Shown: positions 1 to 64,000 of the stretch, one piece after another | How the letters are laid out: each line of letters begins with the position of its first letter | How positions within the stretch are numbered: the stretch's first letter is position 1 | NCBI GenBank assembly: GCA_903896015.1 | Contig: CAITWF010000025.1 | Location: 1 to 64,000, forward strand | Source of the DNA: an uncultured Opitutia bacterium | Lineage (GTDB): Bacteria; Verrucomicrobiota; Verrucomicrobiia; Opitutales; Opitutaceae | Direction of reading: 5' to 3' | DNA length: 64,000 nucleotides | Program-made: the position numbers and the translations under genes | The notes under the pieces: generated by a model | Databases searched by the model: none | Seen by the model: only the letters and a program-made list of their open reading frames with translations | What the model was told of the DNA's origin: nothing

Positions 1-134
1 ATGGCTTCCGCAACCCATTTTCGATTCAACTCCACGCTTCCGACACCCCCAAAAGCCAGGTTATTTGGCAAGGTTGGTTACCCGTTGCGCGAAGAAACGA
101 TATAAAACTTCATCTTTGCGTATAAATCAGGTAG

Positions 135-299
135 CTGCTGCCAACCCGCCGCTACACCCTCTACGCCTCCGTTCTTGATCTCGGCGGCTTTGTGCAAAAC
201 CTCCAACGCTACGCACCCAGCACGCCTGACTACGCGAAGGGCACGCGCCGTCAGGCACTCGGTTTTTACACGAACATCGGCGTGCGTGGGACATTCTAA
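135..299 (+). pseudogene. C-terminal remnant of a TonB-dependent receptor
   Basis: Reading the frame that ends at the TAA at 297-299 back to a TAG at 132-134 gives about 54 codons. The peptide includes RRYTLYASVLDLGGF and ends in GFYTNIGVRGTF, a beta-barrel terminal strand with a final Phe as in TonB-dependent outer-membrane receptors. The frame has no start codon and is cut off upstream by stops, so this is a decayed or frameshifted tail rather than a gene. Its place just before a secreted sialidase suggests a former glycan-uptake receptor. In the same frame, bases 3-125 encode an unrelated-looking open tail ending at a TAA, which I could not identify; nothing else is visible in 1-319. Confidence 0.55.
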
Positions 300-319
300 T
301 CTGCATCTTCACTCCTCTC

Positions 320-1435
320 ATGCGCCCCTTCCTCGCTTTCTTCGCCCTGCTTTCTTCGGCGTTGGCCGCACCCGCGATTGATAAAACCGACGTCTTCGTC
401 TCCGGCCGGGACGGCTATCACCACTACCGCATCCCTGCGATTATCCGCGCGAAAAACGGCAACGTGCTCGCGTTTTGCGAAGGTCGAAAAAACGGCGGAG
501 GCGATGCCGGCGACATCGACATGCTCCTCAAACACTCCACCGACAACGGCAAAACGTGGAGCGCGCAACAAGTCATCTGGGACGACGCCGACAACACGTG
601 CGGCAATCCCTGCCCGGTAATCGACGAAACGACCGGCACGATTTTTCTCCTGCTCACGCACAATCTCGGCAGCGACAAAGAAAAAGACATCATCGCCCAC
701 ACCGTCCGCGGCTCGCGCACCGTGTGGCTCACGAGTTCGGCGGACCACGGCGTCACCTGGACGAAGCCGGTTGAAATCACGTCGACCACCAAGGCCCCGA
801 CGTGGACGTGGTATGCCACCGGTCCCGGCATCGGCATCCAGATTCAGCGCGGCCCCCATGCTGGCCGCCTCGTAATCCCGTGCGACTACAGTGAGACCGA
901 TCCCGCCGATCCGAAAAGGGCGCCCAAGGGGTCGCACGTAATTTTCTCCGATGATCACGGCAAGTCGTGGCAGCTCGGCGGCACGATCGCACCCGGGATG
1001 AACGAATGCCAGGTCGCCGAACTCTTCGACGGTCGCGGCACGCTATTGATCGATATGCGTTCGTATCTCGGCCGCGCCGTGCGCGCCGAATCGCTCAGCG
1101 CCGACGGCGGGGCGACGTGGAGCGCCGCGGTCGACGCCCCCGTCCTGATCGAACCGACTTGTCAGGCGAGCCTGCTGCGTGACGATGCGGCGAAACTCCT
1201 CCTCTTCTCCAATCCCGCCGATCGCAAGAAGCGCGTGAACCTCACCGTCCGCGCCAGCGCCGACAATGCGAAGACGTGGCGCGACGTCGCCGTGCTGCAT
1301 GCCGGTCCGTCCGCCTATTCATCGCTTATCGCGCTCACGGCCACCGACGCCGCCTGCCTCTATGAATGCGGCGAGAAGAATCCCTACGAGAAAATCGTGT
1401 TTGCGCGCTTCGCGGTCACGCCACCGAAGTCTTGA
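320..1435 (+). CDS. Secreted exo-alpha-sialidase (neuraminidase, GH33-like)
   Basis: A 371-residue protein with a signal peptide (residues 1-17, ending ALAAP), so it is exported. It carries the sialidase YRIP motif at 36-39, with the first carboxylate-binding Arg at 37. Asp boxes of the form S-x-D-x-G-x-T-W lie at 73-80, 140-147, 210-217 and 260-267, with a degenerate fifth at 313-320 (SADNAKTW). Further candidate triad arginines lie around 247-255, and Tyr333 in SAYSSL is a plausible nucleophile. Sialidases release terminal sialic acid from glycoconjugates. N-acetylneuraminate lyase 1.6 kb away on the other strand would process the product. The ATG at 320 is chosen because it starts directly at the signal peptide; no Shine-Dalgarno sequence precedes it. 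Confidence 0.9.
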   Translation: MRPFLAFFALLSSALAAPAIDKTDVFVSGRDGYHHYRIPAIIRAKNGNVLAFCEGRKNGGGDAGDIDMLLKHSTDNGKTWSAQQVIWDDADNTCGNPCPVIDETTGTIFLLLTHNLGSDKEKDIIAHTVRGSRTVWLTSSADHGVTWTKPVEITSTTKAPTWTWYATGPGIGIQIQRGPHAGRLVIPCDYSETDPADPKRAPKGSHVIFSDDHGKSWQLGGTIAPGMNECQVAELFDGRGTLLIDMRSYLGRAVRAESLSADGGATWSAAVDAPVLIEPTCQASLLRDDAAKLLLFSNPADRKKRVNLTVRASADNAKTWRDVAVLHAGPSAYSSLIALTATDAACLYECGEKNPYEKIVFARFAVTPPKS

Positions 1436-1466
1436 ACGCGCCGGCGATTTCGAACACCTCGCGCAA

Positions 1467-2978
1467 TCAGGGTGTGAGCTTCAGCGTGGAGTCTTTCACG
1501 CGCTGCGTCCGCACCGCCTCGCCGGATTCCTGCTGAACGCGCACGTTTTCGAAACGAATTCCCTCGGCGTCAGCCACCGCCACGCCCTTCTGCGCGGTGA
1601 TGTCGATATTGCGAAGGAGGATGTTGCTCAACGGCAGTTCGGGCAGCCCGTTCAGCGTCATGGCTGACAGCGCCCCGCGGCAAACCACGTTTTCGATCCG
1701 GATATCGCGAAACTGCGGAGTTTCCTCCGTCGCTCGATCAACCGTCGCAGCCGCGACGGTGTCACCTTCGTCGGTCGGCGACGCGCCACCGTAGGCCATG
1801 CTGAAACTGATCGCGTCCGTGACGATGCCGGTCATGCGGACGTTGGAGATAAAAATCTTTTCCACCACGCCACCCCGGCCTCGCCGGCTCTTGAAGCGGA
1901 GCCCGATGTCCGTGCCGATGAAGGTGCAGTTCGTCACCCGCAGGTTGCGCACGCCGCCGGACATTTCGCTGCCGATGGTGAAGCCGCCGTGCGCGTGGTA
2001 AACCGTGCAGCCCTCGATCAGCACATCCTCCGTCGGTGCGGCCCGGAGGCGCCCGGCGGCATCCTTGCCCGACTTGATGCAGATGCCGTCATCGCCGGTG
2101 TCGAACACGCATCCGCGCACAATCGCGCGCCGGCACGACTCGAGATCGAGCGCGTCGCTGTTTTGCGCCGCCGGGGAATTATGCACCACGACCCCGATAA
2201 TCGAAACGTCTTCGCAGAGCACGGGGTTGAGCGTCCAGTTGGGTGGATTTTGAAAGGTAATGCCCTCCAGTAGCAGTTTTTTGCAGCCGATGAGCCGAAC
2301 CATTTTCGGGCGGAGAAATGGGTGCGCCGCTTCATAGTCCGCCGGGTTGAGCGAGCCTGTCTTGCGCAGACGCGAAACAACTTCCTCGCCGCTCATCGCC
2401 GCAGCGCTTGGCCACCAGATCGCGCCTTTGGCGTCGAGCACGCCGCCGGATTTGACGAGCATCTTCCATTCCCCTTCGGTCAATTTCCCTTTTTTCACGG
2501 GGCGCCACGCGTCACCGCCACCGTCGATGATACCCTCGCCGGTGATCGCAACGTTCTCTAAATTTTCGCCCGAGATCGGCGACACCGCATCAACCTCCCG
2601 ATCGCCCCGCACATCGATCACCGTCAGCGGATAGAGCCGGTAGTCGCGGGAAAACTGAATCAGTGCTCCGCGATCGAGGTGCAGTTCAACATTGCTCCGA
2701 AGCTTGATGGGACCGGTGAGCCAGATGCCGGCCGGGATGACGAGCCGGCCTCCGCCTTGTTGCGCGAGCCGGTCCAACGCGACCGTAAACGCCTCGGTGT
2801 TCGCGTGGACGCCATCGCCCACGCCTCCACATTCACTCAGCCGAATCACCGTCGCGGGAATCTTGGGCGCCGCGACCTGCGGTGAGACCACCTCGCTGCG
2901 TGCCACGCCACCGAAGCCAAGCGCAGAGAAAATCAAGGCCAGACGCGACGCGCGGAACCAAGCTTGCGAATTTTTCAT
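1467..2978 (-). CDS. Secreted glycoside hydrolase family 28 (polygalacturonase-like)
   Basis: A 503-residue right-handed beta-helix enzyme. I use the ATG at 2978 because it opens directly on a signal peptide (MKNSQAWFRASRLALIF..); the frame extends 19 codons upstream without a better start. All four GH28 active-site blocks are present: NSDALD (Asn273, Asp275), GDDGICIKSG (Asp296, Asp297), HGGFTIGSE (His330) and RFKS (Arg361, Lys363). The N-terminal block GVGDGVHANT is the usual pectate-lyase-superfamily opening. The family hydrolyses galacturonan or related polyuronides, but the exact substrate cannot be read from the sequence. It converges on the sialidase gene with about 30 bp between the stops. 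Confidence 0.9.
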   Translation of the reverse strand: MKNSQAWFRASRLALIFSALGFGGVARSEVVSPQVAAPKIPATVIRLSECGGVGDGVHANTEAFTVALDRLAQQGGGRLVIPAGIWLTGPIKLRSNVELHLDRGALIQFSRDYRLYPLTVIDVRGDREVDAVSPISGENLENVAITGEGIIDGGGDAWRPVKKGKLTEGEWKMLVKSGGVLDAKGAIWWPSAAAMSGEEVVSRLRKTGSLNPADYEAAHPFLRPKMVRLIGCKKLLLEGITFQNPPNWTLNPVLCEDVSIIGVVVHNSPAAQNSDALDLESCRRAIVRGCVFDTGDDGICIKSGKDAAGRLRAAPTEDVLIEGCTVYHAHGGFTIGSEMSGGVRNLRVTNCTFIGTDIGLRFKSRRGRGGVVEKIFISNVRMTGIVTDAISFSMAYGGASPTDEGDTVAAATVDRATEETPQFRDIRIENVVCRGALSAMTLNGLPELPLSNILLRNIDITAQKGVAVADAEGIRFENVRVQQESGEAVRTQRVKDSTLKLTP

Positions 2979-3054
2979 AGGCGATGGCCCGACTCTGCCA
3001 GAACCGCGCGCGAAATAAAATCTGTTTCGGCGCACCTACGTGCCCCGTGCGCGC

Positions 3055-3975
3055 TCAAGCAACGGGCTTCGAGGCTACCGCGAAAAACCCGACTGTCTCC
3101 AGCGCTGCGCGCAACGCCGCCTCGTCCGCAACCGACAGCGCGCGCATCGGCAGCCGCACCGGCCCACAGTCGAGCCCGATCAGTTTCATAATCGCCTTGC
3201 CCGCCGGCTGACCACCGAAACGGATCATCACCTCGATGAACGCCCGCGCCTTCGCTTGCTCACGCTCCGCCGTCACACGGTCGCCCGCAGCGAAGGCGCG
3301 CATGATGCCGACATAAAGCGGCGAGGCATAATTATAGGTGCTACCTACCGCACCGGTCGCGCCGTCCTGCAGCCCGGTCAGCAAAAGCTCATCGCGCCCG
3401 AACAGCACGTCGTAGTCGTCGCCGCCGATCGCCCGCGTCGCACGATAGTCTGCGAGGTCTTCGTAGGTGAATTTGATTCCCGCAAGCGTCGGGATTTTCG
3501 CCCGCGCCTCCGCGAGAAATTCCGCCGTCGGGATCGTCACTCCGGTCATCGACGGGATGTGGTAATAAAAAAACGGCAGGCGTGGCGCCGCTGCGGCAAC
3601 ATCCGCGCACCACGCGACCAGTTCATGGACGCTCGTGGGCTTAAAGAAACTCGGCGCGACCGCCGCGATCGCATCTGCGCCGATGGCTTGCGCGTGCTGC
3701 GCGAGCGCGCGCGCCTCGCCCACACTCAAATGCCCGACGTGCGCGATGATGGTCAGTCCGCGCGGCCGAGCCTTAACCCATGCCTCGGTCACCTGCCGGC
3801 GCTCGTCGTTCGTCATCGAGGCACCTTCGCCGGTCGTGCCGCAGACGAAGGCGCCGATGACGCCGTTGGCGGCGAGCGAACGCGCCAGCCGCGGGATGCG
3901 TTCAAGCGCAAGCTGGCCGTCCGGTGTGAACGGCGTAAACGGCGCGGCGACGAGCCCGGGGAGTTTGAACTTCAT
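3055..3975 (-). CDS. nanA: N-acetylneuraminate lyase (DapA/NanA superfamily)
   Basis: A 306-residue TIM-barrel aldolase. GTTGE at 46-50 binds the substrate carboxylate, Tyr138 in YYHIP is the proton-shuttling tyrosine, and Lys168 in GIKFTYEDL is the Schiff-base lysine. The combination of YHIP..TGV with GIKFT matches N-acetylneuraminate lyases, including the animal type, better than dihydrodipicolinate synthase. The reaction splits sialic acid into N-acetylmannosamine and pyruvate in the cytoplasm. The nearby sialidase supports this reading, and nagB at 40985 could serve a later step. The steps between (ManNAc kinase and epimerase, GlcNAc-6-P deacetylase) are not in the window. KDG- or KDPG-type aldolase specificity is the main alternative. 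Confidence 0.8.
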   Translation of the reverse strand: MKFKLPGLVAAPFTPFTPDGQLALERIPRLARSLAANGVIGAFVCGTTGEGASMTNDERRQVTEAWVKARPRGLTIIAHVGHLSVGEARALAQHAQAIGADAIAAVAPSFFKPTSVHELVAWCADVAAAAPRLPFFYYHIPSMTGVTIPTAEFLAEARAKIPTLAGIKFTYEDLADYRATRAIGGDDYDVLFGRDELLLTGLQDGATGAVGSTYNYASPLYVGIMRAFAAGDRVTAEREQAKARAFIEVMIRFGGQPAGKAIMKLIGLDCGPVRLPMRALSVADEAALRAALETVGFFAVASKPVA

Positions 3976-4050
3976 GTGCGGCGGAGGCGTGATGATGGGG
4001 CGCGACGGGAGTCACTCAATCGCCCGCCGGTGGTGCCAGACTCATACCTC

Positions 4051-4371
4051 TCACGCTGGCATCCATCCGCCCGCGTGCGCCACTTCCTCGGCCTCGATTT
4101 TTTCATCAGGCAATTCCTCGAGCGGCGCGAACCGCTCCGACGAAAATCCCAACTCCTGATTACCTTGGTGAAACGGATCGGGCGGGTTTTTCAGTTCCGC
4201 GAGCAGCAGCCCGACGGTCGCGGTCTCGCCACCGCGCACGATTTTTTCGCGCCCGAGAAACACCTCGCGAATCGTGTAGGTATCGTGCTTCACCGGCAGT
4301 TGCTGGTAAAGCGCACGGATGGTGGGGGTGAACGTGTCGTTCACGCAGACAACTTTTTGGCCTTTAATCAT
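4051..4371 (-). CDS. Small protein of unknown function
   Basis: A 106-residue soluble protein with no signal peptide or membrane segment. It opens MIKGQKVVCVNDTFTPT, has a basic middle (REVFLGREKIVRGGETATV) and an acidic C-terminal third rich in Glu (LEELPDEKIEAEEVAHAGG). I do not recognise a family. It starts 4 bp after the stop of the DUF5069 gene on the same strand, so the two are almost certainly co-transcribed. The length, the good start and the tight coupling make a real gene likely. Confidence 0.6.
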   Translation of the reverse strand: MIKGQKVVCVNDTFTPTIRALYQQLPVKHDTYTIREVFLGREKIVRGGETATVGLLLAELKNPPDPFHQGNQELGFSSERFAPLEELPDEKIEAEEVAHAGGWMPA

Positions 4372-4375
4372 GACG

Positions 4376-4837
4376 TCATTCGATCCGACCTTCGTCGAAA
4401 TCCATCAAGTCGGGAATGCTTTTAATTTCGTCCGCACGATCGGCGCAACCCATCGCGCTGAGTGCCTCCTTGATGAAACCGCGGCCGGCTTCCGTCATGC
4501 CCATTTGCACGTAGCGGCGATTCCATTTGTCGGCGCGCACGTCGGGAGGGAGGAGCTGTTCCAACCTCGCCTCGATTTCTTCGTCCGTCGCGGACTCATG
4601 GACAATTTTCTCCACCGCCGCCGGTTCGATCCCGAGGTGCTGGGACAAAAACCGATCACAGCCGCGCTTGTAGTTCTTCGCGTAACTCGGCGGCAGCGCA
4701 CCGTGGGCCTTCACATATTTGCACTTCGCGAGAAACCGCGGGAGGTGCAGCAACCCCGTCGCCGCGTGCGGCAGATAAGCCGACGGCAGCGACGTGAGGA
4801 CGTCGCCGCTGGAGCCGGGAATCGGTTTCGAAGGCAT
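4376..4837 (-). CDS. DUF5069 domain protein
   Basis: A 153-residue soluble protein. LPRFLAKCKYVKAHGALPP in the first third and the pattern of a GIE..VE segment followed by a D-E-E-I-E acidic helix match what I know of DUF5069 proteins (LPR-x-LDK-x-R opening). The family has no established function. It sits between the GH109-like gene upstream (33 bp) and the 106-residue unknown gene downstream (4 bp), inside the carbohydrate locus and on the same strand. A link to sugar metabolism would be inference from position only. Confidence 0.65.
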   Translation of the reverse strand: MPSKPIPGSSGDVLTSLPSAYLPHAATGLLHLPRFLAKCKYVKAHGALPPSYAKNYKRGCDRFLSQHLGIEPAAVEKIVHESATDEEIEARLEQLLPPDVRADKWNRRYVQMGMTEAGRGFIKEALSAMGCADRADEIKSIPDLMDFDEGRIE

Positions 4838-4870
4838 AAGCGGTGAGTGACGCGCGCAGAGCGCTCCCGG

Positions 4871-6256
4871 TCAAGACACGACGCCGAGCGGCGCCGTCGT
4901 TTCCCACGCGCCGCGCGTAAAGTCCGGCACGACGATCGGCGCGCCGCCCTGCGCGACTGACTGCTCGCTCAGTGGCCCAACCGCGCTCCATGCGGCCGCG
5001 TCATAAACATCCTGATCGAGTGGCAGGCCTTCGCGCAGGCACTGCACAATCCGCCAGCGCATCACAAAATCCATCCCGCCGTGGCCGCCCGCGCTGCCCG
5101 GCGGCAGCTTCGCGGCGGCATCCGCCACTTTCTTCCACAACGGATGGTCAAACTCCGCATAGTACGACGCGAGATCCGTGTCCCACTGGTCGGGTTTTGC
5201 ACTGCGGCCTTCGAGATAAATCCGGCTCGGGTAACCGACGAAGTTGCCGCGCGTGCCGCGGATCGTATTGAGGCGCGAATAGGGCGTGGCGTTGCTCGTG
5301 TCGTGCTGCACGAGGATCGTGCGGCCGCGAGCAGTCTTCACGATCGAGGTGTTGAGATCGCCGCACGCAAACTTCATCCCGCGCCGCGGATGATCTGCGG
5401 GAAGATTTTTCGCCGCGTAGTCGACGAGCCCCGCCGCCGGACTGCTGAACGACACGAGCCGGTCAAACCGATCGCCGCGGTTGATGGAGAGGTATTGCGC
5501 GACGGGGCCGAGGCCGTGCGTCGGGTAGAGGTTGCCGTCGCGCCCGAGGTGCTCGGGGATGCGCCACAGGCCCTCGCCCTGACCGGCAGAAATCCCTTTC
5601 ATCTGCGCCCGCAGATCGTGGAGATAAGCGCCCTCACCGTGGAGCAACTCACCGAATAATCCCTCGCGGCACATGCGCAGCAGCATGAGTTCGTCGCGAC
5701 CATAGCAGCAATTCTCCATCATCATGCAGTGGCGCTGCGTCTCCTCGGCGACTTCGACGAGTTGCCAGCAATCCTCGAGTGTCACGGCCGCCGGTACTTC
5801 AATGAACGCGTGCTTGCCCGCACGCATCGCCGCGACCGCCATCGGCACGTGCCAGCGCCACGGGGTGCAAATCATTACGGCATCGACGTCATCGCGCGCG
5901 ACGAGCCGGCGAAAATCTTCGTCGCCGTTGCCGAAATCCGCGGGACGGGGCGCGCCGGCTTTTTCCACCACGGCGAGCCCGGCGTAGAGCGCGGGCCGGT
6001 AGTTGTCGCAGAGCGCGGTCACGCGCACGCCTTCGAGCACGAGCATCTGCCGCAACGTCGGACCGCCGCGCTCGCCGAGTCCGATGATGCCGAACCGCAC
6101 GGTGTCGAGCTTGGGCGCGCGCAGGCCGACCACGCTTTTGCCTTTCGTGCGCGGCGGCACGCTGTCGGTGGCGCAGCCCGTGGCGCTCAGTGCGAGCGCA
6201 GCAGCGCTCGCAGTCGTGACGGTTTTGAGGAAATCGCGGCGGGTGGATTGCGGCAT
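4871..6256 (-). CDS. Gfo/Idh/MocA-fold protein, GH109-like (alpha-N-acetylgalactosaminidase family)
   Basis: A 461-residue protein that begins with a twin-arginine signal (TRRDFLK at 5-11) and a lipobox-like LSATGC ending at Cys28, so it is probably exported through Tat as a lipoprotein. The NAD-binding motif GIIGLGERG is at 56-64. The segment FIEVPAAVT (around 151-159) and YPTHGLGPV (244-252) are features of GH109 rather than of ordinary sugar dehydrogenases, which carry E-K-P at the first site. GH109 enzymes use a tightly bound NAD to hydrolyse alpha-GalNAc by oxidation and elimination. With a sialidase and a GH92 mannosidase nearby, O-glycan or other host-type glycan breakdown is a reasonable inference. 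A plain oxidoreductase remains possible. Confidence 0.75.
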   Translation of the reverse strand: MPQSTRRDFLKTVTTASAAALALSATGCATDSVPPRTKGKSVVGLRAPKLDTVRFGIIGLGERGGPTLRQMLVLEGVRVTALCDNYRPALYAGLAVVEKAGAPRPADFGNGDEDFRRLVARDDVDAVMICTPWRWHVPMAVAAMRAGKHAFIEVPAAVTLEDCWQLVEVAEETQRHCMMMENCCYGRDELMLLRMCREGLFGELLHGEGAYLHDLRAQMKGISAGQGEGLWRIPEHLGRDGNLYPTHGLGPVAQYLSINRGDRFDRLVSFSSPAAGLVDYAAKNLPADHPRRGMKFACGDLNTSIVKTARGRTILVQHDTSNATPYSRLNTIRGTRGNFVGYPSRIYLEGRSAKPDQWDTDLASYYAEFDHPLWKKVADAAAKLPPGSAGGHGGMDFVMRWRIVQCLREGLPLDQDVYDAAAWSAVGPLSEQSVAQGGAPIVVPDFTRGAWETTAPLGVVS

Positions 6257-6289
6257 GGGGATATCGGGGTTGAACGGAAAAACAGGAAA

Positions 6290-7609
6290 TTATTTCTTCT
6301 TCGCCGGCGGCGGGACGGCGAGCTTCGTTTTGAAAATCGGCACGGATCTCGGGGCGGTGGGCTGCGCGTCGCCGACGTCAAAGTGACTCCACCCAGCGTT
6401 GCCGACGAAGAAAAAATCACCGCCCACCGCGATGCAACCAAGCGTAGGATCGGCCATGTTGGGGTGACCCGACTCAAGGACGGTCACCGCGGTGACCGAT
6501 TCGCCGGTGTCGTCGAGTTTGATTCGCAAAACGCGTTTCGGCCGCAGTCCGTTCTGCGTCGCGATGAGATCGCCGTTCGGCGCGCGGACAAGACCATCGA
6601 GCCCGATGAGGGTGGTGTCCGGAGGCGAGTCCATCCGTGTCAAGGCGCGCGACGCCAAATCGATCCGCAGGAGGCCGCTAGCGTAGTCGGTGACATAGAG
6701 CGCATTGAACTCCGGCGCGACGACCGCGCCCTGCAGCGACATGAAATCCGCGTTGCGCACAAACGCCTCCAGCGCGTCCGCGCCCGACGCGAGCCGCCAC
6801 AGCACTGGCGCACCGCTATCCGGCAAAAAGATCGCGCCGTCCGGCGCCAGCACAAGACCGCCGAGCACGTGCGTCTGGTGATCGGCGAGCTTGGGCAGCC
6901 GCACCACGCGCCGCACCGCGCCGCTCTCCAGATCGAATTCTGCGACGCCCGCTGCGCTGTCGAGGTCGTTCGTGTAGCCGCTCATTGCCGGCACGGCCGA
7001 AGTCGCCGCCCACAACGCGCCGCGCTCCTCGTCGACAGCGAGACCGAACACACCGAAGACAGTTTCGTCCTGCGGTGTGAAGCGCCGCACCTTTTTATCC
7101 TTCGTGCGCAGCCACACCGTCCGGTTATGCACGTCGCCGAAGAAGAAATCACCCGTCTTCTCGCGCCACGCGATCCCTTCGATCACGCCGGTCATGTCGG
7201 AGAGCGTGAACGCGATGTCCGCCTCGCCGATGGCGACAAGATTGTTGCCGAGTTTGGTGAGCACGTCCTTGAAATCCTTGCGGCCACGCAGCGCAGCAAA
7301 CTCCTCCGACCTGTCGACCGGCGAGTTCACCCCGAGCGCCGCGAGCCGGTTGAGCGTCGCGATTGCATCGTCGGCGCGGTCGTTGGCAAGTAGGGCAGCG
7401 GCGAGGTTCGTCAGGATGCGTGGGAAATCCGGCCGCAGCGCCGCGGCCGCCTCCATTTTCGCAAGATAGGTCGGAAAATCTTTTTCGTCCGCTGCGGCCG
7501 CGCCTTCCCGCGCGAGCTTCATCGCCTCGGCGGCCGGCGGCGGCTCGGCACGGGCGGCGCAGAGGGCGAGCGCGAACCCCAAGGCGAAACGCGGCACGGA
7601 TGTTTTCAT
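6290..7609 (-). CDS. Secreted TPR plus SMP-30/NHL-type beta-propeller protein
   Basis: A 439-residue protein with a signal peptide (residues 1-21, ending CAARA). Residues about 25-95 form TPR-like helices (PTYLAKMEAAAALRPDF.. then RADDAIATLNRLAALG). From about 115 onwards there are repeated blade-like segments such as EGIAWREKTGDFFFGDVHNR, FGLAVDEERGALWAATS, GLVLAPDGAIFLPDSG and LDGLVRAPNGDLIATQNG, typical of six-bladed gluconolactonase/SMP-30 or NHL propellers. It ends in a Lys-rich tail (PPPAKKK). It lies 33 bp upstream of the GH109-like gene on the same strand. No catalytic assignment is safe; it could bind or hydrolyse a sugar lactone, or be a binding protein. Confidence 0.7.
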   Translation of the reverse strand: MKTSVPRFALGFALALCAARAEPPPAAEAMKLAREGAAAADEKDFPTYLAKMEAAAALRPDFPRILTNLAAALLANDRADDAIATLNRLAALGVNSPVDRSEEFAALRGRKDFKDVLTKLGNNLVAIGEADIAFTLSDMTGVIEGIAWREKTGDFFFGDVHNRTVWLRTKDKKVRRFTPQDETVFGVFGLAVDEERGALWAATSAVPAMSGYTNDLDSAAGVAEFDLESGAVRRVVRLPKLADHQTHVLGGLVLAPDGAIFLPDSGAPVLWRLASGADALEAFVRNADFMSLQGAVVAPEFNALYVTDYASGLLRIDLASRALTRMDSPPDTTLIGLDGLVRAPNGDLIATQNGLRPKRVLRIKLDDTGESVTAVTVLESGHPNMADPTLGCIAVGGDFFFVGNAGWSHFDVGDAQPTAPRSVPIFKTKLAVPPPAKKK

Positions 7610-7758
7610 GGGGTGCGAGAAACCGCGACTGTGCGCCGCCGGGCGGGGCTTGGCAACAGGCGCGATGAATTTCGTGGTAACGTTGCGCGGGCTTGCACCC
7701 GCCGGCGAAAACGGAAACGACGGAGTTGCGTCCGTGCGACGCGCCCCGCCCCACCCCG

Positions 7759-10023
7759 ATGCGTTTCTCCGCCCTCCTGTCCTGCTTGCTCGCCGCCTCG
7801 CTGCCGATCGCGCGAGCCCAATCCACCGCGATCGAAGATCTCGTCGATCCGTTAATCGGCTCAGCGGGACGCGGTTCTTGCATGCCGGGACCGTGCCTGC
7901 CGCATGCTTCGATCTACCCGAGCCCCGAAACCCTCGGCGCCACGCCGGGTGGCTATGCCGGCGGCCAGCCGATCGTCGGCTTCGCGCAACTTCATACGCA
8001 GGGCACGGGTGGCAATCCCTCCTACGGAAATTTTCTGATCACACCGCGCCTCGGCCTCGCCATCAACGAAGCCGATCACGCCTCGCCGAAAGCCGACGAA
8101 GTCGCCAAGGCCTACGGCTACAGCGTGCGGCTCACGCGCGACAACATCCGCGCCGAGATCGCGCCCGCGCGCCACAGCGCGATTTACCGCTTCACGTTTC
8201 CCGCGAGTGACGAGGCGCACATCAACCTTGATGTCGCCCGCAAGATTCGCGGCGAGATCGCGCTCGACGAGGGCGCCGTGAACATCGATCCGGCGACGGG
8301 CCTGATCACAGGCGGCGGGCATTTTTCCAAGAACTGGAATCCCGCGCCGTATGAAGTCTATTTCGCGGCGCGTGTCAGCGTCGCGCCTGCCGCCATCGGC
8401 ACGTGGACTGGCACCGAGGTCCACGCGGGCGCGGCCGGTGGCAGCGTGCGCACGACCGAGGTAACTCTGCCCAACGGCAAAAAGGAGAAACGCAACCAGT
8501 CGCTTGGCGCGTTCCTGCGCTTCAAAACCTCCGCCGGTCAGCAAGTGCTGCTAAAGATCGCGGTGTCGTTCACCTCCGTCGCGCAGGCGCAACGCTGGCT
8601 CGAAGCGGAAATTCCCGCGTGGGATTTCGACGGCGTGCACGCAGCCGCCGCGGCCACCTGGCATCGCGCCTTGGGCCTCGTCACGCTCGGCGGCGCGAGC
8701 GACGAAGAGGCGCGCAAGTTCACGACCGGCGTCTGGCACGCCATGGTCCAACCCCGCGATCGCACCGGCGACCTGCCCGGATTCGATCCGAAGGCGCCGC
8801 TCTGGGACGACCACTACACGCTCTGGGACACGTGGAAATCGCTCTTCCCGCTCATGGCGATCCTTGAGCCGGAGGCCATGCGCGACAACGTCCGCTCCTT
8901 CATCGAGCGCCACCGCATCGCATCCGACGGCTACGTCGCCGAAGCATTCATCCAGGGCAAAGAGTTCAAGGCGGGCCAGGGCGGCAACGAAGCCGACAAC
9001 GTGATCGCCGACGCCTACGCGAAAAAAATTCCGGGCGTCGACTGGGAGCAGGCCTATGCCGTAATGAAACACCACGCCGAGCACGCACGCACCGTGAATT
9101 ACCGCGAGCACGGCTGGATGGCGAGTGACGAGAAGACCGACTACAGCCACCGCATCCGCTCCGGATCCGCGACGCTTGATTTCGCCTACAACGATTTCAA
9201 CGCCGCGCAGATGGCCCGCGGTCTTGGCCACACCGCCGACGCCGAGCGCTATCTCGCGCGTTCGAAAAACTGGCTCAACGTTTGGGACGATTCGCTTGAG
9301 AGCGACGGCTACCGCGGCTTCGTGCGCGGCCGCGCGCGTGACGGAAAATTCTCCACCACGTCGGCGACACAGGGATTCAACACCGATTTCTACGAGGCGA
9401 TCTGCTGGGAGTTTTCCTTCAACGTCCCGCACGATCTGCCCGGGCTGGTCGAGAAGATGGGTGGACGCGCGACGTTCATCCGCCGGCTCACACACGCGTT
9501 CCGCGCGGGCTACATCGACTTCGGCAACGAGCCGGCCTTCATGTCGCCATGGCTCTTCGCCCGGGTCGGCCGGCCGTATCTCGCCTCGTATTGGGCCGAT
9601 CAACTTCGCGGCGAATACGCCAACGTCAACCTGCCGGGTGATGACGATGATGGCGCCATGAGTTCCCTCTACGTCTTTCTCACCACGGGATTCTTTCCCG
9701 TCGCCGGGCAGGACGTTTATTTTATCCACGGTCCCCGCGTGCCGGAAATCACCTTTCATCTGACCAACGGAAAGACGTTCACCGTCAGCGCCGAACATGC
9801 CGGCGGAAAAAATCTCTACGTCCAGCGCGCCACACTCAACGGCCGCGCGCTCGATGAGCCGAGCTTTCATCACGGGGACCTCGTCGCCGGTGGCGAATTG
9901 CACTTCTTGATGGGCCCGCAACCGAGCGCGTGGGGCACGCGCGGTGATTTCGATCCCGCCGCCGCGGCGGCGGAAGTCGCGCCCGCGCCGCGCCCACCCT
10001 ACCTCGGCAATCCCGCCCGCTAA
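7759..10023 (+). CDS. Secreted GH92 family alpha-mannosidase
   Basis: A 754-residue protein. The ATG at 7759 begins a signal peptide (MRFSALLSCLLAASLPIARA); the frame is open 22 codons further but that part looks non-coding. GH92 landmarks in order are: VDPLIGS near the mature N-terminus, LWDDHYTLWDTWKSLFPL (usual SLWDTYRTLHPL), GNEADNVIADAY, the segment around WEFSFNVPHDLPGLVEKMGG, and GDDDDGAMSSLYVFLTTGF, which carries the calcium-linked acidic residues. The family removes alpha-linked mannose from N-glycans and yeast mannan with inversion and Ca2+. It is transcribed divergently from the propeller gene with about 150 bp between the starts. Confidence 0.9.
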   Translation: MRFSALLSCLLAASLPIARAQSTAIEDLVDPLIGSAGRGSCMPGPCLPHASIYPSPETLGATPGGYAGGQPIVGFAQLHTQGTGGNPSYGNFLITPRLGLAINEADHASPKADEVAKAYGYSVRLTRDNIRAEIAPARHSAIYRFTFPASDEAHINLDVARKIRGEIALDEGAVNIDPATGLITGGGHFSKNWNPAPYEVYFAARVSVAPAAIGTWTGTEVHAGAAGGSVRTTEVTLPNGKKEKRNQSLGAFLRFKTSAGQQVLLKIAVSFTSVAQAQRWLEAEIPAWDFDGVHAAAAATWHRALGLVTLGGASDEEARKFTTGVWHAMVQPRDRTGDLPGFDPKAPLWDDHYTLWDTWKSLFPLMAILEPEAMRDNVRSFIERHRIASDGYVAEAFIQGKEFKAGQGGNEADNVIADAYAKKIPGVDWEQAYAVMKHHAEHARTVNYREHGWMASDEKTDYSHRIRSGSATLDFAYNDFNAAQMARGLGHTADAERYLARSKNWLNVWDDSLESDGYRGFVRGRARDGKFSTTSATQGFNTDFYEAICWEFSFNVPHDLPGLVEKMGGRATFIRRLTHAFRAGYIDFGNEPAFMSPWLFARVGRPYLASYWADQLRGEYANVNLPGDDDDGAMSSLYVFLTTGFFPVAGQDVYFIHGPRVPEITFHLTNGKTFTVSAEHAGGKNLYVQRATLNGRALDEPSFHHGDLVAGGELHFLMGPQPSAWGTRGDFDPAAAAAEVAPAPRPPYLGNPAR

Positions 10024-10039
10024 ACGCCGGCCCCGCGCC

Positions 10040-10681
10040 TCACGGCTCGGTCAATCCGGCCTGGATGCACCAGCGCGTGAGGCTCGCAACCTCATGCACG
10101 CCCACTTTCCTCATGATGTTGCCGCGATGTTTTTCGACCGTGCGGACGCCGAGGTTGAGCGTCTGCGCGATCTCGCGCGAAAGTTGTCCAGCGGCGACGA
10201 GCCGCGCGATTTGCTGCTCGCGCGGCGTGAGGGTGATTTTCGGCCGGCGAAGCCTCGTGATCTCCTCGATCGAACCCCACTTGGCGCCGATCTGCGTGGC
10301 GAAATACATCCCGCCGCGATCGATGGTTTCGATGGCGTTGAGCACAAAAGAGAGCGGCTCGCTCTTGTCGACGTAGCCGCCGACCCCGATGGCGATCAAC
10401 TCCGCAGGGAGCCGCTCACTCGGATGCGACGTGAGCACCAGAATCCGCATGTCGGGCACCGCGCGGCGGACCGCGGCGGCGATTTCCAGTCCATGCATGT
10501 CCGGGAGCACCAGATCGACGATGAGGAGATTCGGTTTCGCCTTGAGACAAAACTCCAACCCCGGCCGGCCCCGATCAAATTCGCCCACGACACTCAGTCC
10601 CGCGACGCCTTTGAGCGTGGAACGCAGGAGCTGACGAAACATACTTTCGTCCTCGATGATAACGGTGTGAAGCTGGCGCAT
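10040..10681 (-). CDS. NarL/FixJ-type response regulator
   Basis: A 213-residue regulator; the ATG at 10681 begins the receiver directly (MRQLHTVIIEDES). The receiver keeps the acidic pair E10/D11, phospho-acceptor Asp56 in LLIVDLVLPDMHG, Thr84 and Lys106. The C-terminal LuxR-type helix-turn-helix (about 150-205) reads LTPREQQIARLVAAG and later RTVEKHRGNIMRKVGV. No partner kinase is adjacent. It converges on the GH92 gene with only 16 bp between the stops, so it may or may not act on the carbohydrate locus. Confidence 0.9.
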   Translation of the reverse strand: MRQLHTVIIEDESMFRQLLRSTLKGVAGLSVVGEFDRGRPGLEFCLKAKPNLLIVDLVLPDMHGLEIAAAVRRAVPDMRILVLTSHPSERLPAELIAIGVGGYVDKSEPLSFVLNAIETIDRGGMYFATQIGAKWGSIEEITRLRRPKITLTPREQQIARLVAAGQLSREIAQTLNLGVRTVEKHRGNIMRKVGVHEVASLTRWCIQAGLTEP

Positions 10682-10797
10682 GGCGGCTGACGTTGGGGAG
10701 GGCGAAGCAATACCATGCGGCACTTGCAGGCGCAAGTGCACGTTCGCTATGGGGTCCCGGCCGCAGTTCACGCGGCCTGTCTAACCTCGACCCTTTC

Positions 10798-12282
10798 TTA
10801 CGGCAGATCCGTCGAACCCATCAGGTAGCGATCGCACTCACGGGCCGCGCCGCGGCCCTCGTTGATCGCCCAGACCACGAGGCTCTGGCCGCGGCGGCAG
10901 TCGCCAGCGGCAAAGATGTTCGGCAGGTTCGTGCGATACTTTTCGTGCTCCGCCTTGATGTTCGATCGCGGGTCGGTCTCGAGCTTGAGATCCTTGAGGA
11001 TCGCCTGCTCGGGCCCGAGGAAGCCCATCGCGAGGAGGACGAGTTGCGCCGAAATCGTTTTTTCCGTGCCGGGCTGTTCCTTCGGAATGAACTGACCCTT
11101 TTCATTTTTCTCCCACTTGATTTCGACGGTGATGAGCGACTGCACATTGCCCGCTGCGTCGCCGACGAACTTTTTCACCGTGGTGAGATAAACGCGCGGA
11201 TCGGCGCCGTATTTTGCCGCAGCCTCTTCCTGGCCGTAGTCCATCTTATAAACCTTCGGCCACTCCGGCCAGGGATTGTCAGCCGCGCGATCCATCGGCG
11301 GCTTCGGGAGAATTTCGATTTGCGTGATGCTCTTGCAGCCGTGGCGCATCGAGGTACCGACACAGTCCGTGCCGGTGTCGCCACCACCGATAACGATCAC
11401 GTCCTTGCCCTTCGCGCTAATCAGCGCGTGCTCCGCGCCGCCGTTGAGCACGGCCTTGGTGTTCGCCGTGAGAAACTCCATCGCGAAGTGCACGCCCTTG
11501 AGCGCTCGGCCCTCGATCGGAAGATCGCGCGGCAGCGTGGCGCCGGTGCAGATGACGGTCGCATCGAATTCCTTCAGGAAGATTTCCGAGTCGACGTTTT
11601 CGCCGACGTTCGCGTTGCAGATGAACTTGATGCCTTCCTTCTCCATCAACTCGATGCGGCGGAGGACCACTTCCTTCTTATCGAGCTTCATGTTCGGGAT
11701 GCCATACATCAGCAGTCCGCCCGGCCGATCAGCACGCTCAAACACGGTGACGGTGTGGCCTGCTTTGTTGAGCTGAGCCGCGGCGGAGAGACCCGCAGGG
11801 CCTGAGCCGATGACGGCAACTTTTTTTCCCGTGCGAGTTTTCGGCGGCTCAGGCAGAACCCAGCCTTCCTCCCAGCCTTTGTCGGTGATCGAAGCCTCGA
11901 TGTTTTTGATCGTGACGGGCGGGGCGTTGATGCCGAGGACGCATGAGCCTTCGCACGGCGCCGGACACACGCGGCCAGTGAACTCCGGGAAGTTGTTCGT
12001 CTTGTGCAGGCGATCGAGCGCGTCCTTCCACTGGCCGCGGTAAACGAGATCGTTCCACTCCGGAATCAGATTGTTGATCGGGCAGCCGCTCGCCATGCCG
12101 CTGATCAATTTTCCCGTGTGGCAGAACGGCACGCCGCAATCCATGCAGCGCGCGCCCTGCGTGCGGAGTTTCTTTTCCTCCATGTGGTGGTGAAACTCCT
12201 TCCAGTCGCCGATGCGTTCAGTCGGTGAACGATCGACAGGAAGTTCGCGGAGGTATTCGATGAAGCCGGTGGGTTTGCCCAT
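10798..12282 (-). CDS. gltD: Glutamate synthase (NADPH) small subunit
   Basis: A 494-residue flavoprotein, the usual length for GltD. The N-terminal Fe-S cluster region has Cys46, Cys49 and Cys54 ([14 protein letters not shown]) and further Cys in [18 protein letters not shown]. The FAD site is [16 protein letters not shown], the NADPH site [15 protein letters not shown], and the C-terminal block [17 protein letters not shown] completes the flavin fold. It passes electrons from NADPH to the large subunit so that glutamine and 2-oxoglutarate give two glutamates. It lies 41 bp downstream of gltB on the same strand, the common operon order. Confidence 0.96.
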
Positions 12283-12323
12283 GGGAGGAAGCGGTAAAGC
12301 TTAGAGTTAAGAGTGGTGAGCGA

Positions 12324-15300
12324 TCAGTTGCCGCCGACGCGCGACGTGTCGCGGGCGTTTTCTTCGAAGGCGGCCATGATGGCTTCGTCGCCAGTGAGGC
12401 CCTGCGCTTGCGCACGATCAATACAGGCGAGCATGCGCTTGTAGTCCTTCGGCATCACCTTGACGAATTTCGGCAGCCACGTCGTCCAGCCGTCGAGGAT
12501 CGCTTTGCCGCGAACGCTCTTCGTGTAGTCGACGTGTTTTTGGATCATCGCCTTCACTTCGGCGATTTCCTTGCCTTCCTCGAGCTTCTCGATGCCGACC
12601 ATCTGGACGTTCACGCGATTCGCAAAGTCACCGGTTTCATCGAGCACGTAGGCCACGCCGCCCGACATGCCCGCGCCGAAGTTGCGGCCGGCACGGCCGA
12701 GAATCACGACGCGGCCGCCGGTCATGTATTCGCAACCGTTGTCACCGATCGCCTCGACGACGGCGTTGACGCCGGAATTGCGGACTGCGAAGCGCTCGCC
12801 CGCCATACCGCACACATAGATCTCGCCGGCCGACGCGCCGTAGAGCGCGACGTTGCCGATAATCATGTTCTCCTCGGCCTTGAACGTGGCGCCGGCACCA
12901 GGATAAACGATGAGCTTGCCGCCGGAGAGGCCCTTGCCGAAGTAGTCGTTCGCATCGCCCTCGATGCTGAGCGTCATGCCGCGCGTCACAAACGCGCCGA
13001 AGCTCTGGCCGGCGGAGCCGGTGAACTTGAATTTGATCGTGTCCTCGGGGAGGCCCTTCGCGCCGTATTTCTTGGTGACCTCGCCCGACGTGACGGTGCC
13101 CGTAACGCGGTTTACGTTGCGGATTGGGAGCTCCGCGACGACTTTCTCGCCGCGCTCGATCGCGGGCTTCGCGAGGTCGAGCAGCGTCGTCATATCGAGG
13201 GAGCGATCGATGCCGTGGTCCTGCTTCATCGAGGAGAAGCGGCCGACTTCGGCGCCCACATCGGGCTGGTAAAGGATCTTCGAGAAATCGAGTCCCTTGG
13301 CCTTCCAGTGAGTGATCGCCTTGCGCGACTCGAGGCGATCGGTGCGGCCGATCATTTCCTCGATCGTGCGGAAGCCGAGCGAAGCCATGATCTCACGAAG
13401 ATCCTCGGCGATGAACTTCATGAAGTTCACCACGTGCTCGGGCTTGCCGGCGTAGCGCGCGCGGAGTTGCGGATCCTGCGTGGCGACACCCGCAGGACAG
13501 GTGTTGAGATGGCACACGCGCATCATGATGCAGCCCGTGGCGACGAGCGGCGCGGTAGCGAAGCCAAATTCCTCGGCACCGAGCAGCGCCGCGATCGCGA
13601 CGTCGCGACCGGTCTTCAACTGGCCGTCGGTTTCAACCGCGATACGCGAGCGGAGATTGTTGAGGACGAGCGTTTGGTGCGCCTCGGCAAGACCGAGTTC
13701 CCACGGCAGGCCCGCGTGTTGCAGCGAAGTCTGCGGCGAGGCACCGGTGCCGCCGTCATAGCCGGAGATGAGGACGACGTCCGCGTGCGCCTTCGCGACA
13801 CCGGCGGCGATCGTGCCGACGCCGACTTCGGAAACGAGTTTCACGCTGATGCGCGCGTCCTTGTTGCCGTTTTTCAAGTCGTGGATCAGCTCGGCCAAAT
13901 CCTCGATCGAATAGATATCGTGGTGCGGCGGGGGCGAAATGAGACCGACGCCAGCAGTCGTGCCGCGCGTCTTGGCGATGGGCGGATAAACTTTTGAGCC
14001 GGGCAACTGGCCGCCTTCGCCGGGCTTTGCGCCCTGTGCCATCTTGATCTGGATTTCGCGGGCGTTGACGAGGTATTCGCTCGTGACGCCGAAGCGGCCT
14101 GACGCGACCTGCTTGATCGCGGAATTCTTCGAGTCGCCCTTTTCATTAGTCCACGTAAAGCGCGCGGGATCTTCGCCGCCTTCGCCGGTATTGGACTTTC
14201 CGCCGATGCGGTTCATCGCGATCGCGAGCGTTTCGTGCGCCTCGCTGGAGATGGAGCCGTAGGACATCGCGCCCGTTTTGAAGCGCTTCATGATCGCTTC
14301 GATGGGCTCGACCTCGGAGAGCGGGATCGCGTCGCTCGTCTTAAAATCGAGCAGTGAGCGCAGCGTGCAGAGGTTCTTACCCTGCTCGTTAATCAACTTC
14401 GCGTAGCTTTGGTAGGCGGGTTTGCTGTTGGTGCGGACCGCCTTCTGCAACGCGTGGATTGATTCGGGCGTGAAGAGATGCGATTCGCCGTTGGCGCGCC
14501 ACTGATAGATGCCGCCACCGGGCAGCACATGGCCGTTGACCTCGCGATCGGGATAGGCGGCGTGATGGCGCATGAGCACTTCCTGCGCGATCACGTCGAG
14601 GCCGATGCCGCCGACGCGTGACGGCGTCCAAGTGAAGTAGTGATCGATGACGTCCTGGCGGAGGCCGAGCGCCTCGAAAACCTGCGCGCCACGATACGAC
14701 TGGATCGCGGAGATACCCATTTTCGACATCACCTTCACGACACCTTTCGAGCCAGCCTTCACAAAGTTCTGGCAGGCCTTCTTGTGATCGATGCCGGTGA
14801 GAACACCCTCGCGGATCATGTCATCGATCGTTTCGAACGCGACGTAGGGATTGATCGCCGAGCAGCCGTAGCCGATGAGCAATGCGAAGTGGTGCACCTC
14901 GCGGGCTTCACCCGTCTCAAGCACAATCGACACGCGCGTGCGGAGACCTTCGCGGATCAAATAGTGATGCAAACCAGCCACCGCGAGGAGCGACGGGATC
15001 GGCGCGGTTTCCTTGGTGACGCCGCGGTCGGAGAGGATGAGGACGTTAACTTCCTCTTCCTCGATCATGCGGCGGGCCATGATAGAGAGTTCTTCCATCG
15101 ACTTCGCGAGGCCCTTCTCTCCGCGCGACACGCGGAAGAGGATCGGGAGCACGCCCATCTTGAGTCCGGGAAGATTGGTGCGGCGGATTTTGGCGAACTC
15201 CTCGTTGGTGAGGATCGGCCACTTCAATTCCACGCGGCGACACGCGGTCGGTTGCGGGTTGAGTAGATTGCCCTCGGAGCCGAGACGCGTCTCAGCCGAG

Positions 15301-16988
15301 ATTACGATCTCCTCGCGGATCGAATCGATTGGCGGGTTGGTGACCTGCGCGAAGAGCTGCTTGAAATAATCGTAGAGCAGGCGCGGCTTGTTGGAGAGCA
15401 CCGCGAGCGCCGCGTCGTTGCCCATCGAACCGATCGCTTCCACGCCGTCCTTTGCCATCGGCGTGATGATGATGCGCTCGTCCTCGTTGGTGTAGCCAAA
15501 TGCAATCTGGCGCTGGAGCAGCGTGACGTGATCGGGTTGTTCCACCATCGGCGCATCGGGCAGATCGCTGAGGTGCACAAGATGATCCTTGATCCACTCG
15601 CGATAGGGGTGCGCGGAAACGATCTTCTTTTTGATTTCTTCGTCCTCGATGATGCGACCCTCCTCGGTGTCGACGAGAAACATGCGGCCCGGCTGAAGGC
15701 GGCCTTGTTGCAAGACTTGGTCGGGTGGCGTCTGAAGCACACCGACTTCGGAGGCCATGATCACGACGCCTTCCTTCGTTACGGTGTAACGCGAGGGGCG
15801 CAGGCCGTTGCGATCAAGGATCGCGCCGATCTGTTTGCCGTCGGTGAACGCGATCGAGGCGGGGCCGTCCCACGGCTCCATCAAGCAGGAGTGATATTGG
15901 TAAAACGCGCGGCGATCGGGGTCCATCGACTCGTGGTTGGACCACGGCTCGGGGATCATCATCATCATCGCGTGCGCGAGGGGGCGGCCGGCGAGCACCA
16001 TAAGTTCGAGCGTGTTGTCGAACATCGAGGAGTCGGAGCCGTTCGGATTGATGATCGGGAGGACTTTCTTGATGTCCTCACCGAAGGCTTCGCTGTCGAA
16101 CAGCGCCTGCCGGGCGTGCATCCAATTGATGTTGCCGCGGAGCGTATTGATTTCGCCGTTGTGCGCTAGGTAGCGGTAAGGATGCGCGCGCTCCCAGCTC
16201 GGAAACGTGTTGGTCGAAAACCGAGAGTGCACGAGCGCGAGCGCCGTGACCATCAGCGGGCTCTTCAGATCCGGGAAATACTGGTCGACCTGCTCCGTGG
16301 TGAGCATGCCTTTGTAGACGAGCGTCTTCATCGAGAGGCTCGCCACATACCAATATTCGGCGCCGGGCAGCGTGGAGGTGCGGATGTCGGTGTAGCCGCG
16401 CTTGCGGATGACGTAGAGTTTGCGCTCGAACTCGAGATCACTCTTCACGCCCGGGCCGCGGCCGATGAAAACCTGCCGCATGAACGGCTCGCAGGAGAGC
16501 GCGCTGTCACCGAGTGAGGCGCCGTTGGTCGGCACCGTGCGCCAACCGAGGAAAATCTGGCCCTCGGATTGGACAGTTTGCTCGAAACGCTCCTCGATTT
16601 TTCGCCGGATGCTGGGATTGCGAGGGAGAAAGATAAGGCCGCAGCCGTATTCGCCGGCGGCCGGGAGCGTGATCCGCGCGGTTTTGCAGGCATCGACGAA
16701 AAATGCATGGGGCATCTGGATCAGCACGCCGGCGCCGTCGCCGGTGTTGATCTCGGCACCCGAGGCGCCGCGGTGGTCGAGGTTGCGGAGGACTTGGAGA
16801 CCGTCGGCGAGAATCTTGTGCGACTTGCGGCCATGGATGTCGGCCACGAAGCCTACGCCGCAGGCATCGTGCTCAAACCACGGATCGTAGAGCCCTTGTT
16901 TACCGGGCCGACCAGGAGACGGGCGCGCGGCGGGCGAGCCGGGCGAAAAGTGAGACGAGGTCGAATCCGATTGCGGCGTGGTGTTCAC
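12324..16988 (-). CDS. gltB: Glutamate synthase large subunit
   Basis: A 1554-residue enzyme, close to the usual 1500. The class II amidotransferase nucleophile is Cys43 in [14 protein letters not shown], so about 42 N-terminal residues would be removed as a propeptide. This is longer than usual and rich in Ser and Pro. Downstream come the central domain, the FMN-binding synthase domain with [10 protein letters not shown] and [14 protein letters not shown], and the 3Fe-4S motif [13 protein letters not shown]. The C-terminal GXGXG beta-helix includes [10 protein letters not shown]. The start codon is GTG at 16988; no in-frame ATG lies upstream. The upstream 70 bp up to the glutaredoxin terminator must hold the promoter, but no clear boxes are visible. 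Confidence 0.97.
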
Positions 16989-17060
16989 TGATGGGTTTGG
17001 TTGGAAGAAGTCTTGCGGAGCGTAATGTGGGCCAGTTATCGGCAGGGTCGGTGTAGGCGC

Positions 17061-17097
17061 AAAAAAAGGGCCGTCTCGTGCTTTGCGAGAGCGGCCC
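17061..17097 (-). terminator. Intrinsic terminator after the glutaredoxin gene
   Basis: On the reverse strand a stem GGGCCGCTCTCG pairs with CGAGACGGCCC (one bulged C) across a loop of about 7 nt, followed directly by seven T. This is a textbook rho-independent terminator, placed about 35 bp past the glutaredoxin stop and upstream of gltB. It separates the two transcription units. Confidence 0.85.
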
Positions 17098-17130
17098 GGA
17101 GTCGTGTTTAGCGGTGAGCTCTCAGCGTCG

Positions 17131-17466
17131 TCAGAAGAAGCGGATCGTTTTAGTGGCCATTTTGGCGTGCTCTTCGTCGGAGCAGCCCGCGTTGGTCGGG
17201 GTGTCGACGGGAGCGTCGGTCGGTTTCACAAGCGCGTTGCTGAGCAGGTAATTTTCGACCTCTTCGCCGGAAATGTCGGCGAGCATCACGCCATCGATCT
17301 CGACGCACGGAGAAAGCGGCTGGCCGGACTTCTGCACCATCTCGGCGTAATTCGCGCGATTATTGATGATGTCGATGTCCTCAAACGGCAGGTTGTGCTT
17401 CCGAAGGATCGCACGGACGCCATTGGACCAGCCGCAGGACGGCTTGAGATAGGCTTTGATGTTCAT
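17131..17466 (-). CDS. Glutaredoxin-family protein
   Basis: A 111-residue protein starting at the ATG at 17466 ([17 protein letters not shown]); the open frame reaches 22 codons further upstream without family similarity. The redox motif is Cys-Gly-Trp-Ser at 11-14, a CxxS form, so a monothiol mechanism is expected. The thioredoxin-fold region continues with FEDIDIINN and a [11 protein letters not shown] segment where glutaredoxins have their cis-Pro; the Pro-Cys there is unusual. The last about 30 residues (from around [13 protein letters not shown]) are an extra tail with another Cys. The partner is not evident from context. Confidence 0.75.
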
Positions 17467-17652
17467 GCGGTGAGCGTAGGCGAAGGCAAAAGCGGGGCAA
17501 GGTAAAGGGCGCGATTTCGCGCGATCAAGCACTGTCTTCGGAATTTTTTAGCGAGGACTGTCATAGGATGCGAAGCAACACGAAGCGGGCCCCGGGAAAC
17601 AAGCGGCACTTTCCGCTAGCCGCGCCGCGCGCGCTCGCCTATCACGCACCAA

Positions 17653-18693
17653 ATGAAAGTCCTCGTGACCGGCGCGGCCGGCTTCATCGGTTTCCACGTC
17701 GCCCGGCGGCTCGCCAGCACGAAAAAGTGCGAGGTGCTCGGCGTGGACAACCTGAGCGACTACTACGATGTGGAGCTCAAGCGCGCGCGGATCGCGGAGC
17801 TCGCGAACGTCACCGAGGCGGTGGAGATCACCTCGGGCCGGGCCGCGGGAAAAAGTTTCGAGACGTTTCGTTTTCTCCACGCGGATTTTGCGGACGCGGA
17901 AAAATTCGCCGGGCTGGTCGCGCATTTCAAACCGGACTACGTCGTGCACCTCGGCGCGCAGCCGGGCGTGCGCTACTCGATGGAAAATCCCGCCGCCTAC
18001 ACGCGCGCCAATCTCGATGGTTTCGCGAGCGTGCTCGAGGCCTGCCGCCGCACCCCGCCAAAGCATCTCGTGTTTGCGTCGAGCAGCAGCGTTTATGGCG
18101 CCGGCGCGAAAGCGCCCTACCGCGAGGACGACAACACCGATCAGCCGGTGTCGTTTTACGGCGCGACGAAGAAGGCCAACGAGATGATGGCCTACAGCTA
18201 CGCGCACAACCACGCGCTCCATCTCACCGGCCTGCGCTTCTTCACCGTCTACGGCCCGTGGGGCCGGCCCGACATGGCGCCGACGCTCTTTGCGCGGGCG
18301 ATTCTCGAAGGAAAGCCGCTGAAACTTTTCAACTCCGGCAAAAACCTCCGCGACTTCACTTACGTCGACGACATCGTCGACGGCGTCGTGAAAGTGCTGC
18401 TCTACCCGCCCCCCACCCCACCCGTCGGCGAAATTGCTCCCGCTCCGGCGCTGCAGATTTTCAACCTCGGCCACCACCGGCCGGTCGAGACCGTGCTCTT
18501 CGTGAAAATGCTCGAGCAACTCCTCAAAAAACCAGCGTCTCTCGAACTGCTCCCGCCGCAGCCCGGCGATATGTTCGAAACCTGCGCCGATCTTACGCGC
18601 GTGCAGGCCACGATTGGTTTCGCGCCGAAAGTATCGCTGGAGGACGGGTTGAAGCAGTTCGTCGAGTGGTTCCGCGGCTACTATAAGCTCTAA
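17653..18693 (+). CDS. NAD-dependent nucleotide-sugar epimerase, UDP-glucuronate 4-epimerase-like
   Basis: A 346-residue extended SDR. The NAD motif GAAGFIG is at 7-13, and the catalytic pair is Tyr169 and Lys173 in SFYGATKKANE. VDNLSDYYDVELKRARI and LRFFTVYGPWGRPDMA resemble UDP-glucuronate 4-epimerases, which make UDP-galacturonate for cell-surface polysaccharides. SSSSVYG provides the catalytic Ser region. Substrate specificity is inferred from these motifs; other UDP-sugar epimerases are possible. It is followed by an inverted repeat and then the DUF486 gene. Confidence 0.85.
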   Translation: MKVLVTGAAGFIGFHVARRLASTKKCEVLGVDNLSDYYDVELKRARIAELANVTEAVEITSGRAAGKSFETFRFLHADFADAEKFAGLVAHFKPDYVVHLGAQPGVRYSMENPAAYTRANLDGFASVLEACRRTPPKHLVFASSSSVYGAGAKAPYREDDNTDQPVSFYGATKKANEMMAYSYAHNHALHLTGLRFFTVYGPWGRPDMAPTLFARAILEGKPLKLFNSGKNLRDFTYVDDIVDGVVKVLLYPPPTPPVGEIAPAPALQIFNLGHHRPVETVLFVKMLEQLLKKPASLELLPPQPGDMFETCADLTRVQATIGFAPKVSLEDGLKQFVEWFRGYYKL

Positions 18694-18703
18694 TCTCAGC
18701 TTT

Positions 18704-18782
18704 GCCCACGAATCACGCGAATGAGCGCGAATTTTCGAACCAGATTTGAATCCATTCGCGTTCATCCGCGTGATTCGCGGGC
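18704..18782. repeat. Imperfect inverted repeat, cgaat-word type
   Basis: The arms 18704-18731 and 18755-18782 are 28 bp each and match at 25 of 28 positions when one is reverse-complemented, with a 23-nt spacer. Each arm is built from near-tandem copies of a short word (left arm cgaatcacg then cgaatgagc; right arm ending tgattcgcgggc). It fills the gap between the epimerase stop and the DUF486 start, ending 6 bp before the ATG. A single right-arm copy recurs at 40946-40970. Confidence 0.85.
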
Positions 18783-18788
18783 TCTTCC

Positions 18789-19151
18789 ATGAAAACCTTC
18801 CTCCTGCTCGTCGTCTCAAATATTTTCATGACCTGCGCCTGGTATGGTCAGCTCAAGTGGAAGATTTTCGAGGGTAAGTCGCTCGCGGTCGTCATCCTGA
18901 TGTCGTGGGGGATCGCGTTCTTCGAGTATTGTCTGATGGTGCCGGCGAACCGCGACGGTTACGCGCATGGCCTCAGCGGCTACCAGCTCAAAATCATCCA
19001 GGAAGTGATCACGCTGGCGGTCTTCGTCGGTTTCGCGTGGCTCGTGCTCGGCGAAAAGCTCACGTGGAACTACGCCGTGAGCTTCGGGCTAATCCTCCTC
19101 GCAGTTTACTTTGCGACGGCGTTCAAGCCGGGCGGGCCGACATCGCATTAA
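18789..19151 (+). CDS. DMT-family membrane protein (DUF486)
   Basis: A 120-residue protein with four hydrophobic segments (about 3-17, 30-48, 67-87 and 92-111). The sequence MTCAWYGQLK and the segment FFEYCLMVPANRDGY are signature parts of DUF486, a small four-helix family of the drug/metabolite transporter superfamily with no assigned substrate. The conserved residues between helices 2 and 3 (PANR.G) are intact. It lies in the inner membrane. The start follows the inverted repeat at 18704-18782 so closely that the repeat forms its 5' leader. Confidence 0.9.
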   Translation: MKTFLLLVVSNIFMTCAWYGQLKWKIFEGKSLAVVILMSWGIAFFEYCLMVPANRDGYAHGLSGYQLKIIQEVITLAVFVGFAWLVLGEKLTWNYAVSFGLILLAVYFATAFKPGGPTSH

Positions 19152-19164
19152 AGCGAAGATCGGC

Positions 19165-19190
19165 TTGACGTGTTCAGGTGAACACGTCAA
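19165..19190 (+). promoter_or_regulatory. SOS box (LexA operator) upstream of recA
   Basis: A perfect inverted repeat with 12-bp arms, TTGACGTGTTCA and TGAACACGTCAA, separated by GG. Its core TGTTC-AGGT-GAACA (19171-19184) is exactly the TGTTC-N4-GAACA LexA motif described for Verrucomicrobia. It lies about 100 bp before the recA ATG and just after the DUF486 gene. TTGACG at 19165 could also serve as a -35 box overlapped by the operator, but I see no convincing -10 at the right spacing. Confidence 0.88.
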
Positions 19191-19285
19191 CCATTCCGCC
19201 CACAACTGCTCCATACTTGCGACGCCGATTTTGCTTCGCAGGCTGGCGCCCTTAAACGAAAACCGTCCTCTAAATCCTACCCGCC

Positions 19286-20365
19286 ATGTCCAAAGCCGCA
19301 CCCGCCGCCAAACCCACCGCCGCCGTCTCGACCGCGGTCACCCACGCCCGCGACAAGAACATCGACCTCGCACTCTCCGCCATCACCAAACAGTTCGGCG
19401 AAGGCTCGATCATGCGCCTGGGCAGCAACCAGAAGATGAAGGTCGAGACGCTCTCGACCGGCTCCCTCGCGATCGACCTCGCCCTCGGCGTCGGCGGCCT
19501 GCCCAAAGGCCGCATCATTGAAATTTACGGTCCGGAATCGTCCGGCAAGACCACCTTCTGTCTCAGCGTCATCGCCGAGGCCCAGAAAAAGGGCGGGCTC
19601 GCCGCCTTCATTGACGTCGAGCACGCTCTCGACCCAAAATATGCCCGCGTCGTCGGCGTGAAGCTCGACGATCTCCTCGTCTCCCAGCCCGACTCCGGCG
19701 AGGACGCGCTCAACATCATGGAGACGCTCATCCGCTCTAACTCGATCGACGTCATCATTCTCGATTCCGTCGCCGCGCTCATCACCAAGTCGGAGCTCGA
19801 CGGCCAGATGGGCGACATGACGATGGGCAGCCAAGCCCGCCTGATGTCGCAGGCCATGCGCCGTCTCACCGCCGTCGTCAGCAAGACGAACTGCGTGTGC
19901 ATTTTCACCAACCAGATTCGCGAAAAGATCGGCGTGATGTTCGGCAGCCCCGAAACCACTTCCGGTGGCCGCGCCCTGAAGTTCTTCTCGTCCGTCCGCA
20001 TCGACATCCGCCGCAAGGACCAGATCAAGACGCCCGAAGGCAAAGTCATCGGTAACCGCACTAAGATCAAAATCGTGAAGAACAAGATCGCCCCGCCGTT
20101 TACCGAGGTGGAGTTCGACATCATGTATGACGAGGGCATCTCGAAGCTCGGCTCGCTCCTCGATCTCGGCCTCGAGCACAAGATTCTCGAAAAGAAGGGC
20201 GCGTGGATCGCCTACGAAGGCGCGCTCGTCGGCCAGGGCCGTGACGCCGCCAAGCTCGCGCTCAAGGAAAAGCCCGAACTCGCCGAAAAGATCGGCGCGG
20301 CGATTCTGGCTAAGGTCAACATCACCGGCGGCACCGCCGTCACCGGCGAAGCTGCGGTGGAGTAA
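19286..20365 (+). CDS. recA: RecA recombinase
   Basis: A 359-residue protein, the normal RecA length. Walker A is GPESSGKTT, the Walker B region [17 protein letters not shown] is followed by the L1 loop [20 protein letters not shown], and the L2 region is [20 protein letters not shown]. It forms filaments on single-stranded DNA, drives homologous recombination and stimulates LexA self-cleavage. The N-terminal 30 residues are Ala-rich and extended compared with E. coli RecA. The upstream SOS box indicates damage-inducible expression. A hairpin follows the stop. Confidence 0.98.
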
Positions 20366-20382
20366 GAAAAAATCGTTTCGAT

Positions 20383-20418
20383 CGCCGGCAGTCTCACTGT
20401 GGAGTTGAACTGCCGGCG
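20383..20418 (+). terminator. Hairpin after recA
   Basis: Perfect 10-bp arms CGCCGGCAGT (20383-20392) and ACTGCCGGCG (20409-20418) enclose 16 nt, in which CTC and GAG can extend the stem. It begins 17 bp after the recA stop. There is no U-tract after it, so it may act as an mRNA 3' stabiliser or a rho-assisted terminator rather than a classical intrinsic one. Confidence 0.5.
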
Positions 20419-20439
20419 GCTCGTTTGGTCTAGTGGGGA

Positions 20440-21819
20440 ATGCCGGTATCTGCCTCCTCGCACATTCGATCGATCACACTTACTCTAGTGTTTTTCGTCA
20501 GCGCGAATGGCATTATCGCGCAGGACTCCAAGCCGATCCTGATGTCTCGCACGGGTGGAGGCTCTTGGTCGACGCCCGCCGACCTTCAAGCTTCGGCCAA
20601 AAACGGCAACCCCAAGGCCTGCGCGCAACTCGGCGAGGCGCTGCTCCGCGGCGACGCTGATTTTCCCAAAGACGTCCCGCGCGCCCTCGCGCTCCTTGAG
20701 CAGGCCGCGCGCGCTGGTCAGGCCTCAGCCGCCTTTCGTATCGGCATGCTGCTCGCCAACGGCGACAACGTCGCTCTCGATCGCCCGCGCGCCCTCGCCT
20801 ACTTCCGTGCCGCTGCGGCCGGCGGAGCTGCGGAGGCGTTTCACAATCTCGGCGCGACCTATTCGACGGGCCGCGGCGTGAAGCGTGACTACGCCGAGGC
20901 CCTCGCCTGGCTCATCCTTGCAAAAAAGCACGGCGCACCCGGCACCAGCGCCGACGATCTGCGCGCCTACCTCAAATCGATCGGATGTGCCGAGCTGATC
21001 CCCGCGGGAGAAAAGCGCGCAATCGACCTCGAAAGCGAACTTGCGCACGCCTCCGTCACCCAACTTCTGCCACCGCCCTCATCGTTCAACAGCGCCGCGC
21101 CGGCCGCGGAAACCGCGCCACCACCCGCCCCCGCTCCGCTCCCCCCACCCACTGCGCCCGCTCCCATCGCGGATAGTATTCCGATCACACCCAACCCGCT
21201 GACCGCGCTCGCCGACCCTAAAATGCCTACGCTGCCTTCCCTCGCCAGCCCGCTCGATGTCCTGCCCGCCGACGACCCGGTTAAACTCGCCGCGCCCACC
21301 GGCCGCATCTGGGATTGGCCGCATCTCTCCACGCTTCAGGCGGCCGCCAACGCCGGCGATCGCGATGCCCTCGCCGCCCTCGGAAAACTCCTCCTCGACG
21401 GTAATCGCTTCACCACTGATGTCCCGCGTGCGATCGCCTTGCTCGAACGCGCCGCAAAATCCGGTAGCGGCGACGCAGCCTTTCTCCTCGCCGATCTCTA
21501 CACGAAAAATCTGCAGGCCCCGCGCGACGCCAAGAAGGCCTTCGCTTTCACCCTGCAAGCAGCGATCGGAGGAGTGCGCGCCGCCGCTTACAACCTCGGC
21601 GCCCTCTACGCCAACGGCACCGGCACCGCGGCCGACTACACCGAGGCGCTCGCGTGGCTGATCGTCGCGCAGCACTTCAACCTCGATTCCGGCCAGCTCG
21701 CGCGCATCCGCGACTACGTGACCAAGACCGACGCGAAACAAATTCCCGTCGCCGAAAAACGCGCCACCGATCGCATCAAGGCCATCGAGGCGATCCGGGC
21801 AACTTTGTCTGGCCTGTAG
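20440..21819 (+). CDS. Secreted Sel1/TPR-like repeat protein
   Basis: A 459-residue protein with an N-terminal signal sequence (hydrophobic core TLVFFVSANGIIAQ). Two blocks of Sel1-like repeats are visible: about 35-180 (for example DVPRALALLEQAARAGQASA, then a unit with GRGVKRDYAEALAWLILAKK) and about 290-440 (DVPRAIALLERAAKSGSGDA, then GTGTAADYTEALAWLIVAQ). A Pro/Ala-rich linker of roughly 60 residues joins them. Sel1 repeats are protein-interaction scaffolds. The two halves are similar, suggesting an internal duplication. Partners are unknown; it follows recA by 74 bp but its leader does not suggest shared function. Confidence 0.8.
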   Translation: MPVSASSHIRSITLTLVFFVSANGIIAQDSKPILMSRTGGGSWSTPADLQASAKNGNPKACAQLGEALLRGDADFPKDVPRALALLEQAARAGQASAAFRIGMLLANGDNVALDRPRALAYFRAAAAGGAAEAFHNLGATYSTGRGVKRDYAEALAWLILAKKHGAPGTSADDLRAYLKSIGCAELIPAGEKRAIDLESELAHASVTQLLPPPSSFNSAAPAAETAPPPAPAPLPPPTAPAPIADSIPITPNPLTALADPKMPTLPSLASPLDVLPADDPVKLAAPTGRIWDWPHLSTLQAAANAGDRDALAALGKLLLDGNRFTTDVPRAIALLERAAKSGSGDAAFLLADLYTKNLQAPRDAKKAFAFTLQAAIGGVRAAAYNLGALYANGTGTAADYTEALAWLIVAQHFNLDSGQLARIRDYVTKTDAKQIPVAEKRATDRIKAIEAIRATLSGL

Positions 21820-21880
21820 AAAACGGTCAGGTGCGTTGCACGGTTGCGACTCACCCCGCGACCGCGTCAACTTAGCGGCG

Positions 21881-22393
21881 ATGAAACGCCACGGACTTAT
21901 TCCCGCCGTCGTAATTTTGCTAGCGCTCTTATGGGCTCTGGCGGGCTGCGCCGCCATTCGCACCGACCCGCCCGATCGCGTTGCCGCCGAAACCCAAATC
22001 CGCTCGCGCATCGCCTCGATCCGCGAAGCCATCCTAGCCCGCTCCGCCGAAGGCATCGTGCACTGGGCCACCGGTGACTGGAGTTTCACTGGCGCTGACG
22101 GCGTGAAATTCGATCGCGCGGGCTACCTCGCGCGCACCACCGCTCTCTTCGCCCGCGTGCCCGCGATCGAATCGCTCGACACTCAAGTCGATCGGCTGGA
22201 AATCCATGGCGACTCTGCCGACATCGAAATCACGCAAACGATGGTGCGCCGCGAAATAGATCCCGCGACCAAGGCCGAGACTCGCGTGTGGTTGCGCTAC
22301 CGTGAAAAGCACCGCTGGGTCGCAGTAGCGCGTGACTGGCGCGTGCAAGCCGTGGCTTTTATCGGCCAACCCGAGCGAAAAAATATTCCGTAG
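21881..22393 (+). CDS. Putative lipoprotein with SnoaL/DUF4440-like domain
   Basis: A 170-residue protein. The ATG at 21881 begins a lipoprotein signal with a hydrophobic core and LAGC ending at Cys23. The mature part has the feel of a SnoaL/NTF2-like domain: an N-terminal helix ETQIRSRIASIREAILARSA, then W-x-F-x-GADGVKFDRAGYLAR, and beta-strands ending with KHRWVAVARDWRVQAVAF. Such domains bind small hydrophobic ligands or have no catalytic role. The family assignment is by general pattern only. A short hairpin (22394-22412) follows directly after the stop. Confidence 0.6.
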   Translation: MKRHGLIPAVVILLALLWALAGCAAIRTDPPDRVAAETQIRSRIASIREAILARSAEGIVHWATGDWSFTGADGVKFDRAGYLARTTALFARVPAIESLDTQVDRLEIHGDSADIEITQTMVRREIDPATKAETRVWLRYREKHRWVAVARDWRVQAVAFIGQPERKNIP

Positions 22394-22412
22394 TTCGCCG
22401 GCCATCGGCGAA
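22394..22412 (+). terminator. Small hairpin after the lipoprotein gene
   Basis: Arms TTCGCCG and CGGCGAA with a 5-nt loop begin at the base after the TAG stop. The downstream sequence (atttaccg) holds only a short T-run, so this is a weak terminator candidate. Confidence 0.4.
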
Positions 22413-22485
22413 ATTTACCGCGCGAAAATTACGGCAAAAAACGCGCCCCATGTCCCAGCGCGGTTTGCCGTTGAGGGGATGAAAT

Positions 22486-22500
22486 GATTGGTCCCCAATC
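22486..22500. promoter_or_regulatory. Short inverted repeat before the ABC transporter genes
   Basis: GATTGG-TCC-CCAATC is a perfect 6-bp inverted repeat with a 3-nt centre, ending 9 bp before the ATG of the ABC ATPase. It could be an operator or a small hairpin in the leader. Short palindromes of this size also arise by chance. Confidence 0.3.
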
Positions 22501-22509
22501 GCTTTCGCC

Positions 22510-23259
22510 ATGCCCACCACGACCACTTCTCTCCCTGCGCCAAACCAACAGGTGCGCGAAGCGGTCTTTACGGTGCGCGGGTTGGAGCGGATTTACGGCG
22601 AAGGCGAGGCTGCCGTCACCGCCCTCCGCGGCGTCGATCTCGATCTGTTTGCGAGCGAGCTGATCGTTTTGCTCGGCGCGTCGGGCAGCGGAAAATCCAC
22701 ATTGCTCAACCAGCTCGGCGGTCTCGACTCGCCCACTCGCGGCACGCTCCGCTACCGCGACTGGGATCTCGCCCACGCCGACGAAGCGGGTCTCACGCAA
22801 TTCCGCCGCGGCGCCGTCGGCTTTGTTTTCCAAGCCTACAATCTGATTCCAAGCCTCACCGCGCGCGAAAACGTCGCGCTCATCACTGAAATTTGCGCCG
22901 ACCCGATGGCGCCCGAGGAGGCGTTGCGTCTCGTCGGCCTTGCCGAGCGCATGGATCATTTTCCGGCGCAGCTTTCCGGCGGTGAGCAGCAGCGCGTCGC
23001 GATCGCACGCGCCATCGCGAAAAAGCCCGCCGTGCTCCTCTGCGATGAACCGACCGGCGCACTCGACGTCCACACCGGCATCACCGTCCTCGAGGCGATC
23101 GAGCACATCAACCGCGAGCTCGGCACGCTCACCGTCATCATCACGCACAACGCGATCCTCGCCGACATGGCCGATCGCGTCTTCACGCTCTCCGACGGGC
23201 GAATCGTGAACCAGCGCACCAACACCCAGCGCGGCAGCGTCAGCACGCTCGCCTGGTAA
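22510..23259 (+). CDS. ABC transporter ATP-binding protein (MacB/LolD type)
   Basis: A 249-residue ATPase. Walker A is GASGSGKST, the Q-loop lies in [16 protein letters not shown], the ABC signature is [14 protein letters not shown] and Walker B with catalytic Glu is [12 protein letters not shown]. The His switch is ITHN. The VFQxYNLIP and EPTGALD pattern is typical of the MacB/LolD subfamily that pairs with FtsX-type permeases. The permease gene follows after 21 bp and a HlyD adaptor after that, so this is a tripartite efflux set. No SD sequence is visible. Confidence 0.92.
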
Positions 23260-23280
23260 ACGCGGTCGCCATCCCGCGCC

Positions 23281-25647
23281 ATGAGTCTCCTCGATCGCAA
23301 GCTCCTCCGCGATCTCCGCGCCCTGAAGTCGCAGGCGATCGCCGTAGCGCTCGTGATGGCGTGCGGCCTCGCGATGATGATCATGACGCGCTCGCTGATC
23401 CTTTCGCTCACCTCGACGCGCGACGCCTACTACGAACAAAACCGCTTCGCGCAGATCTTCGCCACGCTCAAACGTGCGCCCAACTCCGTCCGCGATCAGC
23501 TCGCCGCCATTCCCGGCGTCGCGACTGTGCAAACCGGCATCGCGATTCGCGCGACCCTCGATGTGCCCGGACTGCCCGAGCCCGCGGTCGGTTTGATCAA
23601 CTCGTTGCCCGAGCGCAGCGCGCCCGTGCTCAACCTGCCCTACCTCCGCAGCGGCCGCCTGCCGGCGGGCGGCACGGCGCGCGGCCAAGTCGCCTCGGGC
23701 GAGGCGTTCGCTGAGGCGCACGGCCTCAAGCCGGGCGATAAAATCGCCGCCATTCTCAACGGCGCGAAGCAAACGTTTACGATCTCCGGTATCGTCCTCT
23801 CGCCGGAGTTTGTCTTTGAGTCACCGCCCGGCGCCGCGCTGCCCGACAACAAAACCTACGGCGTGTTTTGGATGCCCTACCGCGAACTCGCCACGGCGTT
23901 TCAACTCTACGGCGCATTCAACAACATCTCGCTCACGCTCGCGCCCGGCGCATCGGAAGGCGATGTGATCGCCGCGATCGATCGCGTGCTTGCGCCCTAC
24001 GGCGGCCGCGGTGCTTACGGGCGCGACAACCATCCGTCGCACCGCCGCCTCGACGACGAGATTCGCGTGCTGCAAGGCCTGTCGATCGCATTTCCTGTCG
24101 TGTTTCTCAGCGTCGCGGCGTTCATGGTGAATTCCGTGATGAGCCGACAGGTCGCGCTGCAACGCGAACAGATCGCGATGCTCAAAGCGTGCGGCTTTAG
24201 CAACGCGCAAGTCGGCGGCCACTATTTCAAGTTTTCGCTCGCGATCGTCGCGCTCGGCATCGGGCTCGGCGCGGCGGGCGGAATTTTTCTCGGGAGCAAA
24301 CTCGTGAACATGTATCACCTGTTTTTCCGGTTTCCGGAGCTCAACTTCGTGCTCGACGCGCACGTGCTCGTGATCGCGGCGATGGCGAGCGCGCTCGCGG
24401 CGTTCGTCGGCGTCGCGGGCGCGGTGCGACGCGCCGTGCGGCTGCCGCCGGCCGAGGCAATGCGGCCCGAGGCGCCGGCGAGCTTTCGGCCGGCATTCAT
24501 TGAAAATTTTCGCGGCGCGAAATGGTTCAGCGCGTCGTTTCGCATGGCGCTGCGCAACATCGAGCGCCGGCCAATTCGCAGCGGGCTCACGTGCATCGCG
24601 CTCGCACTCGCGACAGGAATTCTGATCGTGCCGAACACATTTCGCGACGGGATCGACTATGTCTTGGATTTTCAATGGGACATCGTGCAACGGCAGACCG
24701 TCACACTGTCGCTCGTCGAGCCGCAGGCGGAGCGCGCGATTGCGGATTTCCGCCACCTGCCAGGCGTCGTGCTCGCCGAGCCGTTTCGCTACGTGACGGT
24801 CGAGCTGCGTGCCGGGCCGGTCACGCGCCGGCTGCTGCTCCAAGGGCTCCCCGAGCACGGCACGCTGAACCGCGTGATCGATTCGCACATCGAGCAGTTC
24901 ACGCTGCCCGAGCGTGGGATCGTGATTTCGGCGAAACTCGCCGACGTGCTGCACGTGCGGCCGGGCGAGGAAGTGATCGCAAAGGTGCTTGAGGGCGAGG
25001 AGCGCGAACTGCGCGTGCCGATCGCGGGCCTAGCGGAAGATTTCGCGGGCACGGCCGCCTACATGGAGCGCCACGCGCTCAACCGCCTGCTGCTCGAGGG
25101 CGATCAAATCAACGGCGCGCACCTCGTGGTCGCGAAAAACCGGTGGAACGATTTTCTCACCGCCGTGAAAAATACGCCGCGCGCCGCGAGCTGCGTCATC
25201 AAGGACTCGATCCGCGATGGGTTTCGCAAAACCACCGGTGAGAGCATCGGCCTGCTGCAAAAAATGTATGCGATGTTCGCGACGATCGTGGCGTTCGGGA
25301 TTATCTACAACAGCGCGCGGATCTCGCTTTCGGAACGCGCGCGCGAGCTCGCCACGCTGCGCGTGCTCGGCTTCACGCGAGGAGAAGTTGGCGCCGTGCT
25401 GGTCGGTGAACTCGTCGTGCTCACGGTCATCGCGCTGCCACTCGGTCTAGTGATCGGATCGGGTTTCGCGCGCGGGATCATCGTGGCGGTGAACACCGAG
25501 ACCGTGCGGCTGCCGCTCGTGCTCACGCCGGCCAACTACGCTTCGGCGATTCTCGTGGTGGCGCTGGCTTCGGCGTTGTCGGCGCTGTTTGCGGCGCGCA
25601 AGCTGTCCGAAATCGACTTGCTGAGCGCGCTCAAGGCGCTCGATTGA
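23281..25647 (+). CDS. FtsX-family ABC permease
   Basis: A 788-residue inner-membrane protein with an N-terminal TM (about 19-41), a large periplasmic region, three TMs around 270-375, a second periplasmic domain and three TMs near the C-terminus (about 665-780). This is two fused FtsX units, as in the larger permease proteins of lipoprotein-type or peptide efflux systems. Unlike MacB the ATPase is separate. The likely substrate is a lipid, peptide or small hydrophobic molecule, but nothing in the sequence settles it. Its TGA overlaps a possible TTG start of the next gene. Confidence 0.88.
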
Positions 25648-25664
25648 CTCGAAAAAAATTCTCC

Positions 25665-26912
25665 ATGAGTCCAACCGTTTCACCCTCGCCCGCCGGGAAA
25701 AAAAATGGCGCGCCCATCTGGCGCCGCCAGTTGCCGTGGATCGGCCTGGGGCTGCTGGTCGCGTTGATCGCGTTTGGCCTGTGGCCGCGCGCCGTCTCCG
25801 TCGAAAGCGCGATCGTCACGCGCGGTCCACTGTTGGTGACGGTCGACGAGCAGGGCATGACGCGCGTGAAAAATCGCTATCTTGTCTCAGCACCGGTCGC
25901 CGGCCAACTCCGCCGGATCGATTGGAAAGCGGGCGCGCCGGTCGAAGCGGGCAAGACCGTGCTAGCGGTGTTGGAGACCAACGGTGCAGATTTTCTCGAT
26001 GCGCGCAGCCAAGCACAGGCCGAGGCGCGCGTGCACGCGGCCGAAGCGGCGCGCGAGGCGGCGGCGGCGCAACGGGCGCGAGCCGGCGCGTCCGCGAAAA
26101 TGTTTTCTGCCGATTTTGATCGGCTGAAGGACTTGTTTGGAAAAAAAGTTTTGTCGCAGCAGGAATTCGAAGTCGCGCAGATGCGCGCGGACACGGCGGC
26201 GCAGGAAATGCGGGCGGCCGAATTTTCGCTGCAGGTGGCGGAGTTTGAATTGCAGCAGGCGCGTGCGCTGCTCGTGCGCGGCCAACCGGGCGGGGGCGCC
26301 GAGCCCCTCGTGATCACATCGCCGGTGAACGGAAAAATTCTACGCGTGCTTCAGGAGAGTTCGCGCGTCGTCCCCGCCGGATTTGCGCTGCTCGAAGTCG
26401 GCGATCCCACCGATCTTGAGGTGCGGATCGAGGTGTTGTCGCGCGACGGCGTCGCGATCAAACCGGGCGCACGCGTAATCCTGGAGCAGTGGGGCGGACC
26501 GGAGCCGCTGCAGGCGCGCGTGCGGCTGGTGGAGCCGTCGGCGTTCACGAAGATTTCTGCGCTCGGCGTCGAGGAGCAACGCGTTTACGTGGTCGCCGAT
26601 TTCACCGATCCGATCGAGAAGCGCCCCACCCTCGGCGACAGTTATCGCGTGGAGGCGCGCGTAGTGATTTGGGAAAACGCGAGCGCGCTGCACGCGCCGG
26701 CAGGGAGTTTATTTCAACGCGGCGGCGGCTGGCAGTCGTTTGTAATTGAGGGAAGCCGCGCACGTCTGCGCAGCGTGAAAGTCGGCCGCAGCAACGGCGT
26801 GGAGACCGAGATCCTCGACGGCTTGGCGGACGGCACACGCGTGGTGGTCTATCCGGGTGACAAGGTCTCCGACGGCGGGCGCGTCGAGCCGCTCGTCGTC
26901 AACGCCCGCTAG
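25665..26912 (+). CDS. HlyD/RND-type periplasmic adaptor
   Basis: A 415-residue membrane-fusion protein. Start at the ATG at 25665; a TTG at 25644 overlapping the permease stop is an alternative that would couple translation. A single N-terminal TM (about 23-41) anchors it. Then come a lipoyl half-motif ([20 protein letters not shown]), a long Ala/Arg-rich coiled coil (about 100-190), the second lipoyl half ([20 protein letters not shown]) and a beta-barrel/membrane-proximal region. It should link the FtsX permease to an outer-membrane channel, which is not encoded here. Its TAG shares bases with the stop of the convergent pdxH gene. Confidence 0.88.
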
Positions 26913-27490
26913 GGAAACAGCCACTTGGCGCTCCAGCCGTCGCGGTCGCGCGTGATTTTTTCGCGGTCGTGATGACGAAACGCGCGCGCCTGCCAAAATT
27001 CAATTGCTTCCGGCTCGACGCGCCAGCCCGACCAATGTGGCGGGCGCGGCACCGCGCCGATCGGGAAGCGCACTGCAGCCGCCGCAACCGCCCGCTCAAG
27101 TTCGAACCGACCGGCCATTGGTTGCGATTGGGCCGAAGCCCAGGCCCCGAGCTGGCTCAACCGCGGGCGAGTGGCGAAATAGGCATCAGCCTCCGCCGGA
27201 TCGACCGCGACAACGGGACCATCGATCCGGACCTGGCGCTCGAGTTTCGGCCAGTGAAAGCAGAGGGATGCGTTCGGATTGGCGCGAAGCGCGATGGATT
27301 TTGGGCTTTGTAGGTTCGTGTAAAAAACAAATCCACGTTCGTCCGCGTGCTTGAGCAAAACCATCCGAACGGCGGGCCGGCCGTCTCCGCTCGCCGTCGC
27401 GAGAGCCATCGCCGTCGGATCGTACGGCTCGATCGCGCGCGCTTCCGCGAACCATTGCTGAAATTTTTCGATCGGGTGCGGCGCGGCCAT
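26909..27490 (-). CDS. pdxH: Pyridoxamine 5'-phosphate oxidase-like protein (divergent copy)
   Basis: A 193-residue flavoprotein using the ATG at 27490 ([14 protein letters not shown]). PdxH hallmarks are the FMN/PLP segments [42 protein letters not shown] and the C-terminal IEFWQAR. It converts pyridoxamine or pyridoxine 5'-phosphate to PLP. The C-terminal block is unusual: canonical enzymes have G-R-x-x-R-L-H-D-R-L, here it is [17 protein letters not shown], and it ends KWLFP instead of ERLAP. A second, canonical pdxH lies at the right end of the window, so this copy may have a changed specificity. Confidence 0.8.
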
Positions 27491-27613
27491 GGCTGATAAG
27501 CTTGCCGCAATCGGCGCTGACCCGCTGCGTGCGATTTGTGCAAGGTTGCGCAGGGTTTGTGCGGGGACGTTTGACTTGCAACCGGCGACTGCGAAACGTC
27601 GCCCACCGCAAAA

Positions 27614-28984
27614 ATGCCGCGCTTCCACGACACCATCGCTGCACTCGCGACGCCGACCGGCACCTCGGCGATCGCTTTGTTACGCACGAGCGGACCAGGG
27701 GCGGTGAAACTCGCGCAGGAAATCTTTGGCGAGAATCCCCCTCCCCGCCTCTCTCGTCATTCCGACTACCACGATCACGGAGGCGGGCTGGTAGATGATG
27801 TGCTGTTCACGTTTTTTGCCGGACCCAACTCTTACACCGGCGAAGATTCACTGGAGATTTCGTGTCACGGAAACCCGTTTATCGCCCAAAAGATTCTCGA
27901 AGATCTGATTGCGCGCGGATGTCGTCTCGCCGAGCCGGGCGAATTCACCAAACGAGCCTTTCTCAACGGCCGCATGGACCTCAGCCAAGCCGAGGCGGTA
28001 ATGGATTTGATCAGCGCACGCAGTGAACGGGCGCTGGCCGCCGCCAACCGCCAGTTGCGCGGCTCACTCGGCAAACACATGGGCGCGCTAACCGATCGGC
28101 TACTTAATGTCGTCGCGCGCGTAGAAGCCTACATTGATTTTCCCGAGGAAGACTTGCCGCCTGAAGATCAGTCGCTTCTCGATCGGGAGTTGGCCGGTAT
28201 CGCTGCCGACACGAGCCGATTGTTGGCGACAAGCCACTATGGTCAGCTTTTGCGCGATGGGATAAAAACAGTGATTGTTGGACCGCCGAACGTCGGGAAG
28301 AGCAGCCTGTTAAACCGCCTGGTCGGTCGGGAACGCGCGCTTGTCAGCCCAGAACCTGGAACAACGCGCGATTTCATTGAAGAGCGGATTCTCGTTGGGT
28401 CCCATTGCCTTAGAATCATCGATACAGCCGGGCTGAATCCGCGCCCTGCTCCCCTAGAGAAACTCGGTATGAACAAGACTCTGGAGTGCATCGCAGAGGC
28501 AGATCTGCTCTTGGTGGTCCTGGATGGAAGCGATCCCACCGCAGTAATCCCGGCGGCGCTCGTCTCGGAAGATTTGACTGAGAAATGTATTATCATATTT
28601 AACAAAAACGACTTATATGACAAAAGATTGGCGCCCCCGATTGCATCATCCGATGTGTCGGGTAAGATCACCACGCTCGACATCTCAGCTCAAACTGGCG
28701 CTGGGCTGAGCGAACTCATCGACGTAATTGCCCGATCAGCCGATCGCTTCAAAGGCGACTTCGATCACGAATTCATCGCGATTAACACCCGTCACTCCGG
28801 AGCGCTCGAAAACGCCCTCAGCCAGTTAAAAGATGCTAGCGAAAAACTGGCCAAAGGGGAGGCCTTTGAATTGCTCGCAAGCGATCTACGCGGTGCCCTA
28901 GCCTACTTTGGAGAGATCGTGGGAAAGTTCGACAACGAAGCGATGCTCGATCGATTGTTTGCCACGTTCTGTATCGGAAAGTGA
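27614..28984 (+). CDS. mnmE: tRNA modification GTPase MnmE
   Basis: A 456-residue protein, full length. The N-terminal folate-binding domain (1-120) includes [15 protein letters not shown]. The G domain has P-loop GPPNVGKSS (223-231), the switch region [12 protein letters not shown] (270-273) and NKND. The C-terminal catalytic Cys lies in the final FCIGK motif. With MnmG it forms the 5-(carboxymethyl)aminomethyl group on wobble uridine of certain tRNAs. It is divergent from pdxH. GC content and third-position bias fall in the second half of the gene, and the low-GC state continues through mnmG. Confidence 0.97.
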
Positions 28985-29038
28985 TGCGCGTGGGAACGTT
29001 GGATCGCATGATCAGTATTCCTTACTTTTCTTAATAAA

Positions 29039-30910
29039 TTGAAGGCTAATAACTTAACGTTTGACGTGATCGTTTGCGGAGCGGGGCATGCTGGCGTCGA
29101 AGCGGCCCTGGCCTCGGCGCGGATCGGCGCTTCTACCCTACTCCTCACCGGCAATATCGATACGATCGCTCAGATGAGTTGCAACCCCGCCATTGGCGGC
29201 CAAGCGAAAGGGCAAATCGTCAGGGAAATTGATGCTCTTGGCGGTGAGATGGCAATTAACACCGACGTCACCGGGATCCAATTTAGGCTTTTAAATGAAA
29301 CCAAAGGTCTGGCTGTTCAATCACCCCGAGCGCAATGCGACAAAAAGGCATATCAGTTTCGGCTTAAACACACGCTGGAGCTTCAGCCCAATCTTCGGAT
29401 ATTTCAGGCGACCGTCACCGGACTGATTCTCGATCACGGAAAGGTCGTTGGATGCAAAACAAACCTCGATATCGAGTTCTTCTGCCACGCACTGGTTGTA
29501 ACTACGGGAACATTCTTGCGCGGCCTCATGCATATCGGTCAGAATAAGAACGAAGGAGGCCGGCTTGGTGATTTCGCGGCGAAGACCTTGTCGCAAAGCT
29601 TACTCGATGCAGGCATTGAGCTTCGCAGATTGAAAACTGGGACGCCGCCACGGCTTCTCGGCCGAAGTCTTGATTTCGCTAAAATGGCCGAACAAAAAGG
29701 TGATTCTCTTCCGACGTTCTTTGCGTTCCATGATACGCGCCAAGATGCCGATTTGTTCCACGTGGAACACACAGGCGAAGGCCGCCTGGGATGGCGGCCG
29801 GGTTGTGAACAAGTTTCATGCTGGATGACGTATACAACTCCGGAGACTGCAGAACTTGTTCGATCTAATCTACACTTGTCGGCGCTTTACGGCGGCCACA
29901 TAGAAGGCGTTGGCCCAAGGTATTGCCCAAGTATCGAGGACAAATTTGTTCGTTTTGCCGACAAACCCCGACACCTACTTTTTCTCGAACCCGAGGGTCG
30001 ATCAACGAACGAATTTTATGTGAATGGCTTGTCAACAAGTCTGCCGTTCGAGACTCAGCTTAAAATTGTTCACAGCATTCCGGGCCTCGAGAACGCGGTT
30101 TTACTTCGACCAGCTTATGCCGTGGAATACGATTTTGCTCCACCCACTCAGCTGTTTCCGTCTCTGGAATCGAAGAAGGTCGAAAATCTATTCCTGGCTG
30201 GCCAAATCAATGGGACATCGGGTTACGAGGAAGCGGCCTGTCAGGGTTTAGTCGCCGGGGTGAACGCCGCCAACAAGGTGAGGGGAGTTCCACCCATGAT
30301 CATTCAACGGCATGAGGGCTACATTGGAGTGCTGATCGACGATCTCGTCTCAAAGGGCACCAACGAACCCTATCGGATGTTCACCAGCAGAGCCGAGCAC
30401 CGGCTTTTGTTTAATCATGGCAGCGCTGAACTCCGGCTCTTGGATCATGCTGTTTTACATGGTCTACTGAACCCAGCCAGGGTGGAAAAAATTCGTAGAA
30501 AGTGCGAGAAAATCACCAACTTGGTAGAGATATTGGAAAGGACTCGTTTCAATGGCAGCACTTGGGGAGAAATTATTCGCCGAGGCGAATCTCAGGACCA
30601 TTTACCCGGGAATTTTAGAAATGAAAATAAGGCGGTTCGCGACGAAGTTATCTACCGCGTGGCTTACCAAGGTTATCTTCAGCGCGAGCAGAGGCAGATA
30701 GAAAAGTTGGCTCAAATCGACCGGATTAAATTAAGCACAAACATTAATTATCTTTCTGTTAATGGTTTACGAAAAGAGAGTGCCCAAAAACTTAACGAAA
30801 TTAAACCTCTGAATCTCGCTCAAGCCAGCCGGATTAGCGGCGTAAGTCCGGCAGACATCAGTATTCTGATGGTGCTAATTGAGTCAGGCAGGGGAGCTAG
30901 TGCGGAATAA
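29039..30910 (+). CDS. mnmG: tRNA modification enzyme MnmG (GidA)
   Basis: A 623-residue FAD enzyme, the usual length. It starts at a TTG at 29039; the nearby ATG at 29009 runs into a stop. FAD motif [12 protein letters not shown], then [20 protein letters not shown], the segment [13 protein letters not shown], and [20 protein letters not shown] near the C-terminal third are all diagnostic. The C-terminal MnmE-binding helices end in [17 protein letters not shown]. It lies 54 bp after mnmE. It is distinctly AT-rich compared with the rest of the window. A perfect parS-like palindrome is embedded at 29754-29769, encoding LFHVEH. Confidence 0.97.
29754..29769. other. parS-like centromere site inside mnmG
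   Basis: TGTTCCACGTGGAACA is a perfect 16-bp palindrome that matches the ParB-binding parS consensus (TGTTNCACGTGAAACA family; the TGTTCCACGTGGAAC form occurs in pseudomonads). parS sites cluster near oriC and often lie inside coding regions such as this. No parA or parB gene is in the window. Confidence 0.8.
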
Positions 30911-30936
30911 AATTCCCCCTAATCAGAAAATAGAAC

Positions 30937-31542
30937 GTGGAAAACTCATCCCGCTCGCCTCGATTTTTGTCGATAGTGGAGGAACGCAAGTCCACCATCC
31001 GCCAATCTCTTAGCCACATCTTTCAGGGGCCGGCTGAATCGGTCTGCGAATTCGGCTGTGGGCATGGCCACTTCCTCGTCGCCTACGCCCAGGCCCATCC
31101 GTCCGCACTTTGCATCGGACTCGATATTGAAAGCGCTCGCGTCGAGCGCGCCCGAAAAAAACAGGAACGGGCTGCGACACCTCGCCTCCATTTTCTTCAC
31201 GCCGACGCCAATCTGTTTCTCGATACGCTGCCGGTCACCGTCATGTTCAGCGCGGTATTTATCTTATTTCCCGATCCTTGGCCTAAGAAGCGCCATCACA
31301 AGCATCGCCTGATTCAACCCGATTTTCTTTCAAAACTTCAATCCCGCTCAACCGCAAACACGCGCGTTTACTTCCGAACCGACCACGATCCGTATTTCGA
31401 GGAAGCCAGCAACATGTTTTCCTCTCATCCCACGTGGGAACTCACCAGAGAAGCGTGGCCTTTTGAGCATCCCACCGTGTTTCAGAGTCGCGCAGTGTCC
31501 CACCGATCGTTGGTTGCGCGCCCGCGCCAACCGGCGGCATAA
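30937..31542 (+). CDS. trmB: tRNA (guanine-N7)-methyltransferase
   Basis: A 201-residue class I methyltransferase. The SAM-binding motif is [12 protein letters not shown], with [15 protein letters not shown] as the second block. The TrmB signature [15 protein letters not shown] is intact, and [11 protein letters not shown] follows. It forms m7G46 in tRNAs. The start is GTG at 30937, 26 bp after mnmG, so it is probably co-transcribed with mnmE-mnmG. In many bacteria rsmG occupies this place next to mnmG. Confidence 0.93.
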
Positions 31543-31610
31543 GTTCGCCGCGTGCGTGGAGCGATGACACTAATTCCGCCGCTCATTCAATCACCCTGCA
31601 ATTTCGCGGG

Positions 31611-31640
31611 TTGACGGAGGGTGGGGCACTCGCCTACGAA
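31611..31640 (+). promoter_or_regulatory. Candidate sigma-70-type promoter of the atp operon
   Basis: TTGACG at 31611-31616 and TACGAA at 31635-31640 are 18 bp apart and lie 38 bp before the atpB ATG, in the only sizeable gap (about 135 bp) before the operon. The -10 box is weak, so this is a guess from spacing. Confidence 0.3.
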
Positions 31641-31677
31641 TCTTCCCTTTCCCTCTTCGTTCACGCTTCACCTATCC

Positions 31678-32565
31678 ATGTCCCGAGTCACCAAACTCGC
31701 TGCGTCTTTCGCACCGTTTGTATGCGCCACCTCCGTTTTCGCCAACGAAGCGGAAGGCGTTGCGCCCAGCGCCGCCAAACTCATCGACTTCGGAAACGGT
31801 TGGGCAATCACAAACAGCATGGTCACAGGCTGGACGGTGTCCGCTTTGCTCGTCACATTCATTTTGATCCTCGTCGGCAAACCCAGGATTCTCCCCGGCA
31901 AGGGTCAGGCCGTGGTCGAGTCGCTTATCGAAGCGCTGCGCGATCTCTTCGAGCCGATTGTTGGCAAGCAAGCCTTCCCGCTGGCGTTTCCTGTCTTGGT
32001 CACTTTTTTTGTCTTCATCCTCTTTCAAAATTGGATGGGCCTGTTCCCTGGTGTCGGCACGATGGGGTGGGGGCACGACATGGAGGGTCACTTCCACCTC
32101 ACACGGCCGCTCATCCGCCCGCACAACTCCGACTTTAACGGCACCATCGCTCTCGCCCTGGTCTCCTTCGGCGCTTGGGCAATCATCGTGTTTAAAATCG
32201 CCGGACCGAAACTCATCCTCTGGGATCTTTTCGGCAATAAAGCCGATAAAAAAGAAACCCCCGGCTGGCTTTACCCGATTCTGGCGCTCGTCTTTATCGC
32301 CGTCGGCTTCATCGAAGTCTTCTCGATCGCCATCCGGCCGTTTACGCTTTCCGTCCGTCTCTTTGGCAACGTCTTCGGTGGTGAAAACCTCCTCGAAGGC
32401 ACCGGCTTCTTTTTTGTCTTCTATTTCATGGAGCTCTTGGTCGGCCTCATCCAAGCCCTCGTGTTCACGCTGCTGACCTCGGTTTACATCGGCCTGCTTT
32501 GCAACCACGGCGACGATCACGCGCACGACGACGACCACGGCCCCACCGCCGAAGCCCATCACTAA
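31678..32565 (+). CDS. atpB: ATP synthase F0 subunit a
   Basis: A 295-residue membrane protein. The ATG at 31678 opens a signal-like segment (MSRVTKLAASFAPFVC..). Several TMs follow, including FPVLVTFFVFILFQNWMGLF. The essential Arg lies in FTLSVRLFGN, preceded by IEVFSIAIRP, as in all a subunits. It forms the proton half-channels against the c ring. The C-terminal tail after the last TM is His/Asp-rich (NHGDDHAHDDDHG.. ending HH), which is uncommon. The gene opens the operon; no atpI is seen upstream. Confidence 0.95.
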   Translation: MSRVTKLAASFAPFVCATSVFANEAEGVAPSAAKLIDFGNGWAITNSMVTGWTVSALLVTFILILVGKPRILPGKGQAVVESLIEALRDLFEPIVGKQAFPLAFPVLVTFFVFILFQNWMGLFPGVGTMGWGHDMEGHFHLTRPLIRPHNSDFNGTIALALVSFGAWAIIVFKIAGPKLILWDLFGNKADKKETPGWLYPILALVFIAVGFIEVFSIAIRPFTLSVRLFGNVFGGENLLEGTGFFFVFYFMELLVGLIQALVFTLLTSVYIGLLCNHGDDHAHDDDHGPTAEAHH

Positions 32566-32632
32566 AACTCTCCCGTTGGGAGCGTGCCCCGAGCGCGCAC
32601 GACGGAAATCCAACCAAAAAACAACACACACC

Positions 32633-32842
32633 ATGATCACCCTCATCGCAGAAATCCAAGGCAACATCGCCAGCGCATTCGGCCTCCTCGGCGCCGCGCT
32701 CGGCGTCGGTCTCATCGGCCTCAAGGCCGCCGAAGCCGTCGGCCGCAATCCCGCCGCTTCCGGCAAGGTCCTCGTCCAGGCCATCATCGGCATGGCGCTC
32801 GCCGAAGGTCTCGGCATTCTCGCCCTGTTCCTCGCTAAGTAA
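32633..32842 (+). CDS. atpE: ATP synthase F0 subunit c
   Basis: A 69-residue hairpin of two membrane helices joined by the polar loop GRNPAA. The ion-binding carboxylate is the Glu in GMALAEGLGI in helix 2. Helix 1 has Val, not Gln, at the position that binds Na+ in sodium-type rings (GVGLIG), and the Glu is followed by Gly rather than Ser or Thr. A proton-coupled ring is therefore expected. The ATG at 32633 gives a normal-length product; the frame extends upstream through non-coding sequence. Confidence 0.95.
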   Translation: MITLIAEIQGNIASAFGLLGAALGVGLIGLKAAEAVGRNPAASGKVLVQAIIGMALAEGLGILALFLAK

Positions 32843-32909
32843 TCCGTCCGTTTTCTGAAATGGCGGCGCGGCCAACCCGCGCCGCAATTCCCTTTCACGC
32901 CTCCCCGTC

Positions 32910-33464
32910 ATGACGCTGCCTCTCATCCTCGCCGCCGCCGTCGAAGCCACCCACACCGCCGAGCCCAGTCTCGTCGAGAAGTTCGGCCTCGAGTGGAAAT
33001 ACGTCGCCATTCAGGCGTTCAGTTTCCTGATCGTCCTGACCGTCCTCTATCGCTTCGCCATCAAGCCGACGATCGCGACGATGGAAGTGCGCAACGCAAA
33101 GATCGCCTCCGGCCTCCAGCACGCCGAAGAGATGCAAACCAAGCTCGCCGCCGCCCAACAAGAGAGCGCGGCGATCGTGAAAAAGTCCCAAGTCGAAGCC
33201 TCGCGCATCATTGACGACGCCCGCAAGTCCGCGAAGGACTACGTCGACAAGCAGACGCAGGAAGCCGCCACCAAGGCTAACGACATTCTCACCAAGGCCC
33301 AGCAGGCTATCGAGCTTGAGCACAAAAAGATGCTCGCCGATGCCCGCACCGAGATCGCCCGCCTCGTCGTTGTCACCACCGAACGCGTCCTCGCGAAAAA
33401 ACTCACCGACGCCGATCGCGCCGCCTACAACGACGCCGCCACGCGCGAACTGTCGAACGTCTGA
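32910..33464 (+). CDS. atpF: ATP synthase F0 subunit b
   Basis: A 184-residue protein with one TM near the N-terminus (about 30-48, [20 protein letters not shown]). A long charged helix follows (about 55-165), rich in Ala, Lys, Glu and Gln, that forms the dimeric stator. It connects the a subunit to delta and the F1 head. It lies 67 bp after atpE and is followed by the short delta gene after 29 bp. Only one b-type gene is present, so the stator should be a b homodimer. Confidence 0.93.
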
Positions 33465-33493
33465 GTTCGACCTAAACTATTCCGCAACCCTCG

Positions 33494-33889
33494 ATGGCTT
33501 CCGCTGCCAAACAAGTTCAATCGCTCGCCCGCCAGTTTTTCAAACTGAGCATCGTTGACGGCGTGCTTTCCGCTGACCGCGTCGCGGGTGTGCTCGAATA
33601 CATCGAGAAACACCGCCCTGCGCACACGCCCGCAGTGCTGAAAGCCTACCACCGGCTCATCGCCGCTGAGGTCGCGCGCGGCGAAGCCGTCGTCGATCAC
33701 GCCGGCACGATCAGCACCGCCACGCTCGCCTCGATTGCCGCCGCGATGACGAAAAAATATTCCCGCCCTGTCACCGCCCGCGCCCGCCCCAATGCCACGC
33801 TTCTCGCCGGACTCCGTATCCGCGTGGGCGACGACACCTACGAATCCTCCATCGCCAGCCAGCTCGCCGCCCTCGCCGCCCAGGTCTAA
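33494..33889 (+). CDS. atpH: ATP synthase F1 subunit delta (short form)
   Basis: A 131-residue protein, while typical delta (OSCP) subunits are about 175-180. The N-terminal helical part (LARQFFKLSIVDGVLSADRVAGVL) lacks roughly the first helices. The C-terminal domain is clear: VTARARPNATLLAGLRIRVGDD followed by SIASQLAAL. It should join the b dimer to the top of F1. The upstream 29 bp to the atpF stop leave no room for a longer N-terminus, so the shortness is real. Position in the operon supports the call. Confidence 0.88.
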   Translation: MASAAKQVQSLARQFFKLSIVDGVLSADRVAGVLEYIEKHRPAHTPAVLKAYHRLIAAEVARGEAVVDHAGTISTATLASIAAAMTKKYSRPVTARARPNATLLAGLRIRVGDDTYESSIASQLAALAAQV

Positions 33890-33922
33890 AATTTTTCCGC
33901 TTCGCCCAAAACCCACTCTCCG

Positions 33923-35449
33923 ATGAGCACCGTCCTCGACCAAATCGAACAGCAGATCGCCAAGCTCTCCAGCAAGGCCGTCAAGAAGAACACCGGCACC
34001 ATCCGCACCGTCGCCGACGGCGTCGCCAAAATCGACGGCCTCTCCGACGTGATGTATAACGAAATGGTGCAGTTCCCCGGCGGCGCGATCGGCATCGCGC
34101 TCAACCTCGAGGAAGACGAAGTCGGCTGCGTTGTGCTCGGTGACGTCTCGAAGCTCAAGGAAGGAGACGAAGTCCAGACGACCGGCAAACTTCTCTCTGT
34201 GCCTGTCGGCAAAGCGCTCCTCGGCCGCGCGGTCGACGCCCTCGGCAATCCCGTCGACGGCAAAGGCCCGATCGCCTCGAAGGAATTTTATCCCGTCGAA
34301 AAAATCGCGCCCGGCATCATGGCGCGCAAATCCGTCAACCAACCACTCTTCACCGGCATCATGGCGATCGATTCCATGATCCCGATCGGTCGCGGCCAGC
34401 GCGAACTCATCATCGGCGATCGCGGCACCGGCAAGACCACCATCTGCATTGATACGATCATCAACCAGGCAAAAATCAACAAGGTCGGCCTCGCGAGCGG
34501 CGATCCCAAGTTCCGCCCGGTTTACTCCATCTACGTCGCCGTTGGTCAGAAAAATTCGAACATCGTCCGTACGATGTCGGCTCTCGAAAACGCCGGCGCG
34601 CTGGACTACACGATCATCGTCGCGGCACCCGCCGCCGATAATCCCGCCAACCAATACCTCGCGCCGTTTTCCGGCGCCGCGATGGGCGAGTGGTTCATGG
34701 AAAATGGCATGGATGCATTGATCGTTTATGACGATCTCTCCAAGCACGCCGTCGCCTACCGCCAGATTTCGCTGATTCTGAAACGTCCCTCCGGTCGCGA
34801 AGCATATCCGGGCGACGTGTTTTATCTGCACTCCCGTCTTCTCGAGCGCGCCGCGCGCCTCGACGGCAAGGGCTCGCTCACCGCGCTGCCGATCATCGAG
34901 ACGCAGGCCGGCGACGTGTCCGCCTACATCCCGACCAACGTCATCTCGATCACCGACGGCCAGATCTTCCTCGAAACCGATCTCTTCAACCAAGGCATCC
35001 GCCCGGCGGTATCCGTCGGTCTTTCCGTTTCGCGCGTCGGTTCGTCCGCGCAGATCAAGGCGACGAAGCAGGTCGGCGGCAAACTCAAGGGCGAACTCGC
35101 GCAGTTCCGCGAGCTCGCAGCCTTCGCGCAATTCGGCTCCGACCTCGATGCGAAGACCAAAGCCCAGCTCGAACGCGGCGCCCGCATCGTGGAACTCTTC
35201 AAGCAACCCGCCTTCGCCCCGCTGCCGATCGAACTGCAAGTCGCCGTGCTCTTCGCGATGCAGAAAAACTTCTTCGATCCGATCGACACGAAGAAGGTAG
35301 TGGCCGCCGCCGCGTCGCTGAAGGAATTCTTCACCACGCGCAAGGACACCCTCCTCACGGAAATCCGCACCAAGGCCGCCCTCGACAAGGATCTTGAGGC
35401 CAAACTCCAAGCTGCGTGCGACGAGTGGAAGCCGACCTTCGCCGCCTAA
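33923..35449 (+). CDS. atpA: ATP synthase F1 subunit alpha
   Basis: A 508-residue non-catalytic nucleotide-binding subunit, standard length. The P-loop is GDRGTGKT, preceded by [28 protein letters not shown] and [23 protein letters not shown]-type sequence (here [20 protein letters not shown]) follow; the arginine-finger region [13 protein letters not shown] is present. It alternates with beta in the F1 hexamer. It starts 33 bp after atpH. Confidence 0.97.
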
Positions 35450-35487
35450 TTTTTCCCGCGCCTCCGCGCTAAAAATCCCTCCTCACC

Positions 35488-36375
35488 GTGGCCTCAACCC
35501 GCGATATCCGCCGCCGCATCAAGTCGGTCAAAAACACCCGCCAAATCACCAAGGCGATGGAGTTGGTGGCGGCGTCGAAGATGAAGAAGGCGCAGGCCGC
35601 CGCGCTCGCCGGCCGGCCCTACGCCGAACTCATGGCGCAGATGCTCGGCGCGCTCGCGAACCGCGTCGAAGAGTTGCAGCACCCGTTCCTCGCCAAGCGC
35701 GAGATTCGCACCCGCGGCATCATTCTTATCACGTCGGACAAGGGCCTCTGCGGTCCGCTCAACACGAACGTCCTCAAGCTCGTCACCGACATCAAGACGC
35801 CGGCGAAATACGCCGTCATCGGTCGCAAGGGCGCCCAGTTCATCGCCCGCACGAAGCGCGAACTCATCGCGGATTTTCCGGCAAACGATCGCACGGCGTT
35901 CCCCGACATCAAGGTCGTCGCCGAATTCATGGTGAAGCAGTTCATCGAGGGCCACGTCGACACGGTCGAAGTTATCTGGTCGCGCTTCCGCAACACGCTC
36001 GTGCAGGTCCCGACGCTCATGCCGCTGCTGCCGCTCACGAGCTTGCAGGATGTGCTCAAGGATCTTCACGCCGATGCCGGGCTCAAGGCGCCCGTCGCAG
36101 CGGCTCGCACGGCCGCCGAAACGCAGATGCTGTTCGAGCCCGACGCTGCGACCGTGCTCGAATCGCTGCTCCCGCTTTACATTAACCGCGAGGTTTACCA
36201 GCACGCGCTCGACGCCAAAGCCTCCGAGCACAGCGCCCGCATGGTCGCAATGAAGACCGCCAAGGACAACGCCACGAAGCTCCTCGGTGACCTCACGCTC
36301 GAATATAACAAGGCCCGCCAAGCCGGCATCACGCAGGAAATCCTCGAAATCGCCGCCGCGCAGTTCGCCGCCTAA
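35488..36375 (+). CDS. atpG: ATP synthase F1 subunit gamma
   Basis: A 295-residue rotor shaft. The N-terminal helix has the conserved RDIRRRIKSVKNTRQITKAM and VAASKMKKAQ, and GIILITSDKGLCGPLNTNV is diagnostic. The C-terminal helix includes ARMVAMKTAKDNATKLLGDL and ends TQEILEIAAAQFAA. It turns inside the alpha3beta3 head. The start is GTG at 35488, 38 bp after atpA; no ATG fits. Confidence 0.97.
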   Translation: MASTRDIRRRIKSVKNTRQITKAMELVAASKMKKAQAAALAGRPYAELMAQMLGALANRVEELQHPFLAKREIRTRGIILITSDKGLCGPLNTNVLKLVTDIKTPAKYAVIGRKGAQFIARTKRELIADFPANDRTAFPDIKVVAEFMVKQFIEGHVDTVEVIWSRFRNTLVQVPTLMPLLPLTSLQDVLKDLHADAGLKAPVAAARTAAETQMLFEPDAATVLESLLPLYINREVYQHALDAKASEHSARMVAMKTAKDNATKLLGDLTLEYNKARQAGITQEILEIAAAQFAA

Positions 36376-37845
<1,470 letters not shown>

Positions 37846-37851
37846 CCGGCC

Positions 37852-38259
37852 ATGTCGCTCACGCTCGAAATCGTCACGCCCGACGCCCGCGTCTATTCCG
37901 ACACGATCGATTCCGTCGTCATTCCGACCGTCGAGGGTGAAGTCGGAATCTTGCCGGGCCACATCGCGCTGCTCACGCAGGTCGCGGACGGCGAGCTGCG
38001 CGTGTCGAAGGGCACCGAGACCCATTACCTGGCTGTCAGCGGCGGTTTCGCCGAAGTCGGCGACGACCGTGTCCGCGTGCTCGCGGAGCACGCGATCACC
38101 GCCGAAAAAATCGATGAAGGCGCCGTCGAAGCTGCGCTTAAGCGTGCCGAGGAACAGCTCAAGGCCGCGGCCACCGCAGATCCCGCGGAATTCGAACACC
38201 TCCAGGGACTCGTGCGCTTTGCGGGCGTGCAGCTGGCGGTCAAGCGCCGCGGCCGCTGA
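37852..38259 (+). CDS. atpC: ATP synthase F1 subunit epsilon
   Basis: A 135-residue protein. The N-terminal beta-sandwich shows LEIVTPDARVYSD, VVIPTVEGEVGILPGHIALL and a following SGGFAEVGDDRVRVLAEHA; the C-terminal two-helix part begins around EKIDEGAVEAALKRAEEQ. It couples the rotor and can inhibit hydrolysis. It ends the atp operon; an imperfect GCTAAGG/CCTTAGC hairpin (38268-38286) lies just after the stop but has no T-tract. Confidence 0.95.
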   Translation: MSLTLEIVTPDARVYSDTIDSVVIPTVEGEVGILPGHIALLTQVADGELRVSKGTETHYLAVSGGFAEVGDDRVRVLAEHAITAEKIDEGAVEAALKRAEEQLKAAATADPAEFEHLQGLVRFAGVQLAVKRRGR

Positions 38260-38324
38260 GCGGTCGGCTAAGGATATCCCTTAGCGTGTATTAGCCTAGT
38301 GGCACCCCCGAATGACTTGCTCGC

Positions 38325-38351
38325 ACCGGAAACTGAAAGTAGCTTTCCGGT
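38325..38351 (+). promoter_or_regulatory. Inverted repeat just upstream of feoA
   Basis: Perfect 8-bp arms ACCGGAAA and TTTCCGGT enclose 11 nt and end 10 bp before the feoA ATG. It could be a metal-regulator operator or a leader hairpin that masks the start. It does not match the classical Fur box. The segment ttagcgtgtattagcctag at 38281-38299 resembles half of a DtxR-type site, but weakly. Confidence 0.35.
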
Positions 38352-38361
38352 ATCCGCTACC

Positions 38362-38619
38362 ATGAGCCGCCCGCCCTTCAATGCCCGCATGCCGCTGTGC
38401 CAGCTCGCCGCTGGTGCCACCGCACGGATTTGCGAGATCACGGGCGACGAAAGTTTTGTTCAGCGGCTCCGCGAGATGGGTTTTGGCGAAGCCGCGCTCG
38501 TCACCAAGATTTCCGGCAGCAAGACCAGTCTCTGCCACGTCAACGGCACGCGCCTCGCCCTCAACCATGACGCCGCGATGTCGGTGCTCGTCGAATTGCT
38601 GCCCCTCGGCGCCCGCTGA
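38362..38619 (+). CDS. feoA: Ferrous iron transport protein A
   Basis: An 85-residue SH3-like FeoA protein. The ATG at 38362 is preferred; a GTG at 38299 is in frame but would add an unusual leader overlapping the inverted repeat. Typical features are LCQLAAGATARICEI at the start, the central RLREMGFGEAALV and the final strand AMSVLVELLPL. It regulates or supports FeoB at the membrane. feoB starts 12 bp after the stop. Confidence 0.9.
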   Translation: MSRPPFNARMPLCQLAAGATARICEITGDESFVQRLREMGFGEAALVTKISGSKTSLCHVNGTRLALNHDAAMSVLVELLPLGAR

Positions 38620-38631
38620 CACGCCCGTCGC

Positions 38632-40767
38632 GTGAAGCTGCCTCCGCACATCTCTCTGCCGGAGAAGAAGCGTGTCGCCGGTCCCGAGCGATCGCCGGTC
38701 TATGCGATGGTCGGCAATCCCAACTGCGGCAAGACCACGCTCTTCAACGCCCTCACTGGACTCCGCCAAAAGGTCGGCAACTATCCCGGCGTCACCATCG
38801 AAAAAAAAATCGGCGAGGCCTATTCGCAACACGGCCGCCCGATGAAAGTGATCGATCTTCCGGGGGCTTATTCGCTCGCCGCGCGGTCGCCCGACGAAGC
38901 CGTGCTGCGCGACGTGCTGCTTGGTCGCCGCGCTGACACGCCACAACCCGATCGGATCATCTGCGTCGTCGACTCTTCCAACCTCGAACGAAACCTCTAC
39001 CTCGTTCACCAAATCCTCGACCTCGGTCGCCCCGTCATCGTTGTCCTCAACATGATGGATGTCGCCACCACCGCCGGCCACCTGATTGATCCTAAGAAAC
39101 TCGAGGAGTCGCTCGGGGTGACGGTGATTCCCTGCGAGGCCGTCCACCACAAGGGCCTCGTGGAATTGCGGCTCGCGATGAGCCGCGCCGATCTTCCGCT
39201 CGCCCGCCACCGTTGGGACGTACCTGCACCCATCGCACCCGCAGTCGCCGACCTGCAAGCCTCGCTCGTCCAATACGACACCCGCTCACCGCTCGTCGCC
39301 CGCGCCGAGGCGCTGCTGCTCCTCACGGATTTCGACTCCGTGCGCGTCGCCGGCTCGACTCCACTCAGTAGCCGCACCATCGAAATCCTCGCCAGCTGGC
39401 GCAAACGCTGGGAAGGCGAGGGGACCGACTGGTCCGCCACGCTCATCCGCAGTCGCTACGAGGCCATCAACCGGCTCTGTGCTGACGTGATCCGCCGCAC
39501 CCGCGAGCAGGGCCCGTCCGTCTCCGACCGGATCGACGCCGTGCTCGTGCATTCCATTTTCGGCTGGTTATTTTTTGGCGCCGTGATGGCGGCGCTGTTT
39601 TTCTCCATCTTCACTCTCGCCGAATATCCGAAGAACTGGATCGACGATCACATGACTGCCCTCGGGGGCTGGGTGCAGGGTAGCATGGCCGTGGGCGATC
39701 TCCGCGACTTGCTCACCCACGGCGTGATCGACGGCGTGAAAGGCATCGTCGTCTTCCTCCCGCAAATCCTGATTCTCTTTTTCTTCGTCGGCCTGCTCGA
39801 AAGCACCGGCTACATGGCCCGCGCCGCCTTCCTCATGGATCGCCCGATGAGCAAGGTCGGGCTCCACGGCAAATCATTCATCCCGCTCCTCGGTTCCTAC
39901 GCGTGCGCGATCCCCGGCATCATGGCCACGCGCACAATCGAAAACGCCAAGGACCGGCTGGTAACCATCCTCGTCGCGCCCCTGATGAGTTGCTCCGCGC
40001 GGCTGCCCGTTTATCTGCTGATGATCGCCACGCTGCTGCCCAGCACCACCGTGGCTACGACCACGAAAGTGGGACTCATGCTGCTCATGTATGCCATCGG
40101 CACACTGGGCGCTTTCGGGTTTGCCTGGTTGTTCAAACGCACGCTCTTCAAGAGCGCGCCGCCGCTCATGATCATGGAGCTGCCGCCCTATCAGCGCCCA
40201 CGTCTCCCGGAAATCACCCGCCAAATGATCGAGCGGGCGTGGCTCTTCCTGAAAAATGCCGGCACCATCATTCTCGGCATCTCGATTCTGCTCTGGTTTT
40301 TCAGCACCTATCCGAAACACCCTGATCCCTCTGCGACCCCCGACGCCCAGATCGCCTACAGCCTGGCCGGTCGCGCCGGAAAAATTCTTGAACCCGTGAT
40401 CAAGCCGCTCGGCTTCGACTGGCGCATCGGCGTCGGCCTCGTCACTTCGTTTTATGCCCGCGAAGTGTTCGTCAGTTCGATGGCCGTAATCTTCGGCGTC
40501 GAATCAAAGGATGATAATACCGCCGCGATCCGCGACGCCCTGAGATCGGCGAAGTGGCCAGATGGCGCCGTGCTGTTCACTCCGCTCGTTTGCTTCACGC
40601 TGATGGTCTACTATGTTTTTGCCATGCAATGCATGAGCACCGTTGCCGTCGTGAAACGCGAAACCAACTCTTGGCGCTGGCCGCTCTTTCAGATCGCCTA
40701 CATGACCGGCACCGCGTGGGTCGTATGCTTCGTCATTTATCAAACTGGGCGCGCGCTCGGCTTCTAG
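38632..40767 (+). CDS. feoB: Ferrous iron transporter FeoB
   Basis: A 711-residue protein. The N-terminal G domain carries G1 GNPNCGKTT, G3 DLPGAYSL and a switch region NYPGVTIEKK; the G4 motif is NMMD, a common FeoB form of NxxD. A helical spacer domain follows (to about 290) and then the membrane part with gate-like segments GLLESTGYMARAAFLMD and YACAIPGIMATR, and the second gate near SFYAREVFVSSMAVIFG. It imports Fe2+ across the inner membrane. The start is GTG at 38632. The small Cys-rich gene begins 1 bp after its stop. Confidence 0.97.
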   Translation: MKLPPHISLPEKKRVAGPERSPVYAMVGNPNCGKTTLFNALTGLRQKVGNYPGVTIEKKIGEAYSQHGRPMKVIDLPGAYSLAARSPDEAVLRDVLLGRRADTPQPDRIICVVDSSNLERNLYLVHQILDLGRPVIVVLNMMDVATTAGHLIDPKKLEESLGVTVIPCEAVHHKGLVELRLAMSRADLPLARHRWDVPAPIAPAVADLQASLVQYDTRSPLVARAEALLLLTDFDSVRVAGSTPLSSRTIEILASWRKRWEGEGTDWSATLIRSRYEAINRLCADVIRRTREQGPSVSDRIDAVLVHSIFGWLFFGAVMAALFFSIFTLAEYPKNWIDDHMTALGGWVQGSMAVGDLRDLLTHGVIDGVKGIVVFLPQILILFFFVGLLESTGYMARAAFLMDRPMSKVGLHGKSFIPLLGSYACAIPGIMATRTIENAKDRLVTILVAPLMSCSARLPVYLLMIATLLPSTTVATTTKVGLMLLMYAIGTLGAFGFAWLFKRTLFKSAPPLMIMELPPYQRPRLPEITRQMIERAWLFLKNAGTIILGISILLWFFSTYPKHPDPSATPDAQIAYSLAGRAGKILEPVIKPLGFDWRIGVGLVTSFYAREVFVSSMAVIFGVESKDDNTAAIRDALRSAKWPDGAVLFTPLVCFTLMVYYVFAMQCMSTVAVVKRETNSWRWPLFQIAYMTGTAWVVCFVIYQTGRALGF

Positions 40768-40768
40768 T

Positions 40769-40924
40769 ATGACCGCCGAACTTCAAACGCTCATCGCCCT
40801 GGCCGTCGTCGCCACTACCGCGGCCTGTCTGGTCGTTCGCTCACTCGCGAAGCACAAAAATCACGGATGTGGTGGCGAATGCGCCTGCCCCACCACGGAG
40901 CTGAAGTCCAAGATTCGGCGCTAG
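40769..40924 (+). CDS. FeoB-associated Cys-rich membrane protein
   Basis: A 51-residue protein starting at the ATG one base after the feoB stop. It has one TM (about residues 5-23, TLIALAVVATTAACLVV) followed by a short basic tail with clustered cysteines, HGCGGECAC, then PTTELKSKIRR. Tiny one-TM proteins with a Cys cluster directly after feoB form a recognised family (PF12669 type) and may act as the FeoC-like third component. I found no other reading for this stretch. Confidence 0.75.
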   Translation: MTAELQTLIALAVVATTAACLVVRSLAKHKNHGCGGECACPTTELKSKIRR

Positions 40925-40926
40925 TG

Positions 40927-40947
40927 CCCTCCTGAGGGTTTTTCTTT
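40927..40947 (+). terminator. Weak intrinsic terminator of the feo operon
   Basis: CCCTC-CT-GAGGG followed by TTTTTCTTT, three bases after the stop of the small Cys-rich gene. The stem is only 4-5 bp with a very short loop, so termination may be partial. Sequence similar to the right arm of the repeat at 18755-18782 begins within its T-tract. Confidence 0.45.
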
Positions 40948-40970
40948 CGTGTCATCCGCCTGATTCGCGG
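40946..40970. repeat. Solo arm of the 18.7-kb inverted repeat
   Basis: This segment (…tcatccgcctgattcgcgg) matches the right arm at 18755-18782 over its last 20 bases with a single mismatch, and further with one gap. No complementary left arm is visible next to it. It lies between the feo operon terminator and nagB, ending 14 bp before the nagB ATG. Confidence 0.7.
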
Positions 40971-40984
40971 CCAAAAAAAACACC

Positions 40985-41770
40985 ATGGAAGTTCTCATCC
41001 GCGACAACCCTGACGTCGGCTGCCTCCTTGGCGCGAAAATGTTTGCCAGCGTCATCCGCGAAAAGCCCCACGCCGTGCTTGGCCTCGCCACCGGTCGCAC
41101 GCCACTCCGCCTGTATCAGGAGTTGATCCGCATGCACCGCGACGAAGGGCTCGATTTCAGCCGCGTCACCACCTTCAACCTCGACGAATATGTCGGACTG
41201 CCCGCCACCCACGATCAGTCCTACCGGTATTTCATGCGGGAAAATTTTTTCCGCCACATCAACATCGATCAGACGCGCACCCACGTGCCCGATGGCACCG
41301 CCGCCGACCTTCACACCGAGTGCCGCGGCTACGAGCAAAAGATCGCCGACGCGGGCGGAATCGACCTCCAGCTCCTCGGACTCGGCCGCAACGGCCACAT
41401 CGGTTTCAACGAACCCACCGGTTCGCTCCGCTCGCGCACGTGGATCAAGATCCTTTCCGAGCAAACCCTGAAGGACAACAGCGCCGTGTTCGGCTCGATC
41501 GAAAAGATGCCGAAGCACGCGCTCACGATGGGCATCGGCACCATTCTCGACGCGAAACGCATTCTCCTCCTCGCGTTCGGCCCCGCGAAAGTCCGCGCCG
41601 TCGAGCACATGATCGAAGGCCCGCTCGCCGCCATCTGCCCCGGGTCCGCGCTGCAACAGCATCCGCGCGCCACCGTGATTCTCGACGAAAACTCCGCCGC
41701 CGGCCTCCACTACGCCGATCACTACCGCTGGATCGATCAGCACAAGTTCGACTGGCAGCGCACGAAGTAA
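40985..41770 (+). CDS. nagB: Glucosamine-6-phosphate deaminase
   Basis: A 261-residue enzyme. LGLATGRTPLRLYQEL binds phosphate, FNLDEYVGL holds the catalytic Asp, and LLGLGRNGHIGFNEP holds the general base His with its Glu partner. It converts GlcN-6-P to fructose-6-P and ammonia. It is the last step of amino-sugar and sialic acid catabolism, which fits with nanA in the first locus, although the two are 37 kb apart. No nagA is seen. It converges on an MFS gene with 12 bp between the stops. Confidence 0.95.
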   Translation: MEVLIRDNPDVGCLLGAKMFASVIREKPHAVLGLATGRTPLRLYQELIRMHRDEGLDFSRVTTFNLDEYVGLPATHDQSYRYFMRENFFRHINIDQTRTHVPDGTAADLHTECRGYEQKIADAGGIDLQLLGLGRNGHIGFNEPTGSLRSRTWIKILSEQTLKDNSAVFGSIEKMPKHALTMGIGTILDAKRILLLAFGPAKVRAVEHMIEGPLAAICPGSALQQHPRATVILDENSAAGLHYADHYRWIDQHKFDWQRTK

Positions 41771-41782
41771 ATTCGCGGTGCA

Positions 41783-43066
41783 TTACGCCGCCGCCAACGC
41801 CGGCCGCGTCTTCGCTATCGGTAGCACCATCACCGCCGCGATCACGCAAAGCGCACCTGCGCCGATGAACGCCCAAGCATAGTTGCCCACCTGCGCGCGC
41901 ACCACGCCCGCCATCAGTGCCGCAAACGCCGCACCCACCTGATGCGACGCCGCGATCCAACCGAACACGATGCTCGCTTTCTCGCGGCCAAATACCTCGC
42001 CCGTCAACCGCACGGTCGGCGGCACCGTCGCAATCCAGTCGAGCCCGTAAAACACTGCGAACACCCCGAGTCCCGCCACCGGCCCGAGCAACGCCTGCGG
42101 CAAGAACATCAACGACAGCCCGCGCAGCCCGTAGTAAATGAAAAGCAGGTAACGCGTGTTGTAGCGATCGCTCAGCCAGCCACTCGCAGTTGTGCCCACG
42201 AGATCGAAAAGCCCCATCATCGCGAGCAAACTCGCCGCGCGTACCTCGGGAATACCACAGTCAAACGCCGCCGACACCAGATGCGTGCCGATCAGTCCAT
42301 TCGTGCTCGCGCCGCACACAAAAAACGATCCCGCGAGCAGCCAAAAGTCGCGCACGCGCACGGCTTCAAGCAGGACAGTAACCGCACGCTTCGCGGGATT
42401 GCCTGCGGCCGAAGCCGGCTTCGCCACATCTGGTGCGCCACTCTCACCGAACGGTCGCAGCCCCACATCGCGCGGATCGTCGCGCATGAAAAACCAAATC
42501 ACCGGTGCGACGAGCAAGGTCGCCGCCGTCACGATCCCTGGCGCTGCGCGCCAATTATTCTGGGTTTTTACGGCGCTCGCGAGCGCGGGCAAGAAAACCA
42601 ACTGCCCGGTCGCCGTGCTCGCCGTGAGCACGCCCATCACGAGTCCGCGCCGCTCAGTAAACCAGCGGTTCGCCACCGCCGCGCCGAGCACCGTTGCCGC
42701 CAGTCCCGAGCCTGCTCCCACGACAAAACCCCACAGCAACACGAACTGCCAGTAATGCGTCGCAGCCGTCGATAAGCCGTAGCCCGCGCTGAGCAACAGC
42801 ATCGCCGCCACCATCGTGCGCCGCAACCCGAACCGCTGATACAACGCCGCCGCAAACGGCCCGATCAAACCGTAGAGAAAGATGTTAATCGAAACGATCG
42901 ATGAGACCTTGGCGCGGCTCCACTGAAACTCGTTGCCGAGCGGCAGCAGGATAACGCCGGGCGTCGCCCGCGCGCCCGCCGCCGCGAGCAACGTGACAAA
43001 CGTCACGCCGGCGGCAATCCACGCGTAGTGTAATTTTTTTGGCGCTGCGCCGACGAATTGGCTCAT
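41783..43066 (-). CDS. MFS transporter
   Basis: A 427-residue protein with about 12 hydrophobic segments. I start at the ATG at 43066 (MSQFVGAAPKKLHYAW); the open frame upstream is low-complexity antisense of non-coding sequence. The loop between TM2 and TM3 reads YQRFGLRRTMVAAM, with RRGLVMGVLTAST after TM5, in the style of the oxalate/formate and monocarboxylate porter families. WLSDRYNTRYLL in the second half is the matching A-loop. The substrate is not evident. It could export or import an organic acid. Confidence 0.85.
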   Translation of the reverse strand: MSQFVGAAPKKLHYAWIAAGVTFVTLLAAAGARATPGVILLPLGNEFQWSRAKVSSIVSINIFLYGLIGPFAAALYQRFGLRRTMVAAMLLLSAGYGLSTAATHYWQFVLLWGFVVGAGSGLAATVLGAAVANRWFTERRGLVMGVLTASTATGQLVFLPALASAVKTQNNWRAAPGIVTAATLLVAPVIWFFMRDDPRDVGLRPFGESGAPDVAKPASAAGNPAKRAVTVLLEAVRVRDFWLLAGSFFVCGASTNGLIGTHLVSAAFDCGIPEVRAASLLAMMGLFDLVGTTASGWLSDRYNTRYLLFIYYGLRGLSLMFLPQALLGPVAGLGVFAVFYGLDWIATVPPTVRLTGEVFGREKASIVFGWIAASHQVGAAFAALMAGVVRAQVGNYAWAFIGAGALCVIAAVMVLPIAKTRPALAAA

Positions 43067-43184
43067 GAGAACGCTCCGAAACTGCACATGCACCGGGGAC
43101 GCGCAAGCCGTGCACCCGACACCGCCTGACGAATTTTTAGCCCTGCTGTTCCGCTGGCAGGGGCAGGGGAGCGCCGCACCCGGC

Positions 43185-43880
43185 TCATGTGCCGCGCTTG
43201 TTGCCGTAGAGCTCGATGTGCAGCCGGTGCGCATAGCGGTAACCGCGCGCCTTGCAGACATCACTCAGCCACGTGGCGCGTTCGCGCATCGTTGCGAGCG
43301 TCGTCGCCTCGGGCATCAGCAGGATTTTGTGCCGGGGAATTTCACGGTGCAGCGCTGCGAGCATGCCTTCGAGCTCGTCGACGTCCTCGGGCCGCGCGAC
43401 CACGAATTTAAACTGGTAACTGTAGCCGTCGATCCAAGCCTTCACCACGTCGGGCCGCCACCGCGTGGCCTCGTGCTTCTTTCGCCAAACTCCGTGTTCG
43501 ATCGGATCAGGCGCGGAGTTGAGCAGCTTCGGCGAAAGCGACGCCAGATCGCAGGCGATGCCGTCAGGCTTCACTGTCGCCGCCGTCTCGATCGTGATGT
43601 GCCGTCCGAGTTTTTTCAGTTCCGCCGCGAGCACGGAAATCTCTTTCGCAATCATCGGCTCGCCGCCCGTCAGCACGACGTGTCGCGCCGACGCGTGGCT
43701 CTCCACCGCCGCGAGGATCTGCGCGACGGTGCGCGGCTCGCCCTCGGGATTCCATGAGGCATACGGCGTGTCGCACCACGCACAGCGCAGGTTGCAGCCG
43801 CTCGTCCGCACGAACACCGACGGCACGCCCGTCAGCTCGCCTTCGCCCTGCACCGAATAGAAGATTTCGGCGATTAGCAT
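43185..43880 (-). CDS. queE: 7-carboxy-7-deazaguanine synthase (radical SAM)
   Basis: A 231-residue radical SAM enzyme. The 4Fe-4S ligands are Cys29, Cys33 and Cys36 in SGCNLRCAWCDTP, and the N-terminal EIFYSVQGEGELTG is the usual QueE opening. VVLTGGEPM is the SAM-binding GGE motif. It turns CPH4 into 7-carboxy-7-deazaguanine in queuosine synthesis. The ATG at 43880 begins 2 bp after the queC stop; a TTG two codons earlier would overlap it. queD is not in the window. Confidence 0.95.
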   Translation of the reverse strand: MLIAEIFYSVQGEGELTGVPSVFVRTSGCNLRCAWCDTPYASWNPEGEPRTVAQILAAVESHASARHVVLTGGEPMIAKEISVLAAELKKLGRHITIETAATVKPDGIACDLASLSPKLLNSAPDPIEHGVWRKKHEATRWRPDVVKAWIDGYSYQFKFVVARPEDVDELEGMLAALHREIPRHKILLMPEATTLATMRERATWLSDVCKARGYRYAHRLHIELYGNKRGT

Positions 43881-43882
43881 GA

Positions 43883-44572
43883 TCAACCCGCGACCGGTTT
43901 CGACGGCAACGGCGCGCGCGACGCATACTCCGTCGGATCGGACACGCCCGCCTCAAGGAAGGCTTCACGGCGTTCCACACACGTTCCGCACGTGCCACAG
44001 TGGATCGCTCCACCCTTGTAGCATGACCACGTGCGGGCGAAATCCACGCCGAGCCGCGCGCCCTCAGCGGCGATCTGGTTTTTGTTCATCGCGATAAACG
44101 GCCGCAGCAGTTGCACGCCCGCGTAGGTGCCCAGTCGCATCGCGTCACCCATCGCGCGCATGAACTCCTCCCGGCAGTCCGGATAAATCGCGTGGTCACC
44201 TCCGTGCGCCGCGATCACGAGCCCCTCCGCGCCGACGCTCTCCGCGAACCCGCAGGCAATCGACAGCATAATCGCGTTGCGAAACGGCACGACGGTCTGC
44301 TTCATGACTTTTTCCTCGTAGTGCCCGTCGGGAATCGCGCCGCCACTCTTCAACAGATCCGACGCGAACATCCGCTCCACGAAATCGAGTCCCACCGTCT
44401 CGTGCTTCACGCCCAGCGCAGCGGCGTGCTGCACCGCGAAGGGAATCTCGCGGTGGTTGTGCTTCGCGCCGTAGTCGAAACTGATCGCCGCGACGATCGC
44501 GTGCTCGCGCCGCGCCCAATGGAGCGCAGTCACGGAATCCATCCCACCCGAGCAAAGCACGACAACTTTCAT
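43883..44572 (-). CDS. queC: 7-cyano-7-deazaguanine synthase
   Basis: A 229-residue PP-loop ATPase. SGGMDS at 8-13 is the ATP-binding loop. The Zn site near the C-terminus is SCYKGGAIHCGTCGTC, four Cys spaced as in QueC. FRNAIMLSIACGFAE is another conserved segment. It makes preQ0 from the QueE product. The start at 44572 gives a normal N-terminus; upstream sequence to 44698 is the divergent promoter region filled by an inverted repeat. Confidence 0.95.
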   Translation of the reverse strand: MKVVVLCSGGMDSVTALHWARREHAIVAAISFDYGAKHNHREIPFAVQHAAALGVKHETVGLDFVERMFASDLLKSGGAIPDGHYEEKVMKQTVVPFRNAIMLSIACGFAESVGAEGLVIAAHGGDHAIYPDCREEFMRAMGDAMRLGTYAGVQLLRPFIAMNKNQIAAEGARLGVDFARTWSCYKGGAIHCGTCGTCVERREAFLEAGVSDPTEYASRAPLPSKPVAG

Positions 44573-44604
44573 GGCCGCAGCGTGACGGACACCACGCGCG
44601 ATGC

Positions 44605-44694
44605 AAAATCGTTCTCGTTCTCTCAATCGTTCTCGTTCTCCTTTTCCATCCAACCGAGAGAACGATTAGGAGAACGAAGAACGAGAACGATTTT
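44605..44694. repeat. Inverted repeat, cgttct-word type, in a divergent promoter region
   Basis: Outer arms AAAATCGTTCTCGTTCT (44605-44621) and AGAACGAGAACGATTTT (44678-44694) are perfect 17-bp complements. Inside them the word cgttct/agaacg repeats several times on both sides (for example atcgttctcgttctcc at 44626-44641), so longer imperfect pairing is possible. The element fills nearly the whole gap between queC (starts 44572) and the divergent deacetylase gene, ending 3 bp before the latter's ATG. Confidence 0.85.
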
Positions 44695-44697
44695 ACC

Positions 44698-45609
44698 ATG
44701 CTGATTCTCCACGACCCGCGTTGTGCCGATTACGGCTCGTCGATGCGCCCCGAGCAACCGGCTCGCGTCACACGCACGGCATCGCATCTGCGTGCGGCAA
44801 AGCCCAGTTGGTCGTGGAAAGCTCCTGGCGCGCTCGTCCGCGACGAAACCCTCCTCCTCGCCCACACGCCCGCACATCTCAAGCGCCTGGCCGTCGCGCG
44901 CGACTTCGACGACGACACACCTTTCTTTGCCAGCATCAGCGATCACGCACGCCGGGCTGTGAGCGCCGCAATCGAAGCGGCGCAACACGCCCTCACGACC
45001 CGCGAACCGGCTTTCTCACTCATGCGCCCACCCGGCCATCACGCGACTGCCGGGCAGGCCATGGGCTTTTGTTACCTAAACCAGATCGCCATCGCCACGC
45101 TCGCCGCACACCACCAACTCAGCGCCACGCGCGTGGCTGTTTGGGATTTCGACGCCCACCACGGCAACGGCACCGAAGCCATCCTCCATGCGCACACCTC
45201 CGCTCCCACGAGCCCGACGACCGGGGCCTTTTTCTTCGCGTCCGTCCACCAATCGCCCGGCTATCCCGGGACCGGCACGCACGACCTCGGGCCGTTCACC
45301 CGCAACTGGCCGATCGCTCCACACACCCCGCGCGCCGGCCATCTGGCCGCGCTCCGCGAATCGCTCGATGCCGTGATCGCGTTTCGTCCCGACCTTATTC
45401 TCGTCTCCGCCGGATTCGACGCCTACGCCCGCGATCCGATTACGAGTATGACCCTCGAAACCGAGGATTTCGCCGCTCTTGGACACTGGCTCGCCGAAAT
45501 CCGCTCTCAGCAAGGCATCCCTGCCGCGGCGATCCTCGAAGGCGGCTACAGCCACGACCTCGCTTTGTTGGTTGAAGCTTTCCTCACGGCGTGGGACAAA
45601 ATCACCTGA
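44698..45609 (+). CDS. Histone deacetylase-family (class II-like) amidohydrolase
   Basis: A 303-residue Zn enzyme. His114 and His115 in RPPGHHA are the charge-relay pair; Asp152 and His154 in WDFDAHHGNGT are Zn ligands, and the Asp in SAGFDAYARDP is the third. VSAGFDAY and LEGGYSHDLA are strong family marks. Bacterial members deacetylate polyamines, acetoin-related proteins or lysines; the substrate here is unknown. No SD sequence precedes it, because the repeat occupies that place. Confidence 0.88.
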   Translation: MLILHDPRCADYGSSMRPEQPARVTRTASHLRAAKPSWSWKAPGALVRDETLLLAHTPAHLKRLAVARDFDDDTPFFASISDHARRAVSAAIEAAQHALTTREPAFSLMRPPGHHATAGQAMGFCYLNQIAIATLAAHHQLSATRVAVWDFDAHHGNGTEAILHAHTSAPTSPTTGAFFFASVHQSPGYPGTGTHDLGPFTRNWPIAPHTPRAGHLAALRESLDAVIAFRPDLILVSAGFDAYARDPITSMTLETEDFAALGHWLAEIRSQQGIPAAAILEGGYSHDLALLVEAFLTAWDKIT

Positions 45610-45616
45610 TTACCGC

Positions 45617-46795
45617 ATGATTTCACGCTTCATTCCGCCGCGCCTGCGCCGTTTGCTTGGCGTGAAAGTGACCTCCCGTCCGCCCGTTTACCAACTCCTC
45701 GATCAGCCCGGCTCGCTCGCGCCGCTGCTCGCCGCTTTGGAACACGTTGACGAAGTCTCCCTCGATACCGAGGCCGACAACATGTATCACTACAAGACGC
45801 GGGTCTGCCTCCTCCAGTTTCTCGTGGGCGAGGAGGTATTCCTCGTCGATGTGCTCGCGCCCGGCCAGAAACTCGACGCGCTCTGGAAAGTCCTCGCGAA
45901 AAAACACCTCCTGATGCACGGCAGCGACTTCGATCTGCGCCTGCTCCACGATCTCTGCGAGTTCCGGCCGAAAAGCATTTTCGACACAATGCTCGCCGCA
46001 CAACTCCTCGGCATGCAGCGCGTCGGCCTCGGCTCGCTGCTTGAGGACAATTTTGGCGTCGCCGTCGACAAATCCGGCCAGAAGGCCAACTGGTCGCAGC
46101 GCCCCATCACCCCGAAGCTGCTCAACTATGCCGCGCTCGACGTCTGGCACCTGCCCGCGCTGCGCGACATCCTCACGCGCGATCTGGTCAAATTAAAGCG
46201 GCTCGACTGGCTCGAACAGCAATGCCGCGCCCAGATCGAAGCGGGCGGAGCCGGCTTTGCCCCTGCGACGGAAAACGACTGGCGGATCGGCCGCAGCGAA
46301 CGCCTCCGCGGCGCCGGCCTCGGCGTCCTCCATGCCGTCTGGCACTGGCGCGAAACACAAGCCCAGCGTCTCGACACGCCACCTTTCAAAGTTTGCGGCA
46401 ACGCCCTCCTCATCAAAATCGCCGAAGCTGCGGAACAGGGAGCCGGCGAGTCCGAGCTGCTCGCCAACATCAACCTCGGCCGCCGCCACGATCGCCTCGC
46501 GCCCTCCCTCGCGGCCGCCCTCCGCGCCGGCCTCGACCGCGATCCGAAGACTCTCCCGCGCCGCCCCGGTCGCGATCCCAATCACGTGTCGCTCACCCAG
46601 TCCGAGATCGAGCTCCAGGATCGCATCAAGGTCGACCGCGATCGCGTCGCGCAAAAACTCGGCTTCGAGCCCACGCTCATCGCCAACCGCTCCCAACTCG
46701 CGCAGATCGCCCGTGCGCCGAAAAAAATCGGCGACGTCCTGCTCCCCTGGCAGGCCGCACTGCTCATCCACGAGCCGACCCTGAAAAACCTCTGA
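45617..46795 (+). CDS. rnd: Ribonuclease D-like 3'-5' exonuclease
   Basis: A 392-residue DEDD-family nuclease using the ATG at 45617, 7 bp after the deacetylase stop. Exo I is LDTEADN, Exo II MHGSDFDLRLL, Exo III YAALDVWHLPAL with the catalytic Tyr. An HRDC-like helical region follows (about 210-290) and a second one near the C-terminus. It trims 3' ends of stable RNAs such as tRNA precursors. Operon pairing with the deacetylase is suggested by spacing. Confidence 0.9.
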   Translation: MISRFIPPRLRRLLGVKVTSRPPVYQLLDQPGSLAPLLAALEHVDEVSLDTEADNMYHYKTRVCLLQFLVGEEVFLVDVLAPGQKLDALWKVLAKKHLLMHGSDFDLRLLHDLCEFRPKSIFDTMLAAQLLGMQRVGLGSLLEDNFGVAVDKSGQKANWSQRPITPKLLNYAALDVWHLPALRDILTRDLVKLKRLDWLEQQCRAQIEAGGAGFAPATENDWRIGRSERLRGAGLGVLHAVWHWRETQAQRLDTPPFKVCGNALLIKIAEAAEQGAGESELLANINLGRRHDRLAPSLAAALRAGLDRDPKTLPRRPGRDPNHVSLTQSEIELQDRIKVDRDRVAQKLGFEPTLIANRSQLAQIARAPKKIGDVLLPWQAALLIHEPTLKNL

Positions 46796-46859
46796 GCGCC
46801 GCGGCCGCATCGCACTTGCGAAACTTTTACCCACCGCCCACCGTCCTCCCACCGTCCTC

Positions 46860-47117
46860 ATGAAAACGAAACTCGTTCTCGCCGCCGGCCTGCTTTTCAC
46901 CGTGTTGTTTGCCACTGGCTGCGCCACGCGCGTCACTGCCAGCGGCGGCCGCGAGACCACCGTCCTCGCCGGCGCGGTCACCGTCTCGACCGACTCCTTC
47001 CAGCCCACCACCTCCAACACGCTCGACGTCGACACCTCGAAAGTCGCCAGCACCGGCAATCCCACGGGCAAAAAGACCACGCTCCTTTGGGGCTTGATCA
47101 CGCTGCACGATTACTGA
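46860..47117 (+). CDS. Small lipoprotein of unknown function
   Basis: An 85-residue protein with a lipoprotein signal (hydrophobic core and LFATGC ending at Cys21). The mature part is Thr/Ser/Val-rich (RETTVLAGAVTVSTDSF.., KKTTLLWGLITLHDY) without a family I recognise. It ends 25 bp before a good intrinsic terminator. The signal peptide and terminator make a real gene likely. Confidence 0.65.
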   Translation: MKTKLVLAAGLLFTVLFATGCATRVTASGGRETTVLAGAVTVSTDSFQPTTSNTLDVDTSKVASTGNPTGKKTTLLWGLITLHDY

Positions 47118-47142
47118 GCCTCTCGCGCTCGCACCCCTTCCC

Positions 47143-47175
47143 AACCCCGCTCGCGCCGCGCCTGCGGGGTTTTTC
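47143..47175 (+). terminator. Intrinsic terminator after the small lipoprotein
   Basis: AACCCCGC (47143-47150) pairs with GCGGGGTT (47164-47171) across a GC-rich 13-nt loop, and the T-run ttttt starts within the arm, followed by cttt. It lies about 50 bp before the oleC ATG and separates the two units. Confidence 0.75.
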
Positions 47176-47222
47176 TTTGCGCCGTGCAGCCGTTGCGCGA
47201 GCCTTCCGCTTCGCCCGCCTTC

Positions 47223-48866
47223 ATGTCGTCCGCCAACGCCAACATCGCCCGACACCTCGCGCTCATGGCCGCCGCCCAGCCGGCCGCACTCGCACTGAAA
47301 ATCCCGCGCGGCCGCACCCGCGATGGCGACATCGATTACCTCGTCCTCACCTTCGCCGAACTCGACGCCGAAGTCGCCGCTTGGTCCGCGCGCCTCACCG
47401 CCACCGGCGTCTGCCGCGGTGATCGCACGCTCGTGATGGTGCGCCAGGGCCTGCCGCTCATCGCGTCCGCCTTCGCGCTTTTCCGCATCGGCGCCGTCCC
47501 CGTCGTGATCGATCCGGGCATGGGGTTAAAAAACTTCCTCGCCTGCGTGGCGCGCTCCCGCCCGCGCGCGCTCGTCGGCATCCCCTTTGCCCGCCTCATC
47601 AGCCACCTTTTCCGTTCCGCCTTTTCCACGGTAAAAATCCGCGTTGCCGCCAGCAGCTCGCTCACCGCGCGCCTGACCAATCCAACATCCAAAATCGAAA
47701 ATCCAAAATTCGAGACGGCCGTGACCGCCGCGCAGGATTTGGCCGCGATTTTGTTTACCTCCGGCTCCACCGGCACCCCCAAAGGCGTCTGCTATGAACA
47801 CGGCATGTTCGACGCTCAAGTCCGCCTCATCCGCGACACCTACGGCATCAAGCCCGGCGAAATCGACCTGCCGATGCTCCCGATCTTCGCGCTCTTCAAC
47901 CCCGCGCTCGGCATGACCACGATCGTACCCGAGATCGATCCGCGCCGCCCCGCCGAGGTCGATCCCGCGAAGATCGTCCAGGCCATCCAGCAGGAACGCG
48001 TCACCAACTCTTTCGGCTCGCCCACGCTCTGGCGAAAAATCGGTGATCATTGCCGTAAAAACAAACTCACGTTCCCCTCGCTCCGCCGCGTGCTCTGCGC
48101 CGGCGCGCCTGTGCCCGCTGCGCTCTGGGAAAACTCCCGTGCCTTTATTCCCCACGGCACACTCCATAGTCCCTACGGCGCCACCGAAGCGCTGCCCGTC
48201 GCCAGCGTCTCCGCCGATGAGATCGATCCCGCCTCCGTCCGCGGCGCGTGCGTCGGCCGTCCTGTCCGTGAGATCGAAATCAAAATCATCGCCATCTCCG
48301 ATCAACCGATCGTCGCCTCCGCCGATGCGCGCGAACTTCCGGCCGGCGAAATCGGCGAAGTGATCGTCCGAGGTCCCGTCGTCACCAAGACCTACGACGC
48401 GCTCCCCGCCGCCACAGCCGCCGCAAAAATTTCCGACGGCGCCGCCGTGTGGCACCGCATGGGCGACTGCGGCTACCTCGACGCCGACGGCCGCCTCTGG
48501 TTCGTGGGCCGCAAAGCTGAGCGCGTCGAAACCAAAACGGCTACGCTGCACACCGAGCCCTGCGAGCAAGCCTTCCGTGCCCACCCGCGGGCCACCCGCT
48601 GCGCGCTCGTCGGCCTCGGCCCGCGCGGTGAGCAGCGCCCGGCCATCATCGCCGAAACCTCGGTAAAAGATTCCGCCGAAGCCCGCGCGCTCGCCCGCGA
48701 ACTCCGCGCGCTCGCCCGCGCGCACCCGCACACCGCCGCGATCAAAACGTTCTATTTTCATCCGCGCTTTCCCGTCGACGTCCGCCACAACGCCAAGATT
48801 CACCGGCTCACTCTCGCGCAATGGGCCGCCACCACGACAGGCTACGAAAGCGATCCCAAACGGTGA
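47223..48866 (+). CDS. oleC: OleC-type AMP-dependent synthetase (olefin beta-lactone synthetase)
   Basis: A 547-residue adenylating enzyme; I use the ATG at 47223, though a GTG at 47184 is in frame. The P-loop is LFTSGSTGTPKGVCYEH, the A5 motif PYGATEALPV, and the C-terminal catalytic Lys lies in RHNAKIHRLTL. LPMLPIFALFNPALGMTTI and DPRRPAEVDPAKIV are characteristic of OleC rather than ordinary acyl-CoA synthetases. OleC cyclises beta-hydroxy acids to beta-lactones in long-chain olefin synthesis. oleD follows. A low-GC repeat-like stretch (47681-47712) lies in frame and encodes NPTSKIENPKFE, just before the P-loop. Confidence 0.85.
   Translation: MSSANANIARHLALMAAAQPAALALKIPRGRTRDGDIDYLVLTFAELDAEVAAWSARLTATGVCRGDRTLVMVRQGLPLIASAFALFRIGAVPVVIDPGMGLKNFLACVARSRPRALVGIPFARLISHLFRSAFSTVKIRVAASSSLTARLTNPTSKIENPKFETAVTAAQDLAAILFTSGSTGTPKGVCYEHGMFDAQVRLIRDTYGIKPGEIDLPMLPIFALFNPALGMTTIVPEIDPRRPAEVDPAKIVQAIQQERVTNSFGSPTLWRKIGDHCRKNKLTFPSLRRVLCAGAPVPAALWENSRAFIPHGTLHSPYGATEALPVASVSADEIDPASVRGACVGRPVREIEIKIIAISDQPIVASADARELPAGEIGEVIVRGPVVTKTYDALPAATAAAKISDGAAVWHRMGDCGYLDADGRLWFVGRKAERVETKTATLHTEPCEQAFRAHPRATRCALVGLGPRGEQRPAIIAETSVKDSAEARALARELRALARAHPHTAAIKTFYFHPRFPVDVRHNAKIHRLTLAQWAATTTGYESDPKR
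47681..47712 (+). repeat. Low-GC tandem-word stretch in frame inside oleC
   Basis: The unit atccaaaat occurs twice (47687-47695 and 47701-47709), separated by cgaaa, in a gene that is otherwise very GC-rich. It encodes SKIENPKFE in an A-domain region where I would expect an ordinary loop. It looks like the same sort of short-word element as the intergenic inverted repeats, though no complementary arm is clear. Confidence 0.6.
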
Positions 48867-48874
48867 GGTGCTGC

Positions 48875-48957
48875 CTGTGACATGTGGCGAGTGACATGTG
48901 ACAAGAATCGCTCTTAGTTCCTTCTGCTTGTCACACGTCACAAGTCACACGTCACAC
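48875..48957. repeat. Inverted repeat, gtgacatgt-word type, at the oleD start
   Basis: Arms 48875-48905 and 48927-48957 are 31 bp and match at 25 of 31 positions after reverse-complementing, with a 21-nt spacer. Each arm is a near-tandem duplication (gtgacatgtg then gtgacatgtgac; tcacacgtcac then tcacacgtcacac). The element starts 9 bp after the oleC stop and runs into the oleD reading frame. Confidence 0.85.
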
Positions 48958-49974
48958 GCTTCCACCCTCGTCACCGGCGGCACCGGCTTCCTGGGCCGAA
49001 AGCTCGTCGAGCGCCTGCTCGCCGAGGGACGCCGCGTGACCGTGCTCGCGCGTCGATCCGACACTGAGCTGGAAAAACACGGCGTGCACTTCATCCGCGC
49101 CTCCCTCGACAATGCCGCCGCCGTCACCGCCGCGTGCGCCGGAATCGAGACCGTGTTTCACACCGCCGCGAAAGTCGGCGTGTGGGGCCGCTACGATGAA
49201 TTTTTCCGCACCAACGTCCTCGGCACTCGGGCGATCCTCGATGGCTGCCGCGCCCACGGCGTCCGACGGCTCGTCTACACGAGCACGCCGAGCGTTGTCT
49301 ACAACGGCCGCGATCTCGCCGGCGCCGACGAATCGCTCCCACTCACGACGAGCTGCCCGAGTCCCTATCCACTCACGAAAGCGATCGCCGAACGCGAGGT
49401 GCTCGCCGCCAACTCCGGATCGCTCCGCACCGTCGCGCTGCGCCCGCATCTCATCTGGGGCGTCGGCGATCCGCACCTCGTGCCGCGCGTCCTCGATCGT
49501 GCCCGTGCCGGCCGTCTCCGGATCGTCGGCGAAGGAAACAATCGCGTCGACATGGTCCACATCGACAACGCCGTCGACGCCCACCTCCTCGCCGAGCAGG
49601 CCATCTCGCAAAGTAACCCATTGGGTTACTTTCTTCCGGCCGCCGGCCGAGCTTATTTCATCACCAACGGCGAACCCGTTGCTCTCTGGGTTTGGATTAA
49701 CGATCTCTTGGTCGCCCTCGGCGAAAGACCCGTGACGAAAAAAATTTCCCTCAGCGCCGCCACTGCGATTGGCGCGGTCTGCGAAACGCTCTGGCGCGTG
49801 CTCCCCGTCGCCACCGAGCCACCAATGACGCGCTTCATCGCCGCCGAACTCGCCAAAGATCACTGGTTCGACCTCGCCGCTGCCCGCCGCGATCTCGGCT
49901 ACGTGCCGCACGTGACAATGGCAGCCGGCACCGCCGAATTGATCGCCCACTATCGCCGTGACCCCGCCCGCTGA
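48898..49974 (+). CDS. oleD: OleD-type NAD(P)-dependent reductase (3-beta-HSD family SDR)
   Basis: About 358 residues if the GTG at 48898 is used; a TTG at 48928 is another choice. Either way the first residues come from the inverted repeat, and the conserved part begins LVTGGTGFLGRKLVERLL. The active-site Tyr and Lys lie in PYPLTKAIAE. LRPHLIWGVGDPHLVPRV and VDMVHIDNAVDAHLLAE are typical of the 3-beta-HSD family that includes OleD, which reduces 2-alkyl-3-ketoacids. Adjacent oleC supports the role. oleA and oleB are not in the window. A 23-bp palindrome at 49610-49632 lies in frame (SNPLGYF). Confidence 0.8.
   Translation: MTRIALSSFCLSHVTSHTSHASTLVTGGTGFLGRKLVERLLAEGRRVTVLARRSDTELEKHGVHFIRASLDNAAAVTAACAGIETVFHTAAKVGVWGRYDEFFRTNVLGTRAILDGCRAHGVRRLVYTSTPSVVYNGRDLAGADESLPLTTSCPSPYPLTKAIAEREVLAANSGSLRTVALRPHLIWGVGDPHLVPRVLDRARAGRLRIVGEGNNRVDMVHIDNAVDAHLLAEQAISQSNPLGYFLPAAGRAYFITNGEPVALWVWINDLLVALGERPVTKKISLSAATAIGAVCETLWRVLPVATEPPMTRFIAAELAKDHWFDLAAARRDLGYVPHVTMAAGTAELIAHYRRDPAR
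49610..49632. repeat. Perfect palindrome within oleD
   Basis: AAAGTAACCCA and TGGGTTACTTT are perfect 11-bp complements around a single T. The element is AT-rich compared with the gene and encodes QSNPLGYFL in frame, in a loop region between VDAHLLAEQA and LPAAGRAYF. Confidence 0.75.
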
Positions 49975-50500
49975 TCCAAAACCACCCGCCCTGCTGCCCG
50001 CCGCCCTCGCGATGGCCGGCATCGTTCTGCTCTCGAACGTGCTCGTGCAGCATCCAATTAACCCGTGGCTCACGTGGGGCGCGTTCTCCTACCCGGTCGC
50101 GTATTTCGTCAACGATGTCTGCAACCGCCTCGCCGGTCCGATGCTCGCGCGCCGTGTCGCGTGGATTGGCTTCGCGACCGGGCTCGCGTTTTCGTGTGTC
50201 TTCGCGCCACTCCGCATCGCGATCGCCTCGGGCAGCGCGTTTCTCGTTTCGCAACTGCTCGATGTCGCCGTGTTCAACCGACTCCGCCGTCAGAGCTGGT
50301 GGAAAGCGCCTTTCTTCGGTTCGGTGTCCGCCTCGATCATCGACACCGCGATCTTTTTCGGCCTCGCGTTCGGCGGCACGTCCGTGCCGTGGCTACCGCT
50401 CGCCGCCGGCGATCTCGGCGTGAAGCTTTTCATGGCGGTAGCCCTGCTGCCGCCCTACCGCGTGCTCATCGGCCGGCTCCAGCGCGCGCCGATTGCTTAA
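49958..50500 (+). CDS. VUT/YhhQ-family transporter (queuosine precursor transporter type)
   Basis: A 180-residue membrane protein of about five to six TMs; the GTG at 49958 overlaps the end of oleD. INPWLTWGAFSYPVAYFVNDVCNR is a mark of the YhhQ/DUF165 family (given here in part: TWGAFSYPVAYFVNDVCNR), followed by SQLLDVAVFNRLR and a late IDTAIFFGLAF. YhhQ proteins take up preQ0/preQ1, which would complement queC and queE 6 kb away. Its TAA shares bases with the stop of the convergent TrmH-family gene. Confidence 0.8.
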   Translation: MTPPADPKPPALLPAALAMAGIVLLSNVLVQHPINPWLTWGAFSYPVAYFVNDVCNRLAGPMLARRVAWIGFATGLAFSCVFAPLRIAIASGSAFLVSQLLDVAVFNRLRRQSWWKAPFFGSVSASIIDTAIFFGLAFGGTSVPWLPLAAGDLGVKLFMAVALLPPYRVLIGRLQRAPIA

Positions 50501-51303
50501 CACGCGCCGCGCTGACGCACCGCCTCGAACAGCGTAATAATCGTCGCCATCGCGACGTTGAGCGAATCGGCCTGCCCCGCCATCGGGATGCGCACCGGCA
50601 GGTCGCACTCTTTCAGCCAGAACTCGCTCAGCCCATACTGTTCGCTACCCATCACGATCGCCAGCGGACCGCGCAAATCCACAGCGGAGTAGATTTTCTC
50701 CGCGGCGGGCGTGGTCGCGATCGCGCGCACGCCTTTCTCTTTTAACCACGCGCGGACCCGCCCGCTCTCCTCAACCACAAGCGGCACGGAAAAAAGCACA
50801 CCGGTCGAGGCGCGCACGACGTTCGGGTTGAAAATATCCGTTACCGGATCGCAGACGATCACCGCGTCGCAGCCGGCCGCGTCCGCGCTCCGTAGAATTG
50901 TCCCGAGATTACCCGGCTTTTCGATCGCTTCGACGACGAGCAGAAAAGGCTCCGCCGGCAGCGCGAGATCGGACAGCGCGCGCTTCCACTGAGGCGCGAC
51001 GGCCAGCAGCCCATCCGGCCGCTCGCGGTAGGCGACCTTCGCAAAGGTCTCCTTGGTCAGCTCAAAAATCTTTGTCCCCGCCGCCTCCGCCTGCGCGATT
51101 AACGCGGGCTCGTTCTCACCAAGAAACCATTCGGGCGAAAAATAAATCTCCGTCAGGGCCACACGTTTCTCAAGTGCCCGCCGGATTTCACGGTAACCCT
51201 CGACAAGAAATACCCCCGCCTCATCGCGCGGCCGCCGATCGCGCAGCTTCACGAGCTGTTTCACGCGCGGATTCTGGAGACTGGATATCTTTTCGACGGA
51301 CAC
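50497..51303 (-). CDS. TrmH-family (SpoU) RNA 2'-O-methyltransferase
   Basis: A 268-residue SPOUT methyltransferase with an N-terminal substrate-binding domain (about 1-100; LVEGYREIRRALEK). The knot motifs are VEAIEKPGNLGTILRSADA, IVMGSEQYGLSEFWL and IPMAGQADSLNVAMATII. It methylates ribose in rRNA or tRNA; the exact target cannot be read. The start is GTG at 51303. The inverted repeat at 51312-51389 begins 8 bp upstream and occupies the divergent promoter region. Confidence 0.9.
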   Translation of the reverse strand: MSVEKISSLQNPRVKQLVKLRDRRPRDEAGVFLVEGYREIRRALEKRVALTEIYFSPEWFLGENEPALIAQAEAAGTKIFELTKETFAKVAYRERPDGLLAVAPQWKRALSDLALPAEPFLLVVEAIEKPGNLGTILRSADAAGCDAVIVCDPVTDIFNPNVVRASTGVLFSVPLVVEESGRVRAWLKEKGVRAIATTPAAEKIYSAVDLRGPLAIVMGSEQYGLSEFWLKECDLPVRIPMAGQADSLNVAMATIITLFEAVRQRGAC

Positions 51304-51311
51304 GCTGTTTT

Positions 51312-51389
51312 CTTAGACAGGATTAACAGGATTAACAGGATTAACGGCCATCCGACATAATCCTGTTAATCCTGTTAATCCTGTCCAAG
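51312..51389. repeat. Inverted repeat, aggattaac-word type
   Basis: Arms 51312-51342 and 51359-51389 are 31 bp and match at 30 of 31 positions after reverse-complementing, with a 16-nt loop. Each arm is three tandem 9-bp words (acaggatta). It lies between the divergent TrmH-family gene and the uracil methyltransferase gene, 8 bp from one start and 13 bp from the other. Confidence 0.92.
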
Positions 51390-51402
51390 TTCATAGGTCG
51401 TC

Positions 51403-52650
51403 ATGGAAAAAAAGCGCCAGTTCAACGACCAACCCTTCGCTTATCATGCGGAGCTCGAGTTGGACATCACTACGCTGACGAATCTCGGCGTCGGACTCGG
51501 CCGTGTCGCCTTGCCCGGCGAGGCCGAGGCAAAATGGGTCGTCATGGTGCCCTTCACGCTGCCCGGCGAGCGCGTGCGTGCCCGGGTGTTTCGCAACCAA
51601 AAGAATTTCTCCGAAGCCGATCTCGTTACGGTGCTCACCCCGTCGCCGCATCGCGTCGCGCCCGTGTGTCCCCTGTTCGCGCGCTGCGGCGGCTGCCAAT
51701 ACCAGCACCTCGCCTATGCCGAGCAACTCGCGTGGAAGCAGCGCCAGGTCGCCGAACTACTCCAGCACATGGCCGGGATCGAGTTTCCGGTGTCGCCCGT
51801 CGTAGCCTCGCCGCGCGAACTCGGCTACCGCTCGAAGATCACGCCGCATTTCAATCCCCCCCGTGATCCCGCCGTAGCACCCGCGATCGGGTTTCTGCGG
51901 CAGGGCACGCGGTTCGACATCGTTGACGTTCCCCGCTGTCCAATCGCGACCGACGCGATCAACGAAAAGCTCCCTGAAGTCCGTGCGCGGGTGCATGCGC
52001 GCGCCGCCGCCGGGGAATACCAGCGCGCCGCCACGCTCCTCCTGCGCGAAGCGAGCGGCGCGGTCACGACCGACTACGATGCGGTTATCACCGAAACCGT
52101 CGGCGAACTGCGGCTGAAATTTCTCGCCCGCGATTTTTTCCAGAACAACCCGTTCATCCTACCCGCGTTCGTTGCCTACGTCCGCGATCAAGCCGCAGCG
52201 AGTGGCGCGCGCTTTCTCGTCGACGCCTATTGCGGCAGCGGGCTTTTCGCGCTGGCGTCCGCGCCGGCCTTCACGTGCGTCGCCGGCGTCGAGATCAGCG
52301 AAAGCAGCGTGAAGTTCGCGCGCGAAAACGCCGCGGCCAGCCACATCGCCAACGCCACCTTCCTCGCCGCCGATGCCGCCGCCATCTTCGCCGACCTCGA
52401 TCCGGCGTTTGCCGCCGCCGACACCGCCGTCGTGATCGATCCGCCGCGCAAGGGTTGCGACGAACAGTTCCTCCAGCAGCTCTTCGCCTTTGGCCCGCGC
52501 ACCGTCGTCTACGTGTCATGCGATCCGGCGACACAGATGCGCGACCTCCGCCATTTTCTCACCGCCGGCTACAAACTAACCGCCGCGCAGCCCTTCGATC
52601 TTTTCCCGCAGACACGCCACCTCGAGTGCGTGCTGACCCTGCGGCGCTAG
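51403..52650 (+). CDS. TrmA/RlmD-family RNA (uracil-C5) methyltransferase
   Basis: A 415-residue enzyme. A TRAM-like OB domain (about 15-75) precedes the Fe-S cysteines CPLFARCGGCQY. The methyltransferase core has FFQNNPFILPAFV, the SAM site VDAYCGSGLFALA, IDPPRKGCDEQF and the catalytic Cys in YVSCDPATQMRDL, with Glu in the final HLECVLTL. It methylates uridine in 23S rRNA or tRNA. It is divergent from the TrmH-family gene across the inverted repeat. Confidence 0.92.
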   Translation: MEKKRQFNDQPFAYHAELELDITTLTNLGVGLGRVALPGEAEAKWVVMVPFTLPGERVRARVFRNQKNFSEADLVTVLTPSPHRVAPVCPLFARCGGCQYQHLAYAEQLAWKQRQVAELLQHMAGIEFPVSPVVASPRELGYRSKITPHFNPPRDPAVAPAIGFLRQGTRFDIVDVPRCPIATDAINEKLPEVRARVHARAAAGEYQRAATLLLREASGAVTTDYDAVITETVGELRLKFLARDFFQNNPFILPAFVAYVRDQAAASGARFLVDAYCGSGLFALASAPAFTCVAGVEISESSVKFARENAAASHIANATFLAADAAAIFADLDPAFAAADTAVVIDPPRKGCDEQFLQQLFAFGPRTVVYVSCDPATQMRDLRHFLTAGYKLTAAQPFDLFPQTRHLECVLTLRR

Positions 52651-52660
52651 CGACAAAACG

Positions 52661-53656
52661 TCATTTGATCGTCGTCGTCTCGGCGGGGACCAAGAGCGTG
52701 CGGTTGCTCGGATCGCGGGCGTCGTCGGTGCGCGGGTAGTCGCGCCAGAGCCAGCGGAGCATATCGGGGAGAATCGCGCCGCCTTGTTTGTTCGAATGCG
52801 TGCCGATGCCCCACGTGTAGTTCACGTCGTAGCCCTTCTCGGTGAGCGCGGCGGCCATCTTGAGGTTTTGCGCGTGCCAGTCGCGATCGGCGGTGTAGGT
52901 GGCGGCGGCGCCCTCGCCGCGCAGGCCACGGTTGTCGTTCACGCCGTCCTGCAGAAAAATCCGGATCGGCTTCTTCTCCGTGGCGCGGATGAGATCGGGA
53001 TAAACGTGGCCGCCGCGGATGTTCGTGAAACTGCCGATCGTGCTGAGCACTTTGTGAAATTGATCAGGCCGGTGCCAGGCCACGGTGAACGCCGCGATCG
53101 CCCCGGAACTGGCGCCGGCGATTGCCCGGTCGTCGGGATTCTTTGAGAGGTTATACTCCCTGGCCAGCACCGGCAGGAGTTCGTCGGTGATCACGTGGGC
53201 GTATTTGTCGTCGAGGGCATTGTATTCCTGCGGGCGGTTGGTCGATTTGTCGCCCCAATCGGAGGCGCTCGCCTCGGGCTGCTCGGGCTTGCGCCCCGGG
53301 TTGATGAAGACGGCGATCGTCACGGGCATTTCGCGGCGATAAATCAGGTTGTCGAAGACATAGGGCGTGCGGTAATCGCCGGTCAGTCGCAGCCACGCCT
53401 GGCCGTCCTGAAAGATCATGAGCGCGGCGGGCTTCGCTGGATCGTATTGGGCGGGGACGTAGACGCAGTAGTCGTGCAGCGTGCCGGGATAGGCTTCGCT
53501 CGGGAGCTTGGCCCACGCGGTCACCTTGCCTTGCGGCACGCCAGGGTGCGGCTCGGAGTCGGGGCCAAGCTTGTAGACGTCGTCCGTCGGAGCGGCGGAA
53601 AGCCGCAGCGCAAGGAAGAGCGACCACGTGGCGAAAAAGCGAAGACGTTGCTTCAT
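52661..53656 (-). CDS. Secreted esterase (enterochelin esterase-like, CE1-type)
   Basis: A 331-residue alpha/beta-hydrolase with a signal peptide (ATG at 53656, [22 protein letters not shown]). The nucleophile Ser lies in [11 protein letters not shown] and the His in [32 protein letters not shown] is typical of Esterase D/enterochelin-esterase-like secreted enzymes. It may remove acyl or feruloyl groups from polysaccharides. It is the third gene of an operon with the DUF1592 and DUF1552 genes, 28 bp after the latter. Confidence 0.8.
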
Positions 53657-53684
53657 GTGAAATCGGAGAATCGCGGCCGCCGCC

Positions 53685-55106
53685 TCAGACGCCCGCCAGA
53701 CGCCCGCTCGAATCGCCAATGCGATCGAGCCCACGGATGCCGAGCCGATCGTTCATGCTCAGGAAGAGATTGGACATGGGCTGCGAGTTATATTTCGCGT
53801 AGCGCCCGGGGGTGAGCGTGCCGCCGCCGGCGCCGGCGAGGACCACCGGGAGATTCGTGTGCGTGTGGCGGTTGCCGTCGGCGTTGCCGCAACCGTAGAC
53901 GATCATCGAGTTGTGGAGGAGGGACTTTCCGTCGACGTCCTTCGTCTGGTCCAGTTTTTCGAGGAAACGCGCGAAACGCTTCATGTAATGAAGATCGATG
54001 TCGGCGACTTTCCCCATCAACTCCGGGTTGTTACGGTGGTGCGAGCAATAGTGGTGCCCTTCGGGAATTCCGATTTCGGTGAAGGCTCGGTTGCTGCCAT
54101 CGTTGGCGAGCAGGAGCGTCGCGATCCGCGTCGAGTCGGTCTGAAACGCCATCGCAAGGAGATCATACATGAGGTCCATGTGCTCGCCGAAGTCCCCGGG
54201 GATTCCACTCGGCACCTCGGCGTGCGGATCGGGGAGGGCGCCGAAGCTTTCCGTGCGTTGGATGCGCTGTTCGATGGCGCGGACGCCCGTGAGATATTCA
54301 TCGAGCTTGGCGCGATCATTGGAAGTGAGCTGGCGTTGAAGTGCGTGCGTGTCGTCGAGCACGAAATCAAGCAACGATTTCTGCGTGCGCTGCCGCAGCT
54401 CGAAATTTTTTTGCCGTTCGCCCGGCGCGCCGCTGCCGAAGAGCCGCTCGAAGACGAGACGCGGATTCGGTTCCGGTGTCATCGGCGTGGAAGCCGAGCG
54501 CCACGAGAGATTATATTGGTAGGCGCAGGAGTAGCCGCTGTCGCAACTGCCGGACTTGCGCACGCTGTCGCACGAGAGTTCGAGGGACGAGAAGCGCGTG
54601 AGGTGGCCGATCTGTTGCGCGGCGAGTTGATCAACGGAGATGCCGGCCTGGATGTCGGCGCTGTCGGTTTTGCGGGCGCGCACACCGGTCAGGAAGGTGG
54701 CGTTAGCGCGCGCGTGATCACCGGCGCCGTCGTTGCCGGGCTCGGCGTTTTTGTGATCGAGGCCGCCGACGACTTGGATGGAGCTTTTCAACGCGGCGAG
54801 CGGCTGCATGGTGCGGCCGAGTTCGAAAGCTGCGCCTTCGCCGGTGGGCCACCACGCCTGCTGGTGCGCCCCATTGGGGAAATAAACAAACGCCATGCGC
54901 AGCGGCGCGCCGGTACTGGTGACGCCGAGCGGATGACCGGTGCCGGCCGACGCGGCGGTCGCAGCGCGGAGGACGGGAGCGAGCGACGACTCGAACACGG
55001 GCAGCGCCATGCACACGCCGAGACCGCGCAGGAAATTTCGCCGCGTAAGGGACAGGTGACGTTCGAGCCGGGCCGTCTGCGCATCGGTGGATGGAGTATT
55101 TTTCAT
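53685..55106 (-). CDS. DUF1552 protein with Tat signal
   Basis: A 473-residue protein. The ATG at 55106 leads to a twin-arginine signal ([21 protein letters not shown] at about 20-40, shown here in part: [15 protein letters not shown]). The body has the DUF1552 features [31 protein letters not shown] and later [14 protein letters not shown]. These proteins are related to the DUF1501/alkaline-phosphatase-like fold and are typical of Planctomycetes and Verrucomicrobia, with no known activity. They are normally paired with DUF1592 cytochromes, as here (28 bp gap). Confidence 0.88.
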
Positions 55107-55134
55107 GGGAGAATGCGGAGACGGACGAGGCGGG

Positions 55135-57771
55135 CTAGGGGGAAACTGAAGTGACGCCAGCGAGGGCGGCGGGGTTGCGGAGTTTCTGAAACGGCGCCGA
55201 ATCGATGATGCCGTTGAGCAGCGTCGAGAACCGGCCGTGATCTTTTTCCAGGCAATCGACGACTTGATCGACGGTCTGGACATCGTAGTATTCGAGGCCG
55301 CGGCCGAGGGCGTAGGTGAGCAATTTTTCCGTGAGGCAGCGGTAGTAATCAAGGCGGCGCTCGTGGGTAAGGATGTGCTTCAAATCGCGGATGTCCTTGA
55401 AGGGCTCGCCCGTGACGAGTTCGCCAGCGGGATTGATGGGCTGCCTCGCGTCGGTGTCGCGCCACATGCCCAGTGCGTTGAAATTCTCCAGCGCAAAGCC
55501 GAGCGGATCCATGCGGGCGTGGCAGGAGGCACAGAGAGCCTTGTTGCGATGCGCCGCGAGCGCCTCGCGCAATGGGAGCTCTTTGCCGTCGGCGCCCCTG
55601 GCCGATTCCTCCAGCGCCGGAATGTCGGGCGGCGGCGGCGGCGGCGGGGTGCCCAGAAAATTTTCGAGCACGAACAGCCCACGCTTCACCGGCGACGTGC
55701 GTGTCGGGTTCGAGGTGACTGCGAGCGTTGTCCCCTCGGTGAGAAAACCGCCGCGCGGGCTGTCGGCCGGCAGCGTCACGCGGCGAAGGTTGTCGCCCTC
55801 GATTTCCGGCAGGCCGTAGTGCGCGGCAAGCTTGGCGTTGACGAACGTGTAATCGGCGTCGATGAATTCGAGCACGCTGCGGTCTTCGCGGAGCACGTAG
55901 TCGAAGACCATTTCGGTTTCGCTGCGCATCGCCTTGCGCATCGCGCCGTCGAGTTCCGCTTTGCTGGAGAGGTTGCCGCGGGCGTTGCCGATGCCGAGCA
56001 CGGCGCGCGCGTTGATCGGCACCGTCTCGATGTCGCGGGCCTGCAGCCACTGCCCGGGGAAATTGCGGACGAAGCCCTGCACTTTCGCGTCCTTTAACAT
56101 GCGCGCAACCTGTGCCGGCAGCTCCTTCCGCAGCGCGCCGCGACTCGCCAGACTGAAGAGTTCCGCGTCCGGCATGCTCGACCACAGGAAATACGAGAGT
56201 CGCGACGCGAGCGCGTAGTCGTCGACCGCGGCGAACCGCTGGGCGGCCTCGCCCGGCGTCGGCGATTCGAGGCGAAACAGGAAACGCGGCGAGGCGAGCA
56301 CGGCCATCATCGCGCGCGCGATGCCGTCCTCATACCTCGCTCCCGGCGCGGCGTAAACGCCGTGGGCGATCTTCACGAGTTGCGCGATCTTCGCGTCGTC
56401 GATCGGGCGGCGAAAGGCCCGCGTGGCGAAAGCGCGAAGGACTTCCGGCGCGTAAGCATCGCGCTCCGCCGTCGTGGTGGGCGGCGTCTCGCGCGGGAAA
56501 AACCGCGCATAATTTTCCGTCGGCACCCAATAATTTTGCTCCATCGGGCCCGTGAATTGCGCGGACATGATTCGCAGATCCACCGAGCGCGCGACGGGCG
56601 GGCCACCGCGATTGCCCGGCCCACCCGCCCTGCGCGCACCCGCGGGCGGCGTGGCTCCGGCCATTCCCGCCACACCACCAGCCGGTGCCACGGGCATCTC
56701 AGCCGCCGCGGCGAGTTTTTCCGTCTCGGGCTTTTCGGCGTCGGGTTTCGCCGCGTCGAGCGGAGGCAGTGGCTGCAGGTCGACCGTCACCCGATGCGAG
56801 CCGGCCTCCCAATGTTGCTCGTGTTCGTAGCGGACGTTTTTGCCGCCCCAGACGATCTCCTCCCGCCGCCGTTCTTCGCCGTCGATAGCGAGGACCAGCA
56901 GGGCGCGGCCCTGATCAAAATCGAACGTGCTCCGCACGCTGGCCTCGAACGCGAATTTGTAGGTGCCCGCGTGCGCAAGCGCAAAGGAATGCGACGCGCG
57001 CCCACCGCGGCGGGCGTTGAGATCGCCGCCTCCGCCGCCGCGACCCGCATTACCACCGGCTTTTTTCATCCCGCCCTTTTCGCCTGAGGTTTCGCCCGCC
57101 CCTTCATCCTGGGGCCGGGCCTCCCGGCGAAAATCGCGCGTCAACGCGATCAACTTCGCCGGCACCTTGGCGACCCGCGGCACCGCTTGATCGACAATCT
57201 CCTCGGCGGCTTGCAGATATTTCTCCAGCAGGAGCGGTGAGACCGTCAGCACCTCGCCAAGATTATCGAAGCCGTGGCCAGTGTCGTCCGGCGGAAACTC
57301 CACCTCGCTGTTAAAATCAATCCCCATCAAATCGCGAATGGTGTTGTGATATTCGACGCGGTTCAGCCGCCGCACCGTCACCCGGCCCGGATCGGGATGC
57401 GCCGGATCAATGCCGAACGCCTGAAATTTGATCCACCGCTCAAGTTGTCCGATCTCTTCGGCTGTGGGGCGCGGTCCATCGTCCTTGGGCATGAGACCGG
57501 AGCGAACGTTTTTCAGCACCTTCGCCCACAAATCATGGGATGAAAGAATCTTCGCGTCGGAGTCCAACTCGTCGAACGCGACGTGACCCTTTTCAATTCC
57601 GTCGCCATGGCAGTCGTAACAATACCGCACCAGCATCGGCTCGATGGTTTTCCGATAGTCGGCCACTGCGGGCGCGTTTACGTTCGATGCCGCCGATGCA
57701 GCCGTGCCGACTACGGTGGCCGCAGCCAAAGCGAGACTGGCGCGCAGAGAAGGGACGGAGAATTCAACCAT
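55135..57771 (-). CDS. DUF1592/DUF1587 planctomycete-type cytochrome c protein
   Basis: An 878-residue secreted protein; the ATG at 57771 opens a signal peptide. An N-terminal heme site CYDCH is at 51-55. DUF1587 (VRRLNRVEYHNTIRDLMGID), a CBM-like region, DUF1595 (RAFATRAFRRPIDDAK), DUF1592 (DYALASRLSYFLWSSMPDAE), DUF1588 (PRGGFLTEGTTLAVTSNPTR) and DUF1585 (LTEKLLTYALGRGLEYYD) follow in order. A second CASCH heme site is at about 747-751. Two Gly/Ala/Pro-rich insertions (about 216-250 and 341-394) interrupt the CBM-like region. It likely passes electrons in an unknown oxidative reaction outside the cytoplasm, with the DUF1552 partner. Confidence 0.9.
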   Translation of the reverse strand: MVEFSVPSLRASLALAAATVVGTAASAASNVNAPAVADYRKTIEPMLVRYCYDCHGDGIEKGHVAFDELDSDAKILSSHDLWAKVLKNVRSGLMPKDDGPRPTAEEIGQLERWIKFQAFGIDPAHPDPGRVTVRRLNRVEYHNTIRDLMGIDFNSEVEFPPDDTGHGFDNLGEVLTVSPLLLEKYLQAAEEIVDQAVPRVAKVPAKLIALTRDFRREARPQDEGAGETSGEKGGMKKAGGNAGRGGGGGDLNARRGGRASHSFALAHAGTYKFAFEASVRSTFDFDQGRALLVLAIDGEERRREEIVWGGKNVRYEHEQHWEAGSHRVTVDLQPLPPLDAAKPDAEKPETEKLAAAAEMPVAPAGGVAGMAGATPPAGARRAGGPGNRGGPPVARSVDLRIMSAQFTGPMEQNYWVPTENYARFFPRETPPTTTAERDAYAPEVLRAFATRAFRRPIDDAKIAQLVKIAHGVYAAPGARYEDGIARAMMAVLASPRFLFRLESPTPGEAAQRFAAVDDYALASRLSYFLWSSMPDAELFSLASRGALRKELPAQVARMLKDAKVQGFVRNFPGQWLQARDIETVPINARAVLGIGNARGNLSSKAELDGAMRKAMRSETEMVFDYVLREDRSVLEFIDADYTFVNAKLAAHYGLPEIEGDNLRRVTLPADSPRGGFLTEGTTLAVTSNPTRTSPVKRGLFVLENFLGTPPPPPPPDIPALEESARGADGKELPLREALAAHRNKALCASCHARMDPLGFALENFNALGMWRDTDARQPINPAGELVTGEPFKDIRDLKHILTHERRLDYYRCLTEKLLTYALGRGLEYYDVQTVDQVVDCLEKDHGRFSTLLNGIIDSAPFQKLRNPAALAGVTSVSP

Positions 57772-58019
57772 GGAGCGGGGTCGCAAGCGCAAGACGGGGT
57801 GGGTGGGCAAACGTCGCATCGAATCTCGTGCCCGACGGCGGCGCTTCCGCTACGGTTATATGGCCAGCGGTTGGTTTCAAATATTTCCGCGCTCCTCGTC
57901 CACCGGACAGTCATCTCACGACGATGCGGAACCCCTCGGCGTGCGTTTGCACCTCGTGTCTCGGGAGTTGCCAAACGATGACGGTGTTTCAGCGTAGCGG
58001 GCGCACGACCCAAACACCT
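57772..58019. promoter_or_regulatory. Divergent intergenic region
   Basis: About 250 bp between the divergent DUF1592 gene and the EF-hand membrane protein gene. It must hold both promoters. I see no convincing -35/-10 pair, palindrome or terminator in it; the reading frame that is open through it on the plus strand has no start signal or family similarity. Confidence 0.4.
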
Positions 58020-60185
58020 ATGAGCGCCCCTTCCCATTCCTGGAATTTCTTCCGCACCGGCGGACTCGACCAAGTCTCGCTTACGACCGCCGCCGATCTG
58101 CTCGCGCTCGATCAACTCGATCAAAAGCTCTGGGTCGCGCTCAGTTGTCCGGTGAAGGGCCTCGAGCTCGACGAGAAAACGCTCGCGCTCATCGACGCCG
58201 ACGCCGACGGCCGCATCCGCGTGCCCGAGCTGCTCGCCGCTGTAAACTGGGCCGCCGCCCGGCTCGGCGATCCCGCCGACCTGTTGCACGGTGCCGACGC
58301 GCTACCCCTTACCGCGATCAATGCTGCAACTCCCGAAGGCAAGCTCCTCCTCGCCTCGGCCCGGCAAATCCTCACCAATCTCGGCAAGAGGGATGCCACC
58401 GCGATTTCTGTCAGCGACGCAGCCGACACGGCGAAAATTTTCTCCGCGAGCGCGCTCAACGGCGACGGCATCATCCCGCCCGAAGCGACCGCCGACGCGG
58501 CGCTGCAGGCGCTCATCAAAGACATCGCCACCTGCACCGGCGGCAAACCCGCGCGCACCGGTTCAGTCGGCATCACCGCCGAGCAGATCGAAAAATTTTT
58601 CGCGGAAGTGTCGGCTTATATCGCCTGGGCCAGCCAGAGTGCCGGGGCCGAAATCGCCGTGCTGGGTGAGGGGACGGCCGCTGCGGTCGCCGCCGTCAAA
58701 GCCGTCCGCGCGAAAGCCGATGATTTCTTTGCGCGGTGCCGGCTGGCCGCATTCGACGCTCGCGCGACTCCCGCGCTGAATCGCACCGAGGCGGAGTTCC
58801 AAGTGGTGGCCGCGAAGGAGTTGAAGCTGTCCGTCGAGGAAGCCGCGGTGTTTCCGCTCGCACGCATCGAGGCCGCGCGGGCGCTGCCGCTGTTCGACAG
58901 CGTCAATCCCGCCTGGGCCGCTGCACTCGCGACTTTGCACGCGCAGGCGATTACGCCGGTGTTCGGTGCGGCAAAAACGTCACTGACCGAGGCCGAATGG
59001 ATCGCGCTCAACGCCAAACTCGCCGCCTACGAAACCTGGCTCGGCGGCAAGGCCGGCGGCGCCGTCGAAAAGCTCGGGCTCGCCCGGCTCCAGGAGATTC
59101 TCGCGGGCTCCGGCCGCACGGCGCTCGCCGCGCTCGTCGCACAGGACGCCGCGCTCGCACCGGAATTCAAAGCCATCAGCGATGTCGAGCGCCTCGCGCG
59201 CTACCATCGCGACCTTCGTGCGCTCCTGCACAATTTCGTCAACTTCGCCGATTTCTACTCGCGCGATCGCTATGCCGTTTTTCAGGCGGGCACGCTCTTT
59301 CTCGACAGCCGCAGCACCGAGCTCTGTCTGCGCGTCGACGGACCCAACCCGCTCGCCGCGATGAGCAAGGCCTACATTGCTTACTGCACCTGCACCCGCG
59401 CCGGCAGCCCGCCGATGAACATCGCGGCCTGCTTCACGCAGGGCGACAGCGATTACCTCTTCGGCGGCCGCCACGGCGTGTTCTACGACCGAGCCGGTCG
59501 CGACTGGGACGCGGTCGTCACCAGCATAACCGACAATCCGATCAGCATCCGTCAGGCGTTTTGGTCGCCCTATAAAAAGTTCCTCCGCTTCGTCGAGGAG
59601 CAGGTGGCCAAGCGCGCCGCCTCCTCCGAGGCCGCCGAGTCGGCGAAACTCGCCGCCGCGGCCGAGTCCGCCGCCAACACGTCGCTGACGCCGCCCCCAC
59701 CGCCGCCCGCGAAAAAAATCGATGTGGGTGCCGTCGCGGCGATTGGGGTCGCGATCACTGGCGCGATCAGCGCGCTCACCCTGATTCTCGGCTACGTTTT
59801 CCAACTGAAATTCTGGCAATATCCGCTCTCACTCGTCGGGCTCATGTTCGCAGTCTCGACGCCCGCCGTGATCATTGCGTGGCTCAAGCTCCGCCAGCGC
59901 ACCCTCGGCCCCATCCTCGAAGGCAACGGCTGGGCGGTGAACGGCCGCGTGAAAATCAACATCCCCTTCGGCACCGCGCTCACCGAACTCGCCGTCCTAC
60001 CGCCCGGCGCCCAGCGCTCGCTCGAGGATCCCTATGAGGACAAGGAGGCCGCGAAACAAAAACGCCGCGCCACCGCGCTCATCGTGCTCGCGTTCCTCGC
60101 GGCCGCCGCGATCTGGATCCGCTGGGATCACAACCAGCGCGGGCACTACTTCTGGGAAACCAAAAGCATGACCGAGGTGAAGTAG
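58020..60185 (+). CDS. Membrane protein with EF-hand, unknown function
   Basis: A 721-residue protein; the ATG at 58020 is chosen because similarity to any plausible protein starts there. It has a perfect EF-hand loop at 59-70 (D-A-D-A-D-G-R-I-R-V-P-E) and a degenerate one at about 145-156 (NGDGIIPPE). A long Ala-rich helical region runs to about 540. A Ser/Ala and Pro-rich linker (PPPPPPAKK) leads to two TMs (about 569-594 and 600-622), a soluble strand-rich segment and a last TM (about 685-700). No family I can name fits. It may be a calcium-responsive membrane protein. Confidence 0.7.
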   Translation: MSAPSHSWNFFRTGGLDQVSLTTAADLLALDQLDQKLWVALSCPVKGLELDEKTLALIDADADGRIRVPELLAAVNWAAARLGDPADLLHGADALPLTAINAATPEGKLLLASARQILTNLGKRDATAISVSDAADTAKIFSASALNGDGIIPPEATADAALQALIKDIATCTGGKPARTGSVGITAEQIEKFFAEVSAYIAWASQSAGAEIAVLGEGTAAAVAAVKAVRAKADDFFARCRLAAFDARATPALNRTEAEFQVVAAKELKLSVEEAAVFPLARIEAARALPLFDSVNPAWAAALATLHAQAITPVFGAAKTSLTEAEWIALNAKLAAYETWLGGKAGGAVEKLGLARLQEILAGSGRTALAALVAQDAALAPEFKAISDVERLARYHRDLRALLHNFVNFADFYSRDRYAVFQAGTLFLDSRSTELCLRVDGPNPLAAMSKAYIAYCTCTRAGSPPMNIAACFTQGDSDYLFGGRHGVFYDRAGRDWDAVVTSITDNPISIRQAFWSPYKKFLRFVEEQVAKRAASSEAAESAKLAAAAESAANTSLTPPPPPPAKKIDVGAVAAIGVAITGAISALTLILGYVFQLKFWQYPLSLVGLMFAVSTPAVIIAWLKLRQRTLGPILEGNGWAVNGRVKINIPFGTALTELAVLPPGAQRSLEDPYEDKEAAKQKRRATALIVLAFLAAAAIWIRWDHNQRGHYFWETKSMTEVK

Positions 60186-60194
60186 TCCGGCGCA

Positions 60195-60899
60195 TCAGCG
60201 AAACTCGTTCCACTCCGCTGACGAGTAGTGCTCAATCAGCGCAGAGAGTTCGTCCTCAGAAATCTCCGGCCACGGCCTCGGCGCCACCTCGGCGTCCAGA
60301 ATCGCCGCGATCTGCGCGACGAAGTCGGTGTGAAACCGTTCCCAGTCGATCGCTGCGCCGCACGTCGGCCGCCAAATCGAGCCCTGAAAGAGCAAACCGT
60401 TCTTGTTTCGCTTCTGCGCCGCGCCGGCGATTTTTTCTCCAGAGCGCTCGTGCACGACATCGTAGATTTCCGCGCGCTGAAAACACACGCCGGCCGGCTC
60501 TTCGGCCTCGTCCTTGGCCTGCTTCGTCACCGCCGCGACGCCTTGCGCCCGCAGCGCCGTCGCCAGCGCCTCGTGAATTTCGCGGTAGCTCTGCGTCGCT
60601 CGCAAATCCTCCAGCCGATGCCCGCGCGGAATCACCAGTGAGTAAGTCCAGTCGTCGCGATGATCGACCACGCCGCCGCCGGTCGGGCGGCGACAGACAT
60701 CAAAATGCCCGTCAGCCGGCCACTGCGTGCGCACAAAGGAAATTTTCTGCGCATAACCAAACGTGAATGCCGGCCGGTGCCAGCCGTAGTGTCGGAAGCG
60801 CGCGGCCTCCGCGCGCGGGTAGCGCTGGAGCAGCAAAAAGTCCGTCGCCATGTTTTCGGCGGCACCAGCGGAGCGAGTCGGCAGAATCTCAAAATTCAT
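60195..60899 (-). CDS. Lipoate-protein ligase A-like protein
   Basis: A 234-residue biotin/lipoate transferase-fold protein. RRPTGGGVVDH is the lipoyl-binding signature and the Lys in GEKIAGAAQKRN is the ligase lysine. It opens MNFEILPTRSAGAAENMATD, typical of the family. It attaches lipoate (or octanoate) to E2 or GcvH domains. It could instead be an octanoyl transferase of the LipM kind, which also has a Cys; here the Cys in GVCFQRAEI is in the expected area, so LipM-type activity is possible. It is the last gene of the run that starts with pdxH. Confidence 0.8.
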   Translation of the reverse strand: MNFEILPTRSAGAAENMATDFLLLQRYPRAEAARFRHYGWHRPAFTFGYAQKISFVRTQWPADGHFDVCRRPTGGGVVDHRDDWTYSLVIPRGHRLEDLRATQSYREIHEALATALRAQGVAAVTKQAKDEAEEPAGVCFQRAEIYDVVHERSGEKIAGAAQKRNKNGLLFQGSIWRPTCGAAIDWERFHTDFVAQIAAILDAEVAPRPWPEISEDELSALIEHYSSAEWNEFR

Positions 60900-60912
60900 T
60901 TTTTAATACAAA

Positions 60913-60973
60913 GGACACGGAGAGCTCGGAGAAATCAAACCCGCCGCCTCCGTGCGCTCGGTGAACTCGGTGT
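60913..60973. repeat. Degenerate inverted repeat, ctcggtg-word type
   Basis: The segments 60913-60931 and 60948-60966 pair at 14 of 19 positions. The right side contains the near-tandem words gctcggtga and actcggtgt. It fills the gap between the lipoate ligase start and the SDR gene, and its end at 60973 directly abuts the SDR stop codon (60974-60976). Confidence 0.6.
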
Positions 60974-61906
60974 TTAACCTTGTTTGAAATACCAATCGCG
61001 CACCGGCGGCGGCACCTTCAGCCCATCGAGCTGTTCCGCGATCGTTTGTGGGCGGGTCTTTAATTTTCCCGCGAGCAGCGCCAGGTCCAAGGCGAGGCAA
61101 GGCTGGCGTTTCTTCGCGGCCTCGGGCGTTTCCGCGCGCGTGATCGCAGCGAGCGGCGCCTGTTGCTCGGCAAGCTTGAAATGCTCGCGAATTCGTAAGC
61201 CGAGGGCGTGTCGCGAGAGCAACTCGGCCCCGCCCCAATGAAATACGCCGCGGACATCGCGCCATTCGCACAGCTCCACGATCACCTCCGCGAGATTTTC
61301 GGCGGTGCAGGGCTGGCGGAGCTCATCGGTGTAGAGCTTGGGCGTCTTGCCCGCCGCCCAGTCGGCGAGCAGCCGCTCGTGCACGCTGCGTTTTCCCCCG
61401 AGGCTGTCGCCCATGAGCAGCGGCGCGCGAATCGTCACCGCAAAGTCCGCCGCCACCGCATGCACCGCGCGCTCACTTTCAAGTTTTTGCCGTCCGTAAA
61501 GATTAATTGGCGAAGTCGGATCGCCGGCCGCATAGGGCGCAGTGCGGGAACCGTCGAACACCTGCTCAGACGAAAGGTGGATGAACCGCGCGCTGACGTG
61601 ATGTGCCAGCCGTGCGAGCGCCGCCGGGAGCGCGACATTCAGGACCTGCGCCCGCGCCGGATCGGCGTCGCAGGCCTCCGGCACGGACACCGCCGCGCAG
61701 TTCACGATCGCATCAGGAAACGCGTCGAGCACTGCGGCGTGCAGCGCGGTTTCATCCGCCAGCTCGAGCGCGATTTTTTTGGCTAGGCCGGGAATTTCGC
61801 CGGCATAGCCACCGACCACGCCGATCACACGATGGCCGCGCCTGGCCGCGGCGCTGGCGACCGCCGCGCCCACCAGCCCGGAAGCTCCGGTGAGAAACAG
61901 ATTCAT
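60974..61906 (-). CDS. SDR family NAD(P)-dependent oxidoreductase (RmlD/MAT2B-like)
   Basis: A 310-residue protein starting at the ATG at 61906 (MNLFLTGASGLVG). The NAD(P) motif is GASGLVG, IHLSSEQVFDGS is the usual region before the active site, and Tyr and Lys lie in NLYGRQKLESE. This is the RmlD_sub_bind family: dTDP-4-dehydrorhamnose reductases and related proteins. No other rhamnose genes are nearby, so the substrate is unknown. It follows the histidine kinase by 26 bp on the same strand. Confidence 0.8.
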   Translation of the reverse strand: MNLFLTGASGLVGAAVASAAARRGHRVIGVVGGYAGEIPGLAKKIALELADETALHAAVLDAFPDAIVNCAAVSVPEACDADPARAQVLNVALPAALARLAHHVSARFIHLSSEQVFDGSRTAPYAAGDPTSPINLYGRQKLESERAVHAVAADFAVTIRAPLLMGDSLGGKRSVHERLLADWAAGKTPKLYTDELRQPCTAENLAEVIVELCEWRDVRGVFHWGGAELLSRHALGLRIREHFKLAEQQAPLAAITRAETPEAAKKRQPCLALDLALLAGKLKTRPQTIAEQLDGLKVPPPVRDWYFKQG

Positions 61907-61932
61907 CGGTGAGAATTCTTCCGCCCCCGCGC

Positions 61933-63477
61933 CTAGGCGTCGAGCACGCGTCGCGCGAGCTTCAGCATTTCGCTTAACGCATACGGCTTGGGCAGCATCG
62001 CCTGCCGATCCGCCCGCAACCATTTGCGCGGCGGGTGGCCCTCGTGATCGCTCGTGCAGATCAGGCGCAGCTCCGGCATCCGGGCGTGCAGTCGCCGTGC
62101 AAATTTTTCGCCGGTGCCGATCGCGTTGGCGATCAGCAGCCGCACCGTCCGACCGTCTCGCAACTCGCGTCCCGCCGCCTCGGGTGATTCGACGGCGAGC
62201 ACCCGGTAGCCGTCGGCGCTCAACATGCCAGCAACCATCTTTCGCACGACCTCGTCGCGCTCCACGAGCAGCACGGACTCGGTGCCGCGCGTGACGGGCA
62301 GGGCGGGCACGGCCGGCGCAGCCGCGGGCGTCTCCACCGGCGAACGCTCCACCGGCAGCAGAATCTCAAAAGTCGAGCCGACAAACAGCGAACTCTTCAC
62401 CGTGATAAACCCGCCACTTTGCTGCACGACACCGTAGACAAGTGCGAGTCCGAGCCCCGTGCCCTCGGGCTTCGTGGTGAAAAACGGTTCGAACAAATGT
62501 TTCTGCGTGTCCGCATCCATGCCGGCGCCGTTGTCGCTGACCGTGAGCGCCACGTAGCGGCCCGGCGGCGAATCCGTCGCACGCCGATGGAGCGCGCCCC
62601 GCACTTCGCGATTCGCCGTCGCAATCGTCACGCGGCCGCGGGTGCGCAACGCATCACGGGCGTTGAGCACGAGATTGAGCAGCACCTGCTGAAACTGCGC
62701 CGGATCGGTCCGCACATTCGCAAGATCGGCCCCGAGTTCGAACTCAAGGGTGCCCGCCTCGCCGACGAGCCGTGTGAGAATCCCGGCGTTTTCGCGCACG
62801 AGATCGTTGAGATTAATCACGCACAGGTCGAAAGGCTGCCGGCGGCTGAATGCGAGCAGTTGCTGCGTGAGCGCGGCGGCCTTGCGCCCGGCGGCGTGGA
62901 TCTCCGCGACCTCGCGCAACGCCTGCGGATTCGCCGCCACGTGCGCCGCAAGCATTTCGCAGTAGCCGTTGATCACTGAGAGGAGATTGTTGAAATCGTG
63001 CGCCACGCCGCCCGCAAGCCGACCGACCGCGTCGAGCCGATGCGCATGCACGAGCGCCTCCTGCCAGTGCCGCTTCTCCGTTTGATCACGGTAGGTCGCG
63101 ACGACGTGCGTCACGCGTCCGCGCGCATCGGCCAGCGAATCAAAGCACCACGCGACGCTCACCGTCGTGCCGTCGGCCCGCCGCACAAAGCCCTCGCCGA
63201 CCAGGGACTGGCCGGGCAGCGCCCGACGCAACCATGCGGACAGAGGCGCGAGCTCCGCCGGCTCGTCGTGCAACTCGCCAGGCGTGCGCCCGATCAACTC
63301 GCGCGCCGCCCGACCGGTAAGCGCGCAGAAGCCGTCGTTGACGAAAATAATCCTGAGTCCCTTCGGCCCCGGCCGGCGCTCGGCGAGCAGGACGCCCGCG
63401 CTCTGAGCGCGCAACGCCGCCGCGAGCAGCATCGGCGCCGCCGGCTTGGCGCGCCGAATCTTTTTTTTCGCGGTCAC
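61933..63477 (-). CDS. PAS-domain hybrid histidine kinase with degenerate receiver
   Basis: A 514-residue protein beginning at a GTG at 63477 whose last bases overlap the pdxH stop (GTGA). A PAS domain (about 25-135; [19 protein letters not shown]), the phosphorylation box [16 protein letters not shown], and the kinase domain with [18 protein letters not shown] and [11 protein letters not shown] follow. The C-terminal receiver (from about 395) has LLIANAIG where a receiver has L-L-x-x-D, so the phospho-Asp is replaced, but the Lys in LPKPY is kept. No TMs are seen, so it is cytoplasmic. It may phosphorylate a separate regulator. Confidence 0.88.
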
Positions 63478-64000
63478 GGCGCGAGGCGCTCGACCGCCCA
63501 ACCGTCGCCCGTGCGGCGGTAGCGCAGCCGATCGTGGAGCCGGCTGCGCCGGCCCTGCCAAAATTCCACTGTCTCCGGCGCCAGCCGCCAGCCGCCCCAA
63601 TGCGGCGGGAGCGGCACCGGCGCACCCGCGAATTTCTTCTCCATCGCCTTGAATCCATCCTCCAACTCCTTCCGCCCTGCGATCAGCGTGCTTTGTGCGG
63701 AAGCCCACGCCGCGAGCTGACTGGCCTGCGGTCGCGAGTGAAAATACGCCTCCGCCTCCTCGCGCGCGACCTTCGTGATCGTGCCCTCGACCGTCACCTG
63801 CCGCTCCAGCGCGATCCAGGGAAACACCAGCGTCGCGCGCGGGTTGGCCTCGAGCTCGCGGCCCTTGCGGCTGTCGTAGTTCGAATAAAACACGAAGCCG
63901 CGACCATCGAGCCCCTTAAGCAGCACCGTGCGCGCCGACGGCCGGCCGTCACGCGTCGCCGTCGCGAGCGTCATTGCATTCGGCTCGGTGAGCTTCGCCG
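63474..64000 (-). CDS. pdxH: Pyridoxamine 5'-phosphate oxidase (5' end cut by the window)
   Basis: At least 174 residues; the gene continues beyond 64000 (the frame reads [19 protein letters not shown], the normal PdxH start of core). Conserved blocks are [49 protein letters not shown] and the canonical end [23 protein letters not shown]. It makes PLP with FMN. This is the standard form, unlike the copy at 26909. Its TGA overlaps the GTG of the histidine kinase gene by 2-4 bases. Confidence 0.93.

Follow-up and report, generated by a model that had tools for sequence, protein, structure and literature searches.

Pairs of a DUF1592-type cytochrome gene and a DUF1552 gene are widespread and known as a kind. 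In Verrucomicrobia, genes for PSCyt3-type cytochromes usually lie beside one unknown gene family, and a carbohydrate role was proposed in 2017 for these cytochromes, some of which carry CBMs (PMC5615132, available passages). The pair described there was taken to be DUF1592-DUF1552 because the word DUF1552 occurs in the paper, although not in its PSCyt3 section. Two statements in the same passages count against an exported, glycan-directed role: PSCyt coding density drops as glycoside hydrolase density climbs (r = -0.62), and a periplasmic or cytoplasmic location is predicted. The available passages of PMC7789669, PMC12175321, PMC12078418 and PMC13274419 contain nothing on the function of the pair.

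Gene layout of the locus

The locus studied here lies in a stretch of 64,000 nucleotides (the window) and consists of such a pair followed by a PF00756 esterase gene (Table 1). Three exported proteins separated by 28-bp gaps had been described in the first-pass annotation. The gaps are exact and leaders are present as judged by eye, being predicted as Sec-like at the N-termini of the DUF1592-type protein and the esterase and as Tat-type in the DUF1552 protein. With the Pfam Tat model the latter scored 13.5 bits, below the cut-off of 22.7, and 31 of 55 relatives matched at E <= 1. Start codons are predicted; an in-frame ATG is present at 57819, upstream of the annotated DUF1592-type start. The term operon is used here for strand and spacing alone, since a consensus scan of 52400-58200 on either strand detected no sigma-70-like promoter (0.8 expected by chance). 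The surroundings of the module are of housekeeping type (genes for RNA methyltransferases and lipoate ligase), and the closest genes of glycan type that were found in the window occupy 0.3-10 kb, more than 42 kb away from it; both observations count against a glycan-related function.

Table 1. Positions of genes, motifs and domains of the three-gene locus in the window
Feature	Residues	Position	Strand	Remarks
DUF1592-type diheme cytochrome gene	878 aa	57771-55135	minus	
Heme c motif 1, CYDCH	51-55	57607..57621	minus	
Beta-sandwich domain	202-413	56533..57168	minus	CBM-resembling; fold search
Low-complexity insertion 1	228-245	57037..57090	minus	predicted disordered, pLDDT < 50
Low-complexity insertion 2	344-390	56602..56742	minus	predicted disordered, pLDDT < 50
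Heme c motif 2, CASCH	747-751	55519..55533	minus	
Intergenic gaps		55107-55134 and 53657-53684		28 bp each
DUF1552 (HXXSHH) gene	473 aa	55106-53685	minus	
Tat-like motif, TRRNFLRG	21-28	55023..55046	minus	by eye
Expected site of sulfatase nucleophile helix	126-141	54684..54731	minus	correspondence by eye
Name-giving motif, HHYCSHH	351-357	54036..54056	minus	
Segment 410-420	410-420	53847..53879	minus	residue 414 invariant; H416 in 51/55 rows
PF00756 esterase gene	331 aa	53656-52661	minus	feruloyl/enterochelin-esterase-like alpha/beta hydrolase; Sec-like leader
Nucleophile elbow, GASSG	181-185	53102..53116	minus	
GTHS	285-288	52793..52804	minus	likely catalytic His

Esterase and pectin-type genes beside the pairs

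Some genomes carry the pairs in numerous copies; one of the 61 searched has 17 DUF1552 places. In 80 named loci, fetched separately, a DUF1592 gene is directly upstream at 64 of 83 DUF1552 matches. When 150 of 154 PF00756 places were considered, an esterase gene lay at most 1 kb from 7 of 130 DUF1552 genes, against 1.2 expected (P 3e-4), and at most 4 kb from 14, against 3.0 expected (P 3e-6); these P values assume uniform, independent placement, and three of the seven close cases come from one genome, G050. Control families, each represented by its best 150 places, behaved differently: SDR genes gave 0 within 1 kb and 1 within 4 kb (0.75 and 1.9 expected), and sulfatase genes 1 and 4 (1.0 and 2.5 expected). 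Being near expectation, sulfatases were rejected as a fixed partner of the pairs. In the named loci, all six esterases found are situated at most 207 bp from a pair, the farther flanks (731 kb in all) contain none, and a profile built from nine non-pair esterases found five, again all beside pairs. PF00756 esterases therefore recur beside the pairs, an observation new to this analysis. The first-pass proposal was to fall if the esterase were linked to such pairs in no other genome; linkage was found elsewhere and above expectation.

In G017 (there on the opposite strand), G020 and G050, and in the named loci L035, L041 and L056, relatives of the window esterase have a DUF1552 gene at most 1 kb away; the same is true of more distant PF00756 esterases in G050 C81, L026, L037 and L043. 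The linkage is nevertheless sporadic, with eight changes on the tree. No listed PF00756 gene is within 1 kb of 123 of the 130 DUF1552 genes (150 of 154 places), which counts against a module, and no window-type esterase was found within 10 kb of the seven nearest DUF1552 relatives (67-75% identity; 61 family genomes), one of which, G050 C81, carries another PF00756 esterase. The pair is the core and the esterase a recruited accessory. In G054 an esterase of 79% identity, the second-closest from another genome, lies tail to tail with a DUF1501-type pair.

Glycan-degrading genes also occur near some pairs. On contig C11 of the same genome the gene order is PL22, BD-FAE, pair, BD-FAE, pair, GDSL, GH43. 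Elsewhere, a pair-esterase-GH78 arrangement is present in L102 and L115, GH127 to GH3 genes flank a pair-esterase in L103, GH31 adjoins the pair in L114, and GH28 is close to pairs in L104 and L020. Three of the 130 DUF1552 genes have PL22 at most 1 kb away (0.32 expected, P 0.004), and the count stays at three for a 4-kb cut (0.77 expected, P 0.04), the enrichment being dependent on the cut; at 5 kb, a cut picked after inspection of the data, there were five (0.92 expected). GH78 was weakly enriched, with none at the 1-kb cut and, at 4 kb, three against 0.65 expected (P 0.03). For GH106 a single DUF1552 gene (G017 C56) was seen by eye to have one within 4 kb, and no claim is made. Of 274 matches to BD-FAE (PF20434), one among those listed was seen by eye to have a DUF1552 gene at most 1 kb away; both BD-FAE genes of contig C11 are absent among those listed, and for this reason enrichment is not claimed. 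In the named loci, five BD-FAE genes are near pairs and one is far, as found with a profile made partly from two of those five. Some pairs, in this genome too, sit among pectin-type genes (PL22, GH28, GH43, GH78, GDSL esterases), an association that is likewise new to this analysis and is statistically weaker. The esterase had earlier been read as suggesting a polymer or ester substrate; the recurrence of glycan-degrading genes near some pairs is in keeping with this, and the substrate itself is a prediction. The oxidative step earlier suggested by the heme protein is likewise a prediction.

Predicted folds and motifs of the three proteins

The DUF1592-type protein has the domain order PSCyt1-DUF1587-[beta-sandwich]-DUF1595-DUF1592-DUF1588-DUF1585, in which all but the beta-sandwich are Pfam domains. 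With the DUF1587/DUF1595/DUF1592/DUF1588/DUF1585 series in order and two CxxCH motifs, it falls in the PSCyt3 group. Both Cys and the His of motif 2 are kept in 44/44 rows of an alignment of relatives, as is Met94-Pro95, and Met94 is likely to be the axial Met of heme 1. The beta-sandwich, new in this analysis, is CBM-like as modelled: the fold search matched it to the C-terminal part of xylanase J (Z 9.3, rmsd 3.5 over 114 residues) and to CBM15 (9.1 over 126 residues). The almost equally good fit of 4-1BBL, BcsB and phage tail proteins counts against glycan docking. CBM60 was found by Pfam in 9/44 relatives and CBM6 in 1/44, and the window protein itself matched neither these nor any other CBM at E <= 10, a further point against docking. 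The two low-complexity insertions noticed earlier are real and are modelled as disordered insertions within the beta-sandwich. A PDB sequence search with the DUF1592 profile gave nothing convincing, only weak class I cytochrome c matches; in the comparison with diheme peroxidases and RoxA-like proteins, the fold search hits were taken up by the beta-sandwich.

The second protein matches DUF1552 (HXXSHH, PF07586) with 346 bits against a cut-off of 30, its HXXSHH motif being at residues 352-357. A PDB sequence search with the DUF1552 profile gave nothing convincing. Its AlphaFold model (mean pLDDT 88.3) resembles the alkaline phosphatase/sulfatase fold (best Z 17.1, rmsd 3.5, 264 residues), and its fold relatives are sulfatases, phosphodiesterases and phosphonate hydrolases. 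By overall fold, the protein is predicted, for the first time here, to belong to the alkaline phosphatase superfamily. Five histidines are invariant, H131, H351, H352, H356 and H414, and H357 is kept in 52/55 rows. At residues 126-133, where the sulfatase motif was placed by eye, Cys, Ser and Thr are absent in 55/55 rows. The C/S-x-P-S-R motif is absent at the site so placed, and a type I formylglycine-dependent sulfatase was rejected.

The third protein matches PF00756 with 69 bits against a cut-off of 22 and combines this match with a GxSxG elbow and a distal His. It appears to be an intact serine alpha/beta hydrolase.

Proposed function and comparison with known systems

The three genes are predicted to help, probably, in the breakdown of plant cell-wall sugars, because related pairs are often found among pectin-degrading genes. 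A more specific reading, an exported, glycan-docked redox pair acting on pectin-type polysaccharide with an accessory esterase, is put forward tentatively, its chances being a little short of even. The cytochrome would dock on a pectin- or rhamnogalacturonan-type polysaccharide, the DUF1552 histidines would bind metal, and the DUF1552 protein would oxidise, or otherwise cleave, a sugar unit, while the two hemes hand electrons on towards the respiratory chain. The esterase may strip acetyl or other acyl groups, or open a sugar ester or lactone, and deacylation could give the pair or glycoside hydrolases access. To our knowledge, no activity is known for DUF1592-type or DUF1552 proteins, which counts against the module reading. 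If this reading is right, an oxidative step would be added to bacterial pectin breakdown. The predicted fold of DUF1552, the missing nucleophile and the recurrent esterase neighbours, with the weaker pectin-gene neighbours, provide a concrete lead on function.

The pair could instead be a periplasmic system for redox or stress functions in general, with no glycan link, and the esterase could be there by chance, acting on a substrate of its own; we consider this fairly unlikely. The absence of window-type esterases near the seven nearest DUF1552 relatives would fit such a system, as would the HD-domain gene (dGTPase-like, by eye) that some orthologues come after (L112 by Pfam; L109, L020, L021 and L022 by sequence start) and the appearance of RB9955, a DUF1552 gene of R. 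baltica, in a table in the available part of a stress-response study (PMC2754498). It is opposed by the esterase enrichment (150 of 154 places) beside flat SDR and sulfatase controls (best 150 each), by an esterase linkage that changes eight times on the tree and by the CBM domains of some DUF1592-type relatives.

Quite unlikely is a DUF1552 protein acting as an alkaline phosphatase superfamily hydrolase on sulfate or phosphate esters, through a metal-bound water or an unusual nucleophile, with the cytochrome serving merely in electron transfer or docking. Its modelled fold is common to hydrolases of these kinds, and the invariant His and Asp residues resemble a metal site; yet residues 126-133 lack a candidate Cys, Ser or Thr, the DUF1552 profile did not match three sulfatases, sulfatase genes are not enriched beside pairs (best 150 places), and such a role would not explain why the partner is a diheme cytochrome. 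An enterochelin-type siderophore esterase in an operon for iron or heme acquisition is very improbable. Enterochelin esterase (NF007758) is the best NCBIfam match and is among the PDB sequence matches, but its 43.1 bits are far under the equivalog cut-off of 222, and on this ground the role was rejected; feruloyl/CE1 esterases match equally well in the PDB, and esterase relatives adjoin GH78 and GH106 genes, with one fused to an SMP-30/gluconolactonase domain.

Compared with feruloyl/acetyl and enterochelin esterases, the window esterase has the same Pfam family, GxSxG elbow and Sec-like leader, differing in its score under the NCBIfam equivalog cut-offs; for CAZy family CE1, the observations are matches to Pfam and to PDB sequences. 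The overall fold of DUF1552, as modelled, is that of type I sulfatases and the alkaline phosphatase superfamily, and the sulfatases differ in the C-x-P-S-R motif and in the profile comparison. The PSCyt3 pairs of PMC5615132 agree with this locus in cytochrome domain families, type of pairing, CBMs in some members and the proposed carbohydrate role; they differ in having sulfatases as neighbours, and esterases, pectin genes and a partner fold are unmentioned in the section concerned. The module had been called possibly undescribed, which is half right, the pair being of a kind already present there. Pairs of DUF1501 with DUF1549/DUF1553 (PSCyt2) belong to other Pfam families and likewise join a Tat-type partner to a heme protein. 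DUF1501 aligns with DUF1552 almost end to end (hhalign, 350 columns, E 2.4e-5, probability 75), and the two cytochrome types show a weak match, at their C-terminal ends (E 0.056, probability 1). It is conceivable, if unlikely, that DUF1552 and DUF1501 both began as hydrolases of the alkaline phosphatase fold and have become metallo-oxidoreductases with histidine ligands, each coupled with a cytochrome of the planctomycete type; they would then constitute a new class of glycan-oxidising enzymes in Planctomycetota and Verrucomicrobiota, linked to the respiratory chain and acting beside esterases and pectinases.

The operon and its host

The three minus-strand genes of the operon are separated by gaps of 28 bp each, and their order, families, predicted folds and adjacency are directly supported. 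The DUF1592-type protein carries two CxxCH motifs. Leader sequences, assigned by eye, are of the Sec type in this protein and in the esterase and of the Tat type (RRNFLRG) in DUF1552; a Tat profile scored below its cut-off in the window's DUF1552 and matched 31 of 55 relatives at E ≤ 1. The host assembly is a draft genome of 4.96 Mb in 123 contigs, and the nearest named DUF1552 relatives belong to metagenome assemblies that carry the labels Opitutaceae, Opitutus or Opitutae. A protein of 721 aa, encoded divergently from the DUF1592 gene, matched no Pfam family at E ≤ 1e-4. A glycan cluster elsewhere in the window is separate from the operon, at least 42 kb away.

Coordinates of the features discussed (L, fetched locus; G, family genome, G000 being that of the window; C, contig)
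Feature	Location	Strand	Assignment
DUF1592-type gene	window 57771-55135	minus	Planctomycete-type cytochrome; PSCyt1, DUF1587, DUF1595, DUF1592, DUF1588, DUF1585 (Pfam)
DUF1552 gene	window 55106-53685	minus	DUF1552 (HXXSHH) (Pfam)
Esterase gene	window 53656-52661	minus	PF00756 (Pfam)
721-aa protein	window 58020-60185		
Glycan cluster	window 320-10023		BNR-repeat protein, GH28, dihydrodipicolinate-synthase family, GH109-like oxidoreductase, GH92
673/696-aa protein	L015:8042-10063; L104:3638-5728		Alpha/beta-hydrolase-like
Relative of 673/696-aa protein	L086:4335-6362		
Recurring pair neighbour	L112:8484-10853; L016:17792-19501; L113:3741-6191		Spermidine-synthase domain (Pfam on L112 copy only)
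Fused esterase	L116:6668-8425 (G000:C48)		Window-family esterase with SMP-30/gluconolactonase domain
Sister system with esterase	L101:5331-11043 (G054:C14)		DUF1501 + PSCyt1-DUF1549-DUF1553

The window's genome has seven DUF1552 and seven DUF1592 places, which share contigs and lie near each other; on C84 they are separated by a 673-aa hydrolase-like gene, and C117 has them in reverse order. Among 80 named loci retrieved with a DUF1552 profile, a DUF1592 gene was directly upstream on the same strand for 64 of 83 matches, some of the others being at contig ends. By label these loci are mostly from Verrucomicrobiota and Planctomycetota, with some from Acidobacteriota, two from Pseudomonadota and one from Acidimicrobiia. 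The 673/696-aa protein found between DUF1592 and DUF1552 genes has a GFSMGG motif, and PF00756 is sub-threshold in the L015 copy. HEAT-like proteins (by eye) of 714-786 aa follow DUF1552 on the same strand in 10 loci (L064, L069, L073, L077, L086, L090, L091, L094, L097, L098), and orthologues of the window's pair repeatedly have a spermidine-synthase-domain protein nearby or in convergent orientation.

Predicted folds of the pair

An AlphaFold model of DUF1552 from 55 sequences (mean pLDDT 88.3, pTM 0.84) resembles the alkaline phosphatase/sulfatase superfamily, the best match having Z 17.1 and rmsd 3.5 over 264 residues. Judging by their titles, the 50 fold matches listed all appear to belong to this superfamily, as sulfatases, phosphodiesterases, phosphatases, phosphonate hydrolases, MCR-1 and YejM-type domains. 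Profile comparison of DUF1552 with three sulfatases gave no match; with a DUF1501 profile of only three sequences it aligned almost end to end (350 columns, E 2.4e-5, probability 75). Residues 126-133 (DGAGDHAR), placed by eye at the site of the sulfatase C-x-P-S-R motif, are devoid of Cys, Ser and Thr in all 55 rows. H131, H351, H352, H356 and H414 are invariant, and H357 (52/55) and H416 (51/55) nearly so. DUF1552 is thus predicted to have a metal site lacking the usual nucleophile.

The model of the DUF1592-type protein (mean pLDDT 85.6) has a beta-sandwich between DUF1587 and DUF1595 (residues 202-413). The best matches of this domain were the C-terminal part of xylanase J (a CBM36; Z 9.3), CBM15 (9.1) and CBM35 (8.9), other jelly rolls being nearly equal (PorU 9.1, BcsB 9.0, 4-1BBL 8.8). 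CBM60 was matched in 9 and CBM6 in 1 of 44 DUF1592-type rows, with no CBM match in the window's own protein. The two low-complexity insertions noted in the first-pass annotation are present at residues 228-245 and 344-390, inside the sandwich, and are predicted to be disordered.

Linkage of esterases to the pairs

The window's DUF1552 was matched at 130 places in 23 of 61 family genomes (E ≤ 1e-40), and the window's esterase in 25 of them (E ≤ 1e-20). DUF1552 genes with a relative of this esterase no more than 1 kb away stand at G000:C25 (the window), G000:C84, G017:C88, G020:C1 and G050:C3, the relative being on the opposite strand at G000:C84 and G017:C88. The linkage raised in the first-pass annotation, which suggested a degradative module, therefore recurs in other genomes, sporadically. 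The seven DUF1552 proteins most similar to that of the window (67-75% identity; G031, G017, G043, G026, G054, G024, G050) have no esterase of the window's type within 10 kb of their genes, the G024 contig continuing for just 1.1 kb. On G050 C81, a different PF00756 esterase is 565 bp from DUF1552.

Counting 150 of 154 PF00756 places against uniform placement, a member lies within 1 kb of 7 of the 130 DUF1552 genes (1.2 expected, P 3e-4; three of the seven in G050) and within 4 kb of 14 (3.0 expected, P 3e-6), P values that are optimistic because of gene clustering and shared descent. Two control families in these genomes, with the best 150 places counted for each, gave 0 and 1 (SDR; 0.75 and 1.9 expected) and 1 and 4 (sulfatase; 1.0 and 2.5 expected) within 1 and 4 kb.

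In the 80 named loci, an esterase profile partly built from three of its six finds placed all six within 207 bp of a pair, and none in 731 kb of flank more than 1.5 kb from a pair. A profile from nine esterases not beside pairs gave five finds, all adjoining pairs (L041, L056, L035, L037, L026). When the esterase label (12 rows, of which L102, L103 and two of L104 were selected for their esterase, so that the sample is not random) was mapped onto a tree of 99 DUF1552 proteins, it required 8 changes against a shuffled mean of 11.5. All 8 are forced by well-supported branches, and the rows nearest to the window by path have no esterase. Such pairs thus seem to have acquired esterases on several occasions.

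Glycan-type neighbours and a reading of the operon

Gene order at pairs with glycan-type neighbours
Locus	Genes in order
C11, window's genome	PL22 (oligogalacturonate lyase family), BD-FAE-type esterase, pair, BD-FAE-type esterase, pair, GDSL acylhydrolase, GH43
G020	pair, esterase, GH78-like
G050 C81	pair, PF00756 esterase, GH78
G050 C3	arabinofuranosidase C-terminal domain, GH127, weak GH32-like protein, pair, PF00756 esterase, GH3, fucosidase-like
G024	GH31, pair
G017 C88	cytochrome, hydrolase-like 696-aa protein, two DUF1552, esterase (opposite strand), GH28
G031/L089	window-pair orthologue facing spermidine-synthase-domain gene, two GDSL esterases, PL22, second pair

Of the 14 rows in the window's DUF1552 clade, 10 are accompanied by a gene recognised as an esterase, GH or PL (L114, L115, window, L111, L113, L089, L112, L024, L020, L026; L089 and L112 identical in DUF1552), a count from fetched stretches of unequal length, with some of the genes scanned and with no matched background; none of the families looked for was found in the stretches of L109, L022, L110 and L025. 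Of the 130 DUF1552 genes, 3 have PL22 at a distance of up to 1 kb (0.32 expected, P 0.004), 3 at up to 4 kb (0.77 expected, P 0.04) and 5 at up to 5 kb (0.92 expected); for GH78 the counts are 0 at up to 1 kb and 3 at up to 4 kb (0.65 expected, P 0.03). Against this background the link of pectin genes to the pairs is suggestive, and weaker than that of the esterases. The esterase family also directly adjoins GH106 in L107, and is two and three genes from it in L106 and L105. One member is fused to an SMP-30/gluconolactonase domain; since many members are open frames of about 600 aa, such fusion may be common.

These observations are most simply explained by a redox pair that is exported and acts on plant cell-wall polysaccharide, perhaps of the pectin type, with added esterases. 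The pair would dock on glycans and oxidise them, DUF1552 holding the metal; electrons would flow to the hemes, and the esterase would remove acyl groups. PMC5615132 describes PSCyt3-type cytochrome genes that usually adjoin members of a single uncharacterised gene family; CBMs occur in some, and a carbohydrate-related role is proposed. In the same paper PSCyt coding density is inversely correlated with GH density, a trend that counts against a simple pectinase role. The partner family there is probably DUF1552, as the word occurs three times in the paper, though not in the section describing the partner. No report of the DUF1552 fold, or of linkage to esterase or pectin genes, was found in searches of an open-access library.

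PMC2754498 tabulates a DUF1552 gene and takes the PSD1/PSC2 domains to suggest a redox function, and PMC6004670 lists, for a lignocellulose-degrading community, a Cellvibrio DUF1592 protein that carries CBM2. In G054 the sister system, DUF1501 with PSCyt1-DUF1549-DUF1553, lies tail to tail with a 79%-identical esterase.
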